A stretch of 64,000 bases of DNA, from positions 1 to 64,000 of the forward strand of contig DWYN01000028.1 of the NCBI GenBank assembly GCA_019118645.1, given 5' to 3'. Below, piece by piece: positions 1-64,000 of the stretch. How positions within the stretch are numbered: the first letter of the stretch is position 1; every line of letters begins with the position of its first letter. The notes below the pieces were generated by a model, which saw nothing but the letters and a program-made list of their open reading frames with translations, did not search any database and had not been told where the DNA came from. The translations under genes were made by a program, and so were the position numbers. This stretch comes from Candidatus Blautia excrementipullorum (GTDB lineage: Bacteria; Bacillota; Clostridia; Lachnospirales; Lachnospiraceae).

Positions 1-203
1 AGCGCGCTTTAACTGGCGGGATGCTGATTGAAAATGCACCATTTTCCTTGGTTAAGGAATAGGACAACTGAACATTGAAAAGCCGGAAAAGCCCGGAATA
101 CCAAGGAAAATCGGCGCTCAAAGGAGTTTAATATGGTCTCAAAGCAGCTCGTCGTGCGCCTCAGTTCAGCAAACGATAAAACTGTTTCAAAACAGCCTTC
201 AAA

Positions 204-235
204 CCCCGAAACCACACGGTTTTCGGGGTTTTTTT
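204..235 (+). terminator. Rho-independent terminator of a gene left of the window
   Basis: ccccgaaa / tttcgggg stem followed by a T run; outer arms gtttcaaa/tttgaaac. Confidence 0.75.
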
Positions 236-313
236 GAAACCAGATTGTTTCCGGGGACGTATTCCCGGCGCTGCAAATATATGAAAGAAACACTACCAAA
301 GGAGGAGTAAGGT

Positions 314-1129
314 ATGCTGTTAAGGCAGATGAAATATTTTGTGGCTGTTATTGATTGTAACAGTTTCACGGAGGCGGCGGAACAGTGTTACATTTCTCAA
401 TCAGCAATTTCTCAGCAGATTCAGTCAATGGAAAAAGAATTGGGAGTTGAACTGATTCACCGGGGAAATCGGCGGTTTACAATAACGCCTACTGGTCAAT
501 ATTTTTATTCTCACTGTAAAGCAATTCTGGAGCAGGTTGACGAGCTGATTCGTGAGACGAAACGTCTCGGAACAGATAATGAATTACAGCTGCGCATCGG
601 ATATTTGCGATGCTACAGCGGGATGGAACTCTATCAGGCCATTGAGGAATTTTCGAAAATATACCCGGAAGTGACCATCAATATTGTGAACGGAACCCAT
701 GAAGAGCTTTATGATCTGCTGCGCTTTTGCGGCGTGGATCTGATATTAAGCGATCAGCGCAGAGCGTTCTCTGATACCTACATGAATTATGAGCTGATGA
801 AGTGCGGGTGCTATGCGGAACTTTCAGTCAATAATCCTCTCAGTAAACAGGAATATTATCAAAATACTCTGGGATTTGGGGGCAGTTATCTGTTTGCAGA
901 CAATTTAGAAGAAGGACGGCTGCTGGTGTTAAGCAATCGGGGATTTCTTCCGGTTGAAAGCGTGGGAACGCTTCCGCCGGAAAGAGCTTCTATCCGAAGG
1001 CTTCCAATCTGTCAGGAAGGCCGTCAGATTATGCGGAATTACTGCGCATTCTGGAGAAAAGACCAGACAAATTACTATATCGAAGAATTTACAAATATCC
1101 TACATAAGCTCATGACTGGTGAAAATTAA
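314..1129 (+). CDS. LysR family transcriptional regulator
   Basis: N-terminal wHTH MLLRQMKYFVAVIDCNSFTEAAEQCYISQSAISQQIQSMEKELGVELIHR is typical of LysR; upstream GGAGGA. Confidence 0.93.
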   Translation: MLLRQMKYFVAVIDCNSFTEAAEQCYISQSAISQQIQSMEKELGVELIHRGNRRFTITPTGQYFYSHCKAILEQVDELIRETKRLGTDNELQLRIGYLRCYSGMELYQAIEEFSKIYPEVTINIVNGTHEELYDLLRFCGVDLILSDQRRAFSDTYMNYELMKCGCYAELSVNNPLSKQEYYQNTLGFGGSYLFADNLEEGRLLVLSNRGFLPVESVGTLPPERASIRRLPICQEGRQIMRNYCAFWRKDQTNYYIEEFTNILHKLMTGEN

Positions 1130-1130
1130 A

Positions 1131-1175
1131 CCTTTTTTGAAAAGCAGGCAGCCGAAAAAGCAGCCTGCTTTTCAC
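1131..1175 (+). terminator. Rho-independent terminator after the LysR gene
   Basis: aaaagcaggca...gcctgctttt inverted repeat. Confidence 0.6.
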
Positions 1176-1254
1176 ATAAGCTGTGCTAATGGAATATGCC
1201 TGAAAACTGAAATTGCAAAGAAAGGACAGGGAGAATTAAAATAAAAGTGTGCTG

Positions 1255-1443
1255 CGCAGAAGGCAGATCTGCGGGCGCTTATTGAAAATACAGCGAAACA
1301 TGCTGTCCCGGCACAGATCTCCCTTGCCTGGATACTGGGTAAACGACCCTAAATTGCGGCGATTTCCGGTTCCTGTAAGGAAGCCGTATTCGGGAAAACT
1401 TCAACGCTGTAAATATTAAATCAACGAAGGAAAAAGTTAAATA
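1255..1443 (+). pseudogene. C-terminal relic of an aldo/keto reductase
   Basis: ADLRALIENTAKHAVPAQISLAWILGKRP*IAAISGS, then a frameshift to RIRENFNAVNIKSTKEKVK*; matches the AKR C-terminal pattern (TPAQIALAWLL...PIPGT...EN). Confidence 0.75.
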
Positions 1444-1660
1444 GACTGACGATGCACGGAATCAAATGACGATGTCAAAAGTATTTGGCGGTCATTGTTC
1501 TAACTGAGAAAGACTAACTATTAAAAGTCAAGTCTAAAATGAAGATTTTATGAATGAATTGCGGAAACGCATTTCAGATATATTTGTACCTTGAAAATCG
1601 CATGACAAACAGAGCATCGTATACCGGTGCTCAAAGAGAGTGTTATAGAACAGAAAAAAG

Positions 1661-2836
1661 TTATGCTGCTTTTATGTAAGGCTTACCGGATTTTTCCATT
1701 GCATAGATCAATCGCACAAGTTTCTTTGTGGCGTGAGTAATGGCAACGTTGTAGTGCTTTCCTTCAGAAATCTTCTTCTGAAGATATACACCAAATGTTT
1801 CATCCCAATGGCAGACATACTTGGCAGCATTGATCAGGGCAAAACGCAGATAGCGTGAGCCACGCTTTTCCATATGGGAATAAGAGGATTCCAACTGCCC
1901 GGATTGATAGGTAGATGGAGAAGCTCCGGCGTATGCAAGGATCTTATCCGGGGAATCAAAGCGGGAGAAATCCCCGATTTCAGCCAGAATCATAGCGCCC
2001 ATGCGATAGCCTATTCCGGGAATAGTCAGGATCGGAGAGGAGATTTGATCCATGATCCGTTTGATCTCGGATTCGATTTCCGTGATCTCAGAATCCAGTT
2101 CACCGATTAGTCGGAGTGTGTGCTTTAATTCCAGAGACTTGGCAGGCATGTTAGAGCCAATGGAGACTCTGGCAGCCTCCCGTATTTCAATCGCTTTTTC
2201 CCTGCTGTAACGGCCTTTCGAGGCATTTTTCAACAGCTTCGTCAGGTGTGTCAGATGGCAGGAGGCAATCTCTGTGGCAGAAGGGAGTTCGGAAAGCAGG
2301 GTGTACACAGAAGCCAAATGTAATGATGGAACAAGCTTTTCCAATTCGGGGAAGAGGATGGTGACAAGCCTGGAGACAGACTGTTTGAGCTGAGCGCGTT
2401 TTTGAACCTTATCAAAACGGTAACGAGTGAGTGACTTTAACTCCTCGTTGTGATAAGATGTGTCTGAATAGGACTTCAAGTTTACATCAGACATGAGCAT
2501 CATAGCAATGGTTCGGGCATCGACCTTATCCGTTTTCGTCTTTCTAAGGCTGAGACTTTTTCTGTAAAGATTTGTGTGGAGCGGATTGATAACGAAGGTG
2601 GGGAGACCTTTGTTAATGAGATAACCGAGCAGGTTGTAAGAATAGTGTCCGGTGGCTTCCAGTCCTACTTTTATATTGGACGCATCTGAAGAAATGGATT
2701 GGATCTTGGAAAAAAGATCGTCAAATCCATTCCGGTTATTGTGAATGGTAAAAACCTGAAAGAGGACTTCACCCTTCGAGTTAGTGATAAAGCAGTCATG
2801 CTTATCCTTAGCAACATCAATTCCAACGTAGATCAT
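1661..2836 (-). mobile_element. IS110-family transposase (DEDD N-terminus plus transposase_20-type C-terminus)
   Basis: MIYVGIDVAKDKHDCFITN... and IPGIGYRMGAMILAEIGDFSRFDSPDKILAYAGASPSTYQSGQ...KRGSRYLRFALINAA. Confidence 0.95.
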
Positions 2837-3163
2837 AAGAAGTGCTATGAGACAGCCCGAAAGCGGGAGACTGTATTGGATGTCACAAATGTGAGAAACA
2901 TTGCCCGCAGCATATTGAGATTACAAGATATTTGCAGGAGATCTCGGAGAAATTTGACAGTTTTCAAGGATGGAGATAACAGGAACAAATTACCCTGATA
3001 ATAAGATCAATGGCAGTCACGGCGTGTAAGACGTCGTGGCTGTTTTCGCATAAGCCAGACTTATTGATAATCCCCAAAACTGAAATTGCTGATTTTTTAT
3101 AGACGGATAAAATAAATGATAGTAAGAAAACATCACATCAATAAAAGAAAGAGGCAATACGTT

Positions 3164-3493
3164 ATGACAAAAATGGAAGAACTGGAAGCAAGACAGGAAC
3201 TGAAGGCACTGGTTGACAACTATGCAACAGAATCTGACAAGAATAATCAGGACTATTATGTAAATGTGTTTACGCCTGACTGCCATGTACAGGTTTATTT
3301 TGGAGAGACGCTGGGGATGGATCTTCACAATGTGCAGGATGTCATCCGGGAGTATAAAGGATTTGGGGCAGCCAAGGAATCCTTTCATATGAACGGACAG
3401 CCGCTGGCTGATTGCGGAAAGAGAGCAGCATTTTGTGTTCTCAGATACCCGAGTGATTGGAAAATAATGAATGCCGGGAGACTGGCCGGATAA
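3164..3493 (+). CDS. SnoaL/NTF2-like domain protein, possibly with a degraded C-terminus
   Basis: MTKMEELEARQELKALVDNYATESDKNNQDYYVNVFTPDCHVQVYFG...; short for this fold. Confidence 0.5.
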   Translation: MTKMEELEARQELKALVDNYATESDKNNQDYYVNVFTPDCHVQVYFGETLGMDLHNVQDVIREYKGFGAAKESFHMNGQPLADCGKRAAFCVLRYPSDWKIMNAGRLAG

Positions 3494-3587
3494 GAATGTA
3501 AGATAAACTGGATTATGGCGGCCACGGCAATCGCACAGAAATGTATGCCGGGGTTGTCTGATATAGGAAAGGAATGGTGAATTTGTA

Positions 3588-4358
3588 ATGAGTATTACAG
3601 AAGCATCCAAGAAATATCATGAAAGAATGTTTCCCGGGTATCATTCCAAATTTTTAGAGACTGACCCGGAGTTTATCGAAAGATTTGATAATTTTGCCTT
3701 TGATGAAGTGGTAAACAGTGATGATCTGGACGACCGTACCCGGATGATGGCTATTCTGGCCACGCTGATCGGAAGTCAGAGCATTAATGAATACAAGACA
3801 ATGCTGCCTGCTGCTTTGAACTTTGGTGTGACACCGGTGGAAGCAAAAGAGATTGTCTATCAGGCAGTGGCGTATCTGGGCATTGGTCGGGTATTCCCGT
3901 TCCTCCATGCAGTTAATGATATTCTCATCTCCCGCGGCGTGACATTGCCGCTGGAAGGACAGGCCACCACGACAATGGACACAAGGATGGAGGCTGGCGC
4001 CAAGACTTTAGTGGAGATCAATGGACCTTCTATGAAAGAGTTTGCCCAGTCGGGCCCGGAGGAAACCCGCCATATTAACCGCTGGCTTACAGGAAGCTGT
4101 TTTGGCGATTATTACACCCGCAGAGGGCTTGATTATAAGCAGCGGGAAATGATTACTTTTTGTTTTCTCTCTGCCCAGGGCGGCTGTGAACCACAGCTGA
4201 CCTCACATGCGGCTGCGAATATGCGGGTAGGAAATGATAAGGCATTTTTGATTAAGGTAGTTTCGCAGTGTCTCCCCTTTATCGGCTATCCCCGCAGCCT
4301 GAATGCATTGCGCTGCGTGAACGAGGCAGCGAAAAGCCGGGGGGATACAGAAAAATGA
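3588..4358 (+). CDS. Carboxymuconolactone decarboxylase family protein
   Basis: Repeated AhpD/CMD-like segments (DRTRMMAILATLIGSQSINEYKTMLPAALNFGVTPVEAKEIVYQ; DYKQREMITFCFLSAQGGCEPQLTSHAAANMRVG). Confidence 0.9.
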   Translation: MSITEASKKYHERMFPGYHSKFLETDPEFIERFDNFAFDEVVNSDDLDDRTRMMAILATLIGSQSINEYKTMLPAALNFGVTPVEAKEIVYQAVAYLGIGRVFPFLHAVNDILISRGVTLPLEGQATTTMDTRMEAGAKTLVEINGPSMKEFAQSGPEETRHINRWLTGSCFGDYYTRRGLDYKQREMITFCFLSAQGGCEPQLTSHAAANMRVGNDKAFLIKVVSQCLPFIGYPRSLNALRCVNEAAKSRGDTEK

Positions 4359-5199
4359 AATTTAAAGTGCAGAGCCTGCTGCCTATATGGACTGAGTGCA
4401 GGATCTGCCTTTTTTGTTTGATCTTAATTTTTTTTGAATGTTATCCAGGGAGCAGATTTATGGGAAAAAGTTTTCATATTTTTAAGTCCATTTAGGGTTC
4501 GGTGTATAGCTTATGTTGTTGACAATGTAATAAAGGAAAAGAAAAGTGCCTTAAAATGTGCAACTTTGATACGATCAGGAGGGCATCAGATGATGAAATT
4601 GAATGTAACACTGGAGACGAGGGTGAAGAAAAGTCTGTAAATAAGATTCTGCTATGATGTGACTGGGGAAAAGGCTCGAAAACGGAGCAGGCACTATAAA
4701 GACTTGATACCCCGACAAAATTCAATAAAGCTGCTGGAATTTTGCACATATCCATTCCATTGGAAGAAGCATAGAAGTTGACAGCTTATGAAGATCGATG
4801 TGAGATAACTCAAGAATATAACATAAATATCAAAATTGTTTTTTAAAAAAGCAGCGGAATTATGTATCTGAGGGCTATTCATCGCGTTATCAACTTGGTA
4901 TAATAAAAGAAAAAATTATAATATACCAATTTTAACATCCTTTATGTACGAAGAAGATAAAAATGGCAATTCATTGATTTGGCTACAGACCAATAGAGGC
5001 GAGGAGTTGTTTGAAAAAATAAAACAAGATTTACTGCTTTTTTCAAAAAAACGCTGCTGTAAATTTCTGAAATTGCCGCATATGAAGTATGCCCGCTGGA
5101 AAGGAAAGAGTTTCGTTTGTTCGTATAGGAAGGGCGCATGCCGGAAAACCGATATCAGCACAATGCCGGGAAGACGGGAATTTTAATCAGGAGGAGTTT

Positions 5200-6216
5200 A
5201 TGCGGAAAGAAGCGTCCACGGAGCAGTGGAAAGAGTTATATGAAATAGCAACAAAACTGAAGGAGGACAAGCCCTGGGAAGAATTCTGGGATATGGATTT
5301 GATAGGCGTCCGGAGGGGAAGCGAAGAAGATACTGTTTTTTACAGTATACTGGGCCGGGGAGGCGGCTGTTATGGAATTGTGGTGTACGAGGGATATGAG
5401 GGTCTTAATAAATTTCTGATGCTTACCATGCAGGAGACCATGAATCTTTCGGTGGAATATGCGATGTTTTCTCAGCAAAACCTTACCTGTTACTGGGGAA
5501 ACCGTGAAGAGCTGTCGGAAAAGCAGAGAAAAATAATTAAAGAACTGGGATATAAATACAGAGGCAAAAATCAATGGCTTTATTTCATGTCCTATAAGCC
5601 GGGATATTTTCCTTATAATCTGGATCAGGACGAGGTGCTTCGCATGACAGCACATTTGAAGGATCTCGAGGCAGCCCTGCAGTGTTATGAAAAAATAGAC
5701 AGTCCTGTGCAGTTTGAAAATGGGGAAATGTTTTTGCTGAAAATCAATGAGGATAAAAATATTTTCAGCTTTGGAGCAGAACCGCTTCCCTTCACTTCTT
5801 TTCAGTTTGGAAATCTTGTTATTACAGATGAGGAACTGATCTCAGAACTGAAAGAGGTTTCCGGAGCAGATTTCATACTGGAGGCAGATGTTTCGATATT
5901 GGGCGGGTCTGTAAATGACAAGAAGTATGACAGACCGGCGAATCCTTCCATGTGCATGATTGCAGAGGCGAGATCGGGAATGATACTGAAATGCGAGATG
6001 ACTGAACCGGAGGAAGACGCAGTTGCGGTACTTGTGGAGACGCTGGTCGGATTTATATTGCAGTTTGGCGCACCAAAAGAGATCCGTGTGTCAAATGTGA
6101 TTGTGGAGGCGGGGCTGGAACATCTCTGCGAAATATGCGGAACAAAACTCCGGAGAGTAAAAAGACTGAGTAATTTGGATGAATTTATAGAAGGATTTCG
6201 AAGATTTGGCCGGTAG
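5200..6216 (+). CDS. Hypothetical protein, DUF6930/DUF7309-like
   Basis: Long ORF with RBS (aggaggagttt ATG); MRKEASTEQWKELYEIATKLKEDKPWEEFWDMDLIGVR... Confidence 0.6.
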   Translation: MRKEASTEQWKELYEIATKLKEDKPWEEFWDMDLIGVRRGSEEDTVFYSILGRGGGCYGIVVYEGYEGLNKFLMLTMQETMNLSVEYAMFSQQNLTCYWGNREELSEKQRKIIKELGYKYRGKNQWLYFMSYKPGYFPYNLDQDEVLRMTAHLKDLEAALQCYEKIDSPVQFENGEMFLLKINEDKNIFSFGAEPLPFTSFQFGNLVITDEELISELKEVSGADFILEADVSILGGSVNDKKYDRPANPSMCMIAEARSGMILKCEMTEPEEDAVAVLVETLVGFILQFGAPKEIRVSNVIVEAGLEHLCEICGTKLRRVKRLSNLDEFIEGFRRFGR

Positions 6217-6270
6217 CTGCAAGTGTGCCATGCATATTTATGCCGGAACTGCCATATAAGACAGAAGAAT

Positions 6271-6481
6271 ATAGGAGATCAACCTGGCAAACGGCAGAAT
6301 ATAGAAAATCGACTTGGTAAATGACAGAACATGTGAAATCGACTCAGAAAATGGAAGGATGTAGGAGATTAACTTGGTAAACGACAGGATATGTGAGATC
6401 GATTCGGAAAGCAACAGAGTATAGAAAATCAGCTCGGAAAACAGCAGAGTATAGGAGATCAACTTGGAAAAACAGCAGGAT
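6271..6481. repeat. Seven degenerate 30-bp tandem repeats
   Basis: Units begin ATAGGAGATCAACCTGGCAAACGGCAGAAT / ATAGAAAATCGACTTGGTAAATGACAGAAC / ... / ATAGGAGATCAACTTGGAAAAACAGCAGGAT. Confidence 0.9.
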
Positions 6482-6543
6482 TTCTCAAAAGCAATAGGGA
6501 CTGAGCCTGCCTGTATCAGATGTGAGCGGAGGATATGTAAGTT

Positions 6544-6906
6544 ATGAGACTGAAAAATGTTCTAATCGCTGTGAAAGATGTGGAGCGTTCCAGAAAATTT
6601 TACAGAGATCTTTTCGGACTGGAGACGATTTTGAATCAGGAGGGAAACGCAATCCTGACAGAGGGTCTGGTGCTGCAGGATAGGAGGATCTGGCAGGAGT
6701 GCCTCGGGAAAGAGATTGCAGCGGAAAATCATGCTTCAGAGTTATACTTTGAAGAAAAAGAAATTGAAAAATTTGTGGAGAAACTGGAGTCCGGTGACTT
6801 TCCTGTCGTCTATGTGACAAAACTCATGCAGTATCCTTCAGGGAAAAAGATCGTGCGTTTTTATGATCCGGACGGAAATCTGATCGAAGTCGGGACGCCG
6901 GGATGA
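6544..6906 (+). CDS. VOC (glyoxalase/bleomycin resistance) family protein
   Basis: NVLIAVKDVERSRKFYRDLFGLE...RFYDPDGNLIEVG. Confidence 0.92.
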   Translation: MRLKNVLIAVKDVERSRKFYRDLFGLETILNQEGNAILTEGLVLQDRRIWQECLGKEIAAENHASELYFEEKEIEKFVEKLESGDFPVVYVTKLMQYPSGKKIVRFYDPDGNLIEVGTPG

Positions 6907-6934
6907 TGATAGTAATAAATTTAAACTTTTCAGT

Positions 6935-6969
6935 AAAACAGTTCTATGTATCATAGAGCTGTTTTTTGT
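6935..6969 (+). terminator. Rho-independent terminator
   Basis: aaaacagttctatg tatcatagagctgtttttt. Confidence 0.7.
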
Positions 6970-7230
6970 TATTATAAGAGTGAAATTGGACTATTGTGAG
7001 AAAAATGTTATAATGGTAGAATTAATATCAGCGCAAATAAGTTAAAAACGGAATATTCAGAGGAAATCAGATAAAAAAGCAGATAAAGAAAATGAAGAAG
7101 CGATATCTTTGATTATAGCAGCTTTTCCCGTACAGGGAAAACCAAAGAACCGGAAGGAAAAGGCGCAGCGGCAGAGGGCGGAAAAGAAATTTAAACGGAA
7201 GAAAACAAATGAAAACAGAAGGAAATAGTT

Positions 7231-7431
7231 GAAAGCAGAAAAAAACAGGCGAAAACCCCAAAATAGAAAACAGAACACAAGGAAATAAATCAGAGAAAGC
7301 AAAAGAAAATTGCTAAACAGGAAGAAATATAAGAAAGCAGAAAAAAACAGGGGAAAACAAAAAAACAGAAAACAGAACACAAGGAAATAAATCGAAGAAA
7401 ACAAAAGAAAATTGAAAAACAGGAAAAATAT
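7231..7431. repeat. Imperfect ~102-bp direct duplication in a purine-rich tract
   Basis: gaaagcagaaaaaaacaggcgaaaac...gaacacaaggaaataaatc recurs with a 102-bp offset (7231 and 7333). Confidence 0.8.
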
Positions 7432-7527
7432 AGAAAAACAGAAGGAAACATAAGAACAGGAACCGGTAAATATACAAGAGAATTGAAGTTGCCGAAAGAC
7501 AGGAATGACACAGACGGGAGGGCAGAT

Positions 7528-8802
7528 ATGGCAAAACGGAGAAGATACATATGGGGGATTTGGGCTCTGGCAGCAGCGCTTTTCGTGGGATCCGGTTTCC
7601 CGGGGACGGAGGTGCGCGCAGAGGCCGGAGAGGAAAAAATTACTCTGCATATGATGTATTACTGGGGAGACACAGACAGCGACATCTCTTCAAAATATCT
7701 GAAAGAGATACTGGAAAAGGATTTTCCGGAAGCCTTTCCGAATGTGGAGCTGGTTCAGGAAACCTGCGACAACGAAACCTACAAGAAAAAACTGAAGGTG
7801 CTGATGGCTTCAGACGAGGCTCCGGACATCATGATCAGCTATGGAGGCGGATTTTCCGAAAACTTTGTAAAAGCCGGTAAGGTGCTGGCGCTGGATGATT
7901 ATCTGGATGATTTCTATAAAGAGCATATGAATATGGAATATCAGGAAAATTTTATATTCGACGGCAGGTGTTACGGCATCTGTTATGCCAACTGGAAAGG
8001 AATCCTGTACTGTAATACAGAACTGCTGGAAAAGGCCGGAGCAGAAATTCCCGAAACATACGAAGAGCTTCTGGAGGTATGCAGAAAACTGAGGGCTGCG
8101 GACATAGAACCCATTGCTCTGGGGATTCTGAATAAATGGCAGGGACAGCAGTGGCTGAATAATTTTACCATACAGCTGGGAGGCGCGGAACTTTATAAGG
8201 ACATGGCCGGGGGCGGGGAAAGCATGGATCAGGAAGTACTGCAGAAGGCGGCGGAGCTGACGGAGGGCCTGATTGATGCGGACGCCTTCTGTACGGACAT
8301 GTATCAGCTTGTCTCCGGAGAGGCGGAAGAGATGTTCCTGAACGGGAAAGCGGCTATGATCTATATCGGGAGCTGGTTTACCCAGTCGGCGGAAGAGCGG
8401 CTGGGGGACAAAGTGGAGGCGGCGAAAATGCCGGTGGTTCCGGGAGCAGAATATTCGCAGGACTATCACGGAGGCGGCAGCAACGGCTGGATTGTATCGG
8501 CGGATACGGAGTACCCGGAGACTGCGGCGGAAATTGTGGCATGGCTCAGCTACAGGCTGAGCTGTTATCAGCCGGAAAACGCTACCTTTTTTCTGGATGA
8601 GGGCGATGCGGTGAATGAAATCAGCCCGACGGGACGCAGAATCAAGGAGATGTATAACGGCAGCAGGGAAGGCGGCATTGCCTGGGATTCGCTGATGACT
8701 TCCGACAGAGCGGATGTGTGGCTGAATTTCTGCGCCGGCCTGTTTGAAAAGAAAATTGACGGACAGGATTTTGCCGGGGAACTGGCGCGATGTATCGGAT
8801 AG
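7528..8802 (+). CDS. ABC transporter extracellular solute-binding protein (family 1)
   Basis: Signal peptide followed by ITLHMMYYWGDTDSDISSKYLKEILEKDFPEAFPNVELVQE...MASDEAPDIMISYGGG. Confidence 0.88.
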   Translation: MAKRRRYIWGIWALAAALFVGSGFPGTEVRAEAGEEKITLHMMYYWGDTDSDISSKYLKEILEKDFPEAFPNVELVQETCDNETYKKKLKVLMASDEAPDIMISYGGGFSENFVKAGKVLALDDYLDDFYKEHMNMEYQENFIFDGRCYGICYANWKGILYCNTELLEKAGAEIPETYEELLEVCRKLRAADIEPIALGILNKWQGQQWLNNFTIQLGGAELYKDMAGGGESMDQEVLQKAAELTEGLIDADAFCTDMYQLVSGEAEEMFLNGKAAMIYIGSWFTQSAEERLGDKVEAAKMPVVPGAEYSQDYHGGGSNGWIVSADTEYPETAAEIVAWLSYRLSCYQPENATFFLDEGDAVNEISPTGRRIKEMYNGSREGGIAWDSLMTSDRADVWLNFCAGLFEKKIDGQDFAGELARCIG

Positions 8803-10190
8803 GGGGGAATGCAGTGGGAAAAAAATATAAACAGAAAACTTTCTCCGGACAGATACGGTTTTACTATCTCGTTCTGTTTCTGCTAATCTTCGCACTGTGC
8901 GGAGTTCTTTATGCGTTTACCGCTTACCGCACATTGTCTGAATCCGAAAATAATACTCTGCAGTACAGCCTGCAGATGGTGGAGAACAATATGCGGTCCC
9001 TGATCGGGAATGTCAACGACAGTTCCAAAATAGTGGCTTTTCATAATGTCGTTCAGAGAATGCTGGAAAAGAATACGGCTCTCACCTATGAAGAACAGAT
9101 GGAGCTTCAGGACACAGTGATTCAGGTTGCCGCCTGCTGCGACGGCATTTCTTCCATTTATCTTTTTGATGAAGAAGGCGAGGTGTATCTGGCAGGAAAT
9201 ATATATGAAGTGGAGGAGATCCGGTCCTGGCTGGAAGATGATTCCGGTTACAGGGCGGCTGTACGGGAACAGGAAATTGAGAATTATAATTATGTGATTT
9301 TTACCTATGAGAGTGACAGTGATCCGGAGCAGAAGATCATATCTTTTATCCGCCCGGTGCGAAATCTGGATACTCTGGAAGATATGGGGATTCTGGCGGT
9401 AAATGTGCCCTACAGCTGTCTGGAGGAAACCTTCAGCACCATTACCGGGCAGAACGGGATGGAGGTGGCGGTTCTGGACAGAGGCGGAGAAGTGCTGGTT
9501 GCTTCCGAGGGAGGAGAATGGCTGGCGGATGCGGTTCTGGATCCGGAGGAAGGAGTGTATAAAACAGCCGAGCAGAACGGAGAAAAATATAAAGTCGGAG
9601 TAATCGGAGAAGACCAGGGCGCGTGGAAAATCGTGGGCGCCATACCGAAAAGCGAGTCTGTGTCAACAATGCGTCAATACACCCTGCTGAATGTACTGAT
9701 TGTGGGATTCGGAATGGTGATGTGTACCGTAGGCGCTTCTTTTCAGACTACCAGAATTATCCGCCCGATTCAGAACATTTTAAGCTCCATGGAGAAGATA
9801 CGGGAAGGAAAACTGGAACGGATCAAAGTGATCGAGACCAACGAGGAGATTGATCATTTGCAGCAGCACTATAATCAGATGCTGGATGAGACGGAGAAAT
9901 TAATGACTCAGAAGGTGGAAGAGCAGAGGATGCGGAGAAAGTATGAGCTTTCGCTTCTGCAGGCACAGATCAAGCCGCATTTTCTTTACAACACCTTTGA
10001 TTCGGTCTGTGCCCTTGCCATGATGGGAAGAACAGACGACGTATATACCATGATGCAGGCCCTGGGACAGTATTACCGGAACAGTCTGCATAAAGGACAG
10101 GAGATTATTACGGTAAAAGAAGAGCTGAATATTGTAGAAAATTATCTGATCATCCAGTCCTTCCGTTACGATGACGTGTTTGAAGCTTAA
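8790..10190 (+). pseudogene. YesM-type sensor histidine kinase lacking the HATPase domain
   Basis: TM/Cache/HAMP and His_kinase (LLQAQIKPHFLYNTFDSVCALAMMG) are present; the ORF stops at IIQSFRYDDVFEA*, before the HATPase_c domain. Confidence 0.8.
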
Positions 10191-10243
10191 GCTGTTTCAG
10201 ACTGTGGGAAAAGCAGCTCTCTACGGAAGGGGGGGAATAAATC

Positions 10244-11507
10244 ATGAAGATGCTGATAAGCGGACAGTGGACAGATTCCGCTGACAAAAAGACCATTGAA
10301 GTCACGAACCCATACGACGGAAGCTTCCTGGATACTGTGCCTGCCGCCGCGAAGGAGGATGTGGACAGAGCTATTGAGGAGGCGGTTTCCGCCCAGAAAA
10401 AATGGAACAGGATCATTATCCGTGAGCGGGCGAAAATACTGAGGAAATATCTGGAATTACTGGAGGAAAACCGGGAGGATCTGGCCAGAACTCTTACGTT
10501 GGAAACCGGAAAGCCGATTTTTGATTCCTACGGCGAGATCGATTCGGTCTATATGACTTTTGAGAGTGCCATTGAGATTGTCAAGCATCACTACGGAAAG
10601 ACCATGCCCATGGGAATCGAGGGAGGTTACGACAACGACCTTCAGGTGACCGTACATGAGCCTCTGGGCGTGATCGCCTGCATTGTTCCCTTTAATTTTC
10701 CGGCAGCTCTGTGGGCTTTTAAGGCCGGGCCGGCGCTGATGGCCGGAAACGCCATTGTGGTGAAGCCCGCCACCTCTAATCCGCTGACTGTGCTGAAGCT
10801 GATGGGACTTCTGGTGGAAGCAGGCGTAACGCCGGGAGCGGTGCAGTGCATTACCGGAAGAGGCTCCACAGTAGGAAACTGGATTTCCGATAATCCTTCT
10901 GTGGCGCAGGTGAATCTCACCGGAGGCGTGGAGGCAGGAAAAGAGATTGCCAGACATGCGGCGGAGAACCTTACAGCGTATAAATTTGAGCTTGGAGGCA
11001 ACGATCCGCTGATCATCTGCGCAGACTGCGATATGGATCTTGCGGTAAACGAGGCAGGGGACAAGACGAGGAACGCAGGTCAGTGCTGCTCCGGAGCAAA
11101 GAGGTTTATCGTCCATGAATCCATTAAGGATGAATTTGTGAAAAGGCTGGTCGAAGAGCGGCTGAAGACCGTGAAAGAGGGAGATCTTCGGACCGGTATT
11201 TCCGATCTTCACCTTCCGTACCCTGGACGAAGCCATCGAGATCGCGGAGACTTCCGATTACGGATTAAGCTCCGGAGTGATCACCAATAATCTGCAGGAT
11301 GCCATGAAAGTGGCGGCAAGCCTTCGCGCGGGAATGGTGGCGGTAAACGGTTCCGGAGGCTTCCGGGCCCAGGAGCTTCCTTTCGGCGGCGGCAAAAAGA
11401 TGAGCGGCAACAGCCGGGAATGCATGTCCTCTGTGCTGGAGGAGGTTACCCAGGAGAAATCCATTATTTTCCGGTACGCCATGAAAAAATATAATGAAGA
11501 CGCCTGA
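10244..11507 (+). pseudogene. Aldehyde dehydrogenase with internal deletion/frameshift
   Basis: N-terminal ALDH (FELGGNDPLII, NAGQCCSGAKRFIVHE) to 11290; the C-terminal part GPVFPIFTFRTLDEAIEIAETSDYGLSSGVITNNLQDAM... continues in another frame to 11507. Confidence 0.88.
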
Positions 11508-11671
11508 ATAGGAAATGTCAAGCAGAGACATATCCGTATTTGCCGGTGAAAGACGGTCAGTTCCGTATCATTGTATTGCAAAAAATTGCACGCATTTCCT
11601 GTTTACTGAAGAGACAGAGCAATGCGGAGAATGTCTGATTGTGTGAATACAGATAAAGGAGTTTAAGTATT

Positions 11672-12550
11672 ATGAAAAAATTCAAAGGAATCTTTCCGGC
11701 GCTGGTGACGCCTTTTGATAAAGACGGAGAGATCAGTCCGGAAGCAGTGGAAAAACTGGTGGAAAATTGTCTGGAAAAGGGCGTCAGCGGCTTCTATGTG
11801 GGCGGCAGCACCGGAGAGTCTTATCTTCTCTCCGCGGAGGAAAGACGCCGGATGCTGGAACTGGTAATGAAAGCAGTCGGCGGCCGGGCGGATGTGATCG
11901 CCAATATCGGGGTGTTTTCCACAAAGCAGGGGATCGAGCTGGCAAAGCATGCGGAATCTCTGGGGGTATCTGCCGTTTCCTCCGTTCCTCCTTTTTATTT
12001 TCCCTTCAGCATGGAGGAATATGTGCGATATTATAACGATCTGGCGGACAGTGTGGATGTTCCGGTGATCATCTATAACATTCCGGCCATGTCCGGAATC
12101 ACGTTCAGGACAGAGGACATACAGAGATTCTTTTCTAATGAGAAGATCATCGGCATGAAACACACCAGCTATGATCTGTTTCAGCTTGAGAGAGTTCTCA
12201 AAAAATATCCGGACAAGAGCATATTCTGCGGCCATGACGAGCTTTTCCTCAGCGCCTCTGTCATAGGCGTTCAGGCAGGCATCGGCTCCAGCTTTAATTT
12301 TATGGCGGAGAAATTTGTGAAGATCCGGAAGCTGATAACAGAAAACCGCTGGCAGGAAGCCGCAGTGATCCAGGGCGAGGCCAACGCCGTCATCGAGGCT
12401 TTTACAAAGGTGGGAGTGTTTAAGGGCGTAAAGGCGGCGCTGAAGCTTCAGGGCATTGACTGCGGGGAGTGCCGCCGGCCGTTTGCTCCCCTGGAGGAAG
12501 GACAGATACAGTATCTGAAAGAGGTGCTGGAAAAAAATCACTGCCTGTAA
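11672..12550 (+). CDS. nanA: N-acetylneuraminate lyase / DapA-family aldolase
   Basis: GIFPALVTPFDKDGEIS...GFYVGGSTGESYLLSAEER...VIIYNIPAMSGI...GMKHTSYDLFQ. Confidence 0.85.
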   Translation: MKKFKGIFPALVTPFDKDGEISPEAVEKLVENCLEKGVSGFYVGGSTGESYLLSAEERRRMLELVMKAVGGRADVIANIGVFSTKQGIELAKHAESLGVSAVSSVPPFYFPFSMEEYVRYYNDLADSVDVPVIIYNIPAMSGITFRTEDIQRFFSNEKIIGMKHTSYDLFQLERVLKKYPDKSIFCGHDELFLSASVIGVQAGIGSSFNFMAEKFVKIRKLITENRWQEAAVIQGEANAVIEAFTKVGVFKGVKAALKLQGIDCGECRRPFAPLEEGQIQYLKEVLEKNHCL

Positions 12551-12633
12551 CAGTGCCGGTATTTTCTTCTGTGCATCTTCTGCGCACTGACGCAGAAAAA
12601 TTATATAAACTAAAAAAACAGAAGATATCATGA

Positions 12634-12672
12634 GGACAGGGTCAGAAGTTCAGTTCCTGTCCTTTTCCTTCC
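12634..12672 (+). terminator. Rho-independent terminator
   Basis: aggacaggg...gttcctgtcctttt. Confidence 0.6.
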
Positions 12673-12740
12673 TTGCTTTGTAATGTGATAAGTTGCACGG
12701 CAGGCCTGGGAAAGGGAACCCGGATAACTGCTGCCTGGAT

Positions 12741-14120
12741 TCAGGATAAATGCGGCTGAATGGGCAGGGAAATCCGGACCTCTAATCCATGCGGGGAGCT
12801 GCCGGAAAAAGAAATGGTTCCCCGATGGGCTTTCACGATTTGTACAACCAGTTTCAGGCCCAATCCATGCTCCGACTTTTCATCGCTGTCCTGAGTGCTG
12901 GCGATGTCATTCCCCTGATTCAGCGCGTTCAGGAGTTCCGGGGCGATCCCCACCCCGTCATCCGCAACCGTACAGAGGCAGTACCCGCTTTCTTCGCCAA
13001 CAGAAAGTGTGATTCTGCACCCCTGCGGATTGTGGGTAATGCTGTTGCGGATCAGATTATCCAGCATACGCTGCAGGAGTCCGGTGTCCCCCAAAAGGTG
13101 GATGGGATGTCCTGGCTGCACTTCGGCAAATACGATTTCATATCGGTTATCTAAACCGCTGTTCAGGACTTCACTGACTGCCTGCCGACAGCTCTCTGTC
13201 CAGTCCACGTCTTTGAAGTGAACAGGCTGGAGCGCATATTCCAGCTTGGTGGTTAAATTCAGATCGTCAATCAATCGTTTTATCTTTTCACTTTCCCGGC
13301 GGATGATGCCGGCCTGTTTTCTGGTTTCCCGGGGAAGAACGGGATCGTCTTCCAGCTCGCTGGCATACCCCAGGACCATGGAGAGCGGCGTGCGGATGTC
13401 ATGGGATACACCGCGGATCCACTCCGCTCTTGTGTTATCCTTTTTCCGCATATAGTCCGCCGCCCGGTTCAGCCCGGCGTTGATTTCGGCCAGTTCCCCC
13501 TGTTCATCCAGATGAGATGGCCTGCCGTGGCTTAAATTCTGAATTTCCTGCAGAATGGGCGTCATCGCTCTTTCTACTTTGCGTGTGTTCCGCAGGATCA
13601 GCAAAACGATGAGCATCAGATTGATGATAAAGACCGCCGCGATTCCGCCGAACATGATCCCCATGTAAGGCCATTCCAGAGAGAAGTAATATTTCACGAA
13701 TGTTCCGGGCGGATAACCCACGACCAGGAGACAGCCGTCCGCACGTGTCCATATTTTTACCGGGTAGTCCTCCAGATACCAGCGGCTGAAAGAAGCTACT
13801 TCCGCACTCGTATAGGAGCGTGGAAGGTTTTCCGGCATGTTCTGCTGCCAGACGACATCGCCGTCTTCCTCCAGCAGCATCGCCCAGGCGGATTGATCCT
13901 GCAGCATGGAAAGTGCTGCGTCATCTGCCATCCAATTCCCATCCCGGAACACAATACGGTCCGAAAAATCACTAATAGTAGAAAAAGATGGATCCGAGCC
14001 GCTCATATTTCCTGCGATCATGATGGCAAAGAGCAGTACGATATTGACAGCCAAAAATAAGATCATGATTCCGACTGTAGAAAAAATGTACCGCCGGAAG
14101 AAACGCTGCACCGTATTCAT
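12741..14120 (-). CDS. Sensor histidine kinase
   Basis: HisKA (WIRGVSHDIRTPLSMVLGYASELED) and HATPase (DNLIRNSITHNPQGCRI...DDGVGIAPELL). Confidence 0.95.
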   Translation of the reverse strand: MNTVQRFFRRYIFSTVGIMILFLAVNIVLLFAIMIAGNMSGSDPSFSTISDFSDRIVFRDGNWMADDAALSMLQDQSAWAMLLEEDGDVVWQQNMPENLPRSYTSAEVASFSRWYLEDYPVKIWTRADGCLLVVGYPPGTFVKYYFSLEWPYMGIMFGGIAAVFIINLMLIVLLILRNTRKVERAMTPILQEIQNLSHGRPSHLDEQGELAEINAGLNRAADYMRKKDNTRAEWIRGVSHDIRTPLSMVLGYASELEDDPVLPRETRKQAGIIRRESEKIKRLIDDLNLTTKLEYALQPVHFKDVDWTESCRQAVSEVLNSGLDNRYEIVFAEVQPGHPIHLLGDTGLLQRMLDNLIRNSITHNPQGCRITLSVGEESGYCLCTVADDGVGIAPELLNALNQGNDIASTQDSDEKSEHGLGLKLVVQIVKAHRGTISFSGSSPHGLEVRISLPIQPHLS

Positions 14121-14839
14121 GGCGACACCTCCCTGAGATTGAGGCGGTACCCAAGCCCCTTTACAGTAATCAGGGAAACCGGCTTCGATGGGTTTTCTTC
14201 GATCTTTTCCCTCAGATGCCGGATATGGGTAGAAAGAGTGCTTTCATATCCCTGCCAGAACTCTCCGCATATTGTCTCGCACAGGATACCTGTGGTAACG
14301 ATCCGCCCCGCGTTCTGATACAACTTTTCAAAAAGCTGCATTTCTTTAGCAGTCAATGTCTGCTTCCCGCCGTTTTTCCACACTTCTGCATTAGCCATAT
14401 CCACAGTGGATCCGGCCAATTCGACTCTTTCGTTCTGCTTCGGGTAGGCACGGCTGAGGATCGCGCCGACCCGGAGCAGCAATTCTTTTGGTAAGAATGG
14501 TTTGGGAAGGTAATCATCCGCGCCGATTTCTAACCCTTCGATACGGTCCTCCGCTTCGCCGCGGGCTGTGAGCATCAGGACGGGCACACGGCTTATCCGG
14601 CGTATTTCTTTTAGAACTGAAAATCCATCCATTCCCGGCATCATAACATCCAATACGATCAGGCTTGGCTGAGCTTCCCGCCATATCCGCAGCGCCTCAG
14701 GGCCGGACGAGGCAGTCAGAAGGCTTGTGTATCCTGCCCGCCGGAAAATAGAGAGCAGCATTTCCAGCAAATCACGGTCGTCATCGACCAACAGTATTTT
14801 ATAACTTGACATAATAGAAATCCTTTCGCAGCTTATCAT
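14117..14839 (-). CDS. OmpR-family response regulator
   Basis: Receiver (ILLVDDDRDLLEMLLSIF...LIVLDVMMPGMDGF) and winged-helix DNA-binding domain. Confidence 0.96.
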   Translation of the reverse strand: MISCERISIMSSYKILLVDDDRDLLEMLLSIFRRAGYTSLLTASSGPEALRIWREAQPSLIVLDVMMPGMDGFSVLKEIRRISRVPVLMLTARGEAEDRIEGLEIGADDYLPKPFLPKELLLRVGAILSRAYPKQNERVELAGSTVDMANAEVWKNGGKQTLTAKEMQLFEKLYQNAGRIVTTGILCETICGEFWQGYESTLSTHIRHLREKIEENPSKPVSLITVKGLGYRLNLREVSP

Positions 14840-14974
14840 TGTTTCTATTATACCGCAAAGGACGGCGGATGCCTATTCTGCGGCCGGAATCTCAGAGATA
14901 ATTCAAGGTTGGCTCAGCGTTATCTCAAGGTCGGGATGATATGCTTAAACCATCACGAAAGGAGGGATTCGCTC

Positions 14975-15898
14975 ATGAGCGATTATGTGATTGAAACCTG
15001 CGGTCTTACAAAAAAATATGGAGAACAGAACTGTGTGTCTGATCTGTCTATTCATGTGCGGAAAGGACGCATCTATGGTCTGCTGGGCCGCAACGGTGCC
15101 GGAAAAACCACTACCATGCGGATGCTGCTGGGACTTACGCCCCCGTCTTCCGGCAATGTGAAGATTTTTGGCAGGCCGCTTCGCGGCAGCGAAAAGAGCA
15201 TCCTGCCCCGTATCGGCTCGCTGATCGAGTCGCCCGGGTTTTATCCGAATCTGACAGGTACAGAAAACCTTCAGATTTTTGCCGGCCTGCGGGGACTGAA
15301 AAGTCCCCAGTATATTAAAAATGCGCTGGAAGTCGTCAACCTGCCGTACCGGGACAAAAAGCTCTTTTCCCAATATTCACTGGGCATGAAGCAGCGCCTG
15401 GCCATTGCGCTGGCCGTCATGCACAACCCGGAACTGTTGATTCTGGACGAGCCGATCAACGGTCTCGATCCCATCGGCATTGCAGAAATGCGTGATTTTA
15501 TCCGGGAACTGTGCAATGCCACCGGGAAAACCATTTTGATCTCCAGCCACATTCTGTCAGAAATTTCCCTGCTGGCGGACGACATCGGGATCATCGACCA
15601 CGGCGTTTTGCTGGAAGAAGAAAGCCTTGAGGAGCTGGAAGCAAAGAACGGGAAATATTTGCGTTTTACTGTTTCCAATGCTCTGATGGCTGCTAATCTG
15701 CTTCAGACCAGGCTGGGCATCTATAATGTTGAAGTGGATAACGCCAATGAGCTGACAGTCCGCGACCTTCGCCTGGACACCGGAGAAGCGGTCCGCTTGT
15801 TTGTGGACGCAGGGCTGTATGTATCAGACGCACATCTCTATGAGGACACCCTGGAGGATTATTTCAAACAGGTCACAGGAGGTGAGGGCATTGCTTAA
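14975..15898 (+). CDS. BcrA-like ABC transporter ATP-binding protein
   Basis: GLLGRNGAGKTTTMRMLLGLTPPSSG, LGMKQRLAIALAV, LLILDEPINGLDP. Confidence 0.95.
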   Translation: MSDYVIETCGLTKKYGEQNCVSDLSIHVRKGRIYGLLGRNGAGKTTTMRMLLGLTPPSSGNVKIFGRPLRGSEKSILPRIGSLIESPGFYPNLTGTENLQIFAGLRGLKSPQYIKNALEVVNLPYRDKKLFSQYSLGMKQRLAIALAVMHNPELLILDEPINGLDPIGIAEMRDFIRELCNATGKTILISSHILSEISLLADDIGIIDHGVLLEEESLEELEAKNGKYLRFTVSNALMAANLLQTRLGIYNVEVDNANELTVRDLRLDTGEAVRLFVDAGLYVSDAHLYEDTLEDYFKQVTGGEGIA

Positions 15899-16694
15899 AC
15901 TTTTACGCTGTGAATTTGCCAAGCTGCGGCGCAAACCCCTGTTCTTCGGAGCAGCTGCTGTGTCCGCCCTGATCCCGCTGGGATGCGCCCTGTTCCTGCC
16001 GGACTTTCGGGAGTTTACCAGCGGTGCGCAGGCGGTGGAAGGCATGATGTCCACGCTGTTCCAAATGAGCGCCTATCTGCTGCTCATGCCGGCCCTGGTA
16101 GTGCTGGCCGCCAATCTGCTATTTGAGGAGCAGGACAATGACACCTTAAAAAGCCTGCTGACTGTGCCGGTGAGCAAGTCCGCCCTGGCGGCGGCAAAAA
16201 TGGCCCTGCTGTTTCTGTTCTCTGTCGCCTTTATGGCGGTGGGCGGACTGGTGATCCTGGCTATTGTGACAGCCGCGGGATGGGAGCCGGTGGGATTCTG
16301 GCGGCTCTTTTTGGTGGGAATCGGTGAAGGGATTATGATGTGGGCCGGAGCGCTGCCCTGCATTCTTCTGGTTGTACTTTTGAATCGCAGCTATATTGTC
16401 TCTGTGATCGTCACATTTTTTTATACATCGGTCAACTATATTTTTGGCGCGAGCGACTATTTCATCATGCAGCCGTTCGGGTTCAATCCGGGGACGCTGC
16501 TGCCCGGGCCCCTGGCCTTTCGCTGGTTCTTTCAGTATCTTGATGCGTCGGACTCGAGTGCACAGGTGGCGGAACTGCTGAACCGGATCAGTCCCTATTT
16601 TGTGACAGCGCCTCAGGCATTTTTTGTCGTTATTATAGAGTCGGCGGTGTTCCTGTTTTTTATCGCGCTGGTCTATAAGCGCCAGAGATGTTGA
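15891..16694 (+). CDS. ABC transporter permease (bacitracin/lantibiotic-type)
   Basis: Multi-TM protein with alternative TTG start after AGGAGG, coupled to the ATPase gene. Confidence 0.85.
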   Translation: MLKLLRCEFAKLRRKPLFFGAAAVSALIPLGCALFLPDFREFTSGAQAVEGMMSTLFQMSAYLLLMPALVVLAANLLFEEQDNDTLKSLLTVPVSKSALAAAKMALLFLFSVAFMAVGGLVILAIVTAAGWEPVGFWRLFLVGIGEGIMMWAGALPCILLVVLLNRSYIVSVIVTFFYTSVNYIFGASDYFIMQPFGFNPGTLLPGPLAFRWFFQYLDASDSSAQVAELLNRISPYFVTAPQAFFVVIIESAVFLFFIALVYKRQRC

Positions 16695-16707
16695 GGAGGT
16701 GTGAGTC

Positions 16708-17514
16708 ATGTGGAGTATTCTGAAAGGGGAATGGCGTAAGCTGAAACGCTGCCAGATCCTGCTGGTCGGTATTGTGGCCCTGGCTCTTTGCCCTGTAGTG
16801 CAATACGGAACTCAGCTGATCATCAATCCGGAAATCCGGGATCCCAACTATAATTTTGTCAGCCTGTTTGCCAGTGTGATCTGGGGAAACACGCAGATTT
16901 TCCTGCCGATTTCACTTGTTATGACCGGCGGATGGCTGATTGACCGGGAATATACCAACGATACCATGAAGAATCTGCTGACAGTCCCGGTGCCTTACCC
17001 CAGGCTTTTGGGCGGAAAATTGATTGTCATTATCTCTCTGTCCCTGCTGTTCGGAGTTTACAGTGTGGCCGTCACAATCCTGACCGGCACGATTGCCGGC
17101 CTTGAAGGGTTTTCCGTCTTCGTTCTGCTGCAGCAGGGCATACAGGTAATTGCTGCCGCTTTCAATACCTGTCTGGTCTGTATGCCGATGATTTTGATTT
17201 TCGGTCAGATGCGGGGCGCCTATCTTGGCGGTTCACTTCTGACGTTTTTTCTCGGGTACTGTATTTTGTTTTTTAAGAGCGGATTCCTGCTTTCCGCCTA
17301 TCCGTTTTCTGCGGCGCTGATCCTTGCCGGATTTGATATGCAGGCTTATAATGGCGCTGCGCAATCCCCCAGTATTTTACTGGCTTTGCTAGGGATAGCG
17401 GCGGCCCTTGTCCTGACGATGGTGATTTTGCTGCTTTCGCACCCCGGCAGCAAGGCGGGAGATAATAAAAAGAAAAAAGTCAGGAAAGGACGCGGCCGGC
17501 GCCGTGCCAAATGA
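16708..17514 (+). CDS. ABC transporter permease
   Basis: Multi-TM ABC-2 type: MWSILKGEWRKLKRCQILLVGIVALALCP...NDTMKNLLTVPVPYPRLLGGKL. Confidence 0.88.
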   Translation: MWSILKGEWRKLKRCQILLVGIVALALCPVVQYGTQLIINPEIRDPNYNFVSLFASVIWGNTQIFLPISLVMTGGWLIDREYTNDTMKNLLTVPVPYPRLLGGKLIVIISLSLLFGVYSVAVTILTGTIAGLEGFSVFVLLQQGIQVIAAAFNTCLVCMPMILIFGQMRGAYLGGSLLTFFLGYCILFFKSGFLLSAYPFSAALILAGFDMQAYNGAAQSPSILLALLGIAAALVLTMVILLLSHPGSKAGDNKKKKVRKGRGRRRAK

Positions 17515-17527
17515 AAGGAGTGAATTC

Positions 17528-18025
17528 TTGAGAACTTCAAATTATATAAGAAAAATATGCGGCTTTTTCTGTGTACTTCTTTGTGTCGGAAGCCTGTCGG
17601 GATGTTCCACAGCCATGCAGTCTTTGGCAGATGGGACGGATGCTGTGCTGAATGGATTGACAGACGGCACGGATCTTGTGATAAATGGTCTGGCAGATGG
17701 AGCGGATCAGGTTCTCGGTTCCCTATCAGAGGCGGATAACGGCCAGGCAAAAGACAGCATTTTGGGAGTCTTTCGCGCACTTGTAGATGACGCGGGGACA
17801 GCCCCGCTGACATCCCAGAACAAATACGATTCACATCAATTGTTCCCTTTCTCTTGAAAGCGGTGAGGCAGCAGTTTTTCTTTGCTCCGGTGCAGAAGAT
17901 CCGGTCATTCTTCTCTCTGAGAGCGGAGAATACGACGGCACGGCAGAAGTGGATGGTACGAGCACCTATGTCGGGGTATGGGGGGGGAGCATGCCGACGG
18001 AAACGTATTTGTTAAAATTGAATAA
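17528..18025 (+). pseudogene. Putative lipoprotein gene with two frameshifts
   Basis: TTG start, lipobox LSGC; frame 1 stops at 17857, the coding pattern continues as LESGEAAVFLCSGAEDPVILLSESGEYDGTAEVDGTSTYVGVWGG in another frame, and shifts again at an 8-G run (17980-17987) to EHADGNVFVKIE*. Confidence 0.7.
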
Positions 18026-18289
18026 GGAGTATTTTCATGAACGCAAAGAAAAAAGCCGGCACCATCGCCTGAGGAAGGCTAGGTTCGTTATTTTGGGGAA
18101 AAGATACGCCTATTTATGTGAACAGTTGAGTAGAAAAGCGCCTATATATATGGTAATATAATTTATATAGGATAGAGAAGCAAAGGATGAAAAAGTGCAG
18201 GACAGTCGGAAGACTCACTGCAAATAATCCCACAGCACTAAAAATCTGAAGGGGCAGAACTCATGAAAAAAGCATAGAGAGGTACGTAT

Positions 18290-19477
18290 ATGAGAAAAAT
18301 TTTGGGAGCGGTGCTCATCGCTGCAGTTCTCGCAGGAGGAAGCGGCATAGTATATGTAGATGCAGCGGCATCAGGGACATCGGACGGAAGCGATGCAGCA
18401 GCAAACAGTGGAGAGATATTGGAGATAACCGGCGAGACAGATTACAGCATGGCGCAGGAGCCTGGTGCAGAGAGTGAGGCTGCTTTTGAGGAATGCTTTG
18501 CAGGATCAGATATTCCAATGCCGGAAGCTTTTTTTGGACTTACGGCGCAGGATGCGATTGATTTCTGGGAACGTACAGGAGAAGCCAGCTATTCCTTCTA
18601 TGATCCGTCCATAGATGAAGCCGCAGAGGGGCAGGGAGATGCCGGGAATTCTGTGAACGTCTCTTCCTGTGTCGAAAAAATTAACCGATATCTGACCGGA
18701 AGAGGGTATGGACGGGAAGCCGCCGTTCTGAATGAAGAAAACGGAAGAACAGAAATTATCTGGTACAAGGGAACTGTCCGGGTAAAGATTGCGGCGATTA
18801 CGGAAGGAAATTTTGTTTTTACGGCTTTATCAGAAGAAAAAGACAATGGACAGATGGAAATGCTGCTGGGCAAATGGGAAGGATATGCGGAGAGTCAGGG
18901 AGAAAATTATATTATGACTCTGGACTTTAGGGAAGACGGCCAGGTAGAATATATGGCCGGCTGGGTGCAGAGCGAGGCAGCGTTTCTCTCCACCGGCACT
19001 TTCGCTGTGGAGTATGACAGGATGTATCTGACATTTCCCCATGACCAGGTCAGCGGCCAGGATGTAAATTGGGAGAGCGTCTATTGCTTTGAGGTGCATG
19101 ATGACACTTTGGAAATGGAATATCTATCCGGTGACAGCCTGAATATTTTCCAGAAAGAGGGAGATGTATTTAATTACAGCAGAGTCACAGCGGCAGATTC
19201 CGGCGAAGATGCACCGACCGTTTCCGGAGAGAGTATATCGTCTGATTCCGGAGAGTTTGTTCTGACGGCGGAAGACCAGAAGCTGCTGCGCGAACATCTT
19301 CTGGTTCCTGAGACTGCGGTGGTGGAATTTCAGATCGGAGAAGAGTATTACTGGTCTGCGGCAGATGCCACAGTAGTTCCCATATCCATATATGAAAACG
19401 GCGTTTATGTGGCCGGGGCGGATATCAGCAAAGAGACAAAAGAACTTATGACGTCGATTCTGACGTATCAGCATTAG
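18290..19477 (+). CDS. Secreted hypothetical protein
   Basis: Signal peptide MRKILGAVLIAAVLAGGSGIVYVDAAA and a long ORF. Confidence 0.65.
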   Translation: MRKILGAVLIAAVLAGGSGIVYVDAAASGTSDGSDAAANSGEILEITGETDYSMAQEPGAESEAAFEECFAGSDIPMPEAFFGLTAQDAIDFWERTGEASYSFYDPSIDEAAEGQGDAGNSVNVSSCVEKINRYLTGRGYGREAAVLNEENGRTEIIWYKGTVRVKIAAITEGNFVFTALSEEKDNGQMEMLLGKWEGYAESQGENYIMTLDFREDGQVEYMAGWVQSEAAFLSTGTFAVEYDRMYLTFPHDQVSGQDVNWESVYCFEVHDDTLEMEYLSGDSLNIFQKEGDVFNYSRVTAADSGEDAPTVSGESISSDSGEFVLTAEDQKLLREHLLVPETAVVEFQIGEEYYWSAADATVVPISIYENGVYVAGADISKETKELMTSILTYQH

Positions 19478-19612
19478 AAGCAGGCTATGATGGAAGCAGT
19501 TCGCGCGGCAGAGAGCAGCCATAAAGAAGAAAAATTTTTTCCCGCAATAGACTTGAAGAGTTTTCCTGTGGTATAGTGGTACCTGTAAGAAATATTGCGG
19601 GAAGGTGTTTGT

Positions 19613-20374
19613 ATGATGTTATATAATGAACGCGCGGAGCTGATTCTGCAGCAGCTTCAGCTGCAGTCTACCGTGAAGGTTACGGAATTGAGCCAGCAGC
19701 TGGGGGTATCGGTGGATACGATCCGGCGTGATCTGAAGGCAATGGAGCAGGAAGGTCTGATCAAATGTGTGCGCGGAGGAGCGTGCCTTCCGGAATCCAT
19801 CATCTCTTTTTCAAATTTTACAGGCCGCGAGATTATCAACAGTGAATGGAAACGGGAAATAGCCAGGAAAGCCCTGGGGTATATCCGGGAGGGCGACGTG
19901 GTCGCTCTGAATGCAGGAACGACGAATACAGTTCTGGCTCAGGAACTGATCACGCTGAATAAAAAGTTCACTGTTGTGACGAACAATCATGCGGCAGTAA
20001 GCATATTGATGCAGAATCCTGCAATCCGTCTTATCTCCGTAGGAGGCGAGATCGATCCCCAGGAAAAATCCACCTTCGGTACCGTATGCGAAAGGGAGTT
20101 TGGCCAGTATTATCCGGATATTGCTTTTTTGTCTGTCAATGCGGTAGACTCCAGGGAGGGATTTACAGATTTTCGTTTTGCGGAAATCGGAGTGATCCAG
20201 CTTCTTGCACGGATATCCAGAAAAGTGATCGCACTGATGGATACTAGCAAGCTTGGAAAATGCTCCAAGAGAAAAGCGCTTTCTTTAGAACAGGTAGATC
20301 TGCTTCTGATGAATGATCCTGTTTCGGAGGAAGTAAAGGAGAAATATAAGAAGAAGGGCATAGAAATATTATAG
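19613..20374 (+). CDS. DeoR family transcriptional regulator
   Basis: MMLYNERAELILQQLQLQSTVKVTELSQQLGVSVDTIRRDLKAMEQEGLIKCVRGGA. Confidence 0.95.
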   Translation: MMLYNERAELILQQLQLQSTVKVTELSQQLGVSVDTIRRDLKAMEQEGLIKCVRGGACLPESIISFSNFTGREIINSEWKREIARKALGYIREGDVVALNAGTTNTVLAQELITLNKKFTVVTNNHAAVSILMQNPAIRLISVGGEIDPQEKSTFGTVCEREFGQYYPDIAFLSVNAVDSREGFTDFRFAEIGVIQLLARISRKVIALMDTSKLGKCSKRKALSLEQVDLLLMNDPVSEEVKEKYKKKGIEIL

Positions 20375-20417
20375 AGCGGGAATAAAAGCCCTGCTTATGC
20401 CGGGCATCTGCAAATAA

Positions 20418-20466
20418 AAACACCCCTTCTGGGAAATGAAGATCATTTTCCAGGAGGGGTGTTTTA
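20418..20466 (+). terminator. Rho-independent terminator
   Basis: aaacaccccttctggg...ccaggaggggtgtttt. Confidence 0.85.
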
Positions 20467-20483
20467 CTTATGTTTTACATACA

Positions 20484-20541
20484 GTTTACAGCATGTTGCT
20501 TGAAAAAGCGTTATTTTGCTGTATATAATTACGGTGTAAAC
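20484..20541 (+). promoter_or_regulatory. Promoter of the phosphonate operon (TTGAAA-N18-TATAAT) flanked by GTTTACA/TGTAAAC half-sites
   Basis: -35 20500-20505, -10 20524-20529; inverted 7-mers at 20484-20490 and 20535-20541. Confidence 0.6.
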
Positions 20542-20586
20542 GATTAAAACAGCAAATAAAAGCAAAAAGACGCAAGGAGTTTTACT

Positions 20587-21402
20587 ATGACAAAGGGACG
20601 GGGAATTCAATTAGTTGTATTTGACTGGGCAGGAACAACCGTGGACTATGGTTCCAGTGCTCCGGAAACCGTGTTTGAACGTGTTTTTGAATCTGCGGGG
20701 ATTCATTTTACAAAAGAAGAGATCAACCGGCCGATGGGGATGGAAAAAAAAGCACATATCCGGCAGCTGCTGTCCAGCGAAAACGGCGGCAGACAATGGG
20801 AGGAGGTATACGGCAGACCGTGGACCGAGGATGACGTGGAAATGCTGTATCAGAAGTTTGAGACAATTTTGAATGAGGTTGTGGCCGAATACAGCCAACC
20901 GATTCCGGGAGTAGTGGAGACGGTGGAAAAACTGCGCAGAGCAGGATACAGAATCGGTTCTACCACAGGATATACCTCGCAGATCATGGAAAAGGTGATA
21001 CCGGAGGCTGAAAAATACGGATACAAGGCGGACTGTGTTGTGACTCCCGATTTAACAGAAGCCGGCCGCCCGACACCGTTTATGCTTTTTGAGTGTATGC
21101 GGCAGATGAATGTCTATCCTCCGTGCGAAGTTGTGAAAGTAGGAGATACGGTGGTGGATATTCAGGAAGGAAAAAACGCCGGGGCATGGAGTGTGGGAAT
21201 TCTTGAAGGTTCCAATCTCCTGGGACTGACCAGGGAAGAATATGAAGCAATGGATCCGGAAGAACTGAGAAAATGCAAGTACGATGCAGCAGAATGCTAC
21301 CGGAAAGCCGGCGCTGATATTGTGATTGATACAATCCTGGATCTGCCGGAGGCGGTTGCGGAACTTAACCGGAGACTGATAAAACGGGAGGTGGAAGAAT
21401 GA
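20587..21402 (+). CDS. phnX: Phosphonoacetaldehyde hydrolase
   Basis: HAD-type IQLVVFDWAGTTVDYGSSAPETVFERVFESAGI...RPMGMEKKAHIRQLL. Confidence 0.93.
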   Translation: MTKGRGIQLVVFDWAGTTVDYGSSAPETVFERVFESAGIHFTKEEINRPMGMEKKAHIRQLLSSENGGRQWEEVYGRPWTEDDVEMLYQKFETILNEVVAEYSQPIPGVVETVEKLRRAGYRIGSTTGYTSQIMEKVIPEAEKYGYKADCVVTPDLTEAGRPTPFMLFECMRQMNVYPPCEVVKVGDTVVDIQEGKNAGAWSVGILEGSNLLGLTREEYEAMDPEELRKCKYDAAECYRKAGADIVIDTILDLPEAVAELNRRLIKREVEE

Positions 21403-22526
21403 ACCGTTACTATAATCCGGTTCACACGATACAGGGAGCGGGGTGCGTAGACTGCCTTCCGGAGCTTCTGGAGGAGATGGATCTTCCCGATAAGTCCGTG
21501 CTCCTTCTTGCATGGGGAGAAAATGTTTTTCAAAGACCTGTATTTTCAAAGCTGATTGAAGACCACAGAAATTTTAAGATCTGCCCCAGAGTCTTTAAAG
21601 AATCAAATCCGACGGTGGAACAGCTGTTTGATATTTATCAGGAGACAAAACAGTTCAGGCCATCGGCAGTTGTGGCGGTAGGCGGCGGAAGCATCATGGA
21701 CGTAGGAAAGTCCCTTTGCTGCCTGTATGGAAGAGAACTTGCAGATGTGGATGACCTGAGGGAGATGATCAGAGAGAAGAATTATACAGCTCCGAAAGCA
21801 AGATGGATAGGAATTCCTACTACCGCGGGCACCGGAAGCGAAGCGACCTGCTGGGCAACTATCTGGGATCCTTCCCAGGATGCAAAACGTTCGGTGGAGA
21901 ACCATGAGAATTATGCCTACGCCGCACTGGTGGATCCGGAACTGGCGGAAGGGATGCCGCTCAGGCTTGCGGTTTCCTCCGCGCTGGACGCGGTGGCTCA
22001 TGCGGTAGAGAGCTATTGGGCAAAGGGAACAAACTGTGTGTCAAAAGCTCTGGCGCTGAATGCCGTTCAGGTAATTATGCGTCATCTGGAAGAACTGCTT
22101 TCCGGACAGGAAGGCGCCCACGATGCAATGGCCCAGGGAAGTATGCTGGCAGGTCTGGCTTTCAGCAACACAAAAACAACAGCCTGCCATTCCATCTCCT
22201 ATCCGCTGACTATGCATTACAATATTCCCCACGGTACGGCAGTGAGTATGCTTCTTGGGCCGGTATTCCGGATGAATGCGGAAGCAATAGAAGACAGAGG
22301 GGCGCTGCTGCAGGCGCTGGGAGTATCCGGCGCGGAGGAGCTGAAAGAACGCATCGACAGCATTCTCAGACGATCCGGACAGCCCTGTTCGCTTCATGCA
22401 TGGGGCGTTGGCAGGGAAGATCTGCCCCATCTTGCGGAACTGGGAATTACGAAAGGACGGGCGGACAACAATCCGGTGGAAGTGACCGCCGAAAACATCC
22501 TTTCTGTCCTGGAAGAGATTTTCTGA
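21399..22526 (+). CDS. Iron-containing alcohol dehydrogenase, phosphonoacetaldehyde reductase-like
   Basis: Fe-ADH features (AVGGGSIMDVGK, GIPTTAGTGSEAT, DAVAHAVESYWAKG, CHSISYPLTMHYNIPHG). Confidence 0.88.
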   Translation: MNRYYNPVHTIQGAGCVDCLPELLEEMDLPDKSVLLLAWGENVFQRPVFSKLIEDHRNFKICPRVFKESNPTVEQLFDIYQETKQFRPSAVVAVGGGSIMDVGKSLCCLYGRELADVDDLREMIREKNYTAPKARWIGIPTTAGTGSEATCWATIWDPSQDAKRSVENHENYAYAALVDPELAEGMPLRLAVSSALDAVAHAVESYWAKGTNCVSKALALNAVQVIMRHLEELLSGQEGAHDAMAQGSMLAGLAFSNTKTTACHSISYPLTMHYNIPHGTAVSMLLGPVFRMNAEAIEDRGALLQALGVSGAEELKERIDSILRRSGQPCSLHAWGVGREDLPHLAELGITKGRADNNPVEVTAENILSVLEEIF

Positions 22527-22578
22527 ACACTAAACTTTCCAAGATATAAAAAAGCAAAGCAGAAAAGGAGAAAAAATT

Positions 22579-23511
22579 ATGAAATGCAGAACCAAATTAA
22601 CAGGAGTAACTTTGAGCGCGCTGATGGCAGTCTCTCTTTTTTCGGCAGCCGGAGCAGAAAATGTGAAGGCGTCTTCTCCGGGAGGCGAGGACGGAGTGTT
22701 TACAATCGCTTACGCGCCCAATGAATCCACTACAGAAAGCGCAGACGCAAGAAACGGTCTGGCTGAAGATCTGAGTGAGTTTCTGGGCTGCGAAGTGGAG
22801 GAGATTCAGGCAAGCGACTACAATGCGATCATCGAAGCTCTGCGCACAGGCAGCGCGGATATGGCTTATATGGGATCCCAGGCTCTGGCTCTGGGAGTGG
22901 AGCGTACGGAGCTTGAGCCGATCGTCATGAAAGCAGAGGAGGGAGATCCGGAAAAAGCGATCTATCATTCGGTTTTGATTGCTTCCAGTGCAAATGAAGA
23001 TATCAATTCTATTGAAGACATCAAAGGAAAAACCATGGCTTTTGTAGATCCGGACTCCACTTCCGGAAATCTGGTTCCGACAGCGGAAATTATCCAGGCA
23101 TTCCCGGATGAAGAGCTGAATTCAGACATGCTTCATACGAACGGCGACTTTTTTGAGGCTGTCAGCTATTCAGGATCCCATCAGGCAGGGCTGCAGGCGG
23201 TAATCAAAGGCGATGTGGACGTTGTGCCTATTTCCGATCAGATTCTTGCATCTGAAATAGCAAATGGAAACGCCGCAGAGGGAGATGTGAAGGTTATCCA
23301 TGAGTCCGGAGCCATTCCGGCGGAGGCCATGGTGGTTGCCGAGCATGTGGATCAGGACACCAGAGATCAGCTGACAGAGTTTCTGACCTCCTACGACAAC
23401 GAAGAGTATTTCACAGACGTGATCAAGGTTCCGGGAGCCCGCTTTATTGAATGCGATATGAGCGACTACGAGGAGATCATTGAGCTGAACAAAATCATCA
23501 ACGATTTTTAA
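22579..23511 (+). CDS. phnD: Phosphonate ABC transporter substrate-binding protein
   Basis: PhnD-like: FTIAYAPNESTTESADARNGLAEDLSEFLGCEVEEIQASDYNAIIEALRTGSADMAYMG...FVDPDSTSGNLVP. Confidence 0.92.
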   Translation: MKCRTKLTGVTLSALMAVSLFSAAGAENVKASSPGGEDGVFTIAYAPNESTTESADARNGLAEDLSEFLGCEVEEIQASDYNAIIEALRTGSADMAYMGSQALALGVERTELEPIVMKAEEGDPEKAIYHSVLIASSANEDINSIEDIKGKTMAFVDPDSTSGNLVPTAEIIQAFPDEELNSDMLHTNGDFFEAVSYSGSHQAGLQAVIKGDVDVVPISDQILASEIANGNAAEGDVKVIHESGAIPAEAMVVAEHVDQDTRDQLTEFLTSYDNEEYFTDVIKVPGARFIECDMSDYEEIIELNKIINDF

Positions 23512-23540
23512 ATTATCGGACAGCAGACAGGAGGATTGAC

Positions 23541-24347
23541 ATGGAAGCTATATTAAAATTTGATCAGGTATCGAAAGATTATCCGAATGGCGTACACGCA
23601 CTGAAAAAAGTGTCCTTTGAAGTTTCGGAAGGCGAGTTCGTTTCTGTTATCGGTCCGTCAGGATCAGGAAAGTCGACCCTCCTGCGCGCCATCAACCGGC
23701 TGATCCCGGTCAGCAGCGGGACGGTATGGCTGGACGGTCAGGCGGTATCCGCCCAGAAAGGAAAAAAACTCCGGGAACAGCGCTGCAAGGTCGGCATGAT
23801 CTTTCAGAATTATAATCTTGTATACAGTCTGTCTGTTCTTCAGAATGTCCTTCATGGCCGGCTTGGCTATATGAGCGGGCTGAAGGGAGTCTTCGGGCTG
23901 TATTCGGAACAGGATAAGCAGGAAGCTCTGGACCTTCTGGAAGAGCTGGGGCTGGAACAGTTCTGCTATAACAGAGCGTCCGACCTTTCCGGAGGACAGA
24001 AGCAGAGGGTGGGGATCGCCAGAGCCATTATGCAGAAGCCGAAGCTGCTGCTCTGCGACGAACCCATCGCGTCTCTGGATCCGTCCAGCGCCAAAACGAT
24101 CATGGATTTATTAAGAGATATGTCTCAGAAGAGAAAGATCGCCTGTATCGTGAATCTGCATCAGCTGGATGTGGCAGTAAAATATTCCACACGGATCATC
24201 GGGCTTTCAAAGGGAGAAATCGTTTTTGACGGCACTCCGGAAGAACTTGATGACAGAACCATTGAAAAAATTTACGGCACTTCTCGTGAAAATCTGATGA
24301 TGGGAGGAACGGCAGATGACAAAGCGGATACCGTTGATTGCGCGTGA
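23541..24347 (+). CDS. phnC: Phosphonate ABC transporter ATP-binding protein
   Basis: VIGPSGSGKSTLLRAINRLI, LSGGQKQRVGIARAIMQKPKLLLCDEPIASLDP. Confidence 0.95.
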   Translation: MEAILKFDQVSKDYPNGVHALKKVSFEVSEGEFVSVIGPSGSGKSTLLRAINRLIPVSSGTVWLDGQAVSAQKGKKLREQRCKVGMIFQNYNLVYSLSVLQNVLHGRLGYMSGLKGVFGLYSEQDKQEALDLLEELGLEQFCYNRASDLSGGQKQRVGIARAIMQKPKLLLCDEPIASLDPSSAKTIMDLLRDMSQKRKIACIVNLHQLDVAVKYSTRIIGLSKGEIVFDGTPEELDDRTIEKIYGTSRENLMMGGTADDKADTVDCA

Positions 24348-25116
24348 TTTAAGAAAACTGTATACAGGCTTTCTGATTGCTGCAGTTGTTTTGTTTCTGG
24401 TATGCAGCTTTCTGACAGAATTCAATGTTATGACGCTGATCGCCAATGGAGATGCGTTCTGGGAATTTGTCACAGAGGATTTTCTTCCTCCGGCTCTGCC
24501 GAAGAGCAGCAGAATTCCGGGGATCCTGTCCAGCGTGCTGGTAACGCTGGCGCTTGCGATGTCGGCGACCACAATTGCCGCTGTTCTTGCGTTTTTCGTA
24601 TCGCTGTTCGGAAGTGAAAAAGTATCTCCCTTCCCAAGGGCAGCCAGATTTGTCAGGGGATTTGCCACTTTTCTCCGCAATATCCCCGCGCTTGTATGGG
24701 CTTTTATTTTATTTTCTTCGCTGGGGATCGGAACAGGCGTGGGATTTGTCGCCCTGTGCATTACAAGCTTTGCGTTTATGGTGAGGGCTTTTGTGGAAAC
24801 CATGGAGGACGTTTCCCAGGACTGTGTGGAAAGTCTGCAGGCAGTAGGGGCGACGTTTCCCCAGAGAGTCTCCCAGGCGATTCTGCCGTCCTGTTTAAAC
24901 GGGTTTCTTTCCTGGTTTCTCTACTGCGTGGAGGTGAATATCCGGGCTTCCACCATTGTCGGAATGGTGGGCGGCGGCGGTGTGGGCCTGACGCTGTTTT
25001 CTTACATAAAAAGCTTCAGGTATGATATCGCGCTGAGTATTATTTTGCTGGTGGCTGCAATGGTGATCATGGTGGATCAGATCACCGCCAGACTCCGAAA
25101 GGAGATTATGAAATGA
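24316..25116 (+). CDS. phnE: Phosphonate ABC transporter permease
   Basis: MetI-like permease: FLRNIPALVWAFILFSSLGIGTGVGFVALCITSFAFMVRAFVETMEDV. Confidence 0.92.
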   Translation: MTKRIPLIARDLRKLYTGFLIAAVVLFLVCSFLTEFNVMTLIANGDAFWEFVTEDFLPPALPKSSRIPGILSSVLVTLALAMSATTIAAVLAFFVSLFGSEKVSPFPRAARFVRGFATFLRNIPALVWAFILFSSLGIGTGVGFVALCITSFAFMVRAFVETMEDVSQDCVESLQAVGATFPQRVSQAILPSCLNGFLSWFLYCVEVNIRASTIVGMVGGGGVGLTLFSYIKSFRYDIALSIILLVAAMVIMVDQITARLRKEIMK

Positions 25117-25979
25117 GTATGGAATATAACGGAACGATCGTAAATCTGAAAGAAAAAGAATATACGGAAGAGAAGAAGCGTGCAAAAAGAAAAACAACAA
25201 CAAAAATTCCGGTAAAATGCAGGCAGAGAAACCGGTTTATCCCGGGTTTCCTTGGAGGAGTAGCCCTTTTGTCTGTTCTGAGCCTTCTGTATCTGGATAT
25301 TGACTGGCTGAAAATGCTGTCCCGTGTGCCGGATATCGGAGAAGTGTTCTGGGAGCTGGCGCATCTTGATTTTTCGAACATGGATCTGATCCTCTCGTCC
25401 ATGGTGGAAACCATATCGATCGCGGTGCTCTCGCTTTTGTACAGCCTGATCCTGGGGATCCTGTTCGGCATGCTCGCCGCGCGGAATATTTTCCGGATCC
25501 CGGTGCTGTCGGTACTCGTTCAGTCGTTTTTTACTTTTCTGAGGGCGGTGCCCACTCCGGTCTGGGTTCTGCTGATGCTGGTGTGTCTCGGTATGGGACC
25601 GGAGGCGGGTGTTGCCGGACTGTGCGTCCATACAACGGCTTTCTTTACGAAGTCTTTCGCCCAGAGCTTTGACAGTATACCTTATGAGACCATAGAAGCC
25701 CTGGAGGTGACCGGGACGGGAAGACTGAGCATTTTCTTCAATGCGGTTCTTCCGGCGGCTCTTTCCCAGATCGTAGCCTGGGCGGGAATGCGTCTGGAAA
25801 CAAATTTCTCCGAATGTGCCATCCTCGGCATGGTAGGCGCAGGCGGAGTCGGATATGTAATCTCCAACAGCCTGCAGGGATACGATTATGGAACTGCGGG
25901 AGTGGCCATCCTGCTGGTATTTCTGGTGGCATACTGTATTGAGCGGATGTTTGTGCACATAAAAAAGAGATTCTATTAA
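25113..25979 (+). CDS. phnE: Phosphonate ABC transporter permease (second)
   Basis: PhnE-like: FTFLRAVPTPVWVLLMLVCLGMGPEAGVAGLCVHTTAFFTKSFAQSFDSI. Confidence 0.92.
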   Translation: MSMEYNGTIVNLKEKEYTEEKKRAKRKTTTKIPVKCRQRNRFIPGFLGGVALLSVLSLLYLDIDWLKMLSRVPDIGEVFWELAHLDFSNMDLILSSMVETISIAVLSLLYSLILGILFGMLAARNIFRIPVLSVLVQSFFTFLRAVPTPVWVLLMLVCLGMGPEAGVAGLCVHTTAFFTKSFAQSFDSIPYETIEALEVTGTGRLSIFFNAVLPAALSQIVAWAGMRLETNFSECAILGMVGAGGVGYVISNSLQGYDYGTAGVAILLVFLVAYCIERMFVHIKKRFY

Positions 25980-27784
25980 ACGGGGTGTTCAGGACCCTCT
26001 AAAAAATAATAAATGCCGGAGTAAGGGGGAAGCGTCAGAGAAATGCTTTCTCCTTTTTCTGCTGTAAAAACGGCTGCCTGGTTCCTGTTCTGCTTTCCGC
26101 CGTAAATGTCAAGATCACTGTTGAAAAGCTCTTTCAGCCGGCAGTCCTGTTCCGGTTTCAGATCATAGGACTGTTCCTGTTCGGAGAAGTTAAAGAGCGC
26201 GAGGATACGTTCCTTCTCTGCCGTCCGCTCAAAAACATAGACACAGGATGCTTCCTGATGGCAGTCAATCCACCGGAATCCCTTGTGTTCGTAATCTTTT
26301 TCCCAGAAGGCAGGATGTTTCAGATAAAGACGGTTCAGTTCTTTCATGAACCGGGCAAATCCGCTGTGGATGGGATAGTCCAGCAAAAGCCAGTCCTGTT
26401 CCCGTTTTTCATCCCATTCCCGGAGTTGTCCGATCTCATTTCCCATGAAATTCAGTTTTTTTCCGGGGTGGGCGTACATGTACATGTAAAATGCCCGGCA
26501 CTGCGGAAATTTGTCATCGTAATTCCCGCTCATTTTCTGCAGGATGGCAGCCTTGCCGTGGACAACCTCATCGTGGGAGAGTGGAAGCAGAAAACGGTCA
26601 TTGTAATAATACATCATGGAGAATGTAAGCTTATGATAATCCCGGTTTCTGTATTCCGGAGCCGTCCGGAAGTAATCCAGAGTGTCGTTCATCCATCCCA
26701 TATCCCATTTGTAGTCGAATCCCAGTCCGCCGCAGGAGACCGGTTCCGTCACCTTCGGAAAAGAGGTGGAGTCCTCTGCCGCCAGGATTGCAGAGGGGTG
26801 AAGGGTTTTCAGGCCCTGGTTCATAAACTGAAGGAACCCTGTTGCATTGGAATTCACGCCCCGGGCGGGATCCCCCTGCCAGTAGATCGCCCGGCTGATG
26901 GCGTCCATCCGGAGCCCGTCTATATGAAATTCACTCAGCCAGTAGTTGGCGCAGGACTGAAGAAAACTCCGTACTTCGCCCCGGGAGTGCATGAAATTGC
27001 AGCTTCCCCACTCGCTGACGCCCACTGCGGAGTTGGGATATTCATAGAGCGGAGTGCCGTCATAGAGAGCCAGCCCATAGTCGTCTACTGCAAAATGCAC
27101 AGGGACAAAATCCATAAGAACGCCGATCTGATTCTTATGGCATGCATCAATGAAGAATTTCAGCTGATCCGCAGTTCCGTATCTGGAGGTGGGGCTGAAA
27201 AATCCCGTAGACTGATAACCCCAGGATTCATCACAGGGATATTCGTTCAGGGGCATGATCTCCAGATAATTGTAGCCATTTGCCCTGAGGTAGGGAATCA
27301 GGACGTCCGCCATTTCTTCATAGGTGTACCAGGCGTCCGGCTCCGCGGAGGGCTTCCGGAAAGAACCGAAGTGAACCTCGTAGATATTCAGTGGCTTGTC
27401 CCGGCAGTCGCTGCGGCTTTTCAACCATTCTCTATCGTGAAATTGATAAGAATTCATATTCCGTATCACAGAAGCCGTATTTGGCCGGAGTTCCATGCCG
27501 AATCCATAGGGATCGCAGTGATCCTTCCACTGTCCGGTGCGGCTGTAAATACGATACTTGTACATCATTCCCTCTTCCGCTTTCGGAACACGGCATTCCC
27601 AGAAATTTCCGTCAGAGACTTTATGCATATCCAGTTCCTTCCACTCACTGAATTCACCGATCAGGGAAACTTTGGCGGCAGAAGGGGCGAAGGTGCGGAA
27701 GATCACGCCGTCCTGTCCTGTGTGCGCGCCAAGATACTGATAAGCATCAAAAATTTTACCCGTATAAAAACCATAGAAATCCAT
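25976..27784 (-). CDS. glgB: 1,4-alpha-glucan branching enzyme (GH13)
   Basis: YEVHFGSFRKP, DFVPVHFAVDDYGLALYDGTPLYEYP, FHIDGLRMDAISRAIYW, PLSHDEVVHGK, FMGNEIGQLREW; internal ATG chosen as start. Confidence 0.92.
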   Translation of the reverse strand: MDFYGFYTGKIFDAYQYLGAHTGQDGVIFRTFAPSAAKVSLIGEFSEWKELDMHKVSDGNFWECRVPKAEEGMMYKYRIYSRTGQWKDHCDPYGFGMELRPNTASVIRNMNSYQFHDREWLKSRSDCRDKPLNIYEVHFGSFRKPSAEPDAWYTYEEMADVLIPYLRANGYNYLEIMPLNEYPCDESWGYQSTGFFSPTSRYGTADQLKFFIDACHKNQIGVLMDFVPVHFAVDDYGLALYDGTPLYEYPNSAVGVSEWGSCNFMHSRGEVRSFLQSCANYWLSEFHIDGLRMDAISRAIYWQGDPARGVNSNATGFLQFMNQGLKTLHPSAILAAEDSTSFPKVTEPVSCGGLGFDYKWDMGWMNDTLDYFRTAPEYRNRDYHKLTFSMMYYYNDRFLLPLSHDEVVHGKAAILQKMSGNYDDKFPQCRAFYMYMYAHPGKKLNFMGNEIGQLREWDEKREQDWLLLDYPIHSGFARFMKELNRLYLKHPAFWEKDYEHKGFRWIDCHQEASCVYVFERTAEKERILALFNFSEQEQSYDLKPEQDCRLKELFNSDLDIYGGKQNRNQAAVFTAEKGESISLTLPPYSGIYYFLEGPEHPV

Positions 27785-27982
27785 TTTTGCTCCATACCCG
27801 GCTGAAACCTGCAGCCGGGTGTTCCCTTTCTTTTTATAAATTAATAGACACCAGTTGTTTTTTTGATTATAATAAAAAGAAACAGACAGATTGTCCACAG
27901 ACAATCCGGACGGAAGGACGGATAAGCGACGGATTGCGGAATATGTCGGTAATCCGTATGCAATCAGATGAGAAGGTGAAAA

Positions 27983-28534
27983 ATGGATATCAGAATAGAA
28001 AAAACAGAAAACGCCATCAAAAATGCATTTTTGGAGATCCGGGCCAGAAAACCTCTGGAAAAAATTACAGTAAAAGAGCTTTGTGCCTGCGCGCAAATTA
28101 ATAAATCTACTTTTTATGCACATTACCAGGATATTTACGCACTGTCGGAAAAACTGGAGCAGGAGATTGTAAATTCCATTTTAAAGACCATGGTAAGCAG
28201 GCAGAAATATTCAGTAAAAAATTCCGATATCTTTGTCCGGGATCTTTATATGGCATGCCTGGCAAACAGTTCTCTGATCAATATTGTGTTTTCCGGAAAG
28301 AACCAAAGCCGCCTGGCAGACTGCCTGGAAAAAGAGGTAAAGGCTCTGATCTGGAAAAAATATCCTCAGTATAGGGAGGACATTGAAAAGAATATTATGC
28401 TTTCTTATGGGATTTACGGTACATTTTATGTGTATCTGAATAATCAGAACGTTGATCCGGAGATACTCATCCGGGTCAGCGAGAAAATTGTAAAAAGGCT
28501 CTCTCCTTTGTATGACCAGGAGGCGGAGGAATGA
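27983..28534 (+). CDS. TetR/AcrR family transcriptional regulator
   Basis: KTENAIKNAFLEIRARKPLEKITVKELCACAQINKSTFYAHYQDIYAL. Confidence 0.93.
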   Translation: MDIRIEKTENAIKNAFLEIRARKPLEKITVKELCACAQINKSTFYAHYQDIYALSEKLEQEIVNSILKTMVSRQKYSVKNSDIFVRDLYMACLANSSLINIVFSGKNQSRLADCLEKEVKALIWKKYPQYREDIEKNIMLSYGIYGTFYVYLNNQNVDPEILIRVSEKIVKRLSPLYDQEAEE

Positions 28535-28549
28535 GTCCGCAAAAGCGGC

Positions 28550-28603
28550 TTGACAAAGGGCTCTCTTTTTCCGATAATAAAATACAGATACCCCTTGCGG
28601 TAT
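28550..28603 (+). promoter_or_regulatory. Promoter (TTGACA-N17-GATAAT) and CsoR-type operator ATACCCCTTGCGGTAT
   Basis: -35 28550-28555, -10 28573-28578; dyad 28588-28603 upstream of the CsoR-like gene. Confidence 0.65.
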
Positions 28604-28618
28604 AAGGAGGTGGAAGAC

Positions 28619-28894
28619 ATGAGACAGTGTATGGATGCGGATAATCTGCACCGGAGACTGAAAAAGATTATTGGACAGGTACAGGCTATTGACCGGATGA
28701 TTGATGAGGATATTCCATGCGAGGACATCCTGGCGCAGATCAATGCCGCTAAATCAGCCCTGCACAGAGCTGGTCAGGTGGTTCTGGAGGGACATATCAA
28801 GCATTGTGTGCGGGACGGAATCGAACATGGCGATGCAGATAAGACCATTGCCAATTTCACAAAAGCAGTGGAGCGTTTTGCGAATATGAACTGA
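28619..28894 (+). CDS. Metal-sensing (CsoR/FrmR, DUF156) transcriptional regulator
   Basis: LHRRLKKIIGQVQAIDRMIDEDIPCEDILAQINAAKSALHRAGQVVLEGHIKHCV. Confidence 0.93.
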   Translation: MRQCMDADNLHRRLKKIIGQVQAIDRMIDEDIPCEDILAQINAAKSALHRAGQVVLEGHIKHCVRDGIEHGDADKTIANFTKAVERFANMN

Positions 28895-28919
28895 TAAGAC
28901 GAGAATGCTTAGTCGACTT

Positions 28920-28975
28920 ATACCCCTTTCTGTGCTATGATTATGTAAATATAATCAAAGTACAGAAAGGGGTAT
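28920..28975. repeat. 56-bp near-perfect inverted repeat (25-nt arms, 6-nt loop)
   Basis: ATACCCCTTTCTGTGCTATGATTAT-GTAAAT-ATAATCAAAGTACAGAAAGGGGTAT. Confidence 0.9.
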
Positions 28976-29013
28976 TTTCTGTGGGAAATACGTCTGAAAA
29001 CGGAGAAAAGAGA

Positions 29014-31836
29014 ATGGAAAAAACAATAACAGAAAAACATATCTGCGCGGGAATACTGGCCCATGTGGACGCAGGAAAAACAACACTTTCCGAGGGCCTT
29101 CTCTATCTTTGCGGGGAGATACGCAGGCTGGGCAGGGTAGATCACGGCGATGCATTTTTAGATACATATGAGCTGGAAAAAGAAAGAGGGATCACAATTT
29201 TTTCCAAGCAGGCAATTCTGAGGACAGGGCAGATGGAAGTGACCCTTCTGGATACGCCGGGGCATGTGGATTTTTCTGCGGAGATGGAGCGGACGCTTCA
29301 GGTTCTGGATTATGCAGTTCTTGTGATCAGCGGAATGGACGGGGTACAGAGCCATACCATGACCTTGTGGAAACTACTGGAAAGATATCAGATACCGGTT
29401 TTTCTTTTTATCAACAAAATGGATCAGGAAGGAACGGACAGAGAAAACCTGCTGGAAGAGCTGAAAAAACGCCTGGATGGAAACTGCATTAATTTCAGTT
29501 CCGATACAGATCAGGAAGTCTGGATGGAAAACGTGGCGGTCTGTGATGAAAAGCTTATGGAAGCCTATCTGGAAACAGGGACAGTAGATGAGGCCCGGGT
29601 TGCCGCTCTGATTGCCGGGAGAAAAATATTTCCCTGCTATTTCGGCTCTGCCTTAAAAATGCAGGGCGTAGAAGAGCTCCTGAAAGGATTGGGGACATAT
29701 ACGAGAGAAAAAAGGTATCCTGGCACTTTCGGGGCAAAGGTCTTTAAGATTGCGAGAGATGCGCAGGGAAACCGGCTGACTTATCTGAAGGTTACCGGAG
29801 GAAGCCTGAAAGTGAAGACTGTGCTTTCCAATACTGCAGGCGGGGATAAAAAGCCGCAGGCGCTGCCGGGATACCGGCAGACAGAAACTGGCTGGGAGGA
29901 AAAAGTGGATCAGATCCGTCTGTACTCCGGAGAGAAATATGAGGTTCTGCAGGAAGCTGCGGCGGGGACAGTCTGCGCAGTAACCGGCCTTACGAAAACC
30001 CGGCCGGGGCAGGGACTTGGAATGGAAGAAGATTCTGATATGCCGGTTCTGGAGCCGGTGCTGACATACCAGATTCAGCTTCCGGAAGGATGTGATCCGC
30101 ATAAAATGCTTCAGCAGCTGCGGCAGCTTGAGGAGGAGGAACCGGAACTGCATATTGTCTGGGACAGCGCTCTGGGCGAGATTCATGCCCAGATAATGGG
30201 TGAGGTACAGATTGAAATTCTTAAAAGACAGATCTGGGAACGTTTTCATGTGGCTGTGGAATTCGGCACAGGCAGTATTGTATATAAGGAAACGATTGCA
30301 GCCCCTGTAGTGGGCGTCGGCCATTTTGAACCTCTCCGCCATTATGCCGAGGTGCAGCTCCTGCTGGAGCCCGGAGAACCCGGAAGCGGATGTCAGTTTT
30401 TTACTGCCTGCAGTGAAGATGTCCTTGCAAGAAACTGGCAGAGACTGATTCTGACGCACCTGGAAGAAAAGGAACACAGAGGCGTTCTGACGGGCTCAGC
30501 CCTGACTGACATACAGATCACTCTGCTGGCCGGGAGAGCTCATGCAAAGCATACAGAGGGCGGCGATTTCCGGCAGGCGACTTACCGGGCAGTGCGCCAG
30601 GGACTGAAGAAAGCGAAAAATATTCTGCTGGAGCCTTATTATGAATTCTGCCTGGAGCTTCCGGCAGAAATGATTGGCCGGGCTATGTCTGATATACAGA
30701 AAATGCAGGGGGATTTTCTTCCGCCGGAGACGGACGGAGAGACGGCAGTCCTCTGCGGCACTGCATCTGTGGCAGAAATGCGGGATTATCAGAAAGAAGT
30801 CGTTTCCTACACCCGAGGCACGGGGCGGCTGTTCTGCAGCCTGAAAGGATATGCGCCCTGCAGAAACCAGGAAAAAATCGTGGAGGAAATCGGCTATGAT
30901 TCCGAAAGGGATCTGGAGAATCCCACGGGATCCGTGTTCTGCGCCCACGGTGCGGGTTTTGTAGTTCCCTGGGATCAGGTGGAAGAGTATATGCATCTGA
31001 ACATGGAAATCGATGAGGATGAGCTTGAGGCAGGGGAATCCTGGTATGAGGACATGGAAGACGGAGGAAGAGAGCAGAAGGACGCCGAAGAAGATTATAT
31101 GAACAGCACAGGGAAAAGATCCGGCGGCTCAAAAGGGAAAAAGAGCTCAGGAAGCTACTCCTACAGTGGAAGCTATGAAGACGAGAAAGAGCTGCAGGCA
31201 ATTTTCGAAAGGACCTTCGGACCGGTAAAGAGAGACAGAGGGTCTTTTCAGAAAAAGACGGTGCATGCACCTTCGGAACCCCGCCGATATAGACCGGCAA
31301 AGCCAAAAAAAGAAGAATACCTTCTGGTGGACGGCTACAATATTGTTTTTGCCTGGGAAGAATTAAGAGAGCTTGCGGAAAAAAGCATTCATGCTGCCTG
31401 CGATAAGCTGAAGGACATACTGAGCAATTATCAGGGATACCGGCAGTGTACGCTGATTCTTGTGTTTGACGCCTACAAGGTGGAGGGGCATGAAGAAGAG
31501 GTGATTCCGTACCACAATATCTACGTGGTATATACAAAAGAAGCGGAGACGGCGGACCAGTATATCGAGAAGACGGTGCACAGAATCGGACGGGAGCATC
31601 AGGTGACGGTGGCTACCTCGGACGGACTGGAGCAGGTGATCATTCTGGGACAGGGAGCGCACAGGCTCTCTGCCCAGGGGCTGAAAAAAGAAATTCAGGA
31701 TGCGGAAAAAGCGGGAAAACAGGAGTGGAGACAGCGCCGGCAGAGCAGCCGGAACTATCTTTTTGACAGCGTGGATGAGGAGACTGCGGAATATATGGAA
31801 AAAATACGGTTGGGAAAGCAATCCCCCGAAAAGTAA
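29014..31836 (+). CDS. EF-G/TetM-like translational GTPase fused to a C-terminal NYN (YacP/Rae1-like) nuclease domain
   Basis: G motifs HVDAGKTTLSEGLLY, RGITIFSKQA, DTPGHVDFSAEMERTL, NKMDQEG; C-terminal LLVDGYNIVFAWEELRELA...LILVFDAYKVEG...AETADQYIEKTVHRIG...VATSDGLEQ. Confidence 0.93.
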   Translation: MEKTITEKHICAGILAHVDAGKTTLSEGLLYLCGEIRRLGRVDHGDAFLDTYELEKERGITIFSKQAILRTGQMEVTLLDTPGHVDFSAEMERTLQVLDYAVLVISGMDGVQSHTMTLWKLLERYQIPVFLFINKMDQEGTDRENLLEELKKRLDGNCINFSSDTDQEVWMENVAVCDEKLMEAYLETGTVDEARVAALIAGRKIFPCYFGSALKMQGVEELLKGLGTYTREKRYPGTFGAKVFKIARDAQGNRLTYLKVTGGSLKVKTVLSNTAGGDKKPQALPGYRQTETGWEEKVDQIRLYSGEKYEVLQEAAAGTVCAVTGLTKTRPGQGLGMEEDSDMPVLEPVLTYQIQLPEGCDPHKMLQQLRQLEEEEPELHIVWDSALGEIHAQIMGEVQIEILKRQIWERFHVAVEFGTGSIVYKETIAAPVVGVGHFEPLRHYAEVQLLLEPGEPGSGCQFFTACSEDVLARNWQRLILTHLEEKEHRGVLTGSALTDIQITLLAGRAHAKHTEGGDFRQATYRAVRQGLKKAKNILLEPYYEFCLELPAEMIGRAMSDIQKMQGDFLPPETDGETAVLCGTASVAEMRDYQKEVVSYTRGTGRLFCSLKGYAPCRNQEKIVEEIGYDSERDLENPTGSVFCAHGAGFVVPWDQVEEYMHLNMEIDEDELEAGESWYEDMEDGGREQKDAEEDYMNSTGKRSGGSKGKKSSGSYSYSGSYEDEKELQAIFERTFGPVKRDRGSFQKKTVHAPSEPRRYRPAKPKKEEYLLVDGYNIVFAWEELRELAEKSIHAACDKLKDILSNYQGYRQCTLILVFDAYKVEGHEEEVIPYHNIYVVYTKEAETADQYIEKTVHRIGREHQVTVATSDGLEQVIILGQGAHRLSAQGLKKEIQDAEKAGKQEWRQRRQSSRNYLFDSVDEETAEYMEKIRLGKQSPEK

Positions 31837-31854
31837 CTGGCGTCTGGTAAATAC

Positions 31855-31904
31855 TTGACAGAAGAACGACTGTGATGTATTATGATGATATCAAATTGAT
31901 ATCA
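31855..31904 (+). promoter_or_regulatory. SigA promoter TTGACA-N17-TATTAT followed by palindrome TGATATCAA-A-TTGATATCA
   Basis: -35 31855-31860; -10 31878-31883; perfect 9-bp dyad 31886-31904. Confidence 0.8.
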
Positions 31905-31938
31905 ATTTATAACACCAAAGACACAGGAGGAGAAATTT

Positions 31939-32958
31939 ATGGAAAAGGTGAATGATGCAGAAGAGAGGAGACTGAAAGCGGCTCCAGGCATGCTGATGCT
32001 GTTTGTTTCGCTGATTATCACTTTGCTGGGAATTCCGGCATATATTCTGGGCGGTCTTTACGTGAGCTGGGACGGTCCGGCGTCAGGGGCTGTACTGACA
32101 GTTTCCATTCTTGCAGGGATTGCTTTGAACTGTATTGGAATTATCATGCTCTGCGGGCTGAAGATTATACACCCCAATGAGGCTCTGGTTCTTACCCTGT
32201 TCGGAAATTATTACGGAACTCTGTATGACGCCGGGTTCTACTGGGTGAATCCATTCTGTACAGCGATCAATCCTGCGGCAAAGGGACGCGAAACTACAGA
32301 ACAGGCAGCTCCTGTAAAGAGCAGTTCGATCAATATTAATATGAACATGAGCCAGATAGGCGGAGGCTCTAAAAAGGTTTCTTTGAAAACAATGACTTTG
32401 GATAATAAACGGCAGAAAGTGAATGACGCGCAGGGAAATCCGGTGGAAATCGGAACGATCGTTATCTGGAAGGTGAAAAACGCTACGAAAGCCGTTCTGA
32501 ACGTAGAAAATTATACGGAATTTCTTTCTATCCAGTGTGACGCAATTACAAGAAACGCGGCCAGAAATTACCCATATGATACAAATGCGGAATCAGACGA
32601 AAAGACCCTGAGAGGCAGCAGCCAGGAGATTGCGGATATTATGCAGGCAGAGCTCCAGAATAAAGTAATGGAAGCCGGACTTGAGATTCTGGATGTCCGC
32701 ATTACACATTTGGCATATGCTCCGGAGATCGCATCTGCCATGCTTCAGAGGCAGCAGGCAGCGGCAGTGATCGATGCCCGCCAGAAAATTGTGGAGGGGG
32801 CAGTCAGTATGGTGGAAATGGCTCTGCATCAGCTCAGTGAAAGTCAGATTGTGGAGCTGGATGAGGAACGTAAGGCCGCTATGGTGAGCAACCTTCTTGT
32901 GGTGCTCTGCGGAAATAAGGATGCACAGCCTGTTGTCAACAGCGGTTCTATCTACTAA
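31939..32958 (+). CDS. SPFH/Band 7 domain membrane protein
   Basis: LKIIHPNEALVLTLFGNYYGTLYDAGFYWVNPF...PVEIGTIVIWKVKNATKAVLNVENYTEFLSIQ. Confidence 0.93.
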   Translation: MEKVNDAEERRLKAAPGMLMLFVSLIITLLGIPAYILGGLYVSWDGPASGAVLTVSILAGIALNCIGIIMLCGLKIIHPNEALVLTLFGNYYGTLYDAGFYWVNPFCTAINPAAKGRETTEQAAPVKSSSININMNMSQIGGGSKKVSLKTMTLDNKRQKVNDAQGNPVEIGTIVIWKVKNATKAVLNVENYTEFLSIQCDAITRNAARNYPYDTNAESDEKTLRGSSQEIADIMQAELQNKVMEAGLEILDVRITHLAYAPEIASAMLQRQQAAAVIDARQKIVEGAVSMVEMALHQLSESQIVELDEERKAAMVSNLLVVLCGNKDAQPVVNSGSIY

Positions 32959-33028
32959 GCTGGAAAAAGAGCGTATATATCTGCGACACCTGAATCAAAA
33001 TCAGAAAAAATGAGAAAGGGGCAGAACG

Positions 33029-33220
33029 ATGGCGGAAACAAAAGTAAAAGAAAAAGCGAAAAAACAGATTCCTCTGAGAGTCTCTGCCTCTCTCTATAAT
33101 GAACTTGCTCAGTGGGCGGAAGATGATTTTCGCTCTATCAATGGACAGATCGAATATCTTCTGACAGAATGTGTCCGGTATCGAAAAAAGTCCGGCAGGG
33201 ACAAGATGCACAATATATAA
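33029..33220 (+). CDS. Small Arc-type (ribbon-helix-helix-like) DNA-binding protein
   Basis: KKQIPLRVSASLYNELAQWAEDDFRSINGQIEYLLTECVR. Confidence 0.7.
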   Translation: MAETKVKEKAKKQIPLRVSASLYNELAQWAEDDFRSINGQIEYLLTECVRYRKKSGRDKMHNI

Positions 33221-33315
33221 AGGAAAATATATGGATGTTTTTCACAAAAAACATATACAAATAATATTTTGGTTTGATAAAAAAAGAAAAAAATGGTAAA
33301 ATATAAATAAGAGAA

Positions 33316-33356
33316 AGACTCCTTGTTTCGGATCATCCTCCGGCAGGGAGTTTTCA
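33316..33356 (+). terminator. Rho-independent terminator
   Basis: gactccttgtttcgg...ccggcagggagttttcattt. Confidence 0.55.
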
Positions 33357-33482
33357 TTTGGATGTATATAATGTTATGTGAACCAATATCCTGTACGAAT
33401 TCTTTGTGAAGAGATTTGCATTGTTCGGAAGAAGGGTATCGAATATGGATTCTGCAGCAAGAACAGAAAGGGTGTGAAATAA

Positions 33483-33998
33483 TTGTTTGAAACAGGTGAG
33501 TACATCGTGTATGGTAAGACAGGTATTTGTCAGGTGATGGGAGTCACCACAATGGATATGGAGGGCATCCCAAAGGACCGGCTGTATTATATTCTGCGTC
33601 CGGACGGAGAAACGGAAGGGAAAATTTATACGCCTGTGGACAATCAAAAAATGGTGATGCGCCGTCTTTTGACGAAGGAGGAAGCGGAAGAGCTGATTAG
33701 TGAGATTCCGGAGATTGAAATGCTTGGCATAGAAAACGAGAAGCAGAGAGAAGATGCATATAAAGAATGTATTAGGAGCTGCCAGTGCCGGGAACTTCTG
33801 CGAATGATCAAAACAATCAAATTTCGTAAACGGGATCGTCTGTCCCGCGGTAAGAAAGCAACTTCCACAGATGAAAAATATCTGAAAACGGCAGAAGAAA
33901 ACTTATACACAGAATTATCAATGCTGCTGAATGTACCTAAAAATAAAATGGAAGACTATATCCATGAAAAGATTCAGGAGGCCGGCAGAAAAGAATGA
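33483..33998 (+). CDS. CarD family transcriptional regulator
   Basis: MFETGEYIVYGKTGICQVMGVTTMDMEGIPKDRLYYILRPDGETEGKIYTPVDN; TTG start. Confidence 0.9.
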   Translation: MFETGEYIVYGKTGICQVMGVTTMDMEGIPKDRLYYILRPDGETEGKIYTPVDNQKMVMRRLLTKEEAEELISEIPEIEMLGIENEKQREDAYKECIRSCQCRELLRMIKTIKFRKRDRLSRGKKATSTDEKYLKTAEENLYTELSMLLNVPKNKMEDYIHEKIQEAGRKE

Positions 33999-34057
33999 GA
34001 GCAGACGGAGGAGCGTAAGGATCTGCTGCCTGAAAAAACATAGTTATGCATAGATCC

Positions 34058-34095
34058 GGGGTGTAAACAAGAAGAAACGTTTACGCCCTGTTTTT
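34058..34095 (+). terminator. Rho-independent terminator
   Basis: gggtgtaaac aagaagaaac gtttacgccc tgttttt. Confidence 0.8.
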
Positions 34096-34304
34096 GATTT
34101 TTGATACAAATATCATATTCTGAAAAGGCAATATAACATGGAGAAAAAGAGCTGAAAGTATTTGATTTAAAGAATAATACTGATTTCTATTCTGAATTAT
34201 TTTAATTAAATTTAACATAACAGAAATTTGCAAGGCTCACTAATATGTGGTAGAATAGGAAAGGTTATAAGACGAATTAAGTCATATTTAGGAGGCTGAC
34301 AGCT

Positions 34305-35846
34305 TTGAAAATATACAGGATTTCTGCGGAAAGCAGGGAAAGATATATAGAGGAAGCTTTCCGCAACAACCGGTTTCTGTGTCTGGTGGCTTCATTATTT
34401 TGTATAGCGGCAGAAGGTTTTAATATTGTCAGGGTTCTTTTCTTATCCAACCGAGGGCTGGAAACGATAAATAACAGGATCTATTTCGGCTTCTATCTTT
34501 TCCTTCTGGTATGTTCTGTTTTGTATCTGATTATTGGAAGAAGGAAATGGGACAATTTAAAAACAGCCAACAGGATTTGTCTTATTTATGCAGGTATTGT
34601 ACTTATGTGGAATACTTGTTTAAATGTTTATGACATTCTCCGTTCTGACAGAGCTCATGTTATTATGGCTGCCACCATGCTTGTTGCCTTTTCGGCTCTT
34701 GTGATTATGGAGCCGGTATATGAACTGATTTATATAGGAGTGAACTATTTTATCTTTATGACATTGGCGGAGATTCCCCTCTATTCCGGCGAGGGATTTA
34801 ATTATACGCTTACTGCAATAATGGCAGGCGTAATATGCGGTGTGCGGTTTCAGCATCTGTGTATTGAACTGGATCAGCGCAACCAGATCAGGGAAATCGG
34901 GCGAAAGCTTGATGAAAGAAGACTTTGGCTTACCAAGGAACAATATGACCTGATCAGCCAGAATGCAGGCTTTATTACGTTTCAATGGGATCTTAAAAGC
35001 GACAGAATTGTATTTTCAAAGAACTGGAAAGAGTTTTTTGAGTGCAGCTATGTGATACCTAAGTTCTGCTCGTTTATTGACCGTACGTCTCTGATACAGG
35101 ATGCTCAAAAGCAAAAAATAGAAAAATGTATGGAGGATGTACAGAGAGGAATTCATTATCAAAAATTTGAGGTTCTCCTTCCTGTAAAGGGGCAGAACCA
35201 GCGGTGGTTTAAAGTACAGGTGGTCTGTCAGCAGCCGGCGTCAGAGGAAAGCGCTATGTGTGCAGTGGGCTTTATCAATGATATTACTGCAGAAAAAGAG
35301 CGGCTCCTGGATTTGGAAAGAAACGCAGCGCTGGATTCGTTTACAGGGCTTTTGAACAAAGCCTCCATTGATGATTACGGGCGCAAATGGCTGGAGGATC
35401 TTTCTCTGAAAATGAATAAAATGGCGATGCTGATTCTGGATATGGACGACTTTAAAAAAATAAATGATACATATGGACATCCCTGCGGGGATTATGTCCT
35501 GAAACAGGTGGCGGAGCAGCTGGTGGAATATGCACCTGAGGGGGCAAAAGTAGGCCGCCTGGGCGGCGATGAATTTCTGGTTCTGATGGAAGTGCAGGGC
35601 AATGAGTACCATATTTATGAATACGCGGCTAAAGTGATTCAGAAAGTGAAAACAATCCGATGGAACGGACAGGATGTGAATGCAAAGTGCAGTATCGGAT
35701 TCGCAGTGGCTGCGGAACCTGGATGGAGTTATGAAAAGCTTTATAAATGTGCGGATGATGCTTTATATACAGCGAAAAAGAGCGGCAAAAACCGTGTCCG
35801 GGAGTACTCGGCGGGACAGACCGAGGAAGAAAGTGCCAAAAGATAA
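34305..35846 (+). CDS. Membrane-anchored GGDEF diguanylate cyclase
   Basis: N-terminal TM segments; DSFTGLLNKASIDDYGRKWLED...LILDMDDFKKINDTYGHPCGDYVLK...VGRLGGDEFLVLM with an intact GGDEF. Confidence 0.95.
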   Translation: MKIYRISAESRERYIEEAFRNNRFLCLVASLFCIAAEGFNIVRVLFLSNRGLETINNRIYFGFYLFLLVCSVLYLIIGRRKWDNLKTANRICLIYAGIVLMWNTCLNVYDILRSDRAHVIMAATMLVAFSALVIMEPVYELIYIGVNYFIFMTLAEIPLYSGEGFNYTLTAIMAGVICGVRFQHLCIELDQRNQIREIGRKLDERRLWLTKEQYDLISQNAGFITFQWDLKSDRIVFSKNWKEFFECSYVIPKFCSFIDRTSLIQDAQKQKIEKCMEDVQRGIHYQKFEVLLPVKGQNQRWFKVQVVCQQPASEESAMCAVGFINDITAEKERLLDLERNAALDSFTGLLNKASIDDYGRKWLEDLSLKMNKMAMLILDMDDFKKINDTYGHPCGDYVLKQVAEQLVEYAPEGAKVGRLGGDEFLVLMEVQGNEYHIYEYAAKVIQKVKTIRWNGQDVNAKCSIGFAVAAEPGWSYEKLYKCADDALYTAKKSGKNRVREYSAGQTEEESAKR

Positions 35847-35884
35847 TATACACAGAATATGAAAGAAGAGAGCCCGATTTTAAG

Positions 35885-35914
35885 TTGACACAATCCAAAA
35901 TATTATGATAAAAT
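35885..35914 (+). promoter_or_regulatory. SigA-type promoter of the EPS operon (TTGACA-N18-TAAAAT)
   Basis: -35 35885-35890, -10 35909-35914. Confidence 0.65.
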
Positions 35915-35984
35915 AAGGACATTCAGAACAGCATAATTAAATTTATGCTATATAACTATATAAATGGAGGCAGAGCAGAAAGCC

Positions 35985-36103
35985 GTTTTAAAATTGAATA
36001 AGTTGGGCAAACCTATAGAAATATAGGGACGCAAAGTTTAGTGTCTAAGGAAGTATCTATGATTGACTGGCTGCATTTGACCTTTTCAAATGCAGCCTTT
36101 TTG
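35985..36103 (+). ncRNA. c-di-GMP-I (GEMM-I) riboswitch with overlapping intrinsic terminator
   Basis: GGGCAAACCTATA-GAAA-TATAGGGACGCAAAG core (36005-36036), ...CTAAGG...TATGATTGACTGGCTGC; terminator ggctgcatttga-cctt-tcaaatgcagccttttt (36069-36102). Confidence 0.93.
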
Positions 36104-36135
36104 TATCAATTAAAACAGGAAGGCGGAAATAGAAG

Positions 36136-37695
36136 ATGAAAAAATGGATTTCGTACGCAACATTATTGGTTATGACTGGGGTAGCCGTAACTTTAACTGT
36201 AATGGCCCCGGATATCCTTTCCAGGATTTTTGGCGGAATTATGACAGGAATTATAATTCTGGGAAGCTTTTTGGGGGTAATTCCGATTATAAATTACAGC
36301 GCCGGATTCGGCCATGCAAACAAAAACATTCGAAATGCGCAGAAGGCCCAGACTTCCATGCCCTGGCTGGCAGTTGCAAAAATGGACAACTTCTTCAATC
36401 AAAAAGTACTGGACAGGCTGTTTGAACAGTATAAAGAGAAGGTTGAGGAGGAAAGAAAAAATAATATGATCATCGAGGGCATTGACGAGATGATCAATGA
36501 GGACGAGCTCTCCATAAGGTGCTGGCAGGGAGTTATACTTCAGATTCCGGGTACTCTGACAGGTTTGGGACTTCTGGGAACATTCATTGGTCTGATAACC
36601 GGTATCAGCAGTGTGCAGATCAGTTCTGTGGATGCAACGCTGGCCAGCATTCAGACACTATTCGAGGGAATCAGAATAGCCTTTTACACTTCTATTTCCG
36701 GTGTGATTCTTTCCGTCCTGTTCAATATTATTTATAAGATACTTTGGAATATTATGATCCGGGATCTTGGAATGTTTACGGCTCTGTTCCAGAGAAATAT
36801 TATTCCGTCTGTAGAGGAACAGGAAAGATATTCTCAGAAAAAAGATATGCAGAAGATACAGGAAAGACTGAAACATCTTCCGCATAATGAAGGATATTCT
36901 CTTGCGAATTCAAATGCCGCTATGCTGAACAGCGCAGGCAGCGAGTCTGTACTGATGCCGCAGATCCTGGCGGGATTGAAAAATAATGAATTTACATTTT
37001 ATCTTCAGCCAAGATTTGACCTGAATACCCAGAGAATTATCGGCGCAGAAGCACTGGTGCGCTGGAACCACGCCAAGCTGGGAGTGATCGCTCCCTCGGT
37101 ATTTGTGCCGATACTGGAAAAGAACGGATATATTGCAAAGCTTGACCAGTATATATGGAGAAAAGTCTGTGCGAAAATCAGAGAATGGATCGATGAAGGG
37201 GTACATCCGGTGCCTGTCGCCATTAATATTTCGAAAACAGATATCCTTGCGCTGGATATCTCCGAAGTGTTTTCAGACCTGGTCGATGAATATAAAATTC
37301 CTCCAAGATATGTGGAGTTTGATATCGCCCAGAATGCGTACCTGGAATCCAGAGACGTCACTCTGCAGTTCGAGAAAAATATTCAGCAGAAAGGCTTCCG
37401 GGTTGTGGTGGACGGTTTTAAAGGCGACTTCTTTGGACTGCACTCAGGAGAAGCGGTTCCCTATGCTGACGCATATAAACTGGATCTCAGATTTTGTCCG
37501 GAGGATACAAATATCACAGCTATCGCGGAACAGGCGAGAAATATGCAGGTTAATCTTGTGGCGGAAGGCATTGAGAGCATGAAACAGATGTCGCTTCTTC
37601 GGAAAAACGGCATTACAGAAGGCCAGGGCTTTTATTTATCAAAGTCTGTTCCTATTGATGAGTTTGAGAAGATAATGAATTGGAGAGAAGAATGA
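36136..37695 (+). CDS. MotA/TolQ/ExbB-like proton-channel protein fused to a C-terminal (degenerate) EAL domain
   Basis: Channel motif PGTLTGLGLLGTFIGLITGISSVQ...IRIAFYTSISGVILSVLFNII; EAL domain FTFYLQPRFDLNTQRIIGAEALVRWNHAKLG...VAINIS...YKLDLRF...VAEGIES...GQGFYLSKSV. Confidence 0.9.
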   Translation: MKKWISYATLLVMTGVAVTLTVMAPDILSRIFGGIMTGIIILGSFLGVIPIINYSAGFGHANKNIRNAQKAQTSMPWLAVAKMDNFFNQKVLDRLFEQYKEKVEEERKNNMIIEGIDEMINEDELSIRCWQGVILQIPGTLTGLGLLGTFIGLITGISSVQISSVDATLASIQTLFEGIRIAFYTSISGVILSVLFNIIYKILWNIMIRDLGMFTALFQRNIIPSVEEQERYSQKKDMQKIQERLKHLPHNEGYSLANSNAAMLNSAGSESVLMPQILAGLKNNEFTFYLQPRFDLNTQRIIGAEALVRWNHAKLGVIAPSVFVPILEKNGYIAKLDQYIWRKVCAKIREWIDEGVHPVPVAINISKTDILALDISEVFSDLVDEYKIPPRYVEFDIAQNAYLESRDVTLQFEKNIQQKGFRVVVDGFKGDFFGLHSGEAVPYADAYKLDLRFCPEDTNITAIAEQARNMQVNLVAEGIESMKQMSLLRKNGITEGQGFYLSKSVPIDEFEKIMNWREE

Positions 37696-39380
37696 AAAAG
37701 CAGAAAAAATCTCATTCAGAAATCAATTACTGGCAGTCAAATACAGATATGATGACTGGTCTCGTGCTCATTTTGGTTCTGATTATTCTCCTGCTGATTC
37801 TATATCTGATGCAGATACCGGAAGATACGCTTCCGGATGCGGACGCAGGGGATGGCTATACGGTGGACAATGAGCTGGGTGACACTACAGATGATCATGC
37901 CGATTATGCCGGCGGCGGTTACGAAGACGATGATGACCGGGACGGCGGCGGAGGCGGAGGAGACGAGGAGTACGAGGAAGAAGAGGACATCCAATCCGGC
38001 GGAGGCGGCGGAGGCGGAGGAGACGATTACGGCGGAGACTATGAGTATCCTTATCCTCCCACCAGCGGAGACGAGTGGGGCAAGGCTGCTGTTTACGCGA
38101 CTGTGGTAGACGAAGAGACAGGCCGTGCTATCCGGCAGGCAGGTATAACCTTCGAGCTGTATGAAGAGCAGGGCGGAGACGAGGGCGGTTCCCTTCGATT
38201 CCTTAATACATATTATCCGGAAAAACAGGAGTACCGTAATTACGAAACTACAGAAGAAGGCGTATTTTATCTCCCGGAGAAGATAGACGAAGGAAATTAT
38301 TATTTTAAGCAGATATCCGAAGTGGAGGGGTATGATCTGGCAGAAGCCGTGCACTTTGAAGTGGACGATGTATATGACTGGCCGGATCCCTATGTAGTGT
38401 CCATCGCTATTTCTCCGGCGAAAAATATCATTCCGATAGAATTGACAGACGCAGATACCCAGGAACCCATTGCGGACGGCACCTTTAAAATTACCGCTGC
38501 AGAGGATATCCTTACGGCAGACGGAACTGTGCGCTATGCTCAGGGCGATACGGCGGATACAGTTGAGCTGGATGAGGACGGGCAGGGACAAAGCCAGGAA
38601 TTATATTTGGGAGATTATATTGTCTCTCAGGATACGATACCGCAATACTACGCAAGTATAGAAAGCACTGCCGCCCGGACTGTGGACGCGAAAGATGGAG
38701 GCACTCCGGACGCTGTGAAATTTACCTGCGAAAAAACAGAGATTGCGCTGTCACTTTCTGATGAGATTTATACCGGTCAAAAGCTGGAGGGAGCAGAATT
38801 TGTTCTTTCCTGTGACAAATATCCGGAGCTGACCCAAAGTGCGGAGACGGATAAAAACGGAGAGTTGATTTTTACAGACCTGGAAAAGAACAGAACTTAT
38901 GAGCTGAAACAGGTCAGCGCTCCGGACGATTACAAATTTGATGACACTGCCGTAGAGATTACCGTATCAGAAGACGGACGAATTGACGGAGAGGCAAAAG
39001 TTTCCTTTGAGCTGACGAATTATATTCCGCGTATCAACATCGGTGCAAAGGATATGATTTTAGGAAAACCTGCTTCAGATATGAGCCTGTCACTGTACAG
39101 CGGGGACGGTCAGCTGATCCGTACCTGGACTACAGGCGGTACAGAAGTGACTTTTGAAAATCTTTCAGAGGGCGAATATTATATTCTGCTGGACGGAGAT
39201 GAAGACAAGAAATACGAATTCAGCTTTTCCGAAGATGAAGCAATGCAGGAATTTTCTGTCTCAGTCTGGACGTTGCAGGATATTATTATAATCGCTGCAG
39301 GATGCGGAGCAGTGATACTGGGTATATCTGCAGCCATTGTAATTGTAAGAAAAAAGGTCAGGAAAGGAAATAAGTCGTGA
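37692..39380 (+). CDS. MotB/ExbD-like N-terminal TM, acidic/Gly linker, SpaA/Cna-B-like extracellular domains, C-terminal TM
   Basis: NYWQSNTDMMTGLVLILVLIILLLILYL; low-complexity GGGGGGDEEYEEEED...; repeated VVDEETGRAIRQAGITFELYE, LTDADTQEPIADGTFKI, IYTGQKLEGAEFVLS; 4-bp overlap with the preceding gene. Confidence 0.8.
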   Translation: MKKQKKSHSEINYWQSNTDMMTGLVLILVLIILLLILYLMQIPEDTLPDADAGDGYTVDNELGDTTDDHADYAGGGYEDDDDRDGGGGGGDEEYEEEEDIQSGGGGGGGGDDYGGDYEYPYPPTSGDEWGKAAVYATVVDEETGRAIRQAGITFELYEEQGGDEGGSLRFLNTYYPEKQEYRNYETTEEGVFYLPEKIDEGNYYFKQISEVEGYDLAEAVHFEVDDVYDWPDPYVVSIAISPAKNIIPIELTDADTQEPIADGTFKITAAEDILTADGTVRYAQGDTADTVELDEDGQGQSQELYLGDYIVSQDTIPQYYASIESTAARTVDAKDGGTPDAVKFTCEKTEIALSLSDEIYTGQKLEGAEFVLSCDKYPELTQSAETDKNGELIFTDLEKNRTYELKQVSAPDDYKFDDTAVEITVSEDGRIDGEAKVSFELTNYIPRINIGAKDMILGKPASDMSLSLYSGDGQLIRTWTTGGTEVTFENLSEGEYYILLDGDEDKKYEFSFSEDEAMQEFSVSVWTLQDIIIIAAGCGAVILGISAAIVIVRKKVRKGNKS

Positions 39381-41041
39381 GAAATAACGGAATTCATATT
39401 AGAATCGCAGATATCATATATGGAATAATTAAACGCCGCTTTTTGATCATCGGACTGACGGTGGCTGGACTTCTTATCGGCGTTGTACTTTCCGGAATTT
39501 CCTATCTGCAGGGAGAAATGAGCAAAGAATATATTATTACTAGCTCATTTTCGGTGAATACACAGACAGACAACGGACTGTTCACCTCGGGGTACGATTT
39601 TCCAAGCTCCAGTGACATTGATATGGCCAAGGAGCTGACGGAAACTGTTTCCTATGTTCTGAAAAGCGATAAGATGCTGGACGAAATCATTGATTCTCTG
39701 GGGCTTCTCGGAGTTACCACAAAGGATATAGCGGATAATCTGACGCTGACGACGTACGGCGAAACCCAGATCATCGAAATGTCTCTGTACTGGAGGAGCG
39801 CAGACGAGGGAATTAATATTCTGTCAGAAATTAACAGTCAGGCCCCGGAAATGTTAGAGGAAACTCTTAATATCGGAAATACGGCAGTGATTAATCAGCC
39901 CAGCGCGAAATATCTCATCGGCGGAAGTGTCAATGTGGTTTTGTGGGGTTATCTGGCCCTGCTTGGCTTTGGGCTCAGCATCGGAATTATACTGCTGGAA
40001 TTGATTATGCGTCCTACTCTGCTGAACGTAGAGGATATCGAAAATGCCTATGGGCTGGAAGTCCTGTGCGAGATTGCGGATGACAAAGCATATTTTGAGA
40101 AAAAAAGATCCATTCTGATTGACGACGGGACAAGCACAGACGTGAGGGAAAGCTTTTCCTCCGCTGCGCATATTATACAGAATCATCTGCGGAAGAAAGA
40201 CGGTCCCCACATCATTTACATTACCTCCGCCCTGAAAAGCGAGGGAAAAACGAATGTGATCGCGAACCTTGGCGTGCAGCTTGCCGAGCTGGAAAAGAAG
40301 GTTCTTCTGATTGATCTGGATATGAAAAATCCGAACCTGGGCGGACTGTTTCTGAAAAGAGTAGATTATGATCATTCTCTGAACGCTTTCTATGCAGGGG
40401 ATATTACAAAGGAAGAGGCGGTGATTCCGCTGACCGGATATCTGGATATCATGCCGACGATTCTGGAGAGAAGCGCGATTCCTCTGGACAGCAACCTGTT
40501 CCAGGTGATACGGGAGATCTCGGAAGGTTACGATTATGTTCTCCTGGACACGGCTCCGGTAGGCTTGACGGCGGATCCTATGAGTCTGAATCAGATTGCT
40601 TCTGCGGCGCTGTTTGTAATCCGCTATGATAACGCCACACTGCAGGAAATCAAAGAAGCTCTTGAGCGAGTGGAAAAATCAGGCGTTGACCTTCTTGGCT
40701 GTGTGGTAAACGGAATTAAGGTAAGCCGAAGGGGAGTCAAAAACCCGGTCAAAGAAAGAGAAAACATAAGAAAGGCAGAATTAAAGAGGGATACATTGGG
40801 AGAACCCCTTGTGAATCTGGAAAACTCGGCCGGTGAGAATGGTTTCGGTACAGAAAAAGCAGAGAATGATTCTCTGGTAGCAGGTCTTGCGGCGGATGAA
40901 GCGGCAGAAAGGGAAGAGGAAAAACGGGAAATTACCTCCAGCGGAGACTTCGTAGACTTCCTTTTCCAGGAGGAAAGCAACCAAAATACAGAGAATACAA
41001 AAAAGAAAAATAGGACACCGGAAAATAAGAACAATAAATAA
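39377..41041 (+). CDS. Wzz/BY-kinase-like polysaccharide co-polymerase and ATPase
   Basis: Wzz-like N-terminus with two TMs; Walker ITSALKSEGKTNVIANLG, LLIDLDMKNPNLG, YVLLDTAPVGLTAD. Confidence 0.92.
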   Translation: MRNNGIHIRIADIIYGIIKRRFLIIGLTVAGLLIGVVLSGISYLQGEMSKEYIITSSFSVNTQTDNGLFTSGYDFPSSSDIDMAKELTETVSYVLKSDKMLDEIIDSLGLLGVTTKDIADNLTLTTYGETQIIEMSLYWRSADEGINILSEINSQAPEMLEETLNIGNTAVINQPSAKYLIGGSVNVVLWGYLALLGFGLSIGIILLELIMRPTLLNVEDIENAYGLEVLCEIADDKAYFEKKRSILIDDGTSTDVRESFSSAAHIIQNHLRKKDGPHIIYITSALKSEGKTNVIANLGVQLAELEKKVLLIDLDMKNPNLGGLFLKRVDYDHSLNAFYAGDITKEEAVIPLTGYLDIMPTILERSAIPLDSNLFQVIREISEGYDYVLLDTAPVGLTADPMSLNQIASAALFVIRYDNATLQEIKEALERVEKSGVDLLGCVVNGIKVSRRGVKNPVKERENIRKAELKRDTLGEPLVNLENSAGENGFGTEKAENDSLVAGLAADEAAEREEEKREITSSGDFVDFLFQEESNQNTENTKKKNRTPENKNNK

Positions 41042-41059
41042 AAGATTGGGAGTAGCAAG

Positions 41060-42322
41060 ATGGCAGGAACAATTAGTAATGCAAAGAGAAACAGTTTTAA
41101 AGTTGAGTTGCTTGTGGTTTTTGCCATTTTGATTTCCCTGGGCTTTCCGGGGAATTATGCGCTGGCATATGGCGAACAGCTGGAGACAGTGATGGTGTAT
41201 GCGGTGTTCATTGCAGAAATCCTTGCCATGCTGCTTTCCAGCGGAGGAAGCTGGCTGGATATTCAGATTATAAACCTGGACAGGAAATATATAGTAATGT
41301 ATTTGTTTGCCGCTGTGATTTTTATTGAGTCTATGCTGGTAACACAAGATAAAGGTCTGGAGTTTATTACCTGTACACGATTGGCTGTGACCCTCCTTTT
41401 TGTGATCTGGCTGCAGGAACAATTTGAATTTGAGCGAATGGTAGAACTTATCTGCATTGCACAGGTTTTATTTCTTATTTTTACCTTACTTTTTACATCC
41501 CAATATTTCAGCTATGCGTTTTCAGGCGGCAGACCCTTTGCAGAGCCGTTTATCGGATTATATTCGACAAAAAACACATGTGCCGCAGAGCTGGCTTTCG
41601 GGATTATTCTAATAGCTTTTTTGATCCGGCAGAGGCTGCATAACGGAAGACAATATTTCTGGTGGATGGTAATCGAGGCTGTGCAGATAGCACTGATCCT
41701 GATGTGCCAGGCAACGGGAGCGATGGTCTGTACTGTGTGCGTACTTGTACTGTTCTTCTTTTTGAAATATATTCGCCTGCCTCTGGGATGGATTTATATA
41801 TCCGGCAGTATTCTCTTTTTGTTTTTGACGCTGACGCTGATGCCGGCTTTTGAATGGATATTTGAGCTTTTAGGAAAAGATGCCACATTAACAGGAAGAA
41901 TTCCATTGTGGAATCAGATGATAACCGTTATGACAAACCATAATACATTTACTGGCTTCGGATATGGAATGTTCTGGCGGGATGAGGCTGCGGTGGCTTT
42001 AGTGCGGGCGCCGTTTGAAGAAACCACATTTTTGGGAAGCATTTCATCCGGTGCTCACAATATGCTGATGGAATTTTGGGCAAACAGCGGACTGATTGGG
42101 ATTGCGCTGCTTTTTGCCATGCTTCTGTTTTCCATGAGAAAAGTACAGGCATTTTCGGAAGAAAAATACATTTTTTGCGCTCTTATTTTAGTTTATTTAA
42201 TGCTGAATGGACTTACGGAGAGATGCCTGGGAGGAAACTATGATTATAAAATGATGGGATTTTTACTGGTTATTGCAGTTGGATGCCGCTTATCAGGCAT
42301 GCAGGACAAAGATACTTGCTGA
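41060..42322 (+). CDS. O-antigen ligase/Wzy-like polymerase
   Basis: Multi-TM, GLYSTKNTCAAELAFGIILIAFLI...LTGRIPLWNQMI...SSGAHNMLMEFWANSGLIG. Confidence 0.88.
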   Translation: MAGTISNAKRNSFKVELLVVFAILISLGFPGNYALAYGEQLETVMVYAVFIAEILAMLLSSGGSWLDIQIINLDRKYIVMYLFAAVIFIESMLVTQDKGLEFITCTRLAVTLLFVIWLQEQFEFERMVELICIAQVLFLIFTLLFTSQYFSYAFSGGRPFAEPFIGLYSTKNTCAAELAFGIILIAFLIRQRLHNGRQYFWWMVIEAVQIALILMCQATGAMVCTVCVLVLFFFLKYIRLPLGWIYISGSILFLFLTLTLMPAFEWIFELLGKDATLTGRIPLWNQMITVMTNHNTFTGFGYGMFWRDEAAVALVRAPFEETTFLGSISSGAHNMLMEFWANSGLIGIALLFAMLLFSMRKVQAFSEEKYIFCALILVYLMLNGLTERCLGGNYDYKMMGFLLVIAVGCRLSGMQDKDTC

Positions 42323-42355
42323 AACAGGTAAAAAAGTAAAAGAAACGAGGATAAT

Positions 42356-43033
42356 ATGAATCTTTTTTTAGCTATTTTGCTTATTGTGGTTGGATATTTC
42401 ATTTGTTTTGTTTTGGCGGCGGCACGATTAAATACCGGAACTTCAATTACAACATTAGCCTTGGCGATTCTGCTGATTTATGGATGCATAATAGGGATGT
42501 TTGTCCTTGCCGCCAGATACTCCGCCACCATGGGAATTTTGCTGTATTCTGTCAGCATCATCTATTCTCTGGCATATTGGATGCGGAAAGGATGCCATTT
42601 TATTCAGAGACGCCATAAAATTCACTGGGGCCCTTTTCTGACACTTCTCGCATATATACTGGCTATATTTTATCTCACGCTCATTACCCGTGAAAACGGA
42701 ACGGAACTAAGAATCCAAATGAATGTTCTGAACTGGCTGAATCAGCCTGCACAGTCAGGCAATATAAGCACTTTTCATCATATGTTTTCTAATTTTGTCA
42801 TGTTTGTTCCACTTGGAGTTATTTTTCCTTTTATTACAGGAAATGCAGAAAAAAAATTTATTGTCAGCACGTCATTTGGAATGCTCCTGTCGGTTGCGAT
42901 CGAGACGGGGCAGCTTATATTTCACTCAGGCCTGTGCGATATTGACGATATATTGGCAAATACATTGGGAGCAGCGGCAGGCGCTTTTCTTGTTGTAATT
43001 TATCTTAAATTGAGCAGAAAAAGCAGATCATGA
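42356..43033 (+). CDS. VanZ family protein
   Basis: ILAIFYLTLITRENGTELRIQ...FHHMFSNFVMFVPLGVIFPFI...IETGQLIFHSGLCDIDDILANTLGAAAGAFL. Confidence 0.9.
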   Translation: MNLFLAILLIVVGYFICFVLAAARLNTGTSITTLALAILLIYGCIIGMFVLAARYSATMGILLYSVSIIYSLAYWMRKGCHFIQRRHKIHWGPFLTLLAYILAIFYLTLITRENGTELRIQMNVLNWLNQPAQSGNISTFHHMFSNFVMFVPLGVIFPFITGNAEKKFIVSTSFGMLLSVAIETGQLIFHSGLCDIDDILANTLGAAAGAFLVVIYLKLSRKSRS

Positions 43034-43060
43034 ATGTTAAGTGTTTTTGGAGGGCAACGC

Positions 43061-44266
43061 ATGGAAATGACTGAAAAAAAGAAAATACTTATTATTGTGG
43101 AAAACCTTACGGTACCTTTTGACACCCGTGTATGGCAGGAAGCCGTCACTTTGGTGAATAACGGCTACACTGTATCAGTGATATGTCCAAAAGGAAAAGG
43201 TTATACAAAAGAAGAAGAAATCCTGCAGGGGGTTCATATTTTCCGGCATGATCTTCCGCCGGAGGGAAACGGAGCGCTGGGCTACTTCAAAGAGTACTTT
43301 TTTGCTCTAAAAGAAGAGACCAGACTGGCAAAAAAAGTTTATAAAGAAATAGGGTTTGATGTCATCCAGGGATGTAATCCTCCGGATGATATTTATATGG
43401 TAGCGCGAAAGTTTAAGAAGTATGGCGTGCGATATGTATTCGACCATCATGATATATGTCCGGAGCTTTTTGAGGCAAAGTTCGGACGGACAAAGGGGCT
43501 TCTGTATTTCAGCCAGATATGGCTGGAGAGACAGACTTACAAGCACTGCACATTCGCCTTTGCGACAAATGAGAGTTATAAAAAAATTGCCGTTGAACGT
43601 GGAAAAATGGATCCTGAAAAGGTGATTATACTGCGCAGCGGACCGAAGCTGAACCGCATGCGGATAATGCCTCCAAAAGAAGAACTTAAACGGGGCTACA
43701 AATATATGGTTGGGTATTTAGGCGTGATCGGACAGCAGGAGGGAGTGGAATATCTGCTGACAGCCGCAAAATACATTAAAGAACGTGAAAACAACGTATT
43801 CTGGGGTATTGTAGGAGCCGGTCCTCATTTGGAAGCTTTAAAGAAAATGGCGGCGGATATGGGGCTTGACGACTGTGTGAAATTCACAGGACGTATACCG
43901 GATCAGCAAATGCTGGAATATATGAATACGGCGGATGTCTGTGTAAACAGCGATAAATACAACAGAATGAACGATAAAAGCACTATGAATAAAGTTCTGG
44001 AATATATGGCTTTGGGCAAGCCGATCGTTCAATTTGACTTAACAGAAGGCAGATATTCTGCTCAGGAGGCTTCTCTATATGCCAGGAACAATGACGCGGT
44101 TGATATGGCTGAGAAGATTATGGAACTTCTGAAAAATCCTGAAAAGCGAAAAAAAATGGGTGAGTACGGAAGAAACCGGATTATGACAGAACTCAGCTGG
44201 GAGCATACGAGTCAGGCGCTGACAGAGGGATATAGAAAATTCTTTTCGGGAGAGTTTGACAGATAG
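43061..44266 (+). CDS. Glycosyltransferase family 4
   Basis: ENLTVPFDTRVWQEAVTLVNNGYTVSVICPKG...VLEYMALGKPIVQFDLTEGRYSA. Confidence 0.92.
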   Translation: MEMTEKKKILIIVENLTVPFDTRVWQEAVTLVNNGYTVSVICPKGKGYTKEEEILQGVHIFRHDLPPEGNGALGYFKEYFFALKEETRLAKKVYKEIGFDVIQGCNPPDDIYMVARKFKKYGVRYVFDHHDICPELFEAKFGRTKGLLYFSQIWLERQTYKHCTFAFATNESYKKIAVERGKMDPEKVIILRSGPKLNRMRIMPPKEELKRGYKYMVGYLGVIGQQEGVEYLLTAAKYIKERENNVFWGIVGAGPHLEALKKMAADMGLDDCVKFTGRIPDQQMLEYMNTADVCVNSDKYNRMNDKSTMNKVLEYMALGKPIVQFDLTEGRYSAQEASLYARNNDAVDMAEKIMELLKNPEKRKKMGEYGRNRIMTELSWEHTSQALTEGYRKFFSGEFDR

Positions 44267-44303
44267 AAACACGTTGGTATGAAACAGACAGGGGTTTGTA
44301 TCT

Positions 44304-46001
44304 ATGGATTACAAAGAAAAATACGAACAATGGATGAAAGATCCGTTTTTTGATGAAGAAACCAGGAAGGAGCTCAGTTCTCTTTCAGATCCGAAAGAGA
44401 TAGAAGACCGGTTTTACTGCGATCTTCAGTTTGGAACCGGAGGACTCCGGGGGATCATGGGCGCCGGCACGAATCGCATAAATAAATACACAGTTGGAAA
44501 AGCAACGGCAGGATTGGGCAGATATCTACTGAGTGTTTATAAAAATGAGGAATGTAAAAAACGCGGTGTTGTGATCGGATACGATACCCGCTGCAACAGC
44601 AGAAACTTCGCTGTTACTGCAGCCGCCGTGCTGAGCGGCATGGGAGTCCGCGTTTATCTGCATAAATATGCGCGCCCCACACCGCAGCTGAGTTTTTCCG
44701 TGAAACTTTTGAATGCAGCTGCGGGAGTGGTTATAACAGCAAGCCATAATCCAAAAGAATATAACGGATATAAAGTTTATGACGAATCCGGCTGTCAGCT
44801 GGTTCCGGCCCAGGCGAAAAAGGTTATCGGATTTATAGATCAGATTACAGATCTTCACAGGATTGATTTTAAAGAAAATAAATCTCTGATTTCGATGATC
44901 GATACAACGGATGAATTTGTTGCGGCGGTTTTGAAACAGTGCCGGTATGCGGACTGGAAAGCAAAAGGGGATCTGAAGGTCTTATATACGCCGCTTCATG
45001 GAACCGGGTACATTCCGGTACAGAAGGCTCTGAAGCAGGATGGTTTTACAAAGATGGAGGTCGCAGAAGAACAGTCTGCTCCTGACGGCAGCTTTCCGAC
45101 GGTTATCACTCCTAATCCGGAAGATTCCCGCGCTCTGGAAATAGGAATCGCCAAAGCACGGGAACTGGACAGCGACCTGGTCCTTGGCACGGATCCGGAC
45201 AGTGACCGCATCGGCATCGCGGTAAAAGACCGGGACGGAGAATACCGGCTTTTAACGGGAAATCAGGTAGGGGCGCTTCTGACAGACTTTGTGCTGACAC
45301 ATACGGATTTATCTGCGGTAAAGCACCCGGCCGTAATCAAGACCATAGTGACCTCTGATCTTGGAGCAGAGATAGCCCGCAGAAAGAATCTGACCGTTTT
45401 TTCTACTCTGACCGGTTTTAAGTTCATAGGTGAAAAAATCGTTCAGTTTGAGCAGGCAAAACAGAATGGAAACGAGGAGCAGGATTTTGATTTTATTCTT
45501 GGCTACGAGGAATCTTATGGATACCTTGTGGGAACCCATGCCTGTGATAAAGACGCAGTAGTAAGCTCCCTCTTAATCTGCGAAATGGCAGCTGAGGCAA
45601 AAAAGGGCGGAAAGACCCTGATTGATAAAATGAATGAGCTGTACAGAGAATACGGTTACTATCAGGATGCCCTGGAAAGCTATACTCTGAAGGGAAAAGA
45701 CGGACTGGACAGAATTGCCTCAATCATGAAAAAACTTCGCAATGGGAATTCTCCGTTTGAAAATACGGTCCAGGTTATCGATTACAGCAGTCCGGTGAAA
45801 GCGGAACAGGGATTCGGCACGCTGCCGGCATCAAACGTATTGAAATATATTTTAAAAGACGGTTCCTGGATTGCTGTACGTCCTTCCGGCACAGAGCCGA
45901 AAATAAAGATTTATTACAGTATAAAAGGCAGCGGTCCAAAAGAAACGGAAATAAGGCTGGGAGAGCTGAAAAACTCCATAAAGAAAATCTTGGGTCTGTG
46001 A
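44304..46001 (+). CDS. Phosphoglucomutase/phosphomannomutase family protein
   Basis: GTGGLRGIMGAGTNRINKYTV, TASHNPKEYNGYKVY, GTDPDSDRIGIAV, RPSGTEPKIKIYY. Confidence 0.95.
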   Translation: MDYKEKYEQWMKDPFFDEETRKELSSLSDPKEIEDRFYCDLQFGTGGLRGIMGAGTNRINKYTVGKATAGLGRYLLSVYKNEECKKRGVVIGYDTRCNSRNFAVTAAAVLSGMGVRVYLHKYARPTPQLSFSVKLLNAAAGVVITASHNPKEYNGYKVYDESGCQLVPAQAKKVIGFIDQITDLHRIDFKENKSLISMIDTTDEFVAAVLKQCRYADWKAKGDLKVLYTPLHGTGYIPVQKALKQDGFTKMEVAEEQSAPDGSFPTVITPNPEDSRALEIGIAKARELDSDLVLGTDPDSDRIGIAVKDRDGEYRLLTGNQVGALLTDFVLTHTDLSAVKHPAVIKTIVTSDLGAEIARRKNLTVFSTLTGFKFIGEKIVQFEQAKQNGNEEQDFDFILGYEESYGYLVGTHACDKDAVVSSLLICEMAAEAKKGGKTLIDKMNELYREYGYYQDALESYTLKGKDGLDRIASIMKKLRNGNSPFENTVQVIDYSSPVKAEQGFGTLPASNVLKYILKDGSWIAVRPSGTEPKIKIYYSIKGSGPKETEIRLGELKNSIKKILGL

Positions 46002-46018
46002 AAAGGAGAAAGTGAAGG

Positions 46019-47095
46019 ATGAAGAAATATGGTGTAATTATGGCAGGCGGAGGCGGTACCCGATTTTGGCCTCTGTCAAGAAAGAAAACACCTAAACAGC
46101 TTTTAAATCTCAGCGGCAGGGATTTAATGATAAATGAGACAATTGAACGCCTTTCTTATACTGTGGATACCGCGGACATTTTTATTGTTACGAATGAGGA
46201 ACAGGCGGAACAGATGAAAACGGCGACAGGCAGAAAAATATCGCCGGATCATATCCTTTCAGAACCCTCCGCCAGAAATACGGCAGCCTGTATCGGCTAT
46301 GCGGCAGCGGAAATCCTCAAAAAGTACGGCGACGGAATCATGGTCATCACTCCGTCAGATGCCTATATTAAAGATACTGCGGTATTTACAAGAACTCTGA
46401 CTATGGCTGTGAAAGCTGCGGAAGAAAAAAATAAACTTGTGACAATCGGGATAACGCCGACGTTTCCTGCCACAGGATATGGATATATCAGATTTGACAA
46501 AGAACAGATGGACGAGGCAAAGACTGTAAAGGAGTTCAAAGAAAAACCAGACGAAAAAACAGCGGAAAAATATCTGGAAACAGGGGACTGCTTGTGGAAC
46601 AGCGGAATGTTTATTTGGAAAGCCAGTGTTATACTCGATGCTTTTAGAATTCTGGCGCCTGATATTTATGAAGATCTTGAAAAAATCGGCAGTGCTGTAA
46701 ATACGGAAAAGGCAGATTCTGTACTTCGGGAGGTATATCCGCAGATTCGCAGAATTTCTGTTGATTACGCAATTATGGAGCCGTCTGCGGAAAAAGGAGA
46801 GGTATTGGTGATACCAGGTGAATTTGGCTGGAATGACGTAGGCAGCTGGGACATGATGTCTGCTCTGCATGGCTGCGATGATCAGGGGAATATTGCAGTT
46901 GGCGATGCGGTTATGATCAACACCACGAACAGCATTCTGTATTCCAGCGGCAGACTGATTTCGGCAGTTGGCGTAGATAATCTGGTTGTAGTCGAAACAG
47001 AAGACGCAGTCATGGTGTGCAGAAAAGATAAGGCGCAGGATGTAAAAATGATTGTGGACAGGCTGCAGATGAACGGGCGGGAGGAATTTCTGTAA
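46019..47095 (+). CDS. manC: Mannose-1-phosphate guanylyltransferase
   Basis: IMAGGGGTRFWPLSRKKTPKQLLNL...EPSARNTAACIGYAA...LWNSGMFIWK. Confidence 0.92.
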   Translation: MKKYGVIMAGGGGTRFWPLSRKKTPKQLLNLSGRDLMINETIERLSYTVDTADIFIVTNEEQAEQMKTATGRKISPDHILSEPSARNTAACIGYAAAEILKKYGDGIMVITPSDAYIKDTAVFTRTLTMAVKAAEEKNKLVTIGITPTFPATGYGYIRFDKEQMDEAKTVKEFKEKPDEKTAEKYLETGDCLWNSGMFIWKASVILDAFRILAPDIYEDLEKIGSAVNTEKADSVLREVYPQIRRISVDYAIMEPSAEKGEVLVIPGEFGWNDVGSWDMMSALHGCDDQGNIAVGDAVMINTTNSILYSSGRLISAVGVDNLVVVETEDAVMVCRKDKAQDVKMIVDRLQMNGREEFL

Positions 47096-47135
47096 ATGAC
47101 AGACAGATAAAAGGCTTAAAGAAGGGAACATAAAT

Positions 47136-49448
47136 ATGAAATGTCTGATTCTTGCAGGGGGACATGGCGAACGGCTGTGGCCATTATCCAGAATTAATTA
47201 TCCAAAACAATTTATACCAATGCAAAACAGCCATTCTATTTTTCAGGAGACTGTGGCGAGAAATCTGCCATATTGTGACGAATTTATTATAGTGACAAGC
47301 TTTGCTTATCAATATATTGTTGAAAATCAGATGGCGGTATTTCAGGGGACTGCCTATCGGTGTATTTACGAAGAAAACCCATTAAGAACAGCAGCGGCTA
47401 TTATGGTGGCCTGCAGAGATCTGCCAATGTCAGAGCTTGTTCTGGTTACGGCAGCCAATCATCTGCTGGACTCAATAGAAGGAGTGGGCGACTATAAAGA
47501 TGCTGTTATGAGGGCGAAAACATTAGCGGCCCTTGGACGAATCGTAGCTTTTGGAATTGATAAGAAAAATGCAGCTCCCTATATGGGATTCATACACCAC
47601 AGAGGAGAAGAAGTAATAGAATTTGTCGAAAAGCCCGGAGAGAGATTTGACGAAATATGCAGAGACGAACGGTACTTACGGAACAGCGGAATGTATCTGT
47701 TTGAAAAAGGTGTATTTGAGAATGAAATAAACAGAATCGACAGTCGTTTTTACGATTTCTGCCAGAGACTGTATAAGACAGAGTACAGTGAAGCAGGATG
47801 CATAATATATGGAAAAAATATGAAAAATCCAGGGATTGCCGATTCCATAGAGAAAATCTTAATGGAAAAAAGTCCGCTGCTGACTGTGGTATTGGCAAAA
47901 TTTGGATGGAAAGATATAACCTGCCTGAATGACATATCTGTTACCGATTATCACCCGGAAGGGACCGGTATTGCAGAGAAGAGCCCTGACACAATGATTA
48001 TTAATAATAATAAAGCCCAGATGGTTTATGTGGACGGAACCTCTGATCTGCTGGTCGTCAATACGCCGGATGTAGTGTATGTAGGAAAACGCGGAAAAGC
48101 CAGTGAAGTGGAGGAAATCATTTCCTCTCATCCGGAAGTAAAAAGATATGTGGAAAAAGGTACGATAACCTGCCGGAGCTGGGGATTTTATGAAGATATC
48201 CTGGTGGAAACAGGGTATCGGGTGCGGAGAGTAACTCTTTTTTCTGGAAAAAGCATCTTTCCTCACAGACATAAAATGAGGGAAGAAAACTGGATTATTA
48301 TAGAGGGTTATGTAGCGGTTATATTGGATGGAATATCTTCGGAATATGAGGCCGGAAGCAATATACGAATCCCTGTTGAGATAGAGCACCAGATATCCAA
48401 CATAGGAGACCAGAATGCTGTTTTTATAGAAACTGCTTTGGGTGAAACGATGGTGGATGAGGATGAGATCTCTTCACACAAGCTGGTTCGGGATGTCCGG
48501 AAAGAGCCGTTTGTAAAATTGCGTCCTGTTTTTAAAGATTATTTGTGGGGAGGAACAAAGCTTCGTGACTGTTACCGAAAGAGAAGCGAACTGGATATCA
48601 TTGCCGAAAGCTGGGAGTTGTCCGCGCATCCGGCCGGCCAGAGCATTGTGGATTCGGGAAGATTCAGAGGAGTATCCTTCGGAGTCTATCTGGACAGCAT
48701 CGGCAGAGAAGGACTGGGGTGGAAACTGCAGCCCGGAGAGCCGTTTCCTCTTTTGGTAAAATTGATCGACGCAAAAGAAAAGCTTTCTATTCAGGTACAC
48801 CCCAATAATGATTATGCCCTTGAGCATGAAAGCGAGTATGGGAAATGTGAGATGTGGTATGTCCTGGACTGTGAGCCGGGGGCTTATATCTATATCGGGT
48901 TTAACAGGAATACAAATCGGGAAGAAGTAACTGACAGGGTAAAGAATCATACGCTTACGGAAATTCTGAATAAAGTGCAGACTCACCCGGGAGACGTGTT
49001 TTTTATTCCTGCCGGGACAGTTCACGCGGTAGGGGCGGGAAATCTGCTCTGTGAAGTACAGCAGAGCAGCAACTGTACTTATCGTCTGTATGATTATGAC
49101 CGAAGGGATAAATATGGAAATTTAAGAAAACTGCAGCTTTCAAAGGCACTGGATGTATTAGATTACAAAAGGTATCAGCCCCAGGAATTTGATACGGAAA
49201 AAATAACTGCCGGGGTAGTAGTGGCAAGATGCAAGTTTTTTGAGGTGATTGTATATGAAGTGCAGGATAAGATAGAACTTAATATTGACAACAGCCACTT
49301 TGCCTCAGTACTCTGCCTGGCGGGAGAAGGATGGATGGAGGCAAAGAGCGAAAAAGAAAAAATGTCTGTAGGGGACAGCTTTTTTGCACTGGCAGGCGAG
49401 AAAATCACCGTATATGGCAAAGTGAAAATTATAGTGTCCTGGATATAA
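47136..49448 (+). CDS. Fused mannose-1-P guanylyltransferase / cupin-type mannose-6-P isomerase / class I mannose-6-P isomerase
   Basis: LILAGGHGERLWPLSRINYPKQF; cupin PHRHKMREENWIIIEGYVAVILDG; ManA-like RPVFKDYLWGGTKLRD...SWELSAHPAGQS...LSIQVHPNNDYAL...PAGTVHAVG. Confidence 0.92.
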   Translation: MKCLILAGGHGERLWPLSRINYPKQFIPMQNSHSIFQETVARNLPYCDEFIIVTSFAYQYIVENQMAVFQGTAYRCIYEENPLRTAAAIMVACRDLPMSELVLVTAANHLLDSIEGVGDYKDAVMRAKTLAALGRIVAFGIDKKNAAPYMGFIHHRGEEVIEFVEKPGERFDEICRDERYLRNSGMYLFEKGVFENEINRIDSRFYDFCQRLYKTEYSEAGCIIYGKNMKNPGIADSIEKILMEKSPLLTVVLAKFGWKDITCLNDISVTDYHPEGTGIAEKSPDTMIINNNKAQMVYVDGTSDLLVVNTPDVVYVGKRGKASEVEEIISSHPEVKRYVEKGTITCRSWGFYEDILVETGYRVRRVTLFSGKSIFPHRHKMREENWIIIEGYVAVILDGISSEYEAGSNIRIPVEIEHQISNIGDQNAVFIETALGETMVDEDEISSHKLVRDVRKEPFVKLRPVFKDYLWGGTKLRDCYRKRSELDIIAESWELSAHPAGQSIVDSGRFRGVSFGVYLDSIGREGLGWKLQPGEPFPLLVKLIDAKEKLSIQVHPNNDYALEHESEYGKCEMWYVLDCEPGAYIYIGFNRNTNREEVTDRVKNHTLTEILNKVQTHPGDVFFIPAGTVHAVGAGNLLCEVQQSSNCTYRLYDYDRRDKYGNLRKLQLSKALDVLDYKRYQPQEFDTEKITAGVVVARCKFFEVIVYEVQDKIELNIDNSHFASVLCLAGEGWMEAKSEKEKMSVGDSFFALAGEKITVYGKVKIIVSWI

Positions 49449-49506
49449 AAACTGCGTTTGCTCTGGAAGAGGAGCCGGGCAGCTGCGAAGGAGAAGGGAG
49501 AGCGAC

Positions 49507-50880
49507 ATGAACATTAGTATATTTGGGCTGGGGTATGTAGGCTGCGTAGGGGCAGCGTGCCTGGCCAAAATGGGACATCATGTAATTGGAAATGATATAT
49601 CGGAAAACAAAGTAGATCTGATCAATCAGGGGAAACCGACGATTATTGAGGCGGAAATAGGAGAGCTGGTGGAAAAAGCCCATAATGACGGACTGCTGGA
49701 AGCGACAATGGATTACCATTATGCCGTGCATCAGTCAGAAATATCCTTTATAGTAGCCGGAACCCCCAGCACTAAGAACGGACATCTTAATCTGGATTAT
49801 ATTTATGAAGCCGCACGCAGGATCGGCGGCGCTCTGACAGACAAGGAAACTTTCCATATTATTGCGATCCGGAGCACTGTTCTGCCGGGAACCAACAGGA
49901 AAGTGGGAGAAATTATTGAAGAGACTTCCGGAAAGAAACGAAATGAGGATTTCACAGTTGTTTCCAATCCGGAATTTCTGCGGGAAGGAACGGCGGTGCA
50001 GGACTATATGAATCCGCCGCTGACCCTGATCGGTACAGACAGCGAATTTGCTGAACGCAGGTTCAGAGAACTGTATAAAGATATTCCGGGCGAATTTATT
50101 TCTACAGATATTGAAGTTGCGGAAATTATGAAATATGTGAATAATACATATCATGGTTTGAAAATTGCATTTGCCAATGAAGTTGGAAACATCTGCAAAG
50201 CACTGGGAATTGACAGTCATAAGGTTATGGAAATTTTCTGCAAAGATACCCAGCTGAATATATCTCCATACTATTTCAAACCGGGCTTTGCCTTCGGCGG
50301 CTCCTGCCTGCCGAAAGATTCCAAGGCACTGCGGACTTTGGCCCACGATTTGTATGTAGACGTTCCTGTAATTAATGCTATCAATCCCTCGAACGAACTT
50401 CAGAAAAAGACAGCAGTCGATATCATTGAAAGTAAGGGGAAAAAGAAAATCGGAATTTTGGGATTAAGCTTTAAAGAAGGAACCGATGATTTGCGCTGCA
50501 GCCCTATTGTAGATGTGGCTGAGACTTTGCTGGGAAAAGGATATGAGATTCATATTTATGATAAAAATGTAAGGATTTCCCAGATGACAGGAACAAATGC
50601 TGATTTTATTGCAGCGAAGCTTCCTCATCTCCATGAAACCATATCAGATGATCTGGATGCTGTCTGCGGCAGGTGCGAAGTGCTCGTTATCACAAACAGA
50701 GATAAGGATTTTGCGGACATTCCGGAAAAATATCCGCATAAAGTTATTGTTGATCTTGCCCGTCAATACAGAGAATTAGATTATGAAGGAAATTATGAGG
50801 GAATCAGCTGGGGAAATATTAATTCCAATCCGGCTCAGAACGAAGAGCTTGTGCGGTCGATGGTGAGAACAGAGTTTTAA
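49507..50880 (+). CDS. GDP-mannose 6-dehydrogenase-like nucleotide-sugar dehydrogenase
   Basis: ISIFGLGYVGCVGAACLAKMGHHVIGNDI...NISPYYFKPGFAFGGSCLPKDSKALRTLA, closest by eye to AlgD. Confidence 0.88.
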   Translation: MNISIFGLGYVGCVGAACLAKMGHHVIGNDISENKVDLINQGKPTIIEAEIGELVEKAHNDGLLEATMDYHYAVHQSEISFIVAGTPSTKNGHLNLDYIYEAARRIGGALTDKETFHIIAIRSTVLPGTNRKVGEIIEETSGKKRNEDFTVVSNPEFLREGTAVQDYMNPPLTLIGTDSEFAERRFRELYKDIPGEFISTDIEVAEIMKYVNNTYHGLKIAFANEVGNICKALGIDSHKVMEIFCKDTQLNISPYYFKPGFAFGGSCLPKDSKALRTLAHDLYVDVPVINAINPSNELQKKTAVDIIESKGKKKIGILGLSFKEGTDDLRCSPIVDVAETLLGKGYEIHIYDKNVRISQMTGTNADFIAAKLPHLHETISDDLDAVCGRCEVLVITNRDKDFADIPEKYPHKVIVDLARQYRELDYEGNYEGISWGNINSNPAQNEELVRSMVRTEF

Positions 50881-50900
50881 TGCGGGAGTTGTGAAAACTT

Positions 50901-51341
50901 ATGGGAATTATGAAATGGTACAGAGCGGAACGCTGGTTCTATGTGCATCACATGACACCGGCTGCTTTTTTAATAAAGTGCAGCATAAGAATTCTATGGG
51001 GAGGTGTAATCCCATATCAGACTCAGATAGGGGAAGGAACAGTTATTACATATCATGGTCTTGGGGTGGTTCTGAATAAATCTGCGGTTATTGGAAAGAA
51101 CTGCAGAATACGTCAGCATGTTACGCTTGCCTCTAATGCAGAGGGCGCGCCTGTGCTGGGAGACGGCGTAGAAGTAGGCGCTGGCGCAGTAATTGTGGGC
51201 AAGGTTCACATTGGGAACAATGTGAAAATAGGCGCGCTTGCGTTCGTAAACAGAGATTTGCCGGATAATTGTACTGCAGTAGGGGTGCCGGCAAAACCGG
51301 TGAAATTTCATTCTTCTGAAAACGAGTCCGGTCAGATTTAA
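50901..51341 (+). CDS. Hexapeptide-repeat (serine O-acetyltransferase-like) acyltransferase
   Basis: TQIGEGTVITYHGLGVVLNKSAVIGKNCRIRQHVTLAS...GDGVEVGAGAVIVGKVHIGNNVKIGALAFVNRDLPDNCTAVGVPAK. Confidence 0.92.
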   Translation: MGIMKWYRAERWFYVHHMTPAAFLIKCSIRILWGGVIPYQTQIGEGTVITYHGLGVVLNKSAVIGKNCRIRQHVTLASNAEGAPVLGDGVEVGAGAVIVGKVHIGNNVKIGALAFVNRDLPDNCTAVGVPAKPVKFHSSENESGQI

Positions 51342-51355
51342 AGAGAGGGAAAAAG

Positions 51356-53251
51356 ATGTCCAATACAAGGTGGCTTATCCGAAGGCTGAAAGCCATGAGC
51401 ATACCGGAGGTGGCGTGGAGACTTCATCAGAAGCTGATTCAAAAAAAAGAAACCGCTTATTTTAAACCTCATAAAACCCCGGTAACAGAGAGGGTATTCA
51501 GCCATGAACTGGAAGAGCTGAGGCTAAATGCCGCTAAAATGCATTTAAACCTAAAAAACAAGGGGGTTTCGACGAAGACTGCTATTCCCCTTCTGGGCGG
51601 ATATGAATACGACAGCTATAAACAAAAGTGGAGCGCCGGATTCCAGACAGAACATGTGTGGCCGGATATCTTTTCCTATGATCTGGAATATAAACAGAGA
51701 GATGATATCGGCGATGCCAGAACAAACTGGGAATTAAACAGACATTTTCAATTTGCCATCCTTGCCAAAGATTACAGAGCCTCAGGAAATAAAATGTTTT
51801 TGGAGGAATTGGAAACTCTGTTTTCTGACTGGAACGAGAAAAATCCGTTCCTGTGGGGGATTTCGTGGACAAGCGCAATGGAAATCGCCATCCGGTGCAG
51901 CAACTGGTGCTATGCATATTGCTTCCTGGACGGAATGGAAGCCGCTGCAGAACTTCAGGATAAACTGAGGATTGGCATTATAAATATGGCGGATTATATT
52001 GCGAAACATTATTCAAGATATTCTTCCGCAAATAATCATCTGATTGTGGAGGCATATGCAGTTGGACAGACAGGCATACTCTGCAATTATGATGAATGGA
52101 TAAAAAAAGCGTCAGAGATACTTACGAAAGAGCTTCCCATTCAAAACTATGGGGATGGCGTCAACAGAGAATTATCCTTGCATTATCAGGCGTTTTATAT
52201 GGAAGCGATGGGGCTGTTCATGCGTCTCATGAAAAAAAACAATATGGAATGCCCTGATTTATGGCATACCATGCTTCAAAAAATGTGCTGTTATGTTGCG
52301 GACTGTATTGGAAACTATGGCGAAGTGATAGAATTTGGTGATAATGATGAAGGAAAAATTCTGGATCTTCAGGGCGGAGTGGATTATTACCCCTATGTAT
52401 TAGGGGTGTTCAGCTATCTTCTGCCCATGCGCTATACATCCGAAAAAAATATGCAGTGCGAAAATCTGAGATGGCTGTTCGGAAGCGGTGAAGCGGACGC
52501 GGCCTGCAAAAAAGCAGCCTATCATCCGCCGGAAAGCGCCTGCTACCGGGAAGGCGGAAATACAATTCTGAGAAGCGAAAACGGAAAGATACTGATCGGT
52601 ATTGATCATGCAGCTTTGGGATTCGGGAGTATTGCCGCGCATGGACACGCAGATGCGCTGAGTTTTCAGATGTATGCGGAGGGGCAGCCGATCTTTGTTG
52701 ATCCGGGCACTTTCATTTATCATTGTGATTTGAGGAGCAGAAATGAATTCAGAAGGACGGAAAATCATAATACGGTATGTGTCGGAGGACGTGATCAGTC
52801 AGAAATGCTGGGGCCATTTCTCTGGGGAAGGAAGGCGGAATGTAAACTGCTGGAATTTAGTGAAAATAATAGGGGAATTTCGCTGAAAGCCTGTCATAAT
52901 GGATATGGGCCAGTCATTCACACCCGTAAAATCTTATTTGATAAAAAAAATAAATTGGAAATTTCTGATACGATTTCTGAACAGGGGAAGGGCACGTTTA
53001 TTTTGGTTCTGGCGCCTGGTTCAGTGATCAGAGAAAATGGGCAGAACTTTTTCTCTGTGCAGTGCGGCTTAAAAACTTTTTCTATAAAGTTTCAGGGATC
53101 GGAGACTCCTGTCAGTATAGAAAAAATGTATTATTCCGGAAAATATGGGGAGCGGGAAAAAACACAAAAAATGAAAGTGAAATTTATGGAAAAACTTATC
53201 ACGACTATTATTTATGAGGGAAAAGTAATAAAGGACGGAGAGATGCTATGA
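51356..53251 (+). CDS. Heparinase II/III / alginate-lyase family protein
   Basis: NRHFQFAILAKDYRASG...SSANNHLIVEAYAVGQTGI...GHADALSFQMYAEGQPIFVDPGTFIY...RRTENHNTVCVGGRDQSEMLGPFLWG. Confidence 0.92.
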   Translation: MSNTRWLIRRLKAMSIPEVAWRLHQKLIQKKETAYFKPHKTPVTERVFSHELEELRLNAAKMHLNLKNKGVSTKTAIPLLGGYEYDSYKQKWSAGFQTEHVWPDIFSYDLEYKQRDDIGDARTNWELNRHFQFAILAKDYRASGNKMFLEELETLFSDWNEKNPFLWGISWTSAMEIAIRCSNWCYAYCFLDGMEAAAELQDKLRIGIINMADYIAKHYSRYSSANNHLIVEAYAVGQTGILCNYDEWIKKASEILTKELPIQNYGDGVNRELSLHYQAFYMEAMGLFMRLMKKNNMECPDLWHTMLQKMCCYVADCIGNYGEVIEFGDNDEGKILDLQGGVDYYPYVLGVFSYLLPMRYTSEKNMQCENLRWLFGSGEADAACKKAAYHPPESACYREGGNTILRSENGKILIGIDHAALGFGSIAAHGHADALSFQMYAEGQPIFVDPGTFIYHCDLRSRNEFRRTENHNTVCVGGRDQSEMLGPFLWGRKAECKLLEFSENNRGISLKACHNGYGPVIHTRKILFDKKNKLEISDTISEQGKGTFILVLAPGSVIRENGQNFFSVQCGLKTFSIKFQGSETPVSIEKMYYSGKYGEREKTQKMKVKFMEKLITTIIYEGKVIKDGEML

Positions 53252-54306
53252 AAACAATTCTGCTTATATCCAATGAAGTCTTTCATTACCGGCAAAAAGT
53301 ATACAATTACTTTTACCATAGATTCCGCCAGGATGGCTATGACTTCCGGGTTTTGAGCAATAAGTTTCAGGATGTGGGCTATAAATGTGAGTTTTCACGG
53401 TATGAGTACCCGATAAAATGCAGGATTTATATAAAAATGATCAGAGAGATAAGGCCGGATTATGTAATTGTTTTTCTGCATTTGAAGGACAGAATCATGC
53501 TGCCTGTTATCCGGTACTGCCGTCTGCACCATATACCTGTGATATTCTGGAATATAGGAATTAATGCCCAGACGCCAAATGCTGTGCTGAAGAACGCGCT
53601 GTTTCATCATATTCACAATCTGTGTGATGCGCTGATTACCTATACACCTGAGACAAGGAAATACTTCTCAAAAAAGAATCAGAAGAAGCTGTTTGTCGCA
53701 TATAATACTCTGAATTTGACAGATGTGAATAAGCAGGATTTTCCGTCTAAGGAAGAAATAAAAAGAAAGTATGGAATAAAAGAAGACAAAGTAATCCTTT
53801 ATATATCAAGGATGATGCCTTATAAAAAAGCGGATTTATTGATGAAATGTTTCGCAGATGCAGATAATGTGGCCGTTGTTATGGTAGGTCCGGGCTTTTC
53901 AGAAAAACAGAAAGCGATTGTGGCGGCTCATAAAAATTTATATTATCTGGGGGAAAAGTACGGCAGAGAAGCAGGCGAAATTTATAAAATAGGAGATATA
54001 TTCAGTACTCCCGGACATATAGGACTTGCAGTAACTGAAGCAATGTTCTGGGGACTTCCTATTGTACTATTAAAAGGAAGACATGCGCCGGAAGCGTATT
54101 ATATAAAAAATGGGATTACAGGATATTTTGCCGAAGACGAAGAAGAGTTCAAAACATATGTTCTTGATCTGCTGAATGAGGATGAAAGACGACAGCAAAT
54201 GTCCGCAGCGTCCTTAGAAGTCTATGATAAAGAAATAGATATAGAACGTATGTATCAGGGATTTAAAGATGCAGTTCACTATTGCCAAAAAAAGAAGAGC
54301 TCATAA
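53248..54306 (+). CDS. Glycosyltransferase family 4
   Basis: KVILYISRMMPYKKADLLMKCFADADNVAVVMVGPGF...TPGHIGLAVTEAMFWGLPIVL. Confidence 0.9.
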   Translation: MKTILLISNEVFHYRQKVYNYFYHRFRQDGYDFRVLSNKFQDVGYKCEFSRYEYPIKCRIYIKMIREIRPDYVIVFLHLKDRIMLPVIRYCRLHHIPVIFWNIGINAQTPNAVLKNALFHHIHNLCDALITYTPETRKYFSKKNQKKLFVAYNTLNLTDVNKQDFPSKEEIKRKYGIKEDKVILYISRMMPYKKADLLMKCFADADNVAVVMVGPGFSEKQKAIVAAHKNLYYLGEKYGREAGEIYKIGDIFSTPGHIGLAVTEAMFWGLPIVLLKGRHAPEAYYIKNGITGYFAEDEEEFKTYVLDLLNEDERRQQMSAASLEVYDKEIDIERMYQGFKDAVHYCQKKKSS

Positions 54307-54368
54307 AGAAGAAACGGATCTCAGCATGAATGACTGCAGGAATAGATTATTAGGAGCACAGGAGAAGA

Positions 54369-55142
54369 ATGTTATATTTTGTCATTCCATTAATGAGTAA
54401 AAAAGCTGCAAATGATTGGAATATGGTCTCTGAGTTGTTTAACAGAACATTGTGGAGCTGCTATAATCAGACGGACCCCGATTTCCGGATTATTGTAGCC
54501 TGCCATGATATTCCCAAATTAACAAAAAAGTATGATGGCCGTGTTGAATTTATTCAGGTTACTGAGGCAGAAGCGCCGATACCGAATACGCAGGAAGAAA
54601 AAATGGTAGATAAAGGGTATAAAACGCATATTCTGGCAATGCGCCTGCGCGAACTGGGAGGGGGATATGCAATGATGGTAGACGCTGATGATCTGGTCAG
54701 CTGTCATCTTGCCGAGTTTATCAATAGAAACCCAAATCAAAACGGATTTTATGTAAAAACAGGATATGTTTACTTTGTCGGTGATAATTATATGAAAGTA
54801 ATGCCGAAATTTTCCAGCGGTTCCGCCTGCATTGTAAATTATTCTGTGGAAGATTTGCCTTCTGATTATACTGGGGCCAGGACATCCAATAATGATAAAA
54901 ATATATGGATCATCAGAAAGCGGCATGGAGGCATAGTTCCTTTTTGTGCAAAAATGGGCAGGCCGCTGAAACCACTTCCATTTAAAGGAGCCGTATATGT
55001 GCTTGGCAGCGGAGATAATCATTCGCTGTATGGGAAAACTACGAAATACCAGACAAGGCGGAGAGAAATTATGGAAATGTTTAAAAGGAAACGTATTATA
55101 AAGGGAAAACTAAAAAAAGAATTTTCCATTGACTGGCTGTAA
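54369..55142 (+). CDS. Glycosyltransferase (GT2-like/putative rhamnosyltransferase)
   Basis: VSELFNRTLWSCYNQTDPDFRIIVACHDIP...YAMMVDADDLVS. Confidence 0.8.
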   Translation: MLYFVIPLMSKKAANDWNMVSELFNRTLWSCYNQTDPDFRIIVACHDIPKLTKKYDGRVEFIQVTEAEAPIPNTQEEKMVDKGYKTHILAMRLRELGGGYAMMVDADDLVSCHLAEFINRNPNQNGFYVKTGYVYFVGDNYMKVMPKFSSGSACIVNYSVEDLPSDYTGARTSNNDKNIWIIRKRHGGIVPFCAKMGRPLKPLPFKGAVYVLGSGDNHSLYGKTTKYQTRRREIMEMFKRKRIIKGKLKKEFSIDWL

Positions 55143-55237
55143 AAAGAATTTGTTTTGAAAGCTGTATGATCTGCCAGAACCGGGAAGAAAGGAGAAAATC
55201 CGATTATTTTCTGTATGATTGGAATATAAGAGCCAGA

Positions 55238-56374
55238 ATGAAAGTATTGCTGAGAGACACATTTTTGCCGGGAAATACCTATTCGTTAGAGCTGTGTAAA
55301 TGTTTAAAATCTTATGCAGATGTGGTTTTGCTGTGTAAAGAGGATGCCGGAAATATAGACGGCGGGATTAGATTTAAAAAAATAATTTATACGAAATCCT
55401 CTAATAAGTTTTTCTCACTTGTGAAATATATAAAAAGTATTTGCCGAGAAATCCATGAACTTCGAAAGGGAGAATATGACGTTTATCATATACAATCCTA
55501 TAAAAATTTATTAGTTGAGATTTTTATGTTTTATACGGCGAAAAAATACTGTAAAGCCGTAGTAACAACAGTCCACAATGTTCTTCCCCATGAGGTATCA
55601 AAATTAGACAGAAATCTGCATAAGCAATGGTATAAAATTTCAGATGCGCTGATCGTCCATAATGAAGCAACAAGAGAATGCCTTGTAAAGCTGTTTCCTT
55701 TCACGGAATCAAAAATTGCTGTTGTTCCTCACGGTGCCTATTCGAATCTGTATAATAATAATCAGACGGAATATACAGAGAGAGAGCCGAAAATTCATTT
55801 CCTTCTGTTTGGACAAATGCGCCCTTATAAAGGAATAGACATTTTAATACAGGCGATTCCTTATCTGAAGGAGGAAATCAGAAAAAAAATCCGTATAACA
55901 ATTGCGGGCAACCAGCTTCCGGGACAGGATCGAACAGATTATGCAGAAATGATCAGAAAGTATCATTCCGAGGACTGCATTGACTTTCAGAAGAGAAGAG
56001 TCCCTGATGAAGAATTGCCGGAACTTTTCGAAAAAGCAGATTTTTGCCTATTTCCATATAAAGAAATATATGGAAGCGGAGCTCTTTTAATGGCCTATAC
56101 TTATGATAAGCCGGTAATTGCAAGTAATGTCCCGGCATTTATAGAAGAAACAGATAATGGCAGGACAGGCATATTGTTCAGCAGCGGGAACCCGAAAGAA
56201 TTGGCAGAAGCCATAGAAAGAGCAGTTTCTATGAATAAAGAGGAGATTGCTTCATATAAGGCGGCTATCACGGAACTTGTTCAAAAAAAATATAATTGGT
56301 CGGTTTCCGCCCAAAAAACATTTGAAATATATGATAAGATCTTAAAAAAACATAACAGTTCATCCAAAGAATAA
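55238..56374 (+). CDS. Glycosyltransferase family 4
   Basis: HFLLFGQMRPYKGIDILIQAIPYL...FCLFPYKEIYGSGALLMAYTYDKPVIASNVPAFIEE; internal ATG used as start. Confidence 0.9.
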   Translation: MKVLLRDTFLPGNTYSLELCKCLKSYADVVLLCKEDAGNIDGGIRFKKIIYTKSSNKFFSLVKYIKSICREIHELRKGEYDVYHIQSYKNLLVEIFMFYTAKKYCKAVVTTVHNVLPHEVSKLDRNLHKQWYKISDALIVHNEATRECLVKLFPFTESKIAVVPHGAYSNLYNNNQTEYTEREPKIHFLLFGQMRPYKGIDILIQAIPYLKEEIRKKIRITIAGNQLPGQDRTDYAEMIRKYHSEDCIDFQKRRVPDEELPELFEKADFCLFPYKEIYGSGALLMAYTYDKPVIASNVPAFIEETDNGRTGILFSSGNPKELAEAIERAVSMNKEEIASYKAAITELVQKKYNWSVSAQKTFEIYDKILKKHNSSSKE

Positions 56375-56403
56375 GACAGAGAAAATTATCTGAAGGCGAA
56401 AAA

Positions 56404-57924
56404 ATGGGAAAGTTATTGCGTACAATTATTATAACGGGTGCGGCATTTGTCTTGAATTATCTTATTAATCTTGTGCTGACGCCATTTATTACAGATACAG
56501 TGGGAACAGAGGCGTACGGTTTTGTATCATTGGCAAAAAACTGTGCACAATATGCAACGATAATAACCGTTGCATTAAATTCTTTTGCCTCCAGATATAT
56601 TGCACTGGAATTTCATAACGGAAATCTTGCCCAGAGCAACGTATATTTCAGCTCTGTTTTCTGGGGCGATTTTGCCATAGGGTCAATTATTGTAGCAGCT
56701 GCTTTTGGGTTCATTGGTTTTCTGGAATACATATTTGTAGTTCCGGAAGCCATTTTGACAGACGTAAAAATTCTCTTCATTTTTGTTTTTATAAATTTTT
56801 GGATAACAACAGTTTTTACAGTATTCAGTTCTTCTGCATACATAAAAAACAAATTGGATATTTCCGGAATATTTAAAGGCCTTTCGTATGTGGCAGAAGC
56901 GATTGTTCTTCTGGCGCTGTATGCATTTCTGCCGGAAAAAATATTCTACGTTGGGATAGGACTGGTTGCGGCGGCGCTGGTTATTGCCCTGTCTAATATT
57001 TACATATCCCAAAAATATACGCCTGATCTGTCTATAAACAGAAAATGGTTTAAGAAAAGTGCGGTGCGGCGCTTAATACTGGATGGACTCTGGTCTTCCG
57101 CAAATTCTCTGGGAGACGTTCTGAACAGCGGCCTTGATCTTGCTGTGTGTAACCTGCTTCTGACGCCGACAGCTATGGGGCAGGTTGCAATTGCAAAGAC
57201 AATAGATAATATTTTTCATAGTTTATACCAGATGGTTTCACAGGCTTTTCAGCCGCTTTTTTTGAAAAGCTATGCTGTCAATAATAAAAACCAGCTGCTG
57301 TCAGAATTAAAGCTTTCTATGAAAATGTCAGGAATGTTGTCTAATATTGCTTTTGCAGGTTTTTTTGCTTTAGGTATGTCCTATTATCAGCTCTGGATTC
57401 CAAATCAGGATATTGGACTGATTTACGGATTGACGCTGGTGACAATTTCCGCCAGTATTGTTACTGGTCCCATGACTCCTTTATATTATATTTATACACT
57501 CACGGTCAAAAAAAAGATTCCGTGTATGGTGACTATTCTGGGAGGCTTTTTTAATGTAGCAGGAATGTTTATTCTTATCCGATATACGTCTATGGGAATT
57601 TACGCGGTTGTGTGGACTACCACAATTGTTATGGTAACAATCAATTTTGTGACGAATCCTCTGTATATGTCGCATGTATTAAAGATTCCCTGGAAGACTT
57701 TTTATCCAAGCCTATTCAGAAATATTTTTTCCTGCATAATTCTTACCTGCGTGTTCAGCGTCTTTGGGAAAATATATATGCCGCATTCATGGATGGGACT
57801 GATTGTGTGTGCGCTGCTGTACAGCGTTGCCGGGGCCTTCCTGCATTTTGCGGTGGTATATGATAATGAAGAAAAAAAGAAGCTTTATAATGCATTAAAA
57901 AACAGATTTATGAAAAAAAAGTGA
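56404..57924 (+). CDS. Oligosaccharide flippase (Wzx/MATE-like)
   Basis: TIIITGAAFVLNYLINLVLTPFITDTVGTEAYGFVSLAKNCAQYATI, multi-TM. Confidence 0.92.
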   Translation: MGKLLRTIIITGAAFVLNYLINLVLTPFITDTVGTEAYGFVSLAKNCAQYATIITVALNSFASRYIALEFHNGNLAQSNVYFSSVFWGDFAIGSIIVAAAFGFIGFLEYIFVVPEAILTDVKILFIFVFINFWITTVFTVFSSSAYIKNKLDISGIFKGLSYVAEAIVLLALYAFLPEKIFYVGIGLVAAALVIALSNIYISQKYTPDLSINRKWFKKSAVRRLILDGLWSSANSLGDVLNSGLDLAVCNLLLTPTAMGQVAIAKTIDNIFHSLYQMVSQAFQPLFLKSYAVNNKNQLLSELKLSMKMSGMLSNIAFAGFFALGMSYYQLWIPNQDIGLIYGLTLVTISASIVTGPMTPLYYIYTLTVKKKIPCMVTILGGFFNVAGMFILIRYTSMGIYAVVWTTTIVMVTINFVTNPLYMSHVLKIPWKTFYPSLFRNIFSCIILTCVFSVFGKIYMPHSWMGLIVCALLYSVAGAFLHFAVVYDNEEKKKLYNALKNRFMKKK

Positions 57925-57945
57925 CAATGTAGACGGAGTAAAATC

Positions 57946-59418
57946 ATGGTTAATGACAAACAATTTGTAATTGCAAAGAAAAAATACTTTGGGCAGGGTT
58001 TTCAGCATGTTACTCTGAATGACGGATTTGTTCTCAGCTGCCATCAGGATTTGCCGGTATATATTAACCTGAAATACCATATTCTCCTTTTGGGAAATGC
58101 CTGGAAAGTAACGGCGGGGACGCCGACTGAAGATCTGGAGAATCTGGCAGAACGATATAATACTTATATTCCGGACGAAGAGATAGACCTGATGGAGCAG
58201 AACTGGTGCGGCAGATATGTTTTAATTATCCAGGGAAGAGTATATCTTGACGCAGCCGGTCTGCTTGGAATTTTTTTCAGCAGTGAGGGAATTTCCAGCA
58301 GCATATTGATATTGGCGGATATTATGGGACTGCCGGAAAAAATATATCAGCCGTCTCCCGGAATGACCTGGCTTCCTGCTCCGCTGACTCAATACGAGGA
58401 GATTAAGCGGCTGCTGCCCGGACAGGTTTATAATTATACTGACGGAAGGCTGTATAAGAGGCAGCTGGTTGTCAGGAACATGCCGGAAAGTATGAATGAG
58501 TCTGAAAGAATCAAATACTTTGCAGAACTCTTTTCGCAGTCTCTGCGTAATATGGTGCGGACTGTTCCGGATAAAAAAATTTTAATCGCGCTTACAGGCG
58601 GCTATGATTCAAGAACTTTACTTGCACTGGCAGAGTATGCGGGAATAGAATTTGAGTGTTTCACCCTGGAACATGAAAATATATCGGATTCAGATACAGT
58701 GATACCTCGTAAATTATGTGATGAATTAAAGTACGGCTATACTTATATTCCCAGAGAAAAAAATCAATATTCTGAAAAGCTGGACAGGGCATATAAAATT
58801 CATACAGGCGGTTTAGCCAACGATGCGGATAAACTTTTTTACGCATATGGACAGTATCAGAAGCTCACAGAAAAATATGGCCCGTCAATACTGCTCCGAA
58901 GTTCCATATGGGAAATCGCAGCTTTTTACTTTCAAAAATTTATCGGCGATGAATTTGATCCAGAGAGCATTTATGGCAATTATAACGCGAAAGGGCTGGT
59001 AAAAAAATCTCTGGCGGATTATTTTATATGGTGCCGGGATAATCCCCAGGAAGGTCTGAATGCATGTAACCGGTTCTATTGGGAACAGCGCTGCGGAAGC
59101 TGGCTGTCAGCAATAGAACAGTCTTTTGACATACTTGAGGACTGTACTTCGCTGCAGCCCTTAAATTCAAGACTTTTGATTTCAGCACTGCTGGGTTTCC
59201 CGAAAGAAGAACGGATTGTAAAAGAGCATCAAGTAAAGATGATTGCATATGCATGTGATAAATTGAAAGATATTGAATTCGAAGGGAAAAAGAAGACGGA
59301 TTTCAAAGGCTCCATAATGAGACTGAAAAAATTATTTTGGAGACTGCACTCTATGGGAATGAAAAAGACCGTACAGGCATACATACATATTATAAAAATA
59401 CAAAAGGAGAAAAAATAA
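57946..59418 (+). CDS. Asparagine synthase-like ATP-pyrophosphatase protein without N-terminal Cys glutaminase
   Basis: PDKKILIALTGGYDSRTLLALAEYAGIEFECFTLEHENISDSDTVIPRKLC. Confidence 0.78.
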   Translation: MVNDKQFVIAKKKYFGQGFQHVTLNDGFVLSCHQDLPVYINLKYHILLLGNAWKVTAGTPTEDLENLAERYNTYIPDEEIDLMEQNWCGRYVLIIQGRVYLDAAGLLGIFFSSEGISSSILILADIMGLPEKIYQPSPGMTWLPAPLTQYEEIKRLLPGQVYNYTDGRLYKRQLVVRNMPESMNESERIKYFAELFSQSLRNMVRTVPDKKILIALTGGYDSRTLLALAEYAGIEFECFTLEHENISDSDTVIPRKLCDELKYGYTYIPREKNQYSEKLDRAYKIHTGGLANDADKLFYAYGQYQKLTEKYGPSILLRSSIWEIAAFYFQKFIGDEFDPESIYGNYNAKGLVKKSLADYFIWCRDNPQEGLNACNRFYWEQRCGSWLSAIEQSFDILEDCTSLQPLNSRLLISALLGFPKEERIVKEHQVKMIAYACDKLKDIEFEGKKKTDFKGSIMRLKKLFWRLHSMGMKKTVQAYIHIIKIQKEKK

Positions 59419-59438
59419 AGCTTTCTAAGCAAAGATTC

Positions 59439-59495
59439 AGAAGGTGTACTTTCTGTTGTGCATGAAGATGGAGAAGCAGAGAGTACACCTTTTGA
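59439..59495. terminator. Bidirectional terminator between convergent genes
   Basis: gaaggtgtactttctg...agcagagagtacaccttttgaatttattttttt. Confidence 0.75.
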
Positions 59496-59497
59496 AT

Positions 59498-60661
59498 TTA
59501 TTTTTTTCTTGTTGACCGAAAAAGTTCAATCTCTCTTTTTATGGTATCTTGTCTGTGCCGTATAACATAGAATACCCGGTATAGGTAAAAAAATGGCAAG
59601 AGCACCGGATATTTTTTCAGGACAGGGAAAAAATTTTTAAATTCTTCCCTGCTTACAAATATCCTTTTCCAGAAATATCGGAAATTATGCCAGCGTCCTT
59701 TTTCCGTCTGAATAGAAACCATATTTTTAAATCTGAAGAATTCGTTGGAGCCATATACGCCGGAAAGAAAAATATTTCGTTCCAATTCATTTAACTCGTT
59801 TTCAGCGATATCAGGTTTTTGAAGCGGATCGGAAAACCAGTACAGGCTCAAAGATTCCATCTTAACGCAGAAATCATAAATATCAAGTTTCTGAAGTTCT
59901 TTTTCAATGTATTCCCGATTTAAGATTTCCCGATATTTTTCTAAATAAATATAGATATCCATAACAGAACGGATTCCGCTGCCCATTCTGTTATAATGCT
60001 TTGCAAAATGTGCGATCTGGTAAATATAAAAATCATCCGGCGTAAGTTTATAAGCGCCTGGATTTTCCTCATCTGGAAGAGATCTATCCCATATATTGTC
60101 ATAGTATTCCTGTCTGTCATCTCCCACAAGAAGCAATTGACGATGGATTTCCACCGTCACAAAGGGTGGTTTAAAATATTCGTCATGATGAGGAAAGGTT
60201 TCTTCCTTTTTGAGGTATCCCAGACTTTGCATGATTGTCTGTACCTGAGATGTGTTTTCGGGATCGATTAAAATGTCAATATCCGCCATTTGACGGAATT
60301 CAAGCCGCGGATAGAGCAGCTTCATTTCATAGCCTTTCAGCGGCAGAAAGCGAATGCCTGCCGTATGGAGGGCCTGAAATACTTCTTTCCGGGCTTCTAT
60401 CTGGATCAGGCTTTGGGCCGTATTGGCATCCCGGCTTTTTTTCCATTTCTGATACAGCTCTGGGTTATCTTTAATGAATGGCTCAGCGCCATAAAAAGCC
60501 ATAGTCTCTACAGAATGCATTCTGGCCATATCAAATATAAGTTCCCACTTCAATTCTGACGGCAGGACGGGAGCTTCTTTTTCGTGCAGGACGGAAAACA
60601 GGAGCCTGACTAAATAGGAACCTGCCGCATCTAATTCTTCGAGATTTTTATAGTTGATCAT
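59498..60661 (-). CDS. Nucleotidyltransferase family protein (PF14907-like)
   Basis: GIRFLPLKGYEMKLLYPRLEFRQMADIDILIDPENTSQV...VTVEIHRQLL. Confidence 0.85.
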   Translation of the reverse strand: MINYKNLEELDAAGSYLVRLLFSVLHEKEAPVLPSELKWELIFDMARMHSVETMAFYGAEPFIKDNPELYQKWKKSRDANTAQSLIQIEARKEVFQALHTAGIRFLPLKGYEMKLLYPRLEFRQMADIDILIDPENTSQVQTIMQSLGYLKKEETFPHHDEYFKPPFVTVEIHRQLLLVGDDRQEYYDNIWDRSLPDEENPGAYKLTPDDFYIYQIAHFAKHYNRMGSGIRSVMDIYIYLEKYREILNREYIEKELQKLDIYDFCVKMESLSLYWFSDPLQKPDIAENELNELERNIFLSGVYGSNEFFRFKNMVSIQTEKGRWHNFRYFWKRIFVSREEFKNFFPVLKKYPVLLPFFYLYRVFYVIRHRQDTIKREIELFRSTRKK

Positions 60662-60727
60662 TGGTTACTCCTCCGTAAAGATCTATCCGGAATATTATAA
60701 TCATCAAAAGCAAATTCAGAAGTCTTT

Positions 60728-62047
60728 TTATACTTTCTCAAAAGAAATATTTTGGATTACCATTTTGTACTTTCCCCGTGATGTTTTCTGCAGTTCATCT
60801 ACCTGCTTTACGCTGATATCAAAACCTGCCTGCAATTTGCCATATAATCTGGATTTGATGAGATTCATTTTTTTTAAATCCAACGGGCTGTCCGCTGTGA
60901 CAAGGACAGTACACTTCCCGGCTTCTTCCTGCAGGAACTGATAGCCGGTTATACCTTCAAAGGTGTCATCATGAAAATTGACTGCCGACATGGATACCTG
61001 CTCTCCCTCTTTTCCGTAAATAACATCCGCATTATGATGGCCGTTTATGGAGAACAATTCATCTCCGAGCGGTTTCACTTTATCATCTACTATATAACGT
61101 ATAAGAGGTGTTTTTTGATTTATAAATCCGGTTACAATCGGTTCTCCCTGATCGCTTAATTCTGTAATGCCGTACATTGGATTAAATACATAGCCGCCAT
61201 CATATCTTTCTGCAAAAACAGCTCTTTCCGAATGTCCATAAAATATGGCGATAGGACAATCCAGCACTTCCGTAATAAGAGCCTCCTGAAACGAATACAG
61301 ATTTTCAGAAATAAGTAAGGCGGCCTTAAATTTATGTTTTATGTCAATTCCCGCGTCTTTTGTCAATCTGCAGTAATTATAGACGGCTGAGGGATAACCA
61401 TATATAAAATCAGCCTTATATTTTTCGATTTGCTTAATATACAGTCTGATGTTGCGCTTGTTCATCAGAAATGGATTAAGCCTTATTTCAGCATATAACG
61501 GATTAATCTCATATAATCTTTTCCCTAAATCCACACCGCGAAATGTGGCTATTCTGCTTTTTTTATAATCGTATCCATATTTTGACCAGAAGTGATAGAT
61601 GAATGCCCATTCCCGGTATATGGCTTTATTTTCCATGAATACTTTTGTTGGCTTTCCGGTAGTTCCTCCTGTTGTAACGGTATAATAATCATCGATATCA
61701 TCCGCCTGTATATCATCAAAATGTTCGTTGAGCAGCTTCTTTGTCAGTATAGGAATATTTTTTATATCATCGACGGATTTTATTTTATTTGGTGAAAATC
61801 CGCTATCGTCAAATAATTTATGATAATATTTGGTGTGATCATAAGCATGAATTAAGGTTTCTCTCAATTGCTCAAACTGACTGTTTAAAATCTCGTTTTT
61901 ATTTCGCTTATCTGCATGTGCGAGCTTATTATATGTAATAATAAATTCTTTGTTTTCAATAAGTCTGCTGCGAATAAGTTTAGAAAAAGGAAGCTTTATC
62001 CAATATGGAAGTTTTTCATTCAGTTTCTTGATCAGTGCGATTCCCAT
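60728..62047 (-). CDS. CapK/phenylacetate-CoA ligase-like adenylate-forming protein
   Basis: YYTVTTGGTTGKPTKVFMENKAIYREWAFIYHFWSKYGYDYKKSR...YGYPSAVYNYCRL...FYGHSERAVFAE. Confidence 0.88.
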   Translation of the reverse strand: MGIALIKKLNEKLPYWIKLPFSKLIRSRLIENKEFIITYNKLAHADKRNKNEILNSQFEQLRETLIHAYDHTKYYHKLFDDSGFSPNKIKSVDDIKNIPILTKKLLNEHFDDIQADDIDDYYTVTTGGTTGKPTKVFMENKAIYREWAFIYHFWSKYGYDYKKSRIATFRGVDLGKRLYEINPLYAEIRLNPFLMNKRNIRLYIKQIEKYKADFIYGYPSAVYNYCRLTKDAGIDIKHKFKAALLISENLYSFQEALITEVLDCPIAIFYGHSERAVFAERYDGGYVFNPMYGITELSDQGEPIVTGFINQKTPLIRYIVDDKVKPLGDELFSINGHHNADVIYGKEGEQVSMSAVNFHDDTFEGITGYQFLQEEAGKCTVLVTADSPLDLKKMNLIKSRLYGKLQAGFDISVKQVDELQKTSRGKYKMVIQNISFEKV

Positions 62048-62255
62048 ATCAGTCCCCCATTTCTCTGACTTCTTAATTTTAACAGGAAATTTATAAGAAG
62101 CCTTACCAGCAATCCCATGGTTTTGATATATAATACCGAAAATACAGTGACATTTTTATTTAACCTTTCAGAATAATTCTGCAATGGCAACTGTTTTTTG
62201 TCAAGTACTTTTCCCCGAAAAAGCGTTGGAATTTGCAGTTTTTTCAAACAAAAAC

Positions 62256-62285
62256 TTGACAAAATCAGCAGAGACCGCATATAAC
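62256..62285 (+). promoter_or_regulatory. Promoter TTGACA-N18-TATAAC
   Basis: -35 62256-62261, -10 62280-62285, immediately upstream of the riboswitch. Confidence 0.65.
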
Positions 62286-62289
62286 AACT

Positions 62290-62417
62290 ATAACATTTTA
62301 GGCAAACTTACAGAAATGTAAGGACGCAAAGTCAGGAGCCTTAAGTGCATGAGGACGGGTCAATCCCGGGCTGCACAAGGTCGTTCGGCTGCAACGTATC
62401 CGTTGCAGTCTTTTTTA
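62290..62417 (+). ncRNA. Second c-di-GMP-I (GEMM-I) riboswitch with downstream intrinsic terminator
   Basis: AGGCAAACTTACA-GAAA-TGTAAGGACGCAAAGTCAGGAGCCTTAAG...CCCGGGCTGCAC; terminator ggctgcaacg-tatc-cgttgcagtctttttt (62387-62416). Confidence 0.93.
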
Positions 62418-62492
62418 TTTTAACAGACGAAGAAACTGAAAAGAAAAATTTTAAATATACAAAATTTTCAGAGCAAAAAGGAGGCAGCTATT

Positions 62493-62657
62493 ATGGACTA
62501 CAAAAAAGCAGCAGCGGAAGTCATTTATTTCACCAACCGGGACGTGATAACGACGAGCGGAGGCTCGGATATCGGGGGCTGTCGTACCCCCGGATGGGAT
62601 AGAGGAAACGGTTGTAGTGGCACCAGCGGAGATTGTCCGGGACAGTCATGGAAATAA
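62493..62657 (+). CDS. 54-aa putative RiPP precursor peptide
   Basis: RBS aaaggagg; MDYKKAAAEVIYFTNRDVITTSGGSDIGGCRTPGWDRGNGCSGTSGDCPGQSWK; below the size cutoff of the supplied ORF track. Confidence 0.75.
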   Translation: MDYKKAAAEVIYFTNRDVITTSGGSDIGGCRTPGWDRGNGCSGTSGDCPGQSWK

Positions 62658-62685
62658 TAAGCATGAACTGATAATTTTAAAAAGG

Positions 62686-62726
62686 CTTAGGGCAGATGGG
62701 TAAAAAGCCTGTCTGCCCTGTTTTAT
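62686..62726 (+). terminator. Hairpin/partial terminator between precursor and maturase
   Basis: agggcaga...tctgccctgttttattt. Confidence 0.6.
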
Positions 62727-62742
62727 TTAGAGGAGTCAGATA

Positions 62743-64000
62743 ATGTTTTACAGATTAAAAGCTAATTATGCACTGCGCGGCTGAGAAGAGATGGCATGGG
62801 TGCTGGTTGTGCGTCCGCTGAACCAGATCCGCCTGCTGACACAGGAAATGTTTCAGGTACTGCTGCTTTGCGACGGCGAGACAGAGCTTCCGGGCGGCCT
62901 GCTGGATGACTCCATGCAAAAAGTTCTGGAGCAGTGTGTCGGTGAGGGGATAGTGGAAGTTTCCGAACAAGCTTGTCCTCTGGAAGCGGATCAGTATTAT
63001 CATTATTATCATAACAGGTATACAAAAAGAGTATTCTGGTCCGTTACGGGACGCTGCAATTTTCGATGCCGCCACTGCTATATGGACGCGCCGGAAGCCA
63101 TGCTGGGAGAGCTCACTACCGAGGAGGCGTTCGCGCTGATTGACCAGATGGCGGAATGCGGAGTGCTGCAGGTAGATATTACCGGCGGCGAACCTTTTGT
63201 AAGAAAAGATTTCTGGCAGCTGATTGACCGTATTCTCTCGTACAAAATGGTTGTTGCCCAGATTTATACAAACGGCTGGCTTGTGAATGAAGATATTCTT
63301 AATGAATTTGAGCGCAGGGGCCTGAAGCCGGAAATGGCAGTCAGCTTTGACGGAACGGGATGGCATGACTGGATGAGAGGCGTTTCCGGGGCCGAGCAGG
63401 CAGCGCTGCGGGCGCTGAAGCTTTGCCACGAGCACGGCTTCCATACAAGCGTGGGGATGTGCATCCATCGGGGAAATAAGGACACGCTGCCTCAAACTGT
63501 AGAGGCACTTCGTGCTGTCGGCGTGCAGAGAATAAAAACTGCACATGTAGATGAAACGGACCTCTGGCGCCGCTGCAGTGATGGAAATGCTCTGACCTGG
63601 CCGGAATATATTGATGTCATGCTGCCGTATATTGAATGGTATTATAAGGCCGGACGTCCTATAGAAGAACTGGAATTTGGCGGTATTGCCAGACTTAATC
63701 AGGAGGGGCCCGGAGAGCTGTGCGTAAGGCACTACGATGGAACGGAAAGATGCAGGGAATGCTATCTGTGCGGTTCTACCCGCTGGTCCTGTTATATTAC
63801 TCCGGAAGGACGTCTGCTGCCCTGTATGCCTATGACAGCCAGTCCGGAACAGGAACGTTTTCCGAAAGTTCAGGAAGTGGGATTAAAGAAGGGTTTGAAG
63901 AACAGCTACTATATGCAGTTTGTAGACAGCCGTGTTAAGGATCTTTTTGAGGCGAATATGGAATGTGATTCCTGCCGGTACCGCTACGAATGCGGAGGAG
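62743..64000 (+). CDS. Radical SAM/SPASM RiPP-maturase-like protein (runs off the window; in-frame TGA at 62782; possible restart ATG at 62791)
   Basis: MFYRLKANYALRG*EEMAWVLVV...VFWSVTGRCNFRCRHCYMDAPEAMLGELTTEEAFALIDQM...DITGGEPFVRKDFW...CRECYLCGSTRWSCYITPEGRLLPCMPM...CDSCRYRYECGG. Confidence 0.88.

Follow-up and report, generated by a model that had tools for sequence, protein, structure and literature searches.

How long polysaccharides are driven through the cell wall, and when, is poorly understood, notably in bacteria without an outer membrane. A 64,000-nucleotide stretch of Candidatus Blautia excrementipullorum (contig DWYN01000028.1; hereafter the window) raises the question of what a gene pair resembling an ion-driven membrane motor does at the head of a polysaccharide operon. 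The answer to which we lean, on balance, is that the pair is an ion motor of the ZorAB branch, committed to the service of a Wzy/Wzz polysaccharide machine and usually gated by c-di-GMP.

Architecture of the motor pair and its operon

The features considered are the following:
34305..35846, + strand: membrane GGDEF protein, a putative diguanylate cyclase encoded immediately ahead of the operon (Pfam GGDEF, 2.4e-36)
35885..35914, + strand: sigma-70-like promoter ahead of the riboswitch, TTGACA-18-TAAAAT, 11/12 (consensus match only)
35996..36078, + strand: c-di-GMP-I (GEMM-I) riboswitch aptamer (Rfam RF01051, 62 bits, gathering 35)
36069..36097, + strand: intrinsic terminator, 12-bp stem and T run, whose 5' arm shares 10 nt with the 3' end of the aptamer
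36136-37695, + strand: MotA-EAL open reading frame, 519 aa
36136..36870, + strand: MotA/ZorA-type channel domain, residues 1-245 (Pfam MotA_ExbB, NCBIfam ZorA, PADLOC ZorA1, PDB ZorA)
36961..37680, + strand: non-canonical EAL domain, residues 276-515 (Pfam EAL; Foldseek)
37692..39380, + strand: MotB/ZorB-like protein with SpaA ectodomains, 562 aa from ATG
37728..37814, + strand: its N-terminal TM helix with ion-pathway Asp19, codon 37746-37748 (AF2 helix 13-41)
37815..38075, + strand: its acidic Gly-rich disordered linker (AF2 residues 42-128, pLDDT below 50)
38091..39266, + strand: its four prealbumin-like (SpaA/Cna-B) beta domains (Pfam SpaA, four stretches; AF2 residues 134-525)
39273..39368, + strand: its C-terminal TM helix and basic tail (AF2 helix 528-559)
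39377..41041, + strand: Wzz/BY-kinase fusion, third in the constant gene order, with Walker A but no C-terminal Tyr cluster
41060..42322, + strand: Wzy-type polymerase/ligase (Pfam Wzy_C, 7.6e-10)
42356..43033, + strand: VanZ-like membrane protein, a recurrent neighbour (Pfam VanZ, 1.2e-19)
43034..44266, + strand: glycosyltransferase group 1 (Pfam, 1.6e-24)

The channel part of MotA-EAL carries a MotA_ExbB domain at residues 90-204 (Pfam, 3.5e-8, above cut-off) and matches ZorA in NCBIfam (1.3e-15), ZorA1 in PADLOC (2.7e-18) and ZorA sequences in the PDB (4e-14 to 2e-13; 8VVN at 1.8e-14). When the PDB was searched with the sequence of this part, the only entries at E<=1 were ZorA or 'MotA/TolQ/ExbB proton channel domain-containing' proteins (8VVN/8VVI), with no match to flagellar MotA, ExbB or TolQ structures. 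Pore motifs lie at T142, G148-T149-F150 and A182-F183-Y184-T185-S186. In the AF2 model, confidence is good over the EAL half but only low to middling over the MotA half (pLDDT about 35-75); Foldseek with the whole model returned only EAL structures among the best 50 matches and is uninformative for the MotA half. By these profile matches the pair would belong to the ZorAB branch of the 5:2 motor superfamily and share the stoichiometry of that family. The same genome also encodes a more ordinary ZorA-like/ZorB-like pair with a coiled-coil tail and an OmpA domain (locus L027). This genome (about 89% complete) has no match to FliG_C, for which flagellate control genomes were positive, and a flagellar stator is rejected on this ground.

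The EAL domain is matched over residues 279-503 (Pfam, 2.1e-44), and against PDB EAL structures its model reaches TMt values of about 0.8-0.87. It keeps EALVRW, N364, D426, K448, E477 and Q497, while DDFG is replaced by DGFKGD. The same alteration runs through the family: in 16/16 EAL-bearing members DDFG reads xGF, its second Asp being Gly, and loop 6 is altered, so that the intact DDFG and loop 6 of an active EAL phosphodiesterase were found in none. The full set of E305, R309, N364, D426, K448, E477 and Q497 is retained by 13/16 members, the window among them, the losses falling in loci L073, L074 and L075. An altered DDFG beside otherwise conserved motif residues is as expected of a c-di-GMP receptor, and the EAL domains probably bind c-di-GMP without hydrolysis.

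For the MotB-like protein, an ATG start at 37692 is likelier than the mechanically listed TTG at 37680. Its N-terminal 42 residues match ZorB models at E 5e-6 to 5e-4, the best being ZorB1 (4.9e-6). The OmpA/peptidoglycan-binding domain of the ZorB type is absent (Pfam), and SpaA domains stand in its place (8e-28); in Foldseek, the ectodomain matches the TIE protein and Gram-positive pilins. No LPXTG motif precedes the C-terminal TM helix in the tails inspected, and an LPXTG-anchored surface protein is rejected on this ground. To our knowledge, an extra C-terminal TM helix beside the ring is unusual for the 5:2 motor superfamily.

Both junctions of the first three genes are 4-bp overlaps (ATGA at 37692 between MotA and MotB; GTGA at 39377 between MotB and Wzz). 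The third gene product has two TM helices flanking its Wzz domain and Walker A, A' and B motifs, and there is no Tyr in its 75-aa C-terminal tail. Upstream, the folded aptamer and the terminator are expected to be mutually exclusive, and the layout is that of a switch predicted to be ON with c-di-GMP. The 10-nt overlap of aptamer and terminator recurs in L039 and L040.

Much of this architecture had been proposed in an earlier note written from the letters alone, and the searches bear it out: the MotA-type channel fused to a C-terminal EAL domain, the MotB-like partner with its transmembrane Asp, the prealbumin-like repeats followed by a TM helix, the 4-bp overlap of the first two genes, their coupling to a Wzz/BY-kinase and the riboswitch upstream of the pair. 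Kinship with the 5:2 motors, also claimed there, holds and can be narrowed to ZorAB (NCBIfam, PADLOC, PDB). The acidic Gly linker is present and disordered as described; its make-up is not a defining feature because it is poorly conserved, with 26% pairwise identity and much variation between loci.

Conservation and co-occurrence of the cassette

The survey comprised 17 cassette loci (the window, L039-L044 and L067-L076), collected by a contig scan with two weak peptide patterns (6 loci) and by searches at the level of genus, family, order, class and phylum. They come from 11 of the 65 genomes of the window's genus, Blautia, and from 6 other Clostridia. The MotB-SpaA gene follows the MotA-EAL or MotA gene in 17/17 loci; all 17 also have the MotB-like Asp (D19 in the window) and the MotA pore motifs, with LGTFxGL and AFYTSI in TM3/TM4. 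Mean pairwise identity is highest among the compared regions in TM3-TM4 (67%), followed by the EAL domain (50%) and the ectodomain (41%). A Wzz/BY-kinase gene stands third in 15/15 loci with sufficient flanking sequence for the test, on the same strand and mostly overlapping or a few bases away. Nearly all loci are flanked by genes for Wzy, VanZ, glycosyltransferases, sugar transferases, aminotransferases or nucleotide-sugar enzymes, a VanZ-like gene lying close to the cassette in 9/15 loci with flanks. The exceptions are L076, with no obvious polysaccharide genes, and L069, with only a UppP/BacA-type gene beside the contig end. The earlier note had made its reading depend on conserved linkage of the pair with EPS genes in related genomes, and such linkage is clearly present.

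The distribution across genomes matches the gene order. At the genus thresholds used (MotA-EAL, E<1e-95; MotB-SpaA, E<1e-79; Wzz subfamily, >=40% identity, that is, at least 40%), MotA-EAL and MotB-SpaA are confined to an identical set of 11/65 genomes (chance about 1e-12, under random assortment with phylogeny ignored). The Wzz subfamily occurs in 9 of these 11 and in no others of the 65 (chance 1.7e-9, on the same assumptions). Both probabilities serve as a guide only because shared descent inflates them. The two motor-bearing genomes in which the Wzz subfamily was not detected have the motor on contigs of about 2.9 kb, and the next-closest Wzz in the genus has only 27% identity. More distant MotA relatives are common: in 59/65 genus genomes one or more MotA-domain matches reach E<=1e-15, mostly at the L027-like level. 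The cassette is seldom met beyond the genus, with counts of 1/392 order genomes (E<=1e-50), 3/392 class genomes and 1/399 phylum genomes, the window included each time. Chance adjacency is rejected by the 17 loci together with the matching distribution across genomes.

Conservation is uneven between the motor and its candidate inputs. In L075 nearly all EAL motif residues are lost and the kinase has lost its Walker-A Lys (GKT to GVS), while motor and Wzz are retained; L076 has a cassette with no EAL domain at all. Among the Wzz proteins of the cassettes, a C-terminal Tyr-rich run is found only in L044, L070, L071 and L074. GEMM-I lies upstream in only 5 loci (the window, L039, L040, L044/L023 and L074) and is rejected as a general hallmark of the cassette; upstream regulators vary elsewhere, with LytTR or other two-component genes, a LuxR-type regulator and, at some loci, response-regulator genes. 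Because these losses leave the motor residues unchanged in 17/17 loci, the motor and Wzz appear as the constrained core, with EAL and kinase activity as adjustable inputs; c-di-GMP would be an input that most cassettes use and some can do without. The c-di-GMP sensing posited in the earlier note thus fits most loci, where most EAL catalytic/ligand residues are kept although DDFG is altered, but not as a universal input; likewise, of the co-occurrence it proposed to survey, Wzz is constant and GEMM-I is limited to 5/17 loci.

Proposed mechanism and rival explanations

The proposed mechanism starts from the observed architecture, operon structure, conservation and co-occurrence. The MotA-like ring and the MotB-like axle would form an ion-driven membrane motor, with a predicted 5:2 assembly and ion flux. 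At most loci, degenerate EAL domains on the cytoplasmic face of the ring would bind c-di-GMP and gate the motor. The SpaA/Cna-B stalk, anchored by the second TM helix, would replace the peptidoglycan-binding OmpA domain and provide an external fixed point; driven by ion flow, the ring would rotate or be re-set against it. The output of the motor would act on the Wzz co-polymerase and assist the extrusion, the spacing or the passage through the wall of polymer that is still growing or already released. With the window's operon placed behind GEMM-I and a terminator overlapping its aptamer, high c-di-GMP would be expected both to switch transcription on and to engage the motor. The most specific version, in which rotor EAL domains bind c-di-GMP and ion flow drives rotation against a twice-anchored stalk, performing mechanical work on Wzz/Wzy that extrudes or releases polymer, is offered tentatively. 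Transport or spacing of the polymer is no less possible than extrusion because AglRQS-Nfs, the precedent for a MotAB-like motor that moves surface polysaccharide, is dispensable for glycan synthesis and export (PMC3858216).

Against the favoured reading stand the low to middling confidence of the MotA half of the model, the additional TM helix beside the ring and the rarity of the cassette in genomes of other genera. The genetic linkage of motor and Wzz could equally reflect regulation, and a pure signalling role is the main rival to the favoured motor reading, possible if rather doubtful. The pair would then be a signal transducer and not a power unit: with the SpaA stalk sensing the wall or polymer as it emerges, and the ring sensing c-di-GMP, a conformational change coupled to ion flux would instruct the Wzz/BY-kinase to polymerise or stop. 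On this view a sensor of the Zorya type would have been taken over for the control of polysaccharide. The nature of c-di-GMP domains as signalling modules, the variable upstream regulators (LytTR/other two-component, LuxR-type) and the proposal that ZorAB converts envelope perturbation into cytoplasmic signalling (PMC11890865) all speak for it. However, kinase signalling is less constrained than the motor, the Tyr cluster being mostly absent and the Walker-A Lys lost in L075, whereas the motor residues are invariant. We consider unlikely a post-export surface transporter akin to AglRQS-Nfs/Glt, whose motor would move exported polysaccharide or adhesive SpaA stalks for coat distribution or slow motility. 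AglRQS does move Myxococcus surface glycan without being needed for its export (PMC3858216), and SpaA/Cna-B domains are of pilin or adhesin type; yet Wzz is an assembly and not a transport component, a twice-anchored MotB would make poor travelling cargo, and inspection of the cassettes brought no Glt/Nfs-like protein to notice.

Two further readings carry very little weight. A membrane-tethered phosphodiesterase, lowering c-di-GMP locally with MotA/MotB as mere scaffold, would account for the clear EAL fold and the conserved EALVRW, N, K, E and Q. Activity of this kind is disfavoured by the alteration of DDFG and loop 6 in every EAL-bearing member, and the ruin of the domain in L075 and its absence from L076 beside invariant motor residues make the reading very improbable. 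Hardly credible, and already disfavoured, is a derived Zorya anti-phage system: ZorA and ZorB are indeed the closest homologues, but the MotB-like protein has no OmpA domain, no ZorC/D/E-like gene was noticed alongside in the subset of neighbouring ORFs searched, and the constant company is Wzz and polysaccharide genes.

If the favoured motor reading is true, Wzy/Wzz systems gain a power source in the form of an ion motor of their own, encoded within the assembly operon, c-di-GMP control is placed directly onto a rotary motor and the peptidoglycan-binding domain of MotB proves exchangeable for a pilin-like stalk. Gut commensals would then have put the 5:2 motor superfamily to a cellular task that is new for it, and the role of Wzz would become testable via single point mutations. 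The motor may help these gut bacteria build or move their sugar coat.

Comparison with known systems

Each module of the cassette is known. As far as the open-access literature was searched, a ZorA-type channel with a fused EAL domain, a twice-anchored SpaA stalk in place of OmpA and a constant Wzz partner are undescribed; nothing relevant was found there on fusions of MotA with EAL or on EPS clusters that include a TolQ-type motor, in agreement with the earlier note, which knew of no such architecture. In flagellar MotAB, a separate PilZ effector, YcgR, acts on the motor with c-di-GMP. The predicted action of c-di-GMP on a MotA-type stator is shared, whereas in the cassette the channel itself carries the EAL domain, and the genome gave no FliG match. 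EAL domains lacking the full catalytic set serve as c-di-GMP receptors in LapD and FimX; these are similarly degenerate, but neither has an ion channel attached. As in Wzc/CpsCD, the third gene combines a Wzz TM domain and a BY-kinase core in a Wzy-type cluster. Unlike that system, the two are fused in a Gram-positive, the Tyr cluster is mostly absent and the link to a motor is constant.

Zorya ZorAB (PDB 8QYD, 8VVN) provides the closest sequence relatives of the membrane parts of both subunits and shares the conserved MotB Asp, a cytoplasmic extension on the A subunit and the arrangement as two adjacent genes. ZorAB is a 5:2 ion-driven complex in which, by cryo-EM, the critical ZorB Asp (D24 or D21) packs against ring Ser/Thr (PMC11890865). 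The cassette differs in having an EAL domain where ZorA has a long helical tail, a SpaA stalk and second TM helix where ZorB has a peptidoglycan-binding OmpA domain, and a constant Wzz/BY-kinase partner. A nuclease module, ZorC/D or ZorE was not noticed among the neighbours compared, which are polysaccharide or regulatory genes (a subset of ORFs against Zorya models). Myxococcus AglRQS-Nfs/Glt is Gram-negative, with a three-gene motor, a large Nfs/Glt complex and post-export transport, and neither a c-di-GMP domain nor a Wzz fusion partner is described for it (PMC3858216). As a MotAB-like ion motor that serves surface polysaccharide, it is nevertheless the closest functional precedent for the cassette.

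Variation among the cassette loci

The cassette, in which a MotA-EAL gene is followed by a MotB/ZorB-like SpaA gene and a Wzz/BY-kinase gene, varies among the loci that carry it. In L075, at 10360-11886 and 7351-8778, nearly all EAL motif residues and the Walker A Lys of the BY-kinase are lost, while the motor residues are kept. The cassette MotA of L076 (7618-8433) has no EAL domain at all, and a LuxR-type response regulator is found upstream of its gene. L041 encodes a Wzz/BY-kinase of 1192 aa (13426-17004), much longer than in other loci, with GRT replacing GKT in Walker A.

Other features of the window

Within the polysaccharide cluster, 51356-53251 encodes a heparinase II/III-like protein (Pfam, 1.8e-38). 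A second GEMM-I (c-di-GMP-I) riboswitch, scoring 55 bits and overlapped by a terminator, lies in a region spanning 62291-62660 and beyond. Downstream, 62494-62658 holds a 54-aa ORF rich in Cys and Gly. The riboswitch also precedes a radical-SAM-like coding region that carries a CxxxCxxC motif and whose frame from 62758 contains a stop. This region is possibly a c-di-GMP-controlled RiPP locus.

Stand-alone ZorA/ZorB-like pairs

The window's own genome (C19) also encodes, at a separate locus (L027, 4928-7825), a stand-alone pair of ZorA-like (coiled-coil) and ZorB-like (OmpA) proteins, near apparent pheST genes and a phosphoglycerate-mutase-like gene. Similar pairs occur in most genomes of the genus, 59 of 65 having a MotA-domain match (E<=1e-15), and this type is apparently a near-universal non-flagellar motor there. 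The ZorB-like protein of L027 matches PADLOC ZorB1 at 3e-67.
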